From IMG/VR virus record IMGVR_UViG_3300024259_001518, positions 1-36,270 of that record: a stretch of DNA of 36,270 bases; one strand, given 5' to 3'. The translations under genes were made by a program, and so were the position numbers. The notes below the pieces were generated by a model. It searched no databases, was not told where the DNA came from, and saw nothing but the letters and a program-made list of their open reading frames with translations. Below, in pieces: positions 1 to 36,270 of this stretch (positions are counted from its first letter, which is position 1; every line of letters begins with the position of its first letter). The DNA is from a virus.

Positions 1-249
1 TATGATGTAGCATTGAATAATCATGCTAAGAAAAGGGTTTGGGAAAGGTATTCCATTGAATTTACTAATGCTGACTTGAACAAGATAATTGCCAAGATTC
101 ACAATGGAGATGCGGTATTTGTAGAAGGAAAAACTAATACTAGAACTGTTCATAAGATTGAGTACGAAGGAACTGATTTTTTAGTTTTGTACAGCAGAAG
201 TATGAAAAGAATTGTCACATTTTTACCAATGGAGAATTATCATGCGTGA
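1..249 (+). CDS. Small phage protein, 5' end outside window
   Basis: The frame is open from base 1, and the TTG at 13 has no visible Shine-Dalgarno site, so the true start probably lies a few codons upstream of the window. The visible product has about 80 residues. It carries an N-terminal 'NHAKKRVWERY' segment and ends 'RIVTFLP'. This layout (HAxxR..ERY near the start, a final strand with 'TFLP') recurs in small phage proteins of unknown function. The stop overlaps the next gene by 8 nt, so it belongs to the same operon. No function can be assigned. Confidence 0.7.
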   Translation, partial: YDVALNNHAKKRVWERYSIEFTNADLNKIIAKIHNGDAVFVEGKTNTRTVHKIEYEGTDFLVLYSRSMKRIVTFLPMENYHA

Positions 250-445
250 TAAGATTAAAGCTAGAATATTAGATGAATTAGAAATGAGAGGTTGGACTAT
301 AGTTGAGGGTACAGAAAACTTGATTCCACCGGATTCATTATGGGAAAAGAAACCAAAAGAGTTTTTCGTGTATGATGCTGTTGATGTGGAAGAATTACTG
401 AATAAAGAATTTTTTGAAAAAGTTTTAATGGAGGAGGGGTTATAA
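242..445 (+). CDS. Hypothetical 67-residue acidic protein
   Basis: A longer frame begins at 212, but the ATG at 242 is preferred because GGAG lies at 231-234 with good spacing. The gene overlaps the previous one by 8 nt and the next by 1 nt (TAATG). The product starts 'MRDKIKARILDELEMRGW' and has an acidic, Leu-rich C-terminal half ('DAVDVEELLNKEFFEKVL'), which suggests two amphipathic helices. No recognised domain, membrane segment or Cys motif is present. The spacing suggests translational coupling to the methyltransferase that follows. Confidence 0.75.
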   Translation: MRDKIKARILDELEMRGWTIVEGTENLIPPDSLWEKKPKEFFVYDAVDVEELLNKEFFEKVLMEEGL

Positions 446-1092
446 TGGGGTGGGAAGATGATTTGATTGCTACATTAGAAGATGAAATAAAAAAAGATTC
501 TACTTCTGGTCTTTACGATGAGGATTTTTATAATGCACACGTTAAGTATAAACCCATTTATAGTTTCCTGGGGGATTTGATAGTCGCCACTCTTGAACCG
601 AAATCTGTTATTGACTTGGGTTGTGGGTGCGGTTTCCTTCTAGAAAGATTGAAAGAGCATGGTGTTTCAACTCTTAAAGGGATTGACGGTAGTGATCAAG
701 CTGAATCTGCTTGGAGTGAAGATATTAAAACCTTTGCAGAAGTACATGATCTTGTGAAATTCAAACCAGAAGGAAGGTATGATCTTGCTGTTTGTATGGA
801 AGTAGCAGAGCATATTCCTCAAGATAAATCTTCTAGAGTCGTTAAAGTTGTGACAAGTGCAGCTAGTAAGTTTGTATGGTGGACTGCTGCTGTACCAGGA
901 CAGGGTGGTACAGGACATGTAAATTGTCAGAGCATTTGTTATTGGGTAAGGGAATTTGAAAATCAAGGGTTTGTACCCGCATGGGAATTAACCTATGATC
1001 TAAAAACAGAAATGTTGAAAATTCCAGAAATATGTATGTCATTCCCATGGTTTAGGGATAATTTAATTCTTTTTAAGAGGGTGGGAAAATGA
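445..1092 (+). CDS. Class I SAM-dependent methyltransferase
   Basis: The 215-residue protein has the class I methyltransferase motif I 'VIDLGCGCGFLLERL' at about residue 55, followed by 'LKGIDGSD' (motif II, an acidic residue that would bind the ribose) and 'YDLAVCMEVAEHIP' (motif IV region, typical of UbiE/Methyltransf_11-like enzymes). The family transfers a methyl group from S-adenosylmethionine. The substrate is not visible in the sequence, but the surrounding sugar genes favour a glycan or nucleotide sugar. GAGGAGGGG sits just upstream of the ATG. The stop overlaps the next small ORF (ATGA). It is one of three unrelated-looking methyltransferases in this operon. Confidence 0.88.
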   Translation: MGWEDDLIATLEDEIKKDSTSGLYDEDFYNAHVKYKPIYSFLGDLIVATLEPKSVIDLGCGCGFLLERLKEHGVSTLKGIDGSDQAESAWSEDIKTFAEVHDLVKFKPEGRYDLAVCMEVAEHIPQDKSSRVVKVVTSAASKFVWWTAAVPGQGGTGHVNCQSICYWVREFENQGFVPAWELTYDLKTEMLKIPEICMSFPWFRDNLILFKRVGK

Positions 1093-1217
1093 ATAATGAT
1101 GAAGAAGAACAAATTCCTAATCTCAATAAGCATGAAAGTGAGTTGAGAAAACATAGGAAAAAGAGAAAGATAAAAAGTAAAATGTCCAAACGGTCAAGAA
1201 AGAAAAATAGGAGGTAA
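1089..1217 (+). CDS. Tiny highly basic protein (42 residues)
   Basis: This ORF starts at the ATG of an ATGA overlap with the methyltransferase stop and has AGAGGGTGGG upstream as ribosome site. The product opens acidic ('MNNDEEEQIPNLN') and ends with a dense Lys/Arg tail ('RKHRKKRKIKSKMSKR' and beyond). Its stop at 1215-1217 lies 2 nt before the next GTG, so it fills the gap exactly. The tail could bind nucleic acid, but that is inference from charge only. No family is recognised. Confidence 0.6.
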   Translation: MNNDEEEQIPNLNKHESELRKHRKKRKIKSKMSKRSRKKNRR

Positions 1218-1219
1218 AC

Positions 1220-1918
1220 GTGGGACAAGTCTTTGCTTTTGGCAATTCTCATGTATCTATTTTTTCTGGAACTGATTCGATGGTTCCAATTTGGCCTAAT
1301 CTTTCACAAGATAAACTTCCTTGGTTTCGTACTTTTAGGATAGGTGCTGTTACTGCTTATCAGGCAGTGAAGCACATGAAATTGATTTATGAAATATGTG
1401 ATTCTGTTTCTTTTAAAAAAGATGAGGATATTCTTTTATTTGTATTTGGTGAAGTGGATATTAGAGCGCATATAGTAGAACAAAGTAAAAAACAGAATAG
1501 ACCACAAGTACAAATAACAAAGGAAGTAGTACAAAGGTATTTTGAAGCTATAAAAGAGGCTAAAGATGAAGGTTATGAAGTAGCAGTTTTTGGCTGTATT
1601 GCTGGTTTTAAGTTAAAAGAAGGTGGGGATAAGCCACCTTGGCCTTACTCTGGTACATGTAAAGAGCGTAATAGCATAACACAAATTTTTAATCAGGAAT
1701 TATGTAAAAAGTGTCATACTAATTACATTCCTTTTATTTCTGTGTTTGAAGAAATGCTATTAATGAATGGAGAAACTGATGTTAGATATTTAGATATTAA
1801 TGGTGCTGGATGTCACCTCACTACGAAAATACTTCCATTGATTCTATGGCGATTTAGAGATTCAGGGTTAATTCCTTTTGATTGTAAATTGTGTGAGTGG
1901 GAGAGTAAAGGGGCATAA
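1220..1918 (+). CDS. SGNH/GDSL-like protein
   Basis: The 232-residue protein starts with GTG behind a good GGAGG site. It shows an SGNH-type layout: 'AFGNSHVSIF' near the N-terminus (block I, GxSH form), 'FVFGEVDIRAH' in the middle (the GE-D-R-H variant of the block III region) and 'DINGAGCHLT' near the C-terminus (a D-x-x-H-like block V). SGNH proteins are esterases, acyltransferases or inactive relatives acting on sugars and lipids. Between a methyltransferase and a sulfotransferase it may act on the same glycan. The central Asn of the classic block III is not obvious, so catalysis is uncertain. Confidence 0.65.
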   Translation: MGQVFAFGNSHVSIFSGTDSMVPIWPNLSQDKLPWFRTFRIGAVTAYQAVKHMKLIYEICDSVSFKKDEDILLFVFGEVDIRAHIVEQSKKQNRPQVQITKEVVQRYFEAIKEAKDEGYEVAVFGCIAGFKLKEGGDKPPWPYSGTCKERNSITQIFNQELCKKCHTNYIPFISVFEEMLLMNGETDVRYLDINGAGCHLTTKILPLILWRFRDSGLIPFDCKLCEWESKGA

Positions 1919-1920
1919 AA

Positions 1921-2655
1921 TTGACAGATTTAGTTTACTTGCATGTACCAAAAACAGGTGGAACCTATACAGCAAGGAACGGTGTATTAGATCCTATTAA
2001 TGATTTGAATCATAGTGTTTTCATAGATGGTAATTTTGATGATAAGGATTACCCACCTAGCCCAGGCTATTTAGCTAAAATGAAGAAAGATGTATCGGTA
2101 GTAAATAAACCAGATAGAATTTGTTTTGCTACCGTTAGGAATCCTTATTCATGGTTAGTGAGCTATTGGTTTCATGCAGGATGTAATATACCAGAAAATG
2201 AAAATCCTTCTCATTATGATTACAGATTAGCAAGGAAGGGCTTCAGTACCTTTGTGGAAGGAATCGCTAAAAGAGATGTAGGGTGGCCATCTAAGAAATT
2301 TATTCATTTCGCTTTTTTTTCATATAAGGGTGATTTTATGATTGATAGACTAATTCATCAAGAGGATCTAGATAGTGAATTGAAAGAATTAGCTGCTGAT
2401 TATAAACTTTCTTATACACCACAAGACAGGGTTATGGTTGGCAAAGCCACAAAGAATTATGTAGATTATTACGATGATAATTTACGTTCTCTAGTTCGTG
2501 ATGTTTGGGGTAGGGAATTAGCTTTGTTTGGCTATGATTTTTGGGGAAGAAATTTCACTGGTATTTTGGATAAGGGCATTACAGAAAAACATAAGGAAGA
2601 AATAAAGTATGTTTGGAAAACAAATATTTTAAAAATAGGGGAGGAGGCATTATGA
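1921..2655 (+). CDS. PAPS-dependent sulfotransferase
   Basis: The 244-residue product begins at a TTG. This start is forced because the PAPS 5'-phosphosulfate loop 'LHVPKTGGTY' begins only about seven residues in. The 3'-phosphate site is also present as 'ATVRNPYSWLVSYW' (R and S/Y after the first strand-helix). These are hallmarks of the carbohydrate sulfotransferase clan (Sulfotransfer_2/heparan type), which moves sulfate from PAPS to a hydroxyl, usually on a sugar. AAAGGGG precedes the start. The stop overlaps the glycosyltransferase start by 4 nt (ATGA). No signal peptide is present, so it should act in the cytoplasm. Confidence 0.85.
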   Translation: MTDLVYLHVPKTGGTYTARNGVLDPINDLNHSVFIDGNFDDKDYPPSPGYLAKMKKDVSVVNKPDRICFATVRNPYSWLVSYWFHAGCNIPENENPSHYDYRLARKGFSTFVEGIAKRDVGWPSKKFIHFAFFSYKGDFMIDRLIHQEDLDSELKELAADYKLSYTPQDRVMVGKATKNYVDYYDDNLRSLVRDVWGRELALFGYDFWGRNFTGILDKGITEKHKEEIKYVWKTNILKIGEEAL

Positions 2656-3722
2656 ACATTCTTTACATACCTTTGGAATTTCCAAATTGGTACTCTGCAA
2701 AGAAAATGACTTATCCGGTTGGGGTAGGTCTAAGTGAAGGTTTTGGTAAGAATATTGAGGTTACGGTTGTACCAGCATTTTACAATTCCGGTCTGTGGAT
2801 GCAATATTTGCATCAAATTACTATGGGACAAAAGTATGATCAGGTTTGGTTTGAAGTTGTGCATTCTAAAATTCCAATGCAGGTATTGGAATATATAAAA
2901 TCTTTAGCTGAAATTAGGGTAGGATTTGTTATTGAAAGTCTCACTATTCATCCTGATGAGTATAAAAATAATCCAGACGGTACTAATTTAAGAACAGAAA
3001 ATCTCAATGCGAAATTGCCATATATGACGCACGTTGTAGTTGTGGATGAGAGAGATTTAAAAACCTTCAAAATTCCAGTAATGTTTGATATTGCTAGTGT
3101 GCCTGAGAGTATGGTTAATCTTGAAGTGAATGAAAAAGCACTAGAAACTGATAATGTAATTTTTTATGGAACACCTTATGGAGAAAGAGAGCAATGGGTC
3201 AAAGCATTGGGTGATTCTCTTTTGTTAAATCCACAAGGTAATTCAGAAGAAAAGGGTGGAATGCCAGCACAATATGAAACCATCACCTCTGGTGCATTTA
3301 ATAATATGTTCGGAAAAGAGGTTATTCCAGTTGGGTATTACAAAACATTTTGTGATTCTTGGATGGGTATTCGAAAGAAAATGTATCAGAATTGGATGCG
3401 TATACTCTGGAGTATTCAAGGGTATGGGGTCTTAAATCTTCCACATAGAACTAATGTTTTATCAAGCAGGGTGATCGAATCTATGGCTGCGGGTAAAGTT
3501 GTGTTTTCGCCCAGAATGTACAATGGAGCAGATTTCTTGTTTAATAATGGTGAAAATATTATGTATTATGAGTCATTAGAAGAATTAGAGGAGTTGATCT
3601 ATGAGATTGATTATGCGGATAAGTACATGATTGCTAAAAATGCCATCAATACTGTTCTGGAAAATTTCACCACAGAGAAAATGGTTCAACGAATTTTAAA
3701 ATTCGTTAAGGAGAATATTTGA
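2652..3722 (+). CDS. Glycosyltransferase, GT-B fold (GT4/CgeB-like)
   Basis: The start at 2652 is chosen over one 39 nt upstream because GGGGAGGAGG lies directly before it and it gives an ATGA overlap. The 356-residue product has the two-domain look of GT-B enzymes. The N-terminal part begins 'MNILYIPLEFPNWYS'. The C-terminal donor-site part is 'SSRVIESMAAGKVVFSPR' followed by 'GENIMYYESLEELEELI', as in group 1 transferases and CgeB-like proteins. It should transfer a sugar from a nucleotide donor to an unknown acceptor. The sugar-making genes downstream could supply that donor. Confidence 0.82.
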   Translation: MNILYIPLEFPNWYSAKKMTYPVGVGLSEGFGKNIEVTVVPAFYNSGLWMQYLHQITMGQKYDQVWFEVVHSKIPMQVLEYIKSLAEIRVGFVIESLTIHPDEYKNNPDGTNLRTENLNAKLPYMTHVVVVDERDLKTFKIPVMFDIASVPESMVNLEVNEKALETDNVIFYGTPYGEREQWVKALGDSLLLNPQGNSEEKGGMPAQYETITSGAFNNMFGKEVIPVGYYKTFCDSWMGIRKKMYQNWMRILWSIQGYGVLNLPHRTNVLSSRVIESMAAGKVVFSPRMYNGADFLFNNGENIMYYESLEELEELIYEIDYADKYMIAKNAINTVLENFTTEKMVQRILKFVKENI

Positions 3723-3913
3723 TGGAACATGCAGATTTTCCAATAGACAGTTTTGGTTTTATGAATGATCCTGCAACAAATGAGCAGAAAGAAATGATTG
3801 TTGAACTTTGTGAGGCTAGAGATACACCAATTGATCCTAATGGTAAATGGCCTGAACCTTTTACTAAGTGGGATGCTAAAAGGATGATTGATAATTTGGA
3901 AGGAGAGTCATGA
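3722..3913 (+). CDS. Small Trp/Cys-containing protein, paralogue A
   Basis: The 63-residue product is preceded by AAGGAGA and starts at the base where the previous stop ends. It is about 54% identical, without gaps, to the product of 8481-8672 (34 of 63 positions). Conserved features are an N-terminal 'FP....F.FM', a central 'QK.MI.ELC' helix, 'PID..G.WP.PF.KWDA' and a final 'MID.L'. The plan (short helix, loop, then a helix that pairs residues like 'K.DA..MID.L') recalls DUF3072-type mini-domains, but that link is weak. The function is unknown. Confidence 0.75.
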   Translation: MEHADFPIDSFGFMNDPATNEQKEMIVELCEARDTPIDPNGKWPEPFTKWDAKRMIDNLEGES

Positions 3914-4608
3914 ACACCTTGGATAAATTGGTAGAATCGGGGTTACATAATGTTGAGGAATCTTTGAAGCTCCATTTGGGTTGTGGTCAGACTAAATTAG
4001 ATGGTTTTATTAATATTGATTTCCCTCAAGATAAACATAATGTTATGATTTCTGCTGCTGATGCAGAAGCAGATATAACAAAAGATTTGCTTTTTCCAAG
4101 ATTTTCTGTGGATGAAATACGGTTACATCATTTGTTCGAACATTTTCCACGTGTAGTAGCATTAGCACAACTTGTGAAATGGCACTTTTGGTTAAAGATT
4201 GATGGAATACTCATAATTGAAACTCCTGATTTTATGGGGAGTATTCAGCAGATAGTTGATAATGATATTGAGTATGCTCAGAAAATGGCTATAGTACGTC
4301 ATTTAGTTGGTGATCAAGCGGCAGAATGGGGATTTCATATAGATCAGTGGTGGAAGGATAGATTTGAAACCACTTTGTCTAGCTTCGGTTTTCATGTTAC
4401 AGATATTAAATATTTCACTTGGGAAATGTGGCCTCATTTAAAAAGTATTACAGTTACTGCCACTAAGGTTGCAGAGATTTCTATAGCGGAACAAATTAAA
4501 AAGTGTTTCCTATTACTGAAAGATAGCATGGTTTCTGAAAGAGAAGTAGCAACTTTTGAAGTATGGCAACACCAGTTATTAGAAGAACTGAAGGAGTATA
4601 CGGGATGA
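3910..4608 (+). CDS. Class I SAM-dependent methyltransferase
   Basis: The 232-residue protein has 'LKLHLGCGQTKLDGFINID' at residues about 19-37. This is the signature of a methyltransferase group in glycan clusters in which the LGCG loop is followed by 'GFINID'. 'DEIRLHHLFEHF' marks the next conserved block. It starts at an ATGA overlap with paralogue A behind GGAAGGAGAG. The C-terminal third is helical and charged. Its neighbours suggest a sugar or glycan acceptor. It is not closely similar to the methyltransferases at 445 and 9609. Confidence 0.82.
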   Translation: MNTLDKLVESGLHNVEESLKLHLGCGQTKLDGFINIDFPQDKHNVMISAADAEADITKDLLFPRFSVDEIRLHHLFEHFPRVVALAQLVKWHFWLKIDGILIIETPDFMGSIQQIVDNDIEYAQKMAIVRHLVGDQAAEWGFHIDQWWKDRFETTLSSFGFHVTDIKYFTWEMWPHLKSITVTATKVAEISIAEQIKKCFLLLKDSMVSEREVATFEVWQHQLLEELKEYTG

Positions 4609-5360
4609 CATTATTAAATCCATATCCAAATAAAATAAAAAGAGAAATACTGACTACTGCTTACAATGCTGGAGAGGGTCATATAGCATCTTCTCTTTCT
4701 ATTGTGGAATTACTATATGTGCTTTACGATAATGTGTTAAAGGAAGAAGATTATTTTATCTTATCTAAGGGACACGCTTCCCTTGGATGGTATGCTGTTT
4801 TGAACCATTTTGGTTATATTACGGATGAAGATTCAGATTCATTTTGCAAACCAAATGGATTACCAGGACATCCTGATAGACTCAAAACCCCTTGTATTCA
4901 TGCGTCTACTGGTTCTTTAGGACATGGTTTACCCATTGGGGTTGGCATCGCTTTAGGTCTTAAAGCAGCAAATAGAAGTGGGAAAGTTTACGTTCTGATA
5001 GGTGATGGAGAAGCTAATGAAGGAGCTATATGGGAAGCTGCAAATTTAGCTGTATATCATGATCTGGATAATTTATGTTGTATAGTGGATTGTAATGGTT
5101 CTGCTGACAGGGCTTTGACAACTTATATACCAAAAGTGTTTAGTGCCTTTGGTTGGGTTACTAATGAAATAGTGGGACATAACATGTATGATATTAATCA
5201 TGCTATTAATGATACAGCTATTCCACCTAGATTACCTTACTGTGTTGTTGCTATAACGACAAAGGGATATGGGGTTAGTTTCATGGAGAATAACCCTGAG
5301 TGGCACCACAAGACGATGAATGAAGAACAGTATCAGCAGGCTATGAAGGAGTTAGAATAA
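4605..5360 (+). CDS. Transketolase, N-terminal (TPP/PP) subunit
   Basis: The start at 4605 is chosen over 4563 because it has AAGGAG upstream and an ATGA overlap with the methyltransferase stop. The 251-residue product matches the pyrophosphate-binding half of transketolase. It has 'GEGHIASSLSIVELLYVL', 'FILSKGHASLGWYAVL', 'HASTGSLGHGLPIGVGIA' and the TPP/Mg motif 'IGDGEANEGAIWEAA' ending in 'CIVDCNG'. The protein stops where the pyrimidine domain should begin. That domain is supplied by the separate gene at 6457, so the active enzyme would be a two-subunit transketolase moving a two-carbon ketol unit between sugars. Confidence 0.92.
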   Translation: MTLLNPYPNKIKREILTTAYNAGEGHIASSLSIVELLYVLYDNVLKEEDYFILSKGHASLGWYAVLNHFGYITDEDSDSFCKPNGLPGHPDRLKTPCIHASTGSLGHGLPIGVGIALGLKAANRSGKVYVLIGDGEANEGAIWEAANLAVYHDLDNLCCIVDCNGSADRALTTYIPKVFSAFGWVTNEIVGHNMYDINHAINDTAIPPRLPYCVVAITTKGYGVSFMENNPEWHHKTMNEEQYQQAMKELE

Positions 5361-5578
5361 TGGATAATTCTTTTTGGGTAGATGCGGGGGAGGGTGTACA
5401 TTTACGGATAAGAAAGTTTGAAAGATTACCCCCTTTTCCAGAACCAACAGAACTTATTTTAGATTGGGAAGGAATAAAAAGAGGTGGAGAAGAAATTCTT
5501 TTTTCTAAAGAAGAAGTAGAAAAAGTGGTAAAGGAATGTCCTTCTTTATTTGATTTCGTTATAGCTAATTTAATATAA
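5360..5578 (+). CDS. Hypothetical 72-residue protein
   Basis: It starts at the ATG of a TAATG overlap with the transketolase N subunit, which suggests coupled translation. The product opens 'MDNSFWVDAGEGVHLRI', has a Pro-rich turn ('LPPFPEPTELILDWEG') and a charged C-terminal helix ('FSKEEVEKVVKECP'). No domain is recognised. It is the first of five small ORFs that sit between the two transketolase halves. Confidence 0.65.
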   Translation: MDNSFWVDAGEGVHLRIRKFERLPPFPEPTELILDWEGIKRGGEEILFSKEEVEKVVKECPSLFDFVIANLI

Positions 5579-5591
5579 AGGAACTAGAATA

Positions 5592-5774
5592 ATGGCAAAA
5601 TCAAATATCACTGTAGATGTCACTGCTAATTTGTTTTCCCTATGTTCTGTAAAATGTGACAATTTTAGTTGTGTACACAGAAATCAGGACACCCATAATT
5701 GTAATTTGAAGCATATAGAAATAGATGTAGCTGGAAAATGTGAAAATTATAGAACTGCGAATATGATGGCATGA
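5592..5774 (+). CDS. Small Cys-rich, probably metal-binding protein
   Basis: The 60-residue product has five or six Cys in the order 'CSVKCDNFSCVHRN', 'HNCNLKHIEID' and 'GKCENY'. This pattern resembles DUF1540-type mini-proteins, where C-x3-C...C...C binds a metal. The match is by eye. AAAGGAA lies before the ATG. The function is unknown; such proteins are common as small phage accessory genes. Confidence 0.65.
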   Translation: MAKSNITVDVTANLFSLCSVKCDNFSCVHRNQDTHNCNLKHIEIDVAGKCENYRTANMMA

Positions 5775-5783
5775 GGGGTTAAA

Positions 5784-6068
5784 ATGAAAGCACCGATACG
5801 AGAAAGACGTTTAGGTAAATTCTCTATTACAAGGAATGTGATATACGACAATCCTGAGCTTGTTAAAAGAATAATGGGTGAATGTATTATTGTTAATGCA
5901 ACTATGAAGTGGCATACAGATGCTATTCATTATGTAGCTATATCAGATCATTTTGCTGTAGTAGAAGAAGGAGATAGAGAAATACCTATTTATTCAATCC
6001 AATGTGAAACAGAATATGATGATACTGGTATGATAGTTAATATTGATTGGAAGTTTACGGGGGTGTAA
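5784..6068 (+). CDS. Hypothetical 94-residue protein
   Basis: GAGGGG precedes the ATG at a good distance. The product begins basic ('MKAPIRERRLGKFSITR') and continues with alternating hydrophobic strands ('HYVAISDHFAVVEEG', 'IPIYSIQCETEYDD', 'MIVNIDWKF'), so a small beta-rich fold is likely. No family or motif is recognised. It lies between the transketolase halves but shows no link to sugar chemistry. Confidence 0.65.
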   Translation: MKAPIRERRLGKFSITRNVIYDNPELVKRIMGECIIVNATMKWHTDAIHYVAISDHFAVVEEGDREIPIYSIQCETEYDDTGMIVNIDWKFTGV

Positions 6069-6069
6069 A

Positions 6070-6234
6070 ATGGGAGAAGGGATGATGAAATTAGAAACTG
6101 CACGACACATTGCGGCACGGATATGGTGTGATCAAGAGTATCAACACATTGAGATGGATGTGAACCTTGCAGAGAAAATTGCTGTTATGCTGATGAACAA
6201 TGCGAACAGTGAAGCACCACCGGAGGAGGGATGA
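6070..6234 (+). CDS. Hypothetical 54-residue protein
   Basis: The start at 6070 follows ACGGGGGTG. A further ATG pair at 6082 would leave almost no spacing from GGAGAAGGG, so 6070 is preferred. The product 'MGEGMMKLETARHIAAR..' looks like two short helices ending in an acidic, Pro-rich tail ('SEAPPEEG'). Nothing else is recognisable. Confidence 0.5.
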   Translation: MGEGMMKLETARHIAARIWCDQEYQHIEMDVNLAEKIAVMLMNNANSEAPPEEG

Positions 6235-6235
6235 A

Positions 6236-6460
6236 ATGGGAATGTTTGATTGGGTATTTATTGTATGTCCTGAGTGTGGTGGCAATATAGGATTTCAGTC
6301 TAAAGCAGGGGAATGTGATTTGCGAGAATATGATGAATATGACATGCCACCTGAAATTGCTGTTGATTTAAAAGATGAGGAGATGCGGTGTGATCAGTGT
6401 AAAGCCCGTGTAAAATTGAGAGTTCAAGTAATTACTAAAGTAGATGTGGAGTTGCTATGA
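6236..6460 (+). CDS. Small zinc-ribbon protein
   Basis: The start at 6236 is preferred over an upstream in-frame start because GGAGGAGGG lies at 6222-6230. The 74-residue product starts 'MGMFDWVFIVCPECGGN' and has a second Cys pair 'MRCDQCKARVKLR', giving a CPxC...CxxC zinc ribbon with a hydrophobic strand at the end. Phages commonly carry MGMFD-type zinc-ribbon proteins of unknown role. The stop overlaps the transketolase C subunit start (ATGA). Confidence 0.75.
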   Translation: MGMFDWVFIVCPECGGNIGFQSKAGECDLREYDEYDMPPEIAVDLKDEEMRCDQCKARVKLRVQVITKVDVELL

Positions 6461-7314
6461 GAAATCAATTCGTAAGGACAATGACAGATATAATGAATGA
6501 GGATCAAAACCCTTATCTTCTCTTAGGTGATATTGGAGTGTGGGGTTTCAGACATCTATTAGAGAAATACCCTCTGAGAGCAAAGAATATAGGTATCTGT
6601 GAGCAGGCAATGATCAGTCTAGCATCAGGGTTATCTATGGTTGGTTTTACCCCTGTGGTGCATTCTATAGCACCGTTTCTAGTGGAGAGAGCATACGAGC
6701 AAATTAAGATTGATTTTGGATATCAAGAGTTAGGTGGTAATTTTGTTTCTGTTGGAGCTAGTTATAATTACAATAAACTTGGAAGTACACATCACTGTCC
6801 AGCAGACGTTTCTATCCTCAGTCAAATACCAAATATGCAAATAGTTGTGCCAGGTTCGGCGAAAGAGTTTGACATTTTGTTTAAGGAAAGTTATAATAAT
6901 GGTCTACCTACCTACTTTCGCCTGTGTGAGCATACTAATGGGGATAACTTGAATGTCAAATTTGGTGAGGTGCTCCCACTTCATGGAACTGGCACAAGGT
7001 TCACAATGCTTATCACAGGTCCTGCCTTTGACTACGTTAAGATAACTGGTTATATGGGTTCTGGAATAAAAGTGTTATATTGCACTACACCAGTACCATT
7101 AGATTTGTATACTATAGGTAGGAATATAGAAAGTAATAGACTCATGATTGTTGAGCCATACTATTCAGCTATGTTACCAGAGATAGTAAATGCTTTTCCT
7201 GGTTTAGAGGTAATTTCTGTAACACCCGATAAAGCATTTGTAGATGTTGGTTTTGATCAGGAAAAAGATATGGTTAATCGCATTATTTGGAATGTGAGGA
7301 GATTGAAATGGTAG
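6457..7314 (+). CDS. Transketolase, C-terminal (Pyr + C) subunit
   Basis: The 285-residue product matches the second half of transketolase/DXS-like enzymes. It has 'LLLGDIGVWGF' at the start, then 'NIGICEQAMISLASGLSM', with the catalytic Glu that activates TPP, followed by 'GFTPVVHSIAPFLVERAYE'. A C-terminal regulatory-type domain follows ('FTMLITGPAFDYVK', 'RLMIVEPYY'). It complements the N subunit at 4605, so the pair should form one active site. Separate N and C transketolase genes are known from bacterial sugar clusters, but the pair is normally adjacent; here 1.1 kb of small ORFs intervene. It overlaps the next gene by 7 nt. Confidence 0.9.
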   Translation: MRNQFVRTMTDIMNEDQNPYLLLGDIGVWGFRHLLEKYPLRAKNIGICEQAMISLASGLSMVGFTPVVHSIAPFLVERAYEQIKIDFGYQELGGNFVSVGASYNYNKLGSTHHCPADVSILSQIPNMQIVVPGSAKEFDILFKESYNNGLPTYFRLCEHTNGDNLNVKFGEVLPLHGTGTRFTMLITGPAFDYVKITGYMGSGIKVLYCTTPVPLDLYTIGRNIESNRLMIVEPYYSAMLPEIVNAFPGLEVISVTPDKAFVDVGFDQEKDMVNRIIWNVRRLKW

Positions 7315-8288
7315 ATATAAAAGATTTTTTCCCCAGTGTTGCTAGTAGGGTTCGTAACATTGAAAAACTAAAAGGTAGGAAGGTACTAGTGACAGGGGCA
7401 AGCGGTCTAATTGGTAATCATATTCTTTCAACATTAGATGACGTTGAAGCAGATACACATATTTTACACCATGAGACTGTTCCTTACTGTATACGTAAGA
7501 GAATGACTGGTCATTCTTGGTATTCCTTAACTTTACCTACTAGAAGTTTTGATTATATTTTTCATTTAGCGGGATATGGACAACCAGACAAATTTAGTAT
7601 AAATCCTTATACGACAATCGATTTGAATACGGGGGTTTTACTACATTTAATTACTAAAAATTTAGAGTTTGGTGGTTCTATCTTATTTGCCAGTACTTCA
7701 GAGATTTATAGCGGTTTGACTGTAGAAGCTACTGAAGATATGGTTGGAACTACTACGCCAGCACATCCCAGAGCTTGCTACATTGAAAGTAAACGTTGTG
7801 GTGAGGCTCTTATTCATGCTTTGAATGAAAAGGGTTACAATGGTAAAATTGCTAGGATAGCTTTAGCATATGGTCCTGGTTGCAGATATGATGACACCCG
7901 TGTTATGTCGGATTTCATTAGAATGGGTTTGGAAAATAAGCACATAGCACCAAGGGGTGGATTGAGAAATGTACGTACATATAATTATGTTACTGATACC
8001 GTCCAAATGCTCTTTAACATCCTATTGAATGGGAAGCAGACCGTTTACAATGTAGGTGGTGAAAGTTCTCTTACAATAGGGAGATTAGCTTTGCTAATAG
8101 GAAAGGAAGTAGGTGCAAAAGTGGAGTTAGTTGATTTAATACACACCGATGCATCCCCTACATTTGTTGGTATTAGCACTGATAGATACAATGAGGAATT
8201 CCCAGATATGAAAATTACAAATATAAATGATGGTTTGGATAGGACAATAGAGTGGTTTAGGTATTTGGAGGAGTCAAAAAATGGCTGA
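7308..8288 (+). CDS. NAD-dependent nucleotide-sugar epimerase/dehydratase
   Basis: The start at 7308 follows GTGAGGAG. The 326-residue extended SDR has the Rossmann motif 'VLVTGASGLIGNHIL' at about residue 27, 'FASTSEIYSG' (the Ser/Thr of the catalytic triad) and 'RACYIESKRCGEAL' (Tyr-x3-Lys). 'YGPGCRYDDTRVMSDFI' and 'NVGGESSLTIGRLALLI' give the substrate-side blocks. The 'PRACY.ESKR' form is closest to UDP-glucuronate decarboxylase and dTDP-glucose dehydratase relatives. The exact sugar cannot be read from sequence. It probably works with the transketolase pair and the fucose synthase-like enzyme. Confidence 0.88.
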   Translation: MVDIKDFFPSVASRVRNIEKLKGRKVLVTGASGLIGNHILSTLDDVEADTHILHHETVPYCIRKRMTGHSWYSLTLPTRSFDYIFHLAGYGQPDKFSINPYTTIDLNTGVLLHLITKNLEFGGSILFASTSEIYSGLTVEATEDMVGTTTPAHPRACYIESKRCGEALIHALNEKGYNGKIARIALAYGPGCRYDDTRVMSDFIRMGLENKHIAPRGGLRNVRTYNYVTDTVQMLFNILLNGKQTVYNVGGESSLTIGRLALLIGKEVGAKVELVDLIHTDASPTFVGISTDRYNEEFPDMKITNINDGLDRTIEWFRYLEESKNG

Positions 8289-8484
8289 TATACCATTTGC
8301 AGTTGGTTTGAATAAAGGAAATAGGGCGGTTATTAAACTACAATTTATTAATGGAGTGGTTCCTCTTGTATACTCTCATATGTGTATAACAAAAGATGGA
8401 AATAGGTATGCGTTTAGAACAGAGGAAGATGCTAAATTAGCTGCTAATTATAATGATTGGAAATATATAGAGGATAGCAAATGA
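8281..8484 (+). CDS. Hypothetical 67-residue protein
   Basis: It overlaps the epimerase by 8 nt; TTGGAGGAG upstream serves as its ribosome site. The product 'MADIPFAVGLNKGNRAVIK' has several short strands, then 'YAFRTEEDAKLAANYND'. It may be a small beta-alpha fold. No family is recognised. Its stop overlaps paralogue B by 4 nt (ATGA). Confidence 0.65.
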   Translation: MADIPFAVGLNKGNRAVIKLQFINGVVPLVYSHMCITKDGNRYAFRTEEDAKLAANYNDWKYIEDSK

Positions 8485-8672
8485 AACATGAAAATTTTCC
8501 AGTTGAAGGTTTTAACTTTATGGATGAAGCTGCTACTGAAGTACAAAAGGATATGATTGCAGAACTTTGCAAAGCTAAAGATATACCGATTGATCGACAT
8601 GGTGTATGGCCAGACCCTTTTTCAAAATGGGATGCTGCAAATATGATTGATAGCTTAAAGGAAGGAGATTAA
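8481..8672 (+). CDS. Small Trp/Cys-containing protein, paralogue B
   Basis: This 63-residue protein is the second copy of the family at 3722-3913 (about 54% identical, same length, no gaps). The conserved core includes 'QKDMIAELCKAKD', 'PIDRHGVWPDPFSKWDAANM' and the final 'MIDSL'. As with copy A, it precedes a sugar or methyl gene, here the fucose synthase-like reductase. The level of divergence suggests an old duplication or independent acquisition. The function is unknown. Confidence 0.75.
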   Translation: MKHENFPVEGFNFMDEAATEVQKDMIAELCKAKDIPIDRHGVWPDPFSKWDAANMIDSLKEGD

Positions 8673-8674
8673 AA

Positions 8675-9622
8675 GTGAAAAAATTATTAGTTACTGGAGC
8701 TGGTGGTCTATTAGGAAAAGCAATTTGCACTGTTGCGCAGAATGATTTTGATGTAATTTCCTTAAAAAGGGAAGATTGTGATTTGATTAATTTCCAAGAT
8801 ACAAAAGCTATTTTTAATTATGTAAAACCGGATTATGTAATTCATACGGCAGCCGTAGTTGGAGGTATAGGTTCTAATATGAACCATCCAGGTAAATTTT
8901 TCTGTAGTAACATTGCAATTAATACTAATATTTTGGAATGTGCCAGATTAGTGAATGTGAAAAAACTTATATCATTTTTATCAACGTGTGTCTTCCCCGA
9001 TAATGCACCTTACCCATTGAGCGTAGAGAACATCCATGATGGTCCACCGCACCCTTCTAATGCGGCTTATGCTCATGCTAAACGAATGCTTGATGTACAG
9101 AGTAGAGCTTATAGAACAGAATACGGGTGTGATTTTATTACACTAGTACCTACTAATTTATACGGTTTTCATGATAATTGGGATATTGAGAATGGTCATG
9201 TTATTCCATCCTTAATTCATAAAGCATTTATTGCAAAGAAAGAGGAGAAACCTCTTATTGTATGGGGCAGTGGAAAACCTTTACGAGAATTTATTTTTGT
9301 TGACGATATGGCAAATATTTCTCTTAGGTGTTTTAGTGAATACATTTCTGCTGATCCTTTGATAATATCTACAAGTGAAGAAGTATCTGTAGGAAAAGTA
9401 GCAGAAAAGATAGCTAAAAGAGTTGGTGTGAAATGCATTTTTGATACCGATAAACCTGATGGTCAGATGAGGAAACCTTCTGATAATTCTGTTTTCAAAG
9501 AAATATTTCCTGACTTTGTTTTTACTTCTCTAAAGCAGGGTTTAGGACATACAATAAATGAGTTCGAATATCATTGGATTAACAAATTACCAATGAGAGG
9601 AGTGTCCTATGATAACAAATGA
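8675..9622 (+). CDS. GDP-L-fucose synthase-like epimerase/reductase
   Basis: The 315-residue SDR starts with GTG behind AAGGAGA. It follows the GDP-L-fucose synthase (WcaG/Fcl) pattern closely: 'KKLLVTGAGGLLGKAI', 'HTAAVVGGIGSNMNHPGKFF', 'LSTCVFPDNAPYP', 'YAHAKRMLDVQ' (Tyr-x3-Lys), 'NLYGFHDNWDIENGHVIPSL' and 'GSGKPLREFIFVDDMA'. The Cys of 'STCVFP' and the His of 'NGHVIP' match the epimerisation pair of that family. It would convert a GDP-4-keto-6-deoxy-mannose-like sugar. No GDP-mannose 4,6-dehydratase is in the window, so the substrate must come from elsewhere. It overlaps the next gene by 14 nt. Confidence 0.88.
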   Translation: MKKLLVTGAGGLLGKAICTVAQNDFDVISLKREDCDLINFQDTKAIFNYVKPDYVIHTAAVVGGIGSNMNHPGKFFCSNIAINTNILECARLVNVKKLISFLSTCVFPDNAPYPLSVENIHDGPPHPSNAAYAHAKRMLDVQSRAYRTEYGCDFITLVPTNLYGFHDNWDIENGHVIPSLIHKAFIAKKEEKPLIVWGSGKPLREFIFVDDMANISLRCFSEYISADPLIISTSEEVSVGKVAEKIAKRVGVKCIFDTDKPDGQMRKPSDNSVFKEIFPDFVFTSLKQGLGHTINEFEYHWINKLPMRGVSYDNK

Positions 9623-10490
9623 GATATGCCGATTTGTGGATAATTATGTGAAGAATATTTATTGGAAAGATGGAATAGGAGATTATAGAACTAATCCATA
9701 TTACCCTTTAGATAAAGAGAAAAGAGATAAATGGATTTTGTTTATATTGAAAGAACTAGCGAACCCTTTGGAACAGACAGGTAAACATAGAAAGCAGCAG
9801 TGGGAAGATGGTTGGCAGGAGTCTTTAGACTTGAAAGAGTACATTCCAGGTTATTTTGGTAAATACCCTATTATGAGATTCAACGGTGAATTTGTACGTT
9901 CCAATCATTTAGATAATGATTTAGAGTATCATTTCTTTGCTGGTTTGCAGGAGTATTTGTTTGGTGCGCTTTTGCAACATGTAGAAAATGTATATGAGTT
10001 TGGTTGTGGTACAGGACATAATTTAGTACGAATGCGAGCCGTTAATAAAAAAGCTAAATTATATGGGTTAGATTGGACTCAGTCCGGTGTTCAGAGTGTG
10101 AACAATTTGGAACCTATGCTGCACAATGTTGAGGGTGTGTTATTTGATATGTTTCTTCCTGACCTTAATTTCTCTTTGAAACCGAATAGTGCTGTTGTAA
10201 CTGTAGCGTCTTTAGAACAGTTGGGAACAGGGTTTGAAAAATTTGTACATTATGTAGTAGAGCAGAAGCCTGATATTGTAGTTCACATAGAACCTTTTCA
10301 GGATCTGTTAAATCCAGATAATTTGTTAGATTATCTGTCTTTGCAATATATGAAGAAAAGGAACTACATAGATGGGTATGTGCAATATTTGCAATCGTCT
10401 GGTAAGGCGGAGATTATAATGTATGAAAGATCCTATATTGGCTCTTTATTTGTTGATGGATATACAATTTTGGTGTGGCAACCTTCATAA
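9609..10490 (+). CDS. SAM-dependent methyltransferase (C-terminal catalytic domain)
   Basis: The 293-residue protein begins inside the previous gene behind GAGAGGAG. An N-terminal region of about 120 residues, rich in Trp and Lys, precedes the methyltransferase motif I 'VYEFGCGTGHNLVRM' and 'LYGLDWTQSGVQSV' (motif II). 'AVVTVASLEQLGTGF' follows as motif IV/V. The layout, helical N-terminal part then a Rossmann domain, occurs in methyltransferases of glycan clusters. It is the last gene of the operon and is followed directly by a strong terminator. Confidence 0.8.
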   Translation: MITNEICRFVDNYVKNIYWKDGIGDYRTNPYYPLDKEKRDKWILFILKELANPLEQTGKHRKQQWEDGWQESLDLKEYIPGYFGKYPIMRFNGEFVRSNHLDNDLEYHFFAGLQEYLFGALLQHVENVYEFGCGTGHNLVRMRAVNKKAKLYGLDWTQSGVQSVNNLEPMLHNVEGVLFDMFLPDLNFSLKPNSAVVTVASLEQLGTGFEKFVHYVVEQKPDIVVHIEPFQDLLNPDNLLDYLSLQYMKKRNYIDGYVQYLQSSGKAEIIMYERSYIGSLFVDGYTILVWQPS

Positions 10491-10492
10491 GA

Positions 10493-10524
10493 AATAAGGG
10501 GGTAGGATTTTCTACCCCCTTATT
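10493..10524. terminator. Bidirectional intrinsic terminator
   Basis: A perfect 13-bp inverted repeat (AATAAGGGGGTAG ... CTACCCCCTTATT) encloses a 6-nt loop. It starts 2 nt after the methyltransferase stop and ends 3 nt before the portal stop on the other strand. The A/T ends of the stem provide a short U-run in both directions. It separates the rightward sugar operon from the leftward packaging operon. Confidence 0.9.
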
Positions 10525-10527
10525 ATC

Positions 10528-12213
10528 CTATCTGTCTGTATCTTCACCTCTACCATCCTTACCGTCAAGTTGTCGGGAAGAACCTTTTACATTATCAGTA
10601 ATACCTTTAGCAGAAGGATCAGCATCAGATTTGCCAGGATCTCTATCTCTGTCTCTAGCATTATTTTGTCTAATATCTTTTGTGGATCTATTTTCAGTTT
10701 GATCGTTTGCTTTTAAAATATCTTCTTCTGTTAATTTATCAATGGCATTGCGAATATCTACCATTAAGGCGTCAGGTAAATCCGGTAATGCTCTTTTAGC
10801 TACTGTTTTCATTAATTCTTTTTTGAAGGTAAGTTCAGGGATTATACGATCAGCCATAATAGCATTTTCAAGACTTTGACTGAGATCATCAATGCTGAAG
10901 TCAGTGGACCTTGTAATTTCCACCTTATTAAAATCTTTCTCTTTATTTTGCCATTTCAACCAATATTTAATAATACCTAGTTCTGTCTCTGTGAGATTAG
11001 AGCTTTTCTTACCTAGTACAAGACCTAGTTGTTGAAATTCATAGCGCATTGCTACCCCTGATCTAGCAGCACTACCACTAGTTCTTTGGGCATTAAGACC
11101 AGACAGATGAGCCAATTGAAATGTTTCTTCTACCTTTTTGTCTACCCAATTTAGAATAGCATCTATAGGTTCATTTACTTCTGCATTTAGCCAATCTGGT
11201 TTTCCTGCTTCACCTAGAGATGGATCAAATTCAAGAATAGCCGTAACTCCAGCTTCATTATTAATCTCTTCACCTTCTCTAGCCATAGGACGTCTTGCTT
11301 GAGGGAAACCAGCAAATTTGATAACTTCTTCTCCATAAGAAACATTTCGAATAATACTAGCCGTAATTCTTGATATTTCTTTAATATCAGATTCACCAAT
11401 GTAAGGATCTTCAATATTCTTGATATTTTGAAACCACAGGAAAGGTATTTCATTTAATGGATTAGGTCCTTCTGAAACCATAATTGGATCTTCTGTGGAG
11501 GTTAATGCACTTACAATTTTACCTGGATGTTGTGCATATTTATTATCTCCAGGTTTAGGTTCATAATCTGAAGTATCTGTATGTTTATGAATCCTCATAG
11601 TGGTTCCACCAGAAGTTTCAGGAATAGTCCATATTTCCCATTTATCTGGCCACCAAAGTAAATACCTATTATCGTAATCAAACAATTTGAGATAGGTCAG
11701 TTGAGGTCTATTAGTGCGTTCATCCCTTTCATGTTCCCAATCTAATATATTAGGTAATGTAAAAGTAGAGCAATAAGGATAAATGCCATCAGCTACATCT
11801 TCTTTGAGGATTTGATTTGTACTTGTAGGTTTGTCAACTAAGATTCCTACTGCACCGTATATACCTGCTAATTTTTGAGATTCATTCAAATACACATCAA
11901 AATTGGTTCCATATAGATCAGCATCTTTGGTAAATAACTTCCACAATTTATCATCTACTAAAGGACCTAATTCTCTCAAAGCAGGCTTTTCTGTAAGGTA
12001 GAAATTAAATAGATCAATAACGATACTGGAGTAATTGAAACAGGTTCCTTCATCTTGTCTAGATTTCCAATTTTTTTGGGATTCTCTCATATGTTTTTGT
12101 AATGCAAAATTTATAAAACGAGTACCTCCAGAATAAGCTAGGCCCCAAAATGTCCAATCGCTTATCATATCTGCATAAGTGTCGTGGGTTTCTAATAGTT
12201 GTTCTACATCCAT
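10528..12213 (-). CDS. Portal protein
   Basis: The 561-residue protein fits a siphovirus portal in length, position (directly after terL) and features. It has an N-terminal helical region, a central clip/stem region with 'ITASIIRNVSYGEEVIKFAG', a 'SGSAARSGVAMRYEFQQLG' segment like the wing-domain helices of SPP1-type and DUF4055-like portals, and a low-complexity acidic/basic C-terminal tail ('NNARDRDRDPGKSDADPSAK'). It would form the 12-mer through which DNA is packaged. AAAGGAGA lies 7 nt before the ATG. Transcription runs leftward from the region near 15650. The sequence match is by family pattern, so the exact subfamily is uncertain. Confidence 0.85.
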   Translation of the reverse strand: MDVEQLLETHDTYADMISDWTFWGLAYSGGTRFINFALQKHMRESQKNWKSRQDEGTCFNYSSIVIDLFNFYLTEKPALRELGPLVDDKLWKLFTKDADLYGTNFDVYLNESQKLAGIYGAVGILVDKPTSTNQILKEDVADGIYPYCSTFTLPNILDWEHERDERTNRPQLTYLKLFDYDNRYLLWWPDKWEIWTIPETSGGTTMRIHKHTDTSDYEPKPGDNKYAQHPGKIVSALTSTEDPIMVSEGPNPLNEIPFLWFQNIKNIEDPYIGESDIKEISRITASIIRNVSYGEEVIKFAGFPQARRPMAREGEEINNEAGVTAILEFDPSLGEAGKPDWLNAEVNEPIDAILNWVDKKVEETFQLAHLSGLNAQRTSGSAARSGVAMRYEFQQLGLVLGKKSSNLTETELGIIKYWLKWQNKEKDFNKVEITRSTDFSIDDLSQSLENAIMADRIIPELTFKKELMKTVAKRALPDLPDALMVDIRNAIDKLTEEDILKANDQTENRSTKDIRQNNARDRDRDPGKSDADPSAKGITDNVKGSSRQLDGKDGRGEDTDR

Positions 12214-12225
12214 TTTATTTCTCCT

Positions 12226-14772
12226 TTATTTCCAATAAAGTTTTGATGGTGGCCTTCTTACGTATCTCGGTTTATTCACCCATTGTAAAAATTGACTTGT
12301 TGAGTCTACCATATCGTCATGTTCAGTAGAAGGGAAATTTGTTATTTGATATTCATAATCAGATAACCAATGGGCTTCTTCTGGAAGAAATACCTTTCCA
12401 GCTTCAAATAAAGTTGTTACTGCGTCAAAGCGTAATATTTTGTTCACATTGTTGGTACTGATGGGGATAATGGGAATTCTAGTTTCCATTTTTATATCTT
12501 GAATTAAAGATTGCCCACTAGCTCTATCTTCAACCAATACCCCTGTGGCTTTGTGAACTTCGTATAGTTGTAAAAATCTTTTTTTAAGTTCTGGAAATTC
12601 CATTCTTTTGTTTATTACATCTAATAGGTAATATCCATTTTCACCTATACCCCACACTGTGGCAGCAGATGGGTCACTTATTTCTGAATCTTTAAATGCC
12701 GTATCCCAACTTATAATGATTCTATTTAGTTTTGGTAAAATTGAATATCTTTTTAACCAGGCATGTTTTACCATACCCCCTTCTCTACTTACTGGATGCT
12801 GTTGGTACTGAGCATTCCATTCGTAAGAACCAATAATTTTTTCTATAGCATTTAAAGATGACTGAGGATAAGCTTCTGGCCATAGAGCATCCCCAACTTC
12901 TCTACCGAGAATATCATTCTCTTCTGCAATAGCTTTGAGATCAAGAATTGTCCAATCTTCTTGTGGATGTTCCTTTAGTACATAACCGCTAAGATCATTT
13001 TCATGCCATCTAGTATTAATCATAATAATTCTATTATCAGGCATCAATCTAGTATAAGCAACTGCTCTGTACCATTCGTGGAGGTCTTTTCGAATTGTTT
13101 GGGATTCTATTTCTTTTCTGGATTTGATAGGATCATCTATAATAAAGCAGTTGTGGGTTAAAATGAGATAGTTATCGTTAGTTATCGTTCTTTTATTGTG
13201 TACTGCATGTGCAAAGAAGTTACTTGTTCCCTCAACTTGGATGTCATAGACTGGGATCGGATCTGTGCTAATTCTTTCAATTTGGGAAATGGTGTCCTCT
13301 TTGATTTGTGATGAATTATATGACAACTGAGACATAGTGTTATTAGATTTTCTGGTGCATTGTTGGTCTTGTCCCCATCTATGTGATGTAGTAAGAGAGT
13401 TTCCCTCTTTGTTTTGTTCCCTGTATTGCCATCTACCGTCGATACTTTCCCCATTTGAATATTGCATACAGCGCATTGATTGTTGTCCCTCTCTAGTATT
13501 AAAGGGCGCATTTTGCGTGATATGATGTTGTATTCTTTCCCATGCCGATAATTGGAATTCTGTGTTCCAAGCATTTTCTGAGAATGTGTTTGATTGGCAC
13601 ATTCTCGGGAGCAATGCTGCGTTAAGTAGCTTAATGGGGAAAATGTTTTCCCACATTGAGGACATATTATTTTTGGCATTTTCCTTCGCTCTCTGGACTC
13701 TTTTCTGCATTTGTTGGAACAGAATTTTCGTATAGGCGTTTCTGTTGTTTTTCCGCAGATTACACATTTTCTTTTGTTTTTTACAGCGTGATGTTTTTGG
13801 GAACATTCTATTGAACAATACATATCTTTGTGCTTTCTTTTTATTGCTGCACGTACTTCGTAATTCTTTTTTACTACTTCTTTTCCGCACCATGCACATG
13901 TTATTTTTGTATCGGCTTTTCGAAGCATATGATAGCAGGATCTGCAATGAAGAGAGCCTATAGTTTTTCTTTTTCCACACTCCGGACATACTTGGGATTT
14001 TCTTGTCTGTAATAATTGTGATGGTGTCTCCCTTTTGTATATCTTTCGTTTTAATGTAACCTTGTCCCTGTATGAAGAATTTGTGCTCTCCAGTTGCTCT
14101 AATGTAATTCCCTGAATTTGTGGTGATTTTGTAGAGTTCATTTGTAATTTCCTTTCTAGCAGCTATTATTTTTTTGTATACTAAAGTGTTACTAGTATGG
14201 TCTAAAGATAATATTTTTATTTCTTTGCTAGATAATAACTCTACGAGGGTAGCAATGTCAACAGTTTTTATTGAAGAATCAATCTTCACATTTAGCATTG
14301 TTTCTGCTGGAAGACAATTTGCTCCACGTCCAGTGGCACCACCACCAACACTGATGTTAAAGTACTCTCCACCCTGAATAGTAGAGAAATGAGACACAGA
14401 TTTTGAATCTGAAGAAATAGCACAACCAGGAAATATTTCTCTATGTAAATCTGAGTCAACTAAATTTCTGACTTTTCGTCCAACATCGTCACCACGTTTC
14501 TGATTGTAAGTTGACCATATAATTTGCCAATCTGGATTTCTACCTATGAACCAGGCAGGAAACATTTCAGATGCTAATAAAGTTTTACCATGCCTAGGGG
14601 GAGAAAAAATTAGTAACCTTCTAATATCTCCTCTCTCTACAGCTTCCAGATACATGGCAATCATTTCATGCATTAACCCAATTTTATATTTTGGGTACAT
14701 TAAACGTGTGAAGCTTAAAAGTTTAGAGTGCGCAAATTGTTCGTTGGAAGGACCTTTTTTAATTGCCATCAT
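12226..14772 (-). CDS. terL: Terminase large subunit containing an intein
   Basis: The 848-residue precursor holds a 459-residue terminase plus a 389-residue intein. The packaging ATPase shows Walker A 'FSPPRHGKT' (residues 56-64), then 'GATGRGAN'. The intein (153-541) follows, then Walker B 'CFIIDDP' with acidic residues at 546-547 and the coupling motif 'MINTRW' near 584. The nuclease domain has D690 ('ISWDTAF'), E748/D749 ('VLVEDRASG') and D819/D820 ('EHDDM'). After splicing the junction reads GRGAN-CFIIDD, an intact TerL. The gene overlaps terS by 14 nt. Two ATGs in tandem (14772, 14769) could both serve. The frame is continuous through the overlapping HNH gene at 13182-14141. Confidence 0.93.
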   Translation of the reverse strand: MMAIKKGPSNEQFAHSKLLSFTRLMYPKYKIGLMHEMIAMYLEAVERGDIRRLLIFSPPRHGKTLLASEMFPAWFIGRNPDWQIIWSTYNQKRGDDVGRKVRNLVDSDLHREIFPGCAISSDSKSVSHFSTIQGGEYFNISVGGGATGRGANCLPAETMLNVKIDSSIKTVDIATLVELLSSKEIKILSLDHTSNTLVYKKIIAARKEITNELYKITTNSGNYIRATGEHKFFIQGQGYIKTKDIQKGDTITIITDKKIPSMSGVWKKKNYRLSSLQILLSYASKSRYKNNMCMVRKRSSKKELRSTCSNKKKAQRYVLFNRMFPKTSRCKKQKKMCNLRKNNRNAYTKILFQQMQKRVQRAKENAKNNMSSMWENIFPIKLLNAALLPRMCQSNTFSENAWNTEFQLSAWERIQHHITQNAPFNTREGQQSMRCMQYSNGESIDGRWQYREQNKEGNSLTTSHRWGQDQQCTRKSNNTMSQLSYNSSQIKEDTISQIERISTDPIPVYDIQVEGTSNFFAHAVHNKRTITNDNYLILTHNCFIIDDPIKSRKEIESQTIRKDLHEWYRAVAYTRLMPDNRIIMINTRWHENDLSGYVLKEHPQEDWTILDLKAIAEENDILGREVGDALWPEAYPQSSLNAIEKIIGSYEWNAQYQQHPVSREGGMVKHAWLKRYSILPKLNRIIISWDTAFKDSEISDPSAATVWGIGENGYYLLDVINKRMEFPELKKRFLQLYEVHKATGVLVEDRASGQSLIQDIKMETRIPIIPISTNNVNKILRFDAVTTLFEAGKVFLPEEAHWLSDYEYQITNFPSTEHDDMVDSTSQFLQWVNKPRYVRRPPSKLYWK
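13170..13189. repeat. 10-bp tandem duplication at the HNH stop codon
   Basis: Two perfect copies of AGTTATCGTT lie head to tail (plus strand). They cover the HNH stop codon (13182-13184) and encode the intein link 'RTITNDN' between blocks F and G. Ten is not a multiple of three. With a single copy the TerL frame would run into a TAA before the block G His-Asn, so the duplication is required for the present TerL frame. Confidence 0.9.
13182..14141 (-). CDS. Zinc-finger HNH homing endonuclease, overlapping gene
   Basis: This 319-residue protein is encoded in the +1 frame entirely inside the intein. It has four Cys-pair zinc modules: C52/C55-C66/C69, C82/C85-C109/C113, C126/C129-C141/C145 and C160/C163-C177/C181. 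The HNH nuclease follows, with C223/C226, 'LLLHHIDGDKTNN' (H252/H253), N265 and 'CLSCHIIHH' (C270/C273, H277/H278). AAAGGA at 14150-14155 lies 8 nt before its ATG, so independent translation is plausible. The first 50 residues and last 25 are encoded by the same bases as intein blocks B and F and look less protein-like. The family cuts intein-free target alleles and spreads the element. Its target is presumably the empty terL site. Confidence 0.92.
   Translation of the reverse strand: MNSTKSPQIQGITLEQLESTNSSYRDKVTLKRKIYKRETPSQLLQTRKSQVCPECGKRKTIGSLHCRSCYHMLRKADTKITCAWCGKEVVKKNYEVRAAIKRKHKDMYCSIECSQKHHAVKNKRKCVICGKTTETPIRKFCSNKCRKESRERRKMPKIICPQCGKTFSPLSYLTQHCSRECANQTHSQKMLGTQNSNYRHGKEYNIISRKMRPLILERDNNQCAVCNIQMGKVSTVDGNTGNKTKRETLLLHHIDGDKTNNAPENLITLCLSCHIIHHKSKRTPFPKLKELAQIRSQSMTSKLREQVTSLHMQYTIKER
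14149..14155 (-). promoter_or_regulatory. Ribosome binding site of the overlapping HNH gene
   Basis: On the minus strand AAAGGAA is followed 8 nt later by ATG at 14141. The same bases encode 'RKE' of the intein. It is as good as the sites of other genes here and is the main sign that the endonuclease is made as a free protein rather than as part of the TerL precursor. Confidence 0.7.
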
Positions 14773-15577
14773 CTCCCTTTCGTCCTACCAATTCACCTTC
14801 AAGAATGTCATCTCCACCACCTAATTTTTCAGCTAATAATTTGCCACCTGGAGTATTCATTAATTTTGAAGGTGTGATTTGTGCAGCTTCTATGATGGCG
14901 TCTGTCTCCTCTTTTGAATGGACAACATCTATTCTTCCTCTGATCATATTTTTATTTTCATTGTAAGTATCTGGAAGTAAACATCTGGCAGCAAAAATGA
15001 TTGCTGCTGTGTCCCCCGATGCCACTTTTGCTAATAGACTGGATTCTACTAAGTCCTTTTTCTCCTCATCAACAGATAACATTTCATCTTTGAACGACTC
15101 ATCTATCTCCATCCATTTTACAACTTTACCCCTAGATATACCGACTTCATTACATGCTTCTGTCAAGTTGAAACTGGAATATCTGTAAGCTTCTTTTAGA
15201 GCATCTTTCAGAACCCTTTCATCTTCGTTGTTAGTTATGATAACCTTTTTGTCTATTTCCTTTTCCTCAGTTACCATTGTTGGTTTGTAGAATGCGGCAG
15301 GATCTTTCTGTTTTCTTATATTGTAATATTGCTCTTTGAACATGGGATCATCTTCAGCCCATGTGTAAATAGTATTTTGAGATTTGACTCCGGCTTTCTT
15401 CAAGGCTTTAGAAATGGTCATTCCCTTACTTTTGTAGTGATATAGGAAATTTCTTTTCTTAGTCCTTATCTCTATTATATCTTCTTCAGATAATTCTTTT
15501 TTAGGTTTAATGCGTTTTTTAAGCCGTTTTCTATTGGAAAATGCTTTATCATTTGTATCAATTCTTTTAGTTCCCAT
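14759..15577 (-). CDS. terS: Terminase small subunit
   Basis: The 272-residue protein sits directly upstream of terL and overlaps it by 14 nt. It has a basic N-terminus ('RKRLKKRIKPKKE') and two helix-turn-helix-like repeats: 'GMTISKALKKAGVKSQNTI' with 'W.EDDPMFKEQY', and 'FNLTEACNEVGISRGKVVKW' with 'IDESFKDEM'. The oligomerisation helix 'VESSLLAKVASGDTAAIIFA' with 'LPDTYNE' is typical of this family. It binds the packaging initiation site and hands DNA to TerL. GGGGGA lies 7 nt before the ATG. The doubled HTH unit suggests an internal duplication. Confidence 0.88.
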   Translation of the reverse strand: MGTKRIDTNDKAFSNRKRLKKRIKPKKELSEEDIIEIRTKKRNFLYHYKSKGMTISKALKKAGVKSQNTIYTWAEDDPMFKEQYYNIRKQKDPAAFYKPTMVTEEKEIDKKVIITNNEDERVLKDALKEAYRYSSFNLTEACNEVGISRGKVVKWMEIDESFKDEMLSVDEEKKDLVESSLLAKVASGDTAAIIFAARCLLPDTYNENKNMIRGRIDVVHSKEETDAIIEAAQITPSKLMNTPGGKLLAEKLGGGDDILEGELVGRKGDDGN

Positions 15578-15644
15578 AAAAAAATCCCCCGTTAATACAT
15601 TTTTTTCTTGACAACCGCTTTTAAGTTCCCTTAGTATGGTACAG

Positions 15645-15672
15645 GCTATAATAATTTGGAATCATTTGTCAA
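15645..15672 (-). promoter_or_regulatory. Candidate promoter for terS-terL-portal
   Basis: On the minus strand TTGACA (15672-15667) is separated by 16 nt from TATAGC (15650-15645), about 65 nt upstream of the terS ATG. It is a good sigma-70-like match by eye. Its -35 box is one arm of the palindrome at 15666-15686. The plus strand also has TATAAT at 15647-15652 but no well-spaced -35. Confidence 0.5.
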
Positions 15673-15686
15673 GAAAAACTTGACAA
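15666..15686. promoter_or_regulatory. Palindrome with back-to-back TTGACA boxes (operator candidate)
   Basis: TTGTCAAG-AAAAA-CTTGACAA is a perfect 8-bp inverted repeat with a 5-nt A spacer. Each arm holds a TTGACA, one pointing to terS and one to the scaffold. One bound protein could thus control both late operons. A further TTGACA at 15608-15613 (plus strand) has only a poor -10 (TAGTAT, 18-nt spacing). Confidence 0.6.
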
Positions 15687-15709
15687 GCAGGGAAATTAAG
15701 TGTTACCCT
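15680..15709 (+). promoter_or_regulatory. Candidate promoter for the head operon
   Basis: TTGACA (15680-15685), 18 nt, then TACCCT (15704-15709) preceded by TG one base earlier (extended -10 form). The -10 is weak, so this is tentative. It would give a leader of about 160 nt before the scaffold gene, with two hairpins in it. Confidence 0.35.
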
Positions 15710-15785
15710 TTAAATAAGGAAATTAGAAGGTCCTCGAGCCTCTGTTTGATAATCGAAATTTGCTATTATTAACTTTTTACTTTCA

Positions 15786-15813
15786 ACTAAAGAAAATGGA
15801 ATTTTTCTTTAGT
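15786..15813 (+). promoter_or_regulatory. 5'-leader hairpin upstream of the head operon
   Basis: ACTAAAGAAAA pairs with TTTTCTTTAGT, a perfect 11-bp stem with a 6-nt loop. It has no following U-run, so it is not a typical terminator. A stabilising or regulatory leader element is likely. The rest of the 297-nt intergenic region (15578-15874) holds only the promoters, this hairpin and the one next to the ribosome site. Confidence 0.55.
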
Positions 15814-15846
15814 ACGGTTATTGGAACCTGGAAAGGTAATTTGAAC

Positions 15847-15866
15847 TGTCTGGAAAGACAAAGGAG
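15847..15866 (+). promoter_or_regulatory. GNRA-loop hairpin abutting the scaffold ribosome site
   Basis: TGTCT-GGAA-AGACA forms a 5-bp hairpin with a GNRA-type tetraloop. It is followed at once by AAGGAG (15861-15866), 8 nt before the scaffold ATG. The placement may stabilise the leader or mark the ribosome site. Confidence 0.45.
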
Positions 15867-15874
15867 ATCGTATC

Positions 15875-16234
15875 ATGGCATTACAGTATAAGTTGGCCCA
15901 AGAGGGTAAGTTTATTGAGTTGAGTGAAGAGGGACATCCTCTGGTATTTGATGATCAAGATGAGGATGAGAAAACATTTCCACTGGATGGTATTCACCTT
16001 TATTCTAAAGTGCCTACACTTCAAGCGGAAGCTAAGAAGTATAGGGAAGATAAGGACAAACTTCAACAGAAAATGGGTCTTTTGGGAGATCACGAACCAG
16101 AAGAACTTTCTATTAAGTTAAAGACTTTAGAAGATTTCGGGGATATCACACCAAAAGAGGCAAAAGAAGCTAGGGACCTACTTAAAAATCTTGAAGATGT
16201 GGATGAAAAAAATGCGGTTCAGATTGAAAGGTGA
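15875..16234 (+). CDS. Scaffold-like protein, N-terminal half (frame broken)
   Basis: The 119-residue product is charged and helical ('LQAEAKKYREDKDKLQQKMG', 'TPKEAKEARDLLKNLEDVDE') and lies directly before the capsid gene, as phage scaffold proteins do. It ends 'QIER' at a TGA where the next frame opens with 'VKAGVAESYEGK'. One extra G at the junction would give a continuous 'ERVKAGVAESYEGKI' coiled coil of about 280 residues, the usual scaffold size. So this and the next ORF look like one gene split by a single-base change (real mutation, sequence error or recoding). Confidence 0.75.
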   Translation: MALQYKLAQEGKFIELSEEGHPLVFDDQDEDEKTFPLDGIHLYSKVPTLQAEAKKYREDKDKLQQKMGLLGDHEPEELSIKLKTLEDFGDITPKEAKEARDLLKNLEDVDEKNAVQIER

Positions 16235-16722
16235 AAGCTGGAGTAGCAGAATCGTATGAAGGAAAGATCAAAGATATTGACACTCAACATCAACACCAAA
16301 TTTCATCTCTTGAAACCAATATACAGAGAAAGGACGGAGCCATTAGGAACCTGATCATCAAAGGTGCTTTCGACCGAAACGAGTTTATTAAGGATAGAAC
16401 TGTGCTGACGCCTGATATTGCTTATGACAGTTTCGGGAAGTATTTCGTTGTTGAGGATGGGGAGAATGGTATATCTGTCTATGCTGTGGATCGGTCTGGT
16501 GAGAAAATTTTTAGTAAGGCTAAGCCTGGTGAGTATGCATCACCTGATGAAGCCATCGAATTGATCATCAATGATTACCCGCAAAAAGACAATATTATGA
16601 GGACTACTTCAGGTGGCTCAAACTCTGGTGGTAACGCCAGTGGAGGATCAGCTAAACGTCAGAGAATGGCAGAGTTGACTTCGATGCCGGCTGGGGAACG
16701 CCTTAAAGCTCTTAGACGATAA
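16231..16722 (+). CDS. Scaffold-like protein, C-terminal half
   Basis: The 163-residue ORF starts at a GTG that overlaps the previous stop (GTGA). No clear Shine-Dalgarno site precedes it. It continues the coiled coil ('QHQHQISSLETNIQRKD') and has an 'NLIIKGAFDRNEFIKDR' segment and a 'DIAYDSFGKYFVVEDG' strand region. It ends with a Gly/Ser linker and a basic tail ('GGSAKRQRMAELTSMPA'), which is a typical capsid-binding end of phage scaffolds. It lies -1 relative to the first half. The junction is not a classical slippery heptamer. Confidence 0.75.
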   Translation: MKAGVAESYEGKIKDIDTQHQHQISSLETNIQRKDGAIRNLIIKGAFDRNEFIKDRTVLTPDIAYDSFGKYFVVEDGENGISVYAVDRSGEKIFSKAKPGEYASPDEAIELIINDYPQKDNIMRTTSGGSNSGGNASGGSAKRQRMAELTSMPAGERLKALRR

Positions 16723-16745
16723 AATTTTAGCAGGAGGATTTAAAA

Positions 16746-17678
16746 ATGGCATTAACACTCGTTGAAGCGGCAAAGATCGCTATGGGTCGGGATGAAGCTC
16801 TGAAAGCTACTGTTATGGAACTGTATGCTAGAGGTTCCGATATTTTGCAGTTTCTGCCCTTTGAAAATATTACTGGTAATGCTCTCACCTTTAACCGTGA
16901 GAAAAATTTACCCACTGCCGGGTTTAGAGGAGTGAATGAAGCTTACTCTGAGGGAACCGGAGAATTCGATAAGATTACTGAATCTCTGGCAATCGCCGGT
17001 GGTGATTTGGACGTTGATGTTATGCTGGTGAAAACTGGTAATTCCGATCAGCGTGGAGCGCAGGAAGCTTTGAAAATTAAAGCCCTGTCGCTTGCTATGA
17101 CTAAATCTATTCTTAAAGGTGATTCTGAAACTACACCTAAAGAATTTGATGGTCTCCAGGTTCGTCTTACTGGTGATCAGGTTGTTGATGATGGTGCAAC
17201 TGGTGGTGGTGATGTCCTTAGTTTGGTTAAGCTTGATGAGCTTATTGATGCTGTGGATGAACCGACTCACCTTTTGATGAACAAAACTATGCGTAGGCGG
17301 CTTACTGCTGCTGCAAGACTTACCACCGTTGGTGGCTATATTACTTATGATGTAGATGCTTTTGGTCGTAGAATTACCAAGTACAATGATCTGCCGATTC
17401 TGATTGCTGATAAGGATAATGATTACAACGATATTATGCCTTTCACCGAAGCGGCTGATAGTGGTACTTCTCAGTGTACTTCCATTTACTGTGTCTCATT
17501 TGCAGAAAATGGTGTTATGGGCTTGCAGAATGGTGTTATGGATGTTAGGGATCTTGGTGAGATTGATACCAAACCTGTGTTCCGTACTAGGATTGAATGG
17601 TATATTTCTCTTGCCGTTCTGCGTCCCAAAGCTGCTGCCCGTTTACGCTACATTAAGGATGGTGCCGTTGCTGCGTAA
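16746..17678 (+). CDS. Major capsid protein (HK97 fold)
   Basis: The 310-residue protein follows the scaffold behind AGGAGGA. It has the order typical of tailed-phage capsids: N-terminal helix ('MALTLVEAAKIAMGRDEALK'), 'SDILQFLPFENITGNALTF', long spine-helix region ('RGAQEALKIKALSLAMTKSI'), A-domain strands ('THLLMNKTMRRRLTAAAR', 'YNDLPILIADK') and C-terminal 'RTRIEWYISLAVLRPKAAAR'. Codon choice (CTG, CGT, ACC, GGT) and GC are visibly higher than in the neighbouring glycosyltransferase, as expected for the most abundant virion protein. Confidence 0.9.
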   Translation: MALTLVEAAKIAMGRDEALKATVMELYARGSDILQFLPFENITGNALTFNREKNLPTAGFRGVNEAYSEGTGEFDKITESLAIAGGDLDVDVMLVKTGNSDQRGAQEALKIKALSLAMTKSILKGDSETTPKEFDGLQVRLTGDQVVDDGATGGGDVLSLVKLDELIDAVDEPTHLLMNKTMRRRLTAAARLTTVGGYITYDVDAFGRRITKYNDLPILIADKDNDYNDIMPFTEAADSGTSQCTSIYCVSFAENGVMGLQNGVMDVRDLGEIDTKPVFRTRIEWYISLAVLRPKAAARLRYIKDGAVAA

Positions 17679-17702
17679 TCAAAGGGTTTCTTTTGATTTT
17701 TT
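17677..17702 (+). terminator. Weak stem-loop after the capsid gene
   Basis: AATCAAA pairs with TTTGATT across an 8-nt loop and is followed by a run of T. The stem has only one G-C pair, so termination is likely partial. This would lower, not stop, expression of downstream genes. Confidence 0.45.
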
Positions 17703-17731
17703 GTAAATCTTGAAATAGAGAGGTATTAAAA

Positions 17732-18178
17732 ATGGCAAACAATACTTTTACGGTTGATGGAAGAACTAGGTTGGTGGATGACCTTCTGGTTCTTAAAGCC
17801 AAAGGTACAGTGGCAACTTCTATGGTAGGTGAAAGTCCCGTTGGTACGGACAAAACCTTTGATACTGGTGGTGGACGTACTGCTGGTAATATTGTACTGC
17901 TTGTTTATGCAGTGCCTAATATTCTCGCTTCTACCAAAATGACCTTTAGGCTGCAGGGTGGAAAGAATACTTCTTTCTCCACTCTTACTGATCTTCATAT
18001 TATTGAGTTGGGTGATTCTACTCAGATTACCAGTGCTGTTGATTTGGGCGTTGGTAAGTACATTATTCCTTTCAACAATGAGTTTGATGGAACGGTTTAT
18101 CGCTATCTGCGACATTACCTGACCATTGGTGGTACTTGTGGAACTGGCGTAAAGTATGAGTATTACCTCACAAAATAA
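17732..18178 (+). CDS. Capsid decoration/cement protein (Bbp16-like)
   Basis: The 148-residue product is a beta-rich protein directly after the capsid gene. 'GGGRTAGNIVLLVYAVP', 'MTFRLQGGKNTSFSTL', 'GKYIIPFNNEFDGTVYRYL' and 'HYLTIGGTCGTG' match the jelly-roll cement type (Bbp16 family), in which 'G..YRYLR..Y...G' is the recognisable end. It would sit on the capsid surface and stabilise it. GAGAGG precedes the ATG. The codon usage is rich like that of the capsid gene. The family is assigned by pattern. Confidence 0.7.
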   Translation: MANNTFTVDGRTRLVDDLLVLKAKGTVATSMVGESPVGTDKTFDTGGGRTAGNIVLLVYAVPNILASTKMTFRLQGGKNTSFSTLTDLHIIELGDSTQITSAVDLGVGKYIIPFNNEFDGTVYRYLRHYLTIGGTCGTGVKYEYYLTK

Positions 18179-18188
18179 GGAGTAGATA

Positions 18189-19424
18189 ATGAATGATACG
18201 GGGCAAGTATCTATTTCTATCTGCATGATGGTAAGGGACGAAGAAGAGAACCTTCAACGTTCCTTACCATCTTTAAAAAATTTAGCAGATGAACTAATTG
18301 TTATTGACACAGGATCAAAAGATAAGTCTATTGAGATTGCTAAGTCCTTTGGTGCTAAAGTTTATGAACATCCTTGGGAAGATGATTTTTCGAAACACAG
18401 GAATCAATCTGTTTCATATGCTACCTCAGACTGGATTTTCATTTTTGATGCTGATGAAGAACTAATTGTACCCAATGAATCTTCCATTAGGGAATTGAAG
18501 CAGTGGTTACTTAAATTAGAAGAACCTTGTTGTTCTGCTGCTATTGTTTTACATGATATTCAACAAGATAGACAGGTAATGCGTTTTAATTCTGTTCGTC
18601 TTTTTAGAAGGGGTCATGTTGAATATTTAGGAACAGTTCATAATGCCCCTAAAGTTATAAATGGGGATTCAAAAGCGCCAATTTGTAATCTAATTGAATT
18701 GAATCATTACGGGTACGATTTAACACCAGAGAAAGCATTGATTAAAAGAAAACGTACTGAAAGCCTTCTCTTGAAAAGAATTGAACAAGATCCAGATGAT
18801 GTGGCTGCTTATTTTTATTTGGTTCAAGCATACACAGCATATAGCGAGTATAACACAGCTATTAAGTATATTTTTAAGTATGAGGAAGTTGTTAAGAAAA
18901 ATGGAGTTGAATTTAATGGTTCAATTTTTTGTACTGCCGTTTCAGTTTTCAGAAAAGTGAGTGATAAAGAAAATTGTCAAAGGTGGTTGTTAAAAGGGTT
19001 AAAGAAATTTCCACGTGATTTAGATTTACTGATGAATTTGACCGAATTTGGTGTTTGGCAAAAGAAGTTGAATTTGGTCATTCAGGGTGGAAAAGGATTT
19101 ATGGAAGTGTATGAAGAATATTCTAATAATCCTTTAGCTAGTGGAAATAGATTTACTTACGCAAATGTACCAGAAGCAGCAGCTTATTGTTTATTCCACT
19201 TATCATTAGGTTTGCTTCAAGAGAGTAGTGAGTATCTAAATAGATTAGGTGTAGTTTTAAATGATGCCGATCCTAAGTATGCTGCTGGAATGAAGGGTGA
19301 TGTCGCAACTGTTCTAGATAAATTTGGTTGGCACAGAGATGGTTGGAGTAGTTCTGCAAAGCCCAATATGATTGGTAGAGAATCTAAAAGGAAAATAGTG
19401 AATTTGAGTAAAAGCTTAAATTAA
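18189..19424 (+). CDS. GT2 glycosyltransferase with TPR-like C-terminus
   Basis: The 411-residue protein opens with the GT-A motif series 'SISICMMVRDEEENLQRSL', 'ELIVIDTGSKDKSIEIAKS' and 'WIFIFDADEEL' (DxD-type metal site). 'RLFRRGHVEYLGTVHNA' follows. This is the SunS-like, TPR-bearing GT2 group. The C-terminal half has helical repeat units ('DPDDVAAYFYLVQAYTAYSE') that could hold a protein acceptor. It starts 11 nt after the cement gene behind AAGGAG. Its AT-rich codon use contrasts with its neighbours. A likely role is glycosylating a virion protein, but that is inference. Confidence 0.85.
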   Translation: MNDTGQVSISICMMVRDEEENLQRSLPSLKNLADELIVIDTGSKDKSIEIAKSFGAKVYEHPWEDDFSKHRNQSVSYATSDWIFIFDADEELIVPNESSIRELKQWLLKLEEPCCSAAIVLHDIQQDRQVMRFNSVRLFRRGHVEYLGTVHNAPKVINGDSKAPICNLIELNHYGYDLTPEKALIKRKRTESLLLKRIEQDPDDVAAYFYLVQAYTAYSEYNTAIKYIFKYEEVVKKNGVEFNGSIFCTAVSVFRKVSDKENCQRWLLKGLKKFPRDLDLLMNLTEFGVWQKKLNLVIQGGKGFMEVYEEYSNNPLASGNRFTYANVPEAAAYCLFHLSLGLLQESSEYLNRLGVVLNDADPKYAAGMKGDVATVLDKFGWHRDGWSSSAKPNMIGRESKRKIVNLSKSLN

Positions 19425-19436
19425 AAGGAGTTTGTC

Positions 19437-19670
19437 ATGATAACTATTTATGAGCAAAAAACTGGGAAACCGTTCACTGTTGAACACATGATTGATGCTA
19501 AGGAATCTGTTGCAAATGGATCTTACACTTTTACAGCCCCTGTAAAAGAAGAACCTAAGCCTATAGTTGAACCTGTTGTTAAAAAAGTAAAACCAGCTCC
19601 TATTAAAAAAGTTGAAAAACCAATTGTTAAAGGGAGTATTAAATCAAAAAGTATTTTGAAAAAGAAATAA
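19437..19670 (+). CDS. Small Lys/Pro-rich head-region protein
   Basis: AAAGGAG precedes the ATG. The 77-residue product has a short ordered start ('MITIYEQKTGKPFTVEHMID', 'AKESVANGSYTF') and then a Pro-Val-Lys tail of repeats ('KPIVEPVVKKVKPAP', 'KKVEKPIVKGS'). Similar small proteins with 'GKP..VEH.IDA' occur between capsid and connector genes in other phages. The role is unknown. The tail could bind DNA or a partner. Confidence 0.65.
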   Translation: MITIYEQKTGKPFTVEHMIDAKESVANGSYTFTAPVKEEPKPIVEPVVKKVKPAPIKKVEKPIVKGSIKSKSILKKK

Positions 19671-19684
19671 GTTGAGGTTCTATC

Positions 19685-20191
19685 ATGGCCCTAACATTAG
19701 TAGCAACTGCTAAATCAGCCTCGGCAAATGCCTATTGTACTTTGGCATCCGCTTCAGATTATCTTCAAAGAAATATTCACACGTATTCTGCTTGGAGTAG
19801 CTTAACAACTGCTAATGCAGAGGCAACTCTTATTTGGGCCACGTCTCTGTTAGATAAACAAATTGATTGGAACGGGAATAAAACTACGACAGCGCAAGCT
19901 CTACGTTGGCCTAGGGAAAGTATCTCTGATTCAGATGGGGAAGCTGTAGATGAGGATACAATACCGAAATTTCTACAAGAAGCTACAGCAGAATATGCCA
20001 GGTTACTTTCTGTAAAAGACAGGACAGCAGAAGATCCTACTAAAGGTTTTTCAAGACTAGAAGCTGGAGGTCTAGCAGCATATATAAATGCTAGAGATAG
20101 AGTAGGGATTATTCCCGATTTGGTTTTTGATATGATAAAACCATACGGTGTTTTGGGTGTGTCGAATAGCCGAGTACTAGAGAGGCGTTAA
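19685..20191 (+). CDS. Head-tail adaptor (DnaT-like family)
   Basis: The 168-residue protein shows 'SANAYCTLASASDYLQRN', 'AEATLIWATSLLDKQIDWNG', 'ALRWPRESISDSDGE' and 'IPKFLQEATAEYARLL'. This is the standard order of the adaptor family often annotated as 'DnaT-like ssDNA-binding protein', which in fact binds under the portal ring. Gene order (capsid, cement, adaptor, closure, completion, terminator) agrees. GAGG lies before the ATG. The stop is 3 nt from the next start. Confidence 0.8.
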   Translation: MALTLVATAKSASANAYCTLASASDYLQRNIHTYSAWSSLTTANAEATLIWATSLLDKQIDWNGNKTTTAQALRWPRESISDSDGEAVDEDTIPKFLQEATAEYARLLSVKDRTAEDPTKGFSRLEAGGLAAYINARDRVGIIPDLVFDMIKPYGVLGVSNSRVLERR

Positions 20192-20193
20192 CT

Positions 20194-20802
20194 ATGGGTT
20201 TGCAATCAGTTTTTCAGAGTATAGCGGAGACTATCATTGACGCTTTTGATGATGTTCCGCAATATTTTTATTTTCACTCTTTGGGCACTTCCACTTATAA
20301 TGCTACCACTGGTGCTAATGTAGAAAGTGGTGCTATTGAAATAAGTGCGGTGACTGATTTATCCATGGTAGCTTCTACTTCTTTAAAATCTGTGAGTACA
20401 GACCTTTCTGCTTATAATATTCCAACGGATGATGTACAGTGGTTTAAGATTTCTGGTTTCACAAGTGCAACCAATAACGGTTATGCTAGAGCTACGGCTG
20501 CTACAGATACGGGAATTACTTTAACTCAAAAGACTGTAGAGACTGAAGCAGCAGGAGATGAAATAACCATAACTGGACCATTTTATAAGGTTAAAGGTGT
20601 ATTTCGTCATTATGGTTTAGAAGAAATAAGAGATACTCCAATACAAATCGAGGATTTACAAGTAGTTATTGCAGCTAATGATTTAGCAGTCACCCCCAAG
20701 AGTGATGATTGGTTGTTGTGGAGTGATGTGAAGTATCGCATTATGTTAGCAGACAGTGATCCTGCTTTTGCCACTTGGAAAATGTGGTTGAGGAGATTGT
20801 AA
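20194..20802 (+). CDS. Head closure/neck protein with Ig-like insert
   Basis: The 202-residue protein lies second in the connector block. It begins 'MGLQSVFQSIAETIIDAFDD' and ends 'DWLLWSDVKYRIMLADSDP', a layout typical of head-closure (stopper) proteins. An insert 'WFKISGFTSATNNGYARAT' ending 'DEITITG' resembles a segment of the tail tube protein at 22168 (W..(I/L).G.(S)..ATNNGY ... D.(V/I)TI.G), a small Ig-like module found in virion proteins. GAGAGG precedes the start. The stop overlaps the next start (TAATG). Confidence 0.7.
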   Translation: MGLQSVFQSIAETIIDAFDDVPQYFYFHSLGTSTYNATTGANVESGAIEISAVTDLSMVASTSLKSVSTDLSAYNIPTDDVQWFKISGFTSATNNGYARATAATDTGITLTQKTVETEAAGDEITITGPFYKVKGVFRHYGLEEIRDTPIQIEDLQVVIAANDLAVTPKSDDWLLWSDVKYRIMLADSDPAFATWKMWLRRL

Positions 20803-21311
20803 TGGCTGGTGATTATAATACTTCTTTCACAGTAGATAAAAGAAGAGGTGGAAAAGAACTAAATTTAGATTGGTACATCAGTCGTGTACCACATCTGGCT
20901 GCTGCAATTAAGAAGAAAGTTGGAGAAGAGTTATTTAAAGCGGTTGTTAGTGCAGAAAATGTTCCTTTTGTAACTGGTAGATATGTATCCAGTCATAGAA
21001 TAGGTATTGGAGCTGAAGATAATTCTTTTTCGAAAAATGGTGCTGGTTCTTTAGATGAGGCCAGAAGCAAAGTATTGGCATCGCAATTACCTAAATTGGA
21101 GTCTATTAAATCTGAGGATAATGTTTTTCTTACAAATTCAGTTCAAACTGAAAAAGGGTATTCTTATGCTAAACAGGTAGAATATGCTGGTTGGTTAGGT
21201 ACTGAGAGTTCAACAATGCCTTATTTGGTTTATGAAAAAGCTTTACTACAAGTGAAACCAAGAATACGTCAATTCATAAAAGACCTTAAAGGAAGTTATT
21301 TTGGTATTTAA
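20802..21311 (+). CDS. Tail completion protein (HK97 gp10-like)
   Basis: The start at 20802 gives a TAATG overlap and follows GAGGAG. The 169-residue product has 'IKKKVGEELFKAVVSAE', 'VTGRYVSSHRIGIGAED' and 'TNSVQTEKGYSYAKQVEYAG'. The last block is the typical 'N....Y....E.G' element of HK97 gp10-like neck proteins. It would join the head-closure ring to the tail terminator. Assigned by pattern and gene order. Confidence 0.75.
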   Translation: MAGDYNTSFTVDKRRGGKELNLDWYISRVPHLAAAIKKKVGEELFKAVVSAENVPFVTGRYVSSHRIGIGAEDNSFSKNGAGSLDEARSKVLASQLPKLESIKSEDNVFLTNSVQTEKGYSYAKQVEYAGWLGTESSTMPYLVYEKALLQVKPRIRQFIKDLKGSYFGI

Positions 21312-21313
21312 CT

Positions 21314-21733
21314 ATGGGATCTTTTCAAGATTTACGCCAATATATTGAAAGTCGATTAACAGATAATTGGAGTGCTACGGATGTGGCCATTGATAATATA
21401 GATTATACTCCATCTGCTGATACAGCTTTTATTCATATAATAATTGATGAAGGTATTGGAAGACAAATAACTTACAATTCTGGAGAGAATGCTACTCATA
21501 GATATGAAGGTTTCATAATGGTATATGTGAATGTACCATTAAAAAGTGGAACTAATACTGCTAGAGGTTATGCAGATTCTATAGCCACTATTTTTAGAAA
21601 CGCTCAATTTTCTACTATGGATATACTTTGTAAAACTCCAAAGATCATTCGAATTGGTGAAGTAGAGGGGATGTTTCAGTACAATGTTTTGACTCCTTTT
21701 CAAGTTGATATAACATTGGATAATGCATCGTGA
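21314..21733 (+). CDS. Tail terminator protein
   Basis: The 139-residue protein begins 'MGSFQDLRQYIESRLTDNW' and continues 'IDEGIGRQITYNSGENATHR' and 'GFIMVYVNVPLKSGTNTARG'. It ends with a strand set ('QYNVLTPFQVDITLDN'). This is the layout of the phage tail terminator family (gpU/DUF4128-like), which caps the tail tube. The next ORF starts inside its stop (GTGA). Confidence 0.75.
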   Translation: MGSFQDLRQYIESRLTDNWSATDVAIDNIDYTPSADTAFIHIIIDEGIGRQITYNSGENATHRYEGFIMVYVNVPLKSGTNTARGYADSIATIFRNAQFSTMDILCKTPKIIRIGEVEGMFQYNVLTPFQVDITLDNAS

Positions 21734-21915
21734 TTAAATTTAAGTTAATTTCCCCATCTAAAGAAAACGAATGTAGATGTTGTAATTGCAATAAATTGTT
21801 AGCGAAAATAAAACAGGTTGACAATTTAGCCATTATAGAAATAAAATGTACCAAGACTACATGTAGGACTTTAAATGTTTTTAGAATTGAAAAGAATGCG
21901 GGTTATGTAAAATGA
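21730..21915 (+). CDS. Com-like zinc-ribbon regulator
   Basis: The 61-residue product, started by GTG in a GTGA overlap, has 'CRCCNCNKLLAKIKQVDN' and 'IIEIKCTKTTCRTLNVFR'. This is very close to the plan of phage Mu Com (R-C-x-N-CNKLL, then 'IEI.C...C..LN'), a zinc-binding RNA-binding activator of mom translation. The second Cys pair is C-x4-C, not the usual C-x2-C. No mom-like acetyltransferase gene is adjacent. The next gene overlaps its stop by 4 nt. A translational regulator role in the tail operon is inference. Confidence 0.75.
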   Translation: MIKFKLISPSKENECRCCNCNKLLAKIKQVDNLAIIEIKCTKTTCRTLNVFRIEKNAGYVK

Positions 21916-22100
21916 ATATACCCTTGGAAGTAAAGATTAAAGCAGTAAAGGAATTACCGTTGGACTGTAAAGGGCAACCTAAATGTAGTAAGATGTCATT
22001 TTTTCAGATAGAATGCTCATGTGAATGTTATAAAGAGAATCTGGAAAGATTAGTAAATTTGGTCATAAGCGAACGTCAGCCGCTTGATATATGTAGTTAG
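21912..22100 (+). CDS. Small Cys-rich hypothetical protein
   Basis: It overlaps the Com-like gene (ATGA), so it may be translationally coupled to it, as mom is to com in Mu. The 62-residue product is not Mom-like: 'LDCKGQPKCSKMSFFQIE' and 'CSCECYKENLERLVNLVIS' contain five of its six Cys, which suggests metal binding, followed by an amphipathic helix. The function is unknown. Confidence 0.65.
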   Translation: MNIPLEVKIKAVKELPLDCKGQPKCSKMSFFQIECSCECYKENLERLVNLVISERQPLDICS

Positions 22101-22145
22101 TTAGGGTCGGAAGCCCCTGGATAACAGAGATGATGTTAATTTAAA

Positions 22146-22164
22146 CTATCTTTGAGGAGGATAG
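22146..22164 (+). promoter_or_regulatory. Ribosome site of the tail tube gene in a hairpin loop
   Basis: CTATC and GATAG flank TTTGAGGAG, so most of the strong GAGGAGG site (22154-22160) lies in the loop of a 5-bp hairpin just before the ATG at 22168. It could present or mask the site. A Com-like RNA-binding gene lies directly upstream. Confidence 0.4.
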
Positions 22165-22167
22165 ACC

Positions 22168-23349
22168 ATGGATAGTAACAGAACAGCACTTCATTTTAAG
22201 GAGGAGACCACTTGGGGGACCGCTGCAAGTGGGACTTACCAGACGCTAAGATTCACAAGTGAATCTTTTGCCTATAACATTACTAATGTGACAAGTACAG
22301 AAATTCGAAATGATCGCCAGATCACGGATTTGATTCAGACTGATGCCGATGTTACTGGCGGGTTTAATTTTGAATTTAGCTACAATACCTTTGGGGACCT
22401 GCTTGAAGGTGCCCTATGGAGTGATTGGTCAACACAGTTGGCTATTTCTGCTTTGGGTATTGGTATTGATGTGGCAGGTACACTTACTGCTGGAACTGGT
22501 GCTACTGATGATACAGCTAACTTTTCTTTGGTTACTGTTGGTCAGTGGATTGAATTGCGTGGTAGTTCTAATGCCACCAATAATGGTTATTACCAAGTCT
22601 CAGCGAAGGCTAGTTATACTAGCATAAGTGTCCTTCCTGTGCCTGATGCTACTGTGGCATCCGCATCGGATACCGTCACCATTGTTGGCGCTTATTTGCG
22701 TAATGGAACTACTGAACATAGTTATACGTTCATTAGGGAACATGCTGGTCTTACTTCACCGGCTACGCAGTATTTTTCCTTTCTTGGCGCAGTGTGTAAT
22801 TCTTTCTCACTGTCTGTCCAGTCTGGTGCAATTTTAACAGGAAGTTTTGACTATATTGGGAAGAATGCAAATTTGTCCTCTGTTTCTTCTACAGCCGATG
22901 CTGCTACTGGAGTTACTACCACTTCTGTTCTTAATGCGGTTGTTAACGTGGCAGAAGTTAGAGAAGCTGGAGATACAGTGTCAGATTGTTTGGTACAGGG
23001 TCTTGATATTTCTGTAGCAAATAATGTACGTGGCTTGAAATCTATTGCTAATCTCGGTAATTGTGATATTGGCGTGGGTAAGTGTGATGTCACTGGTACA
23101 CTGAATGCGTTCTTTAAGGATAATTCTTTGTATGATAAGTATTTAGCTGGTACTGCCACTTCTATTTCTTTTAAAGTAGAAGATACGGCTGGAAATGCGT
23201 ACATTTTTGATATGCCTCAGATTGAATTTGAATCTGATTCTGTCAATTCTGGTGGTCAAGATCAGGATGTTATGGAAGCGGTTGGGTTCCGTGCTTATAG
23301 AGATCCGACTTACACCTACACCATTCAGGTCAGTAAATTTGACGCTTAA
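22168..23349 (+). CDS. Tail tube protein with Ig-like insert
   Basis: The 393-residue protein begins 'MDSNRTALHFKEETTWGTA' and has 'LRFTSESFAYNITNVTSTEI', 'VTGGFNFEFSYNTFGDLLEG' and a long beta-rich body. This is the usual plan of long tube proteins of siphoviruses (Phage_tube_2 type). Residues about 129-175 ('WIELRGSSNATNNGYYQVS' to 'DTVTIVGAYL') are an inserted module similar to that in the gene at 20194 and probably decorate the tail surface. The gene precedes the G/GT chaperone pair and tape measure, which fits. The codon usage is rich, like the capsid gene. Confidence 0.85.
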   Translation: MDSNRTALHFKEETTWGTAASGTYQTLRFTSESFAYNITNVTSTEIRNDRQITDLIQTDADVTGGFNFEFSYNTFGDLLEGALWSDWSTQLAISALGIGIDVAGTLTAGTGATDDTANFSLVTVGQWIELRGSSNATNNGYYQVSAKASYTSISVLPVPDATVASASDTVTIVGAYLRNGTTEHSYTFIREHAGLTSPATQYFSFLGAVCNSFSLSVQSGAILTGSFDYIGKNANLSSVSSTADAATGVTTTSVLNAVVNVAEVREAGDTVSDCLVQGLDISVANNVRGLKSIANLGNCDIGVGKCDVTGTLNAFFKDNSLYDKYLAGTATSISFKVEDTAGNAYIFDMPQIEFESDSVNSGGQDQDVMEAVGFRAYRDPTYTYTIQVSKFDA

Positions 23350-23362
23350 TCTTGGATAAGAT

Positions 23363-23419
23363 CAAGTATCTATCTTTCTCTGTTGGTGTGTGCCCCGTGT
23401 CAACACTGATAGATGCTTG
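23363..23419 (+). promoter_or_regulatory. Large stem-loop after the tail tube gene
   Basis: CAAGTATCTATC pairs with GATAGATGCTTG (12 bp including one G-U) and encloses a weaker GTTG/CAAC stem. No U-run follows, so it is probably an mRNA-stabilising or processing element that protects the abundant tube transcript rather than a terminator. Confidence 0.55.
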
Positions 23420-23437
23420 GTCTGCTAGGGGTTAAAA

Positions 23438-23710
23438 ATGACTATAGTATATTTGGATGATTTTGATCCTAAAAATAAGATTTGGAATACAGTTCTTTCC
23501 ACTAAGTTGGAGAATTTCGATACATCTGTAGAATATCCTAGTAAATATGGTGGGGTAACTAGAATTAGATATGTGAAAGAACCTGGAGATATTGTCGTAA
23601 TGAAAGAGGTTGAAAAGAAGGAAGGTAAAAAAGACTTGACAGTAGAAAATGTTGTTGTTAACATGGAAGAGGATGAAGTAGAAAAAGTTGGAGAAGAATC
23701 TTTTTATTAA
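23438..23710 (+). CDS. Hypothetical tail-region protein (90 residues)
   Basis: AGGGG lies before the ATG. The product opens 'MTIVYLDDFDPKNKIWNTV', has 'VTRIRYVKEPGDIVVMKEVE' and ends in an acidic coiled segment ('VVVNMEEDEVEKVGEE'). It lies between tube and chaperone genes, so a tail-assembly role is likely, but no family is recognised. Confidence 0.65.
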   Translation: MTIVYLDDFDPKNKIWNTVLSTKLENFDTSVEYPSKYGGVTRIRYVKEPGDIVVMKEVEKKEGKKDLTVENVVVNMEEDEVEKVGEESFY

Positions 23711-23734
23711 TTTCAATTAACGGGGGAATGCAAA

Positions 23735-24145
23735 ATGGCGGATATTAGGAAGCTTTATGCAACTAATGAAGATAAAGAAACCGATGGTGTCTGGCAGGAT
23801 CTGGGTGACGGCATTGAAATGCTGATTGCTCGTATTGGTAATCCTAAATACCAAAAACTTTTTCAAAGACTTAGTAAGCCTCACCGTAAAGCGATCAGGC
23901 GTGGTTCTTTGAAAGAAGATGTTGCAGAAAAGTTGATGATTGAATGTATGGCAGAAACTGTTCTTTTGGGTTGGAAGAATGTTGAGATGGATGGAAAACC
24001 TCTTCCTTATTCTAAAGAGAACGCCATTAAAATTCTCACAGAGTTCAAAGATTTGAAAGATTACATTAATGATTTTGCTAATGAGATGGAAGCTTACATG
24101 CAGGAAGATGCTGAGGAGGCAGAAGAGAACTTAAAAAACTCCTAA
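23735..24145 (+). CDS. Tail assembly chaperone, short form (gpG-like)
   Basis: The 136-residue protein starts behind CGGGGGA. 'IARIGNPKYQKLFQRLSKPH', 'EKLMIECMAETVLLGWKNVE' and 'YSKENAIKILTEFKDLKDYI' are typical of phage tail assembly chaperones, in which 'NP.Y......P' and 'A...L..W..V' recur. It lies just before the tape measure gene, as gpG of lambda does. The end of the gene carries a slippery heptamer, and the -1 frame is open through 24525. Confidence 0.88.
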   Translation: MADIRKLYATNEDKETDGVWQDLGDGIEMLIARIGNPKYQKLFQRLSKPHRKAIRRGSLKEDVAEKLMIECMAETVLLGWKNVEMDGKPLPYSKENAIKILTEFKDLKDYINDFANEMEAYMQEDAEEAEENLKNS

Positions 24146-24525
24146 GTTGGACCCTCAAGAACAAAGGTCAGTTAGAATGGTTTGAGAAGTTAGAGGAAGA
24201 GGGTCACGATATAGGAAGTGTGTTAGACGATAAACCAGAACTAACACACGATTTAGTTCCTTTTTGGAATGCGTTTCAAGTTTTAAGTAGTTCAAGAAGT
24301 ACCGGCATGGGTGTCGGTGCAATTCCGCTTTCTGCATTTGAGTCTTATTTTCGTATTTGGAGAATAACTGATTTAGAAGATCAGTTAGAATATATCAGAT
24401 TTGTAGGAGCATTAGATTCTGAATATTTAGCTTTTCAAAATAAGGAAAGTAAGAAGTCGCAAGAGAAAAGCGGAGCTAAAAATGCAAAGAGCGCCTCTAG
24501 AGTGCCAAAAGCAAAAGGTCGGTAG
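23735..24525 (+). CDS. Tail assembly chaperone, frameshifted long form (gpGT-like)
   Basis: A -1 slip at 24139 (base read twice) joins the first 135 codons to a frame that continues 'LLSWTLKNKGQLEWFEKLEE' and ends at the TAG at 24523-24525, giving about 263 residues. The extension contains 'DLVPFWNAFQVLSSSRSTG' and 'LEDQLEYIRFVGALDSEYL', and a basic tail. In lambda-like phages the long form binds both the tube protein and the tape measure. A GTG at 24220 in the same frame is not needed as a start. Confidence 0.85.
24113..24139 (+). promoter_or_regulatory. -1 programmed frameshift signal
   Basis: A AAA AAC lies in frame at 24133-24139 (codons TTA AAA AAC), the strongest bacterial -1 heptamer class. 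An SD-like GAGGAGG at 24113-24119 ends 13 nt upstream, where a stimulatory contact is known in dnaX. A weak GACC/GGTC stem follows. The zero-frame stop is 4 codons later. Confidence 0.88.
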
Positions 24526-24562
24526 TCACCAGGATTGGTTTGTGACTTCACGACCTTTTTTT
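24513..24562 (+). terminator. Intrinsic terminator between chaperone and tape measure
   Basis: AAAAGGTCG pairs with CGACCTTTT (9 bp); an inner GTCAC/GTGAC stem (5 bp) and a 12-nt loop lie within, and a 7-T run follows (24556-24562). The stem starts inside the chaperone's last codons. It lies 17 nt before the tape measure ATG, so that gene must be read by read-through or a later promoter. This could lower its dose. Confidence 0.8.
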
Positions 24563-24579
24563 ATGGCAGGTGGTAAATT

Positions 24580-27500
24580 ATGTCTAATGTAGATGGAATA
24601 AATATACCAGTAACTTCTTCTGGAGTTGGGAAAACCATATCTGATTTGGAAAGAATAAAACTCCAAATGAAGAATATGACGACCTCCCTTGAGCAAGTTA
24701 AAAAAATGTTGATGGTAGCTTTTCCAGTTGATAGTGCTAAACAATTTTCCACTGCTGCTAAGAGTGTGCAAAGAGAAGTACAGCAAATTAGTCATTTTTT
24801 AGAAAATATGGGAACAAAGGCTAATACAACACTTTTGAAAGCTTCCACAGCCGTTGGGATTTATGAAAAGAAGTTAACTACTGTTAATAAGACTTTAGAA
24901 AAAAATGTAACTGTACAAAAAAATACTGCGGCGGCGGTTAAACTTCTTTTTGCTAGAATACATGCGGGAGTAGTTGTTAATAAAAAATTAGAAACTTCTA
25001 CTAATAAAGTAACTTCTGCATTTCTTAAACAGATAGGGGTATCTGCAAGATTAACAAATAAATGGGATGCTTTTCGTAAATCTATTAGTGCAAATAGATT
25101 AGTGCAACAAGCATTGAATAAAACGAGTACTGCTGCGGTTTTAAACAATATGAAGTTAACTTCTTCCTATCAAAATTTATCAAAAAGTATTGCCAAGAAT
25201 ACCTCAGTTACTAAAGCAAATAAAACAGAACAAGCCAAATTAAATACTACTATCGCTAAAACGAGTAAAGGTTTTGCTGGTTTAATTCCCCATGTTGCTG
25301 CGGTTACTCTTTCCTATATGGCTATGCGTAGAGTTACTAGAGCCATTACAGGTACTATAGGTCTAGGTGTAGAATTTGAACATGAAATGTCTATGGTTAG
25401 GGCTATTACTGAGGCGACCACTGCACAATTTGAGGTTTTAATGGATGTGGTGAAAAAGGCTGGAGAGACTACAGTTTTTACAGCTAAAGAAGCCGCTGAA
25501 GCTATGAGATTTTTAGCTATGGCTGGTTTTGCAGTAGATGAATCTATTGCGGCTCTTCCTGATGTTTTAAATCTTGCCTTTATTGGGCAATTAGAATTGA
25601 AACGTGCCACTGATATTTCTACTGATGTTCTCAGAGCATTTGGATTAGAAGCAGAACAGCTAGGAATGGTTGTAGATGTGTTTACTGCTACAATTACTAA
25701 TAGTAATACCAATATTGAAATGCTTGGACAGTCAATGAAATTTGTTGCTCCTGTCGCTTCTAAATTAGGTTACAGTGTACAACAAGTTTCAGCTATGCTT
25801 GGGGTCATGTCTCAATCTGGTATCAAAGCTGGTATGGCTGGTAGGTCTTTACGAATGGCTATGATGCGCATGAGTGATGCTGCTAAGTCTATGGGTATGG
25901 AAGGAGCTAACTTATTAGATGTTTTAAGAAAACTTGCTAGTAAGAGTTATTCTCCAGATAGATTAGTTGGAGAACTCAAAACAATGTTTGGGCTTCGTTC
26001 TACTCCTGCTATTCTAGCTCTTATGCAAAATCTTAAACTTTATGATGAATTTTATGAAAAATTAGAAAATTCTGAAGGAGCTGCTAAAAAGTTTACAGAT
26101 TCTTTAAAAACTGTGTGGCGTGCTTTTAAAGAATTGTCCTCAGTAGTACAGAGTTTAGCCATTGAAGTATTTGAAGAATATCAAGAAACACTGGAAAGTG
26201 TACTTAATAATGCTACTGAATGGTTTAGGGAAAATAAAGATGAAGTAAAAGAATGGACAAAATATATTGTTGAAAGTATACCACAGGTAATTGGGTTAAC
26301 TGTGGCTATGTGGGGTCTTGGCAAAGCTTTAGCTATAGTTACAATTTTTAGAGAAATGCATGTAGCAGTTACGGCTATGAATGCTGCTAATGCTCTTCCT
26401 ATGTTTGCAGATCAAGTGACACGTGGCGGTAAAGCATTAGCTATGGCAAAAGGATTTGCAGCAAAATATGCTTCTCAATTGTATCTGTTAGGTGGAGCTA
26501 TTGCTGCTGTAATAGCTTATAAACTATCTGAATGGTTGGCTGAACAATGGGAATGGTGGGATAAGAATATATGGGGGTCAAAAAAGTATACGGAAAGTTT
26601 AAAGGAAGGTATAAAGCAACAACGAGCATTTTTAGCACTAAAAACATTAGATAAATCTCCTGAACAGGCATTTGAAGTTTTCAATTTAAAAACAGCTAAA
26701 GTGGCATTAAATTATCTTAAAACTGAATTATCTGATCTTAGAGAAAAAAGAGATACTATTTTAGATAATATTCAACAACAGGAATATCAACTTGATTTAA
26801 TTGATACTGATAAAGAAAAAGTGGCTTTAAAAAATGTAGAAGCTCAGATTTTAGTAATGGCAGAAAAAGCTGCGAAAGTACAATATTTAGTGGATAATAT
26901 GAGAAGTTCGGGAGGAACGTATGAAAATAGCGACTATTATAAAGGTAGTGCTTTGGCTGCTACGAGAGAAAGAGAAAAATTAGAGGAGCAAACTAAGTAT
27001 AATGAGGCTTTACGAATAGCAAAAGAACAGTATGAAAGTGGGGAAATTAAATTACCTTCTTATGATAGGAAGAAATTTTTAGATAAATTAGAAGAGGATC
27101 TTAAAACAGAAGGTGCGTATTTATTGCTTGCCGCCAGAGATAAAGAAGGAGCTAAAGAATATATTAGAGGAATGCGTACTAATGCTGGAAGAGTATATGA
27201 TGCTAGAATGAAACAAGATGAGGAAATAGCTTCTAAATTAAAACAAATTAAAGATCCTATGGAAAGAAGTAAAATAGAAGCTAATGTATTTACTCTAGGT
27301 ACAGAATTTACTGACCGTATGAGTAAGGTTAAAAAGTATTCTGAAGAATACATGCTTTTGTTTAATAATATGCGTAAAGGGCAATCTAAAATATTAAACA
27401 AAAGTATTAGTGATCAAATTAAAGCTGAGAATGCATTAGTCACCGCAGTCAAAAAAGCGCAAGGTTCCATTATTGATAATAAAGCTGCTATGCAAAAACA

Positions 27501-30500
27501 GGAGACTGATCTTAATACCAAACAATTGAATGATTCTTTGGCTGTTATTAAAACTGATACAGCTAATCAAATAGCGGAAGCTATAAAAAGAGGCGATTCC
27601 ATAGTTGATTTAAAGGAACAGCAGCAAATATTAATTACAAATAATCAACGAGATTTTGAGTTATCTTTAGCGCAATCACGGGAAGCAGAAATAACTAAGG
27701 AAGCAGAAAAACATGATATAATAATAAAAAATTCAAAGGCTTCTGGGGATCAACTTAAAATATTAGAGGAAGATAAAAAATCTAGTATAGACCTTATTGA
27801 TAAAAAATTTGATAGGATAAGACAAGAAAGAGCATCTTCTATTGTTAAATTTTATGAACAACAAACAATTAAAGAGGAGAATATTGCACAGAATCGGGCT
27901 GATAAAATTTCAGCTATAAATGAAAAAATTACTATTAAAACAGTAGAGACTGTTAGAGATACGGAATTAAAAAGACTTTCCATTTTGGCTGACGCAGAGG
28001 AACAAGAAATAGCAATATACGAAAAGTCTGCTTTAACTAAAATAAAATATGCTTTGAAAAATAATGAGGATATAAGTCAATTAAGAAAAGAATCTATTGC
28101 GGAAGTAGAAGAACAAAATGTTGCATTGCAAAAAATATGGGAAACGTCTAGAGAGACAGAAATACAAGCAGAAGAACGAATTTGGGCTTTAAAGAGAAAA
28201 TCTGGAACTAGTGATCTAGAATATAATGCAGGATTACGATCTGCTAAATTGGAAATAGACGAAAATTATAATGAAAAAGTTAGAGCTTTAGAATTGAAAA
28301 AACTTAAATTTATTCAATCTATTAATGCTGCTGAGTTAGCCGATCATCAAAGGAAATATCAAAAAGCATTAACTTATTATGATAAATGGGTAAAACAAAT
28401 AGCTAAAAAAGCTTTGCAGGGCCTTTCTAAAGACCAAGCTATGGCTACCACTATGAAAAAAGCTAAAGAGACATGGGCAGAACATGTTAGAAATCTTTTT
28501 AATGTTGGAAGGAATGATGAAGCTAGAGATTTAATGAGTAAATGGCCCGAAATTCAAAGAATCCAATTAGAGGAATTAAGTAAACAACAAGATCAATATG
28601 ATAATGATAGACTTGTAGCAATGAAGTCCCTTTATAAAGATTTGAATGAAGTCTCTGGCAATTACTTTGACGCACAGATACAGATTATTGAACTTGAAAA
28701 AGAGAAGTATATTGAATCTCTTAAAATAAAAGCGGATGAAAATGGAAAATATACACAAAAACAAATGCAATTACTTGAGGCACTGAATAGATGGCAAATC
28801 CTTAAAAATCGTGAATTAGTACAAGAATACCTCATAGCTAACAAGGGTTTAGCTGGTGGTATGGTTGCATACCTTGTTGAAATGAAAACAGCATGGGAAA
28901 ATTACTACCAAGAGATAGGCCAATTTGGTTATGATTTTCTGGAAAGTTTCGGTAGTGCATTTGAGGATAGCTTTGTTAAAGTATTTACTGAAGGAGTAGA
29001 TGCAGCAAAAGATGTTTGGAAGGATTGGCTTGACGATTTGTTAGATAGTTTCCTTAAAATGATAGCGAGACTTATAAAAGAATTGGTCATGTCAGGCATA
29101 TTAGAATTGCTAGTATCCGCTCTTGGAAGTGGAAGCGGAAGTAGAAGTATCAGTATCAGTGGTGGAGGAAGTGGAAGTGGCGTTGGAATGGGAGGCGTGA
29201 GTGTAGGTGGTTCTTCAATGAGTTGGACAACCATTGGTAGTATGCTTGCCAAGGGATATGAGTTGTACACCGGGAAGAGCTTATCTCTTAATGGTTTGAT
29301 AGATAGTCTTTCTGGTAGTTCTTCCTCAACTGCTGTTACTACCACTCAACAAGGTCAAAATTGGGCGGGTGATATTGGTAGTTGGGGAAAAGATTATGCA
29401 AAAGGTTTAGGCCAGACAGGAACAATGACTGCTGCTCAAGTTGCAGGCGCTGAAGCTGCCTATGCAATGAATACTGGTTACATGAGTGGTATGGCAGTTG
29501 ATTCAGCCGGTATGGTTGGCAACATGGCGAACATGGGTGCAAACGCTTCCACTACTGGAATGGGTGCTGGTGCTGCTTCTGGTATTGCTGCTGCTGTTGT
29601 TGCTATTATCATTGGTGGTTACATGGTTTTCGATAATAATACGAAACCAGATGCCAGCGTTTGGGTAAAAGCTCAAGCGGAAATGTCAAAATTACAATCA
29701 CATTTATTCGATGTTGCTATAACTGGAGTTGGTGCAATTGGGTATTCTGAATCAGATGCAAATAAAGATGTAAACTGGATGTCTAGCGTGTTGGCTGATC
29801 ATTTTAGTATGTATGAGGAGATATATAAGAATGTATCTTATGAGAGTCAACGAAAAATCAAAAAGGGACTAGAAAATATACCTTGGGAAGAATTATCGTT
29901 TACTCTTATCAAGATGGCCCAGGATCACGTTACACCTAAATTATCTATAAGCAGAAAAAATCCCTATTGGGTAAGGCCACCTGATGCTAATCCAATATTC
30001 GATGATCTTAATCCTACCTCTTATAGTGGAAGTTTATCTGGTACAGGTAGGGGTAATGCAGCGACACAATTACATGCTTTAATGGGGAAATACTTTGAGG
30101 AGTATGTTGAAGAGGCACTAGTCAATATTAAGAAAAAAGATGTTTACAAATTAATGAATGATAATATTCTCGGGATGTTATCTGGATTAGATAAGGATCT
30201 TTTCATGAATGATCCTGAGGAATTTTTTCATGCATTTAATGAATCAATGAAGCAAATGGTGAAAGCGGAAGTTGTATGGACAGACTTTAACCATTGGTTA
30301 GACGGTACAACTGCTGGAATGACTAAAGCTCAAGAAGCAACGACATTAGCTACTGCTGAACTAGAAGGTTATGCAGCGCAGATGGAAGCTTTGGGTGTCA
30401 CTTTGAGTGAGGCTGAACTAGCTGCAAAATTTAAAGACATATATAATGGAATGACAGAGGGTATAGGTAATCTTGGTGCAATAGCGAAACCAGTAACAGG

Positions 30501-33500
30501 ACTTGATAAATATCTTGCTAAAATCAATGGTCAATTTGATGCCTACTTGGCACTATTGGAACGCTATGGTGTTGATTTAGATAAAATTACTGATCTAGAA
30601 GAGAAACGCAAAAAGAAGCTGGAAGAAGCCGCTGAAGAATATATGGAATCTTTTTGGAAAGGAATCGAAGATACCATAAAAGGTGCGGAAGGATTGGTTA
30701 CAGCATTTGAGGAAGCTGTTATAAGTATTAATAACACCTTTGCTGGAGTGTACGCCACTATGGCGGAAGATAAAGGCCTTGATGCACGAAAAATAGAAGA
30801 TATTCATAAATATTATAATGATGCAAAAAAAGCAATACAAGATGAAATAGACAAAATCATGGATGGTTTGGCTGACAGTATTAAAGAAGTTGCAGAGTTA
30901 ATTAATATTTTGGAAACTGGTGGAGATATAAGTGCTGTTATAACATATTTTGAAGAGTTGTTTAAAACCTTTGACGAAAGTGGTGCAGACCTTACTGGAA
31001 TTATTTCAGATATGAAAAATTCCTTTAAGTCTGTTATAAATGAATTAAAGAATCAGGCCAATCAATTATATGCATGGTCCCAAGAATTTGGTGGGTTCAA
31101 TTTTGAGAGGGCCGCTAATCAAGCTAGTAAATTAATGACACTTCTTTCAGATTTCGTTAGAGATATGTCCGATATGGATTCTGCCGATATGAAAGTTGCG
31201 TTAGGGGAAATTAAAACTAGCATACAAGAGTACAGAGAAGCCGTTGAAAGGGCACAGTTTGGAGAACAAGATTATGAAATAGTAGATTACCTTAATGATG
31301 TTTTAGATTACTTAGATGGACTAGAAACCGTTATTAACACATTTACTCTCGATTTGGAATCGTTATCACAAGTTCCCATGAAAGATTTATTTCCCAGTAT
31401 TACAGAGGATTTAAATGCATTTGTTGGTGGGTTGAAAAATTGGTATAATAAACTTGAGGATGCAAATGGTGTTTTTGATGGCCTTCAGGAAATGACCAAT
31501 GCACTGTCTAATCAAATAACAGCATGGGTGGATAGTTTATCAAATGAGGATATTTCGAATGAAGATGTATTGAGTGGTCTTGCTGCAATATCAGATTCAA
31601 TAGATGATACGATTACGGCTGTTCAAGATATGCGTAGAAAACAATCTAATGCTGGAAATACTGAATGGGTTTACGTTCTTGATTCTTATATTACATATTT
31701 AAAATCATTGAAAACTGCTGTTGAGTCTTTTGAGGATCGATTATCAGATGCTAATTTGAGTGAAGCTAATAGACAAGAAATAAGTGATATTTTAACAGAT
31801 TTAGGTAAAGGTGATTATACCTCTGCTATTGCTTATTTGCAAAAGCAACTGGATGAACTTATAGCTGGTGGAGGAGATTCAGAAACAATCCAAAAGTATA
31901 AAGATGATATTGCCGAACTTCAAAGATTACAGGATGAGTTTATAGCAATAGAAAGACGACAGCTAGATGCGATCAAGAGAAGTCTGGGATTAATTACTGA
32001 TTATGAATACAGAATGGGGAGATTGACTGAACTTCAAGATCGGTACGGTAATTCTTTAGGTTCACTTGTCAAAAATTTTGAGAGTTGGACCCTTGAAGAA
32101 TTGAAAGCAGAGGCCGACAGGTTGGGTATTACATGGCAGGAGATGGCTGAAGATGTTGCATTTCTTGTTCAACAGGAACAGAACCTTTACGATATTAGAA
32201 AGGCTCAAGCTGAATTGGCTGGTAAAGACACTGGACTGTGGGAAATTGCAGAAAGGTACAATCTTGATTACGATAAAATGGATAAAGATTTTGCACAGAA
32301 AATTGTGAATCAATTTTTATCCATGACAGCAGAAGAAGTGCAAGCGTGGGCAGATAATCTGAGCGTTTCCGTAACACAATTAGTTGCAGATATTATGACA
32401 TTGGCCAATGCATTTGATTTGACTGCCGATGCAATAGAAAGTTTGGCAGACGATATTAGAGAAAATCTTGAAAATCTAAGATTACAAATTCAAGATGATA
32501 TGGGTATTGGTGGTGGTCATGCAGCAAGAGCGGCTTCTATATGGAATCAGATAGAAGGATTAGGTGAAACAGACCCTATGACGGAAGGTGTTCTTCTTGA
32601 AATGACTGAACTCTTAGGTGATTGGTATTCAGAAGGAAAAGCTGCTGAAGATGAAAGAATTGCTGGAATTAGGGAAGAACTAAATGAACGTAAAAGTGTC
32701 TTAGAAGAAGAACTACGTTTAGCGCAAAATTTTCAAAATGTTGTGGAATCTTTGGAAGATTTGATTAAGTCGATAAAATATAGCACCTTGAATGTTTCTT
32801 TACCATATGAGAAGGCAGAAGAAGCACAACAAGATTATGATACTTTACTTGCTGCTGCTATGACAGGCGATTTAGAAGCAATGCAAGAATACAGTGGTTT
32901 TGTGCAAACTCATTTGCAGCAACAACAGGAGGAGTTTAAATCTTCAGATATATATCAAGGTATCTACGATAGTGTAATGGCTGACATTGAAGCTGTAAAG
33001 GCCAATGCTGAAGCTCAGTCTTATGATGAGGCTATACTGGCAGAACTGGAGAGCATTGACGCACAACTTGAAAATTTAGAACCTGACTATTCAGCATTGT
33101 TAGCTCAGTTTGAAGGTATGGCAGAAACAATAGAAACAGCATTAAGAAGGCTTGAAGCTGGAAGTCTTGTTATAACTTTTGAATGGGATACTGCTGGAAG
33201 TGCTGAAGCTATTGAAGCATTGAAACAAATTCTAGAATTTTATGGGTGGGAAGATGATGTAATGATCAGTTTTGTTGCCACCATGCTAGAAAATTTTGGT
33301 GGTACTTTTGCTGAAAGAATGGAACTTCTTGGTTTTCTTGTAGATCCAGCCAATGGTGGAAGCTGGACTTCAACTGCAACCATTATGATGTTGGCATCTG
33401 ATGAATTTTGGGATGAAAATACGTGGACTGATAATCTAGAATTGATTGGATTTATTTTTGATGAGAATGGAAAAGATTGGAATGCGGAAGCGGTTTTAAC

Positions 33501-35640
33501 CTTTCTGGCTAATGAAGGAGCTTGGGATTCAAGTACTTTTGAAGAAGCTATGACAGGATTAAGATTTTTAAGAACTAATGCTGAAGGTGGTTGGAACTCT
33601 GACGCTGTTATTACTTGGATTAACAATGATGGAGTATGGAATTCTGCAACACCTACTGAATTAATGAGTGCCCTTAATTTTGTATTAGGGGAATCTGGTT
33701 GGGATTCAAAAGCATCTTGGGCATTTCTAGCACAATTATCTGATGAAGGCATTCCGTGGTCCCAATTGAAACAAACATTTATTGACTACGGTGCTGATGT
33801 AGAAACAATTGAAAAATATCTCAAAATCACATACTTGAATGATAGTAATTTAACCTTTGCAACTTGGGATGATTTTTATGATGCTTGGGTTGCAATGGGG
33901 ATGTCTGATTCTTGGGCTACTAAATATCTACAAGCTGTATATGAAGATAGTGGCGAAGAGGGTTTAAAGTATTGGACTGATTTCATCATTGCTTTTGAAA
34001 TGGGTGATATTGATGATGCTACGGCTGAAAAAGTACTTGCGGCTGTTTATAATGCAACTGCTGGTCAACCTGATCTTGCTTTATGGTCTGATTTTAAAAC
34101 AGCAATGGCAGATGCGAATGTAGGAGAAGATTCAACAGCATGGAAAACAATTGAAGCAGCATATAATGATAGTTCAGGAGCATTTCCAACATGGAGTGCT
34201 TTAGAAACTGCAATGACAGATGCAGGCATAGCTACTTCAACCATGAAAGAAATTCAAGGTAGATATGATAGTGGAGATATGACATGGAGTGAACTTGAAG
34301 ATATGTTGGCGGCAACAGGCACTCCAGAGTCAGTAATCCGTGATATTAGATCATCGGTTGTTGGAACGGTTGAAGTTGAATTAACTGAGATGGCTGTGTG
34401 GCAAACACAAACAGCGTTATTGCTTGGTATTTTCAATAATACAATGTTGACAGCAAAATCGTTAGGTGATTACCAAAGTCCTGGTAATATGATGGGCTCT
34501 TGGAGTTTTGATACTTCTTCATGGTCAAGTACTTTTGCTGGTGCTGGTGGTTTGTGGGATTATACAGCAGGAGACGGCTCTGGAGGTGGAGGTGGTGTTG
34601 CTCCTGAATTTCAGAAAGTTTATTTGTATGGTGGTAACGGAGCAAGGATTGATGGCAATGCTGAAGGATTAATCAGAACTGAGACTTTTCCGACCAATTC
34701 TTGGGCTGTTGAAATAGTCAATCAAGGAAATCACATAGAGACTTCACGAAATTATCTTGCAAATATTTCTGCACAGCAAAGTGCTTATATGGTTTATTTG
34801 CTGCACATTTACAATAGATTACATGATCTCAGAGTTGGTGGTACAGTGGCTACAACTGGTGGTAGTTCCAGCGATCCAACTATGATAGCATGGCTGAAAA
34901 ATATATATAACATACAGACAAACACACGTGATTGGTTGACAAATTTGTATAACAGACAGTATGATACACGTGTTAAGCTGTATGGTGGTAACGGAGCAAG
35001 GATTGATGGCACTTCTAATGGCTTGATACGAGGAGAAATGTTCCCCACTGCTACTTGGGCGAATGAAATAGTGGATCAGGGGAATAATATAGAGACTTCA
35101 CGAAATTATCTTTCGAACATATCGGGGTATGCTGGTTATTTGTTGCACATATATAATAGATTGCATGATCTCAGAATTGGTGGCACAGTATCAACTACTG
35201 GTGGTAGCAAAAGTGTTTACGTTACTGGAGGGTATTTAAGTTCTGCTGGTTCAGTATGGCACACAAATAATTACACAAACACTGTTACGGCAGTCAGAGG
35301 CGTTGGTGGTTATAAAGAAGGTGGTATTTCTACTGGATCAGAATCTGGACATATGGAATTATTACATGGTACTGAAGCAGTCATTCCAATGAAAAATATG
35401 TCTATACCAGTGCAATTTTTAAATGGTGGTTCTACGCAAGATGGTGCGAAAAGTGAGGAAGAACTTCAATTACTCAGAGAGCAGAACGAACTTTTGAAAG
35501 AGATAGCTTCAAATAAGGAAAGATCAATTGAGCTTGATGGGAAAGTGTTGGGTAGCTATGTAGATGCCAGGGCTGATAATGTTCGTGTAACAGCTAATAG
35601 AACTAAGGGTAATGAAACCAGGAGACTATACAGAGTATAA
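24580..35640 (+). CDS. Giant tail tape measure protein (TP901 type)
   Basis: The 3686-residue protein starts behind AGGTGG. The TP901 core lies at about residues 263-430 ('VEFEHEMSMVRAITEATT', 'FTAKEAAEAMRFLAMAGFA', 'SQSGIKAGMAGRSLRMAM'). Hydrophobic, possibly membrane-crossing segments lie near 635-652 and 1665-1687 ('GIAAAVVAIIIGGYMVF'). Long charged coiled coils fill about 700-1450, and a Gly/Ser linker is near 1520-1550. Trp-phased helical repeats occupy 2890-3255 and a duplicated module lies at 3347-3545. At about 0.15 nm per residue it predicts a tail of roughly 550 nm. No peptidase or lysozyme motif was seen. The stop overlaps the next gene (TAATG). Confidence 0.93.
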   Translation: MSNVDGINIPVTSSGVGKTISDLERIKLQMKNMTTSLEQVKKMLMVAFPVDSAKQFSTAAKSVQREVQQISHFLENMGTKANTTLLKASTAVGIYEKKLTTVNKTLEKNVTVQKNTAAAVKLLFARIHAGVVVNKKLETSTNKVTSAFLKQIGVSARLTNKWDAFRKSISANRLVQQALNKTSTAAVLNNMKLTSSYQNLSKSIAKNTSVTKANKTEQAKLNTTIAKTSKGFAGLIPHVAAVTLSYMAMRRVTRAITGTIGLGVEFEHEMSMVRAITEATTAQFEVLMDVVKKAGETTVFTAKEAAEAMRFLAMAGFAVDESIAALPDVLNLAFIGQLELKRATDISTDVLRAFGLEAEQLGMVVDVFTATITNSNTNIEMLGQSMKFVAPVASKLGYSVQQVSAMLGVMSQSGIKAGMAGRSLRMAMMRMSDAAKSMGMEGANLLDVLRKLASKSYSPDRLVGELKTMFGLRSTPAILALMQNLKLYDEFYEKLENSEGAAKKFTDSLKTVWRAFKELSSVVQSLAIEVFEEYQETLESVLNNATEWFRENKDEVKEWTKYIVESIPQVIGLTVAMWGLGKALAIVTIFREMHVAVTAMNAANALPMFADQVTRGGKALAMAKGFAAKYASQLYLLGGAIAAVIAYKLSEWLAEQWEWWDKNIWGSKKYTESLKEGIKQQRAFLALKTLDKSPEQAFEVFNLKTAKVALNYLKTELSDLREKRDTILDNIQQQEYQLDLIDTDKEKVALKNVEAQILVMAEKAAKVQYLVDNMRSSGGTYENSDYYKGSALAATREREKLEEQTKYNEALRIAKEQYESGEIKLPSYDRKKFLDKLEEDLKTEGAYLLLAARDKEGAKEYIRGMRTNAGRVYDARMKQDEEIASKLKQIKDPMERSKIEANVFTLGTEFTDRMSKVKKYSEEYMLLFNNMRKGQSKILNKSISDQIKAENALVTAVKKAQGSIIDNKAAMQKQETDLNTKQLNDSLAVIKTDTANQIAEAIKRGDSIVDLKEQQQILITNNQRDFELSLAQSREAEITKEAEKHDIIIKNSKASGDQLKILEEDKKSSIDLIDKKFDRIRQERASSIVKFYEQQTIKEENIAQNRADKISAINEKITIKTVETVRDTELKRLSILADAEEQEIAIYEKSALTKIKYALKNNEDISQLRKESIAEVEEQNVALQKIWETSRETEIQAEERIWALKRKSGTSDLEYNAGLRSAKLEIDENYNEKVRALELKKLKFIQSINAAELADHQRKYQKALTYYDKWVKQIAKKALQGLSKDQAMATTMKKAKETWAEHVRNLFNVGRNDEARDLMSKWPEIQRIQLEELSKQQDQYDNDRLVAMKSLYKDLNEVSGNYFDAQIQIIELEKEKYIESLKIKADENGKYTQKQMQLLEALNRWQILKNRELVQEYLIANKGLAGGMVAYLVEMKTAWENYYQEIGQFGYDFLESFGSAFEDSFVKVFTEGVDAAKDVWKDWLDDLLDSFLKMIARLIKELVMSGILELLVSALGSGSGSRSISISGGGSGSGVGMGGVSVGGSSMSWTTIGSMLAKGYELYTGKSLSLNGLIDSLSGSSSSTAVTTTQQGQNWAGDIGSWGKDYAKGLGQTGTMTAAQVAGAEAAYAMNTGYMSGMAVDSAGMVGNMANMGANASTTGMGAGAASGIAAAVVAIIIGGYMVFDNNTKPDASVWVKAQAEMSKLQSHLFDVAITGVGAIGYSESDANKDVNWMSSVLADHFSMYEEIYKNVSYESQRKIKKGLENIPWEELSFTLIKMAQDHVTPKLSISRKNPYWVRPPDANPIFDDLNPTSYSGSLSGTGRGNAATQLHALMGKYFEEYVEEALVNIKKKDVYKLMNDNILGMLSGLDKDLFMNDPEEFFHAFNESMKQMVKAEVVWTDFNHWLDGTTAGMTKAQEATTLATAELEGYAAQMEALGVTLSEAELAAKFKDIYNGMTEGIGNLGAIAKPVTGLDKYLAKINGQFDAYLALLERYGVDLDKITDLEEKRKKKLEEAAEEYMESFWKGIEDTIKGAEGLVTAFEEAVISINNTFAGVYATMAEDKGLDARKIEDIHKYYNDAKKAIQDEIDKIMDGLADSIKEVAELINILETGGDISAVITYFEELFKTFDESGADLTGIISDMKNSFKSVINELKNQANQLYAWSQEFGGFNFERAANQASKLMTLLSDFVRDMSDMDSADMKVALGEIKTSIQEYREAVERAQFGEQDYEIVDYLNDVLDYLDGLETVINTFTLDLESLSQVPMKDLFPSITEDLNAFVGGLKNWYNKLEDANGVFDGLQEMTNALSNQITAWVDSLSNEDISNEDVLSGLAAISDSIDDTITAVQDMRRKQSNAGNTEWVYVLDSYITYLKSLKTAVESFEDRLSDANLSEANRQEISDILTDLGKGDYTSAIAYLQKQLDELIAGGGDSETIQKYKDDIAELQRLQDEFIAIERRQLDAIKRSLGLITDYEYRMGRLTELQDRYGNSLGSLVKNFESWTLEELKAEADRLGITWQEMAEDVAFLVQQEQNLYDIRKAQAELAGKDTGLWEIAERYNLDYDKMDKDFAQKIVNQFLSMTAEEVQAWADNLSVSVTQLVADIMTLANAFDLTADAIESLADDIRENLENLRLQIQDDMGIGGGHAARAASIWNQIEGLGETDPMTEGVLLEMTELLGDWYSEGKAAEDERIAGIREELNERKSVLEEELRLAQNFQNVVESLEDLIKSIKYSTLNVSLPYEKAEEAQQDYDTLLAAAMTGDLEAMQEYSGFVQTHLQQQQEEFKSSDIYQGIYDSVMADIEAVKANAEAQSYDEAILAELESIDAQLENLEPDYSALLAQFEGMAETIETALRRLEAGSLVITFEWDTAGSAEAIEALKQILEFYGWEDDVMISFVATMLENFGGTFAERMELLGFLVDPANGGSWTSTATIMMLASDEFWDENTWTDNLELIGFIFDENGKDWNAEAVLTFLANEGAWDSSTFEEAMTGLRFLRTNAEGGWNSDAVITWINNDGVWNSATPTELMSALNFVLGESGWDSKASWAFLAQLSDEGIPWSQLKQTFIDYGADVETIEKYLKITYLNDSNLTFATWDDFYDAWVAMGMSDSWATKYLQAVYEDSGEEGLKYWTDFIIAFEMGDIDDATAEKVLAAVYNATAGQPDLALWSDFKTAMADANVGEDSTAWKTIEAAYNDSSGAFPTWSALETAMTDAGIATSTMKEIQGRYDSGDMTWSELEDMLAATGTPESVIRDIRSSVVGTVEVELTEMAVWQTQTALLLGIFNNTMLTAKSLGDYQSPGNMMGSWSFDTSSWSSTFAGAGGLWDYTAGDGSGGGGGVAPEFQKVYLYGGNGARIDGNAEGLIRTETFPTNSWAVEIVNQGNHIETSRNYLANISAQQSAYMVYLLHIYNRLHDLRVGGTVATTGGSSSDPTMIAWLKNIYNIQTNTRDWLTNLYNRQYDTRVKLYGGNGARIDGTSNGLIRGEMFPTATWANEIVDQGNNIETSRNYLSNISGYAGYLLHIYNRLHDLRIGGTVSTTGGSKSVYVTGGYLSSAGSVWHTNNYTNTVTAVRGVGGYKEGGISTGSESGHMELLHGTEAVIPMKNMSIPVQFLNGGSTQDGAKSEEELQLLREQNELLKEIASNKERSIELDGKVLGSYVDARADNVRVTANRTKGNETRRLYRV
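33247..34350 (+). repeat. Trp-phased helical repeats inside the tape measure
   Basis: Two related sets of degenerate repeats occur. Set 1 (33247 on) has units of 33-39 residues beginning 'WEDDVMISFVA', 'WTSTATIMMLA', 'WNAEAVLTFLA', 'WNSDAVITWIN' and 'WDSKASWAFLA'. Set 2 (33757 on) has units of 31-37 residues beginning 'WSQLKQTFIDYG', 'WDDFYDAWVAMG', 'WTDFIIAFEMGD', 'WSDFKTAMADAN', 'WSALETAMTDAG' and 'WSELEDMLAATG'. Set 2 begins inside the last unit of set 1. Confidence 0.8.
34618..35205 (+). repeat. Duplicated module near the tape measure C-terminus
   Basis: Copy 1 (34618-34860) and copy 2 (34972-35205) are spaced 354 nt. Both encode 'LYGGNGARIDG', 'GLIR.E.FPT..WA.EIV', 'IETSRNYL.NIS' and 'YLLHIYNRLHDLR.GGTV'. 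The DNA is identical over TATGGTGGTAACGGAGCAAG and its following bases, which suggests a recent duplication or gene conversion. Confidence 0.85.
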
Positions 35641-36270
35641 TGGCAATCCTGATTGAAATATCAACTGACAAAGGTATCATCTGGAAAGATACCTTAGATG
35701 TCATATGGTTGAATACCACAAATCATGTATGGAATGACGATTTAGGCAATAGTGTAAGACGAATGAGTTTAGATGGAGAAGCTCTAGATCATTACTGGGA
35801 TGCTTATATTGAATCATTTGCTTCACCTCAGTATCAAACCGCAACTAATTATGGTGGATTTGTACGAATTGGTTTTGGTGAAATATCTCTTAGTTTAGAT
35901 GCTTTTGTAACTGAAGGAATACCACCGAAACAACTAACATTGCTTGCTAAATATACTGCCACTACTGAATCAGCAGCAGTAGAATTATTTGAAGGGGATA
36001 TCTACTTAAAAGGATATGATATAGATACAGCATCTTATACATTAAATGATCCGAAGTATACTCAGAATTTATTAGATCAAGGTGCTGATTATAATGGAGA
36101 TACTGTACCATATCCAAAAGCTTTTGGTGTTGTGACTCATGCAGCACCTTTAAGGGTAGCTGATAATGCGGGAAGACCAACTTACCATTTAGGTGGGGTT
36201 GAAACTGCAACTACTGCCAAGACTATTACTTCTTTTAGTTCTGCTTCTTCTGGAACTAAGACTAAAGTTT
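35640..36270 (+). CDS. Distal tail protein, 3' end outside window
   Basis: The ATG at 35640 overlaps the tape measure stop (TAATG), and the frame is open to the window edge (210 codons). The product begins 'MAILIEISTDKGIIWKD' and has 'TNYGGFVRIGFGEISLSLDA' and 'NDPKYTQNLLDQGADYNGDT'. Its place right after the tape measure suggests a distal tail or tail-tip protein. No clear family match was seen, so the role is inferred from position. Confidence 0.75.
   Translation, partial: MAILIEISTDKGIIWKDTLDVIWLNTTNHVWNDDLGNSVRRMSLDGEALDHYWDAYIESFASPQYQTATNYGGFVRIGFGEISLSLDAFVTEGIPPKQLTLLAKYTATTESAAVELFEGDIYLKGYDIDTASYTLNDPKYTQNLLDQGADYNGDTVPYPKAFGVVTHAAPLRVADNAGRPTYHLGGVETATTAKTITSFSSASSGTKTKV

Follow-up and report, generated by a model that had tools for sequence, protein, structure and literature searches.

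It is very likely that the large terminase subunit (TerL) gene analysed here carries a mobile intein whose homing nuclease has a gene of its own, lying in the +1 frame of the same intein DNA. The underlying two-frame arrangement is real, is not a sequencing error, and is found in dozens of diverse phages. For the copy in the window, by which we mean the whole stretch of 36,270 nucleotides analysed (IMG/VR record IMGVR_UViG_3300024259_001518), expression, splicing and cutting are inferred.

The TerL frame of the window runs uninterrupted through the intein, forming an ORF of 848 aa with 0 internal stops, and the same bases encode a zinc-finger HNH nuclease ORF of 319 aa in the +1 frame. Both frames are as described by a first-pass annotation made from the sequence alone. 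The profile search of each frame that it had suggested yielded Pfam matches to Intein_splicing (1.4e-17) and Terminase_6C (2.3e-14) in one shared frame, that of TerL, and a PHROGs match to the HNH endonuclease family phrog_1271 (1e-31) in the other. Pfam's own HNH models scored below cut-off on the nuclease frame, and the HNH identity is based on PHROGs and on conserved residues. The same DNA occurs in three other IMG/VR records (three metagenome ids) with 99.965-100% identity, although the independence of these samples is not established. The features are the following:

12226-14772, minus strand: TerL precursor ORF with intein, 848 aa (ORF and Pfam)
14317-14772, minus strand: TerL N-extein, ending in TGRGAN directly ahead of the Walker B stretch (sequence and alignment)
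13150-14316, minus strand: intein, Cys1 to Asn389, followed by Cys+1 (alignment and catalytic residues)
14002-14316, minus strand: Hint N-terminal half (predicted structure, pLDDT 93-97 per block of ten)
13312-13992, minus strand: TerL-frame linker without confident fold, overlapping the nuclease coding sequence (pLDDT and hydropathy)
13150-13305, minus strand: Hint C-terminal half (alignment and structure prediction)
12226-13149, minus strand: TerL C-extein, from CFIIDDP to the stop (ORF and Pfam)
13182-14141, minus strand: HNH nuclease ORF, +1 frame, with ATG start and a TAA stop 32 nt short of the intein end (ORF and PHROGs)
13212-13991, minus strand: segment of the nuclease predicted to be structured, comprising zinc knuckles and HNH (AlphaFold)
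13308-13388, minus strand: HNH motif region, H252, H253, N265, C270, H274 and H278 (invariant in 40/40 aligned)
14150-14154, minus strand: AAGGA, Shine-Dalgarno-like, 8 nt upstream of the nuclease ATG (sequence)
14232-14261, minus strand: promoter-like site within the intein, TTGACA-18-TATTAT, 11/12, upstream of the nuclease start (weak evidence)
13170-13189, minus strand: 10-bp tandem duplication near the intein C-terminus, in an extra segment, containing the nuclease stop codon (sequence)

We take the stretch after TGRGAN in TerL to be Walker B, a motif name from general knowledge. Permutation of synonymous codons excluded chance as the reason for the openness of the window's TerL frame. With the synonymous HNH codons permuted, 13.75 stops were expected over 250 codons and 0 were observed, and none of 20,000 permutations produced a zero-stop TerL frame, confirming the earlier claim that a second stop-free frame is unlikely by chance. 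The third frame of the overlap contained 20 stops.

The same design recurs across phage loci. Among 42 distinct loci having HNH, HintN and HintC, 41 combined a +1 HNH with an open TerL frame (74 of 75 before near-copies were removed), over a G+C range of 0.36-0.70. No in-frame HNH homologue occurred among these 42 loci or in the scans made; a scan of genome contigs returned only a distant HNH in Paenibacillus. HintN and HintC lay within a single ORF in all but one locus, L007, which by appearance is a split intein with a different HNH. The isolated phages Clown and S-EIVl share the +1 relation. The host gene was the phrog_38 terminase large subunit in 9/9 of the most diverse loci tested; this was decided by PHROGs, as a Pfam terminase model was found in just 3 of 10 diverse precursor ORFs. 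Two other nuclease families were found in TerL inteins of isolated phages, Chandler included, where they too lie out of frame, in this case at +2: HNH_3 in 4/4 and endonuclease VII in 7/7 loci examined (counts that leave out the second intein of L063).

These are same-strand overlapping genes in which both frames are selected, frame 0 (that of TerL) for the absence of stops and the HNH frame for its protein. Summed over 41 loci, frame 0 contained 0 stops versus 361 expected when synonymous HNH codons were permuted, and the third frame contained 427 versus 372. Frame-0 openness was significant (P0 < 0.05) in 39/41 loci; the other two are G+C-rich, and an open frame 0 is unsurprising there (P0 0.515 and 0.149). 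The permutation was calibrated on eight non-overlapping control ORFs (L018 left out), which displayed stops as expected (83 vs 79.4 and 158 vs 158.9).

Substitutions point the same way. Among ten S-EIVl-type inteins, frame-0 position 3 was the most variable in 4/4 bins of codons 1-40 and in 3/3 bins of codons 311-337, and frame-0 position 1, which is HNH position 3, was the most variable in 26 of the 27 intervening bins. The frame under selection hence changes from TerL to HNH and back again. Identity in the HNH frame also exceeded that in frame 0 of the same DNA in 15/15 pairs. The sole constraint detected on the TerL frame inside the overlap is the absence of stops. A protein-level constraint on the frame-0 linker was considered and rejected: its hydropathy was lower in 40/41 loci under plain synonymous permutation, an effect that disappeared under a stop-free null (mean z -0.01), so the low hydropathy merely follows from the avoidance of stops. 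Co-travel of the nuclease with the Hint domain, assessed by matrix correlation, was weak (rho 0.20 vs 0.19 with the exteins) and is not demonstrated.

The first-pass annotation had proposed that the nuclease was moved out of frame and the TerL frame kept open, and support for this comes from the stop counts and the substitution pattern as well as from the 41 distinct loci. Neither of the outcomes it named as refutations materialized. In the homologues both frames are open, apart from the HNH frame of L030, and no in-frame homologue emerged from the scans made.

The inteins meet the class 1 criteria, namely the catalytic residues and the Hint fold; protein splicing itself is inferred. Residues C11, T85, H88, N399 and C400 (in a numbering that begins 10 residues ahead of Cys1) were invariant in 40/40 aligned inteins, and correspond to Cys1, the Thr and His of block B, the terminal Asn and Cys+1. 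The splice junction reads Asn-Cys in 41/41 inteins, and His-Asn-Cys in 31, the penultimate His being absent in 10/41. In the AlphaFold model of the window intein, the Hint N half was predicted with pLDDT 93-97, and the blocks of ten residues in the overlap linker ranged from 40 to 76, mostly < 60. The Hint model had 48 PDB matches at E <= 0.001, whose titles were all of inteins, intein nucleases or intein-like domains. Compared to the other five aligned inteins, the Hint C half of the window is longer by 13 residues, located after the FFA motif and before the terminal THN, with an undetermined effect on splicing.

Intein mobility is inferred from presence and absence in relatives, as is the cutting of the intein-free allele. 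The 80 nearest TerL relatives kept for one invaded phage, L014, all displayed a 0-nt insert, that is, an exact empty site, with Val at the +1 residue in 80/80 versus Cys in L014 and S-EIVl. For L014, this meets the expectation of a precise insertion into a conserved site of an intact host gene. For the window's TerL, no closely related intein-free sequence was found, the others having 27-36% identity.

The nuclease family has the HNH motif and zinc ligands, and its cutting activity is inferred. Its alignment contained 17 columns invariant in 40/40 sequences, including H252, H253, N265, H274, H278 and zinc-type Cys residues. The earlier description of a full 319-residue HNH protein is refined by AlphaFold, which predicted only residues ~51-310 as structured, mostly > 88 (86-98 per block of ten, dropping to 63 and 74 over residues 191-210; pTM 0.49). 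The first ~49 residues, which overlap the Hint N-terminal half, had low confidence. A Foldseek search of the nuclease model against the PDB gave 0 matches at E <= 0.001. Nuclease start sites were not conserved between loci, and the enrichment of Shine-Dalgarno-like signals (-5 kcal/mol or better) before nuclease-frame starts was only modest (19.6% of 286, versus 11.6% of 292 other-frame starts). A promoter scan found 7 sites versus 5.5 +- 2.1 expected, a total not above chance.

Based on these findings, we propose the following mechanism. Ribosomes would read the TerL mRNA straight across the intein, a step that is inferred and well supported; the Hint halves would fold about a meaningless, probably unstructured linker, which would be excised via Cys1, Asn389 and Cys+1, freeing TerL. 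A second ribosome is inferred to initiate inside the intein, at ATG 14141 behind AAGGA, producing the zinc-finger HNH nuclease. As suggested by presence and absence in relatives, the nuclease would then cleave terL copies lacking the intein at their Walker B codons, and repair would copy the intein in, with Cys+1 carried along. The same DNA is under dual selection, for the protein in the case of the nuclease and, as far as detected, only for no stops in the overlapping TerL frame. That this uncouples nuclease dose from TerL dose, as claimed in the first-pass annotation, is plausible only, with no direct evidence.

Among the alternatives, programmed ribosomal frameshifting survives best, although we consider it unlikely, a judgement made without a search for slippery motifs. 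A +1 shift from the TerL/Hint frame would give a HintN-HNH fusion, maybe followed by a shift back. In its favour, nuclease starts differ between loci, and constraint on the nuclease frame in the S-EIVl group sets in at about intein codon 41, where there is a TTG without a clear Shine-Dalgarno. Against it, a double shift as the sole route would make a stop-free frame 0 unnecessary, yet the stop depletion is complete; the window has a good AAGGA at ATG 14141; and L035 and L066 each have a nuclease-frame stop late in HintN and, beyond it, an ATG accompanied by a Shine-Dalgarno-like sequence.

Less likely still, and very improbable, is that the nuclease is a dying passenger, with the essentiality of TerL alone keeping the TerL frame open and the HNH frame unused. 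The stop in the HNH frame of L030, with frame 0 intact, is what decay in a homing cycle predicts. However, HNH third positions were the most variable in nearly all intervening bins of the ten related inteins, the 17 alignment columns noted above are invariant across the nuclease family, and the window copy is intact.

A sequencing or assembly error, in which two compensating indels disguise an ordinary in-frame HNH intein, is permitted by the geometry (+1 near the HNH start, -1 near the HNH end) but is all but excluded, and for the window it is already refuted by homologues: three further contigs have the same DNA, the +1 relation holds in 40 other distinct loci including isolated phages, and errors are unable to produce the frame-0 stop depletion. 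Free HNH ORFs are frequent in phage introns, but the possibility that the element is a group I intron, or acts at the RNA level in some other way and merely contains an HNH ORF, can be virtually dismissed (with no RNA family search behind this), since the TerL frame continues uninterrupted through the insert, Hint blocks are present, and Val at empty sites is replaced in inserts by the Cys+1 that protein splicing requires.

The closest described case is the ShiLan element (Arsenault, Gosselin, Gogarten 2025, PMC11855218), in which a mycobacteriophage methylase carries an HNH out of frame; no splicing domain is reported for this element, and the insertion is predicted to stay in the methylase (PMC11855218). 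Hence, the first-pass statement that intein nucleases are normally in-frame domains needs qualification. Both cases display an insertion open in the host frame, an HNH with zinc fingers in another frame, and a patchy distribution. Unlike ShiLan, the window nuclease is enclosed by an intein that is complete, with Cys+1 present and the catalytic residues conserved, and the nuclease family lies at +1 whereas the ShiLan HNH lies in the 'third' frame. The window family thus matches ShiLan in having an out-of-frame HNH in a stop-free insert and differs in that a splicing domain, Hint, is present. Phage Applejack provides a further ShiLan-like case (PMC12613952). The main threat to novelty is the preprint 10.1101/2025.01.02.630785 (Actinobacteriophage inteins .. 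Non-Canonical Architecture), whose title and citation suggest possibly similar content; PMC11855218 cites it for overlapping frames, beside Gorbalenya 1998 (Non-canonical inteins).

Canonical inteins with in-frame nucleases include the TerL inteins of BAKA and Bethlehem, with LAGLIDADG (PMC5050341). These share with the window the TerL host, the Hint domain and a nuclease between Hint blocks B and F, but the window nuclease is unfused, in a separate frame and of the HNH type; none of the 41 unsplit-intein loci, all at +1, has an in-frame nuclease domain. The TerL6-f intein of Mycobacterium phage Chandler (gp6) is reported to splice in a reporter (PMC5050341), and we found an endonuclease VII ORF in its +2 frame; it differs from the window in nuclease family, frame and insertion site. 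Split inteins and fractured genes with free-standing nucleases have reportedly been described (Dassa 2009). As in these, the window nuclease is its own gene between intein halves, but the window intein is one unbroken ORF; L007 resembles the split form. The phrog_1271 HNH endonucleases belong to the same sequence family as the window nuclease, and its distant relatives in haloviruses (25-36% identity) are annotated as separate HNH genes, outside any intein. Nothing on the S-EIVl intein was found in the literature searched.

Of the two origins raised by the first-pass annotation, we infer, with no tree behind it, that the better fit is a free-standing nuclease gene that was inserted, rather than a pair of compensating frameshifts, because there are distant free-standing relatives, no in-frame relative turned up, and three families share the same design. 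A bolder reading, which we hold to be more likely than not, is that out-of-frame nucleases are a general architecture of phage inteins, repeatedly invented as different families dropped into inteins, with the intein frame continuing across the nuclease DNA as a linker without meaning. If so, annotation would have overlooked many active homing elements among the 'nuclease-less' phage inteins, and a stop arising in the linker would yield a split intein plus a free nuclease, as L007 may be.

An overlap of ~210-270 codons with a conserved enzyme in one frame, and with the second frame kept open just for splicing out, would offer dual coding in an exceptionally clean natural form, with 'no stop' as the only second-frame constraint detected. 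The arrangement suggests that a nuclease can ride on an intein without fusion, could explain the spread of inteins without a visible in-frame nuclease, and offers a path by which whole inteins could become split ones. In the records examined of Clown, S-EIVl, Chandler and Phlyer, the nuclease within the terminase gene is not annotated; these are well-studied isolates, testable in laboratory hosts.

Two overlapping reading frames occupy the same DNA on the minus strand of the window, a virus record of 36,270 bases:

12226-14772, minus strand: TerL ORF including the intein, a single open frame of 848 codons
14316 (Cys1) to 13150 (Asn389), then Cys+1, minus strand: intein, within the TerL ORF
13182-14141, minus strand: HNH nuclease ORF in the +1 frame, 319 codons, ATG start with AAGGA 8 nt upstream

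The 848-codon frame matched Intein_splicing, intein_Nterm, intein_Cterm and terminase domains (Pfam, NCBIfam). The +1-frame ORF was identified as an HNH endonuclease by PHROGs (phrog_1271, E 1e-31), and its scores against the Pfam HNH models fell under the cut-off. The first-pass annotation had claimed an open TerL frame with a 319-residue HNH protein at +1, and had proposed searching each frame against HMM databases; translation of both frames upheld the claim, and the search gave these assignments. The same DNA occurs in three further IMG/VR records (99.965-100% identity). Elsewhere in the window, a single plus-strand ORF encodes 3686 aa (24580-35640).

A tblastn search with the HNH frame matched 9 of 50,697 phage records. 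Three of these, two for Gordonia phage Clown and one for Synechococcus phage S-EIVl, carried the HNH inside terL, at +1 and with the TerL frame open; the records examined annotate one terminase gene. Further loci came from IMG/VR scans using HNH or HNH alignments, while a scan with TerL as query yielded copies of the window only. The collection comprised 87 sequences (86 loci and the window), of which 75 contained HNH, HintN and HintC, 42 being distinct at 90% identity. The other 12 were L006, L011, L016-L019 and L069-L073, with weak or distant HNH or zinc-finger matches, and L010, which duplicates the window's own stretch and had no match on the strand scanned. On recount, the HNH lay at +1 and the TerL frame was stop-free from HintN to HintC in 74 of the 75 sequences and 41 of the 42 distinct loci, whose G+C spans 0.36 to 0.70. 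The exception, L007, is a split TerL intein with a different HNH (PF13392); its IntN, HNH_3 and IntC ORFs follow in that order, each in a different frame (2600-3556). As to whether homologous TerL inteins carry the HNH in frame, a question raised at first pass, none did: no in-frame member of the family was present among loci gathered by nuclease similarity, an approach by which such members should have turned up equally.

The host gene of the HNH-bearing inteins is terL. When the most diverse precursor ORFs were compared with PHROGs, nine of nine matched phrog_38 (terminase large subunit), and the splice-site Cys lies 0-6 residues ahead of the Walker B stretch DD in 41/41 loci. Pfam alone detected terminase in 3/10 diverse precursor ORFs. 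In one locus, L022 (2175-4184), the TerL frame stops ~100 codons past the intein, which might reflect a C-extein break or another insertion.

Chance does not account for the open TerL frame. When synonymous codons were permuted in a way that left every HNH protein and its codon counts unchanged, 361.1 TerL-frame stops were expected over the 41 loci and none was present, vs 427 third-frame stops where 371.8 were expected. The probability of no stop was below 0.05 in 39/41 loci, the exceptions being the G+C-rich L033 (0.515) and L034 (0.149). For the window alone, 13.75 TerL-frame stops were expected, and 0/20,000 permutations were stop-free. Calibration on eight ordinary non-overlapping ORFs gave 83 stops against 79.4 expected and 158 against 158.9. 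The earlier claim that a second open frame is very unlikely by chance was thus borne out by the synonymous shuffling it had suggested.

Ten S-EIVl-type inteins, each of 337 codons and gap-free, were compared by pairwise differences in ten-codon bins. TerL-frame position 3 was the most variable in all four bins of codons 1-40 and all three of codons 311-337; in 26 of the 27 intermediate bins it was TerL-frame position 1, which is the third codon position in the HNH frame. Because the most variable position switches between bins, protein-level selection acts on the HNH frame, starting near codon 41 (inside HintN) and ending near codon 310. Among six diverse loci, HNH-frame identity exceeded TerL-frame identity of the same DNA in 15/15 pairs. 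Judged by hydropathy only, the TerL frame within the overlap showed no constraint past stop avoidance. Homologues with stops in one frame, which would have counted against the first-pass reading, were seen only in L030, where a single nuclease-frame stop (~3115) falls in the first zinc knuckle and the TerL frame is intact; this could represent a decaying homing nuclease.

Across 40 aligned inteins, Cys1, the block-B Thr and His, the terminal Asn and Cys+1 never vary. The intein ends N|C in 41/41 loci, with His preceding Asn in 31. AlphaFold modelled the Hint halves with pLDDT of 93-97 (N) and 88-96 (C, dipping to 71 at the extra segment described below) and the overlapped part (model residues 119-345) mostly below 60; all 48 PDB matches of this model at E <= 0.001 were inteins or intein-like. 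The nuclease-frame model reached pLDDT 86-98 over about residues 51 to 310, except for 63-74 at 191-210 (pTM 0.49), and had no significant match in the PDB. All 40 aligned nuclease sequences share the HNH and zinc-type residues. The nuclease stop codon lies within the intein in 23/41 loci and at most 43 nt past its end in 18. Between its FFA motif and terminal THN (region 13150-13210), the window intein is 13 residues longer than five other aligned inteins, and a 10-bp tandem duplication lies in this region.

Evidence bearing on mobility came from relatives of L014, another intein-bearing locus, retrieved by a C-extein scan (best 80 kept of at least 600 matches; 89-94% identity). The insert was exactly absent from all 80, and position +1 was Val in 80/80, vs Cys in the intein-bearing L014 and S-EIVl. 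This is the pattern expected of an intein that arrived recently and splices. No close intein-free relative of the window's own TerL was found.

The window nuclease start has a good Shine-Dalgarno sequence. Across the 41 loci, anti-Shine-Dalgarno duplexes of -5 kcal/mol or better occurred at 19.6% of 286 nuclease-frame starts vs 11.6% of 292 other-frame starts, a modest excess. Expression is itself inferred; internal initiation is the probable route to the nuclease, and production by frameshifting remains possible and is not excluded.

Among the literature examined, the closest published case is the ShiLan element, a stop-free methylase insert with an HNH in another frame (PMC11855218; on overlapping frames, that paper refers to Gorbalenya 1998 and to preprint 10.1101/2025.01.02.630785). 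It resembles the TerL inteins in combining a stop-free insert with an out-of-frame HNH, but lacks a splicing domain, whereas the TerL inteins carry Hint blocks. A ShiLan-like case in Applejack is mentioned in a genome announcement (PMC12613952), and an earlier methylase paper does not mention HNH in the sections bearing on the question (PMC9957025). Since no out-of-frame nuclease in a Hint-bearing intein was found described in the literature searched, judged from search listings, this arrangement may not have been reported before; priority is unsettled.

A second intein is present in two TerL loci:

L025, ~4701-5657: intein 2, HNH_3 and zinc-finger ORF at +2 (PF13392, 3.7e-13)
L063, ~2846-3646: intein 2, endonuclease VII ORF at +2 (PF02945, 1.1e-15)

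The phrog_1271-type HNH, HNH_3 and endonuclease VII are distinct families within a single broad HNH/endonuclease VII fold group. With the HNH_3 ORF, tblastn matched 20 phage records; the four in which the match fell under a terminase feature were those of Highwayman, TJE1 (twice) and Rhodobacteraceae phage LS06-2018-MD07. The endonuclease VII ORF matched 722 records, with a terminase feature in 36 of the 60 listed (some phages double), and Chandler, Phlyer, Angelicage, phi1_186018, AlanGrant and Vivi2 (L194-L199) were examined. The nuclease ORF lay at +2 with TerL unbroken in 3/3 and 6/6 phages, respectively. In the latter six, isolated phages, it sits in annotated terminase genes and, in the records examined, has no annotation of its own. 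Pfam Intein_splicing was matched by all nine examined precursors and L063, below the cut-off in TJE1 and the Rhodobacteraceae phage. Pooled over ten loci including L025, frame-0 stops numbered 0 vs 15.1 expected; the depletion rests on this pooled number, because only 2/10 loci reach significance at 0.05 on their own and the Chandler and Phlyer loci are nearly the same. TerL6-f, the intein of Chandler gp6, is among five reported to splice in a reporter (PMC5050341).
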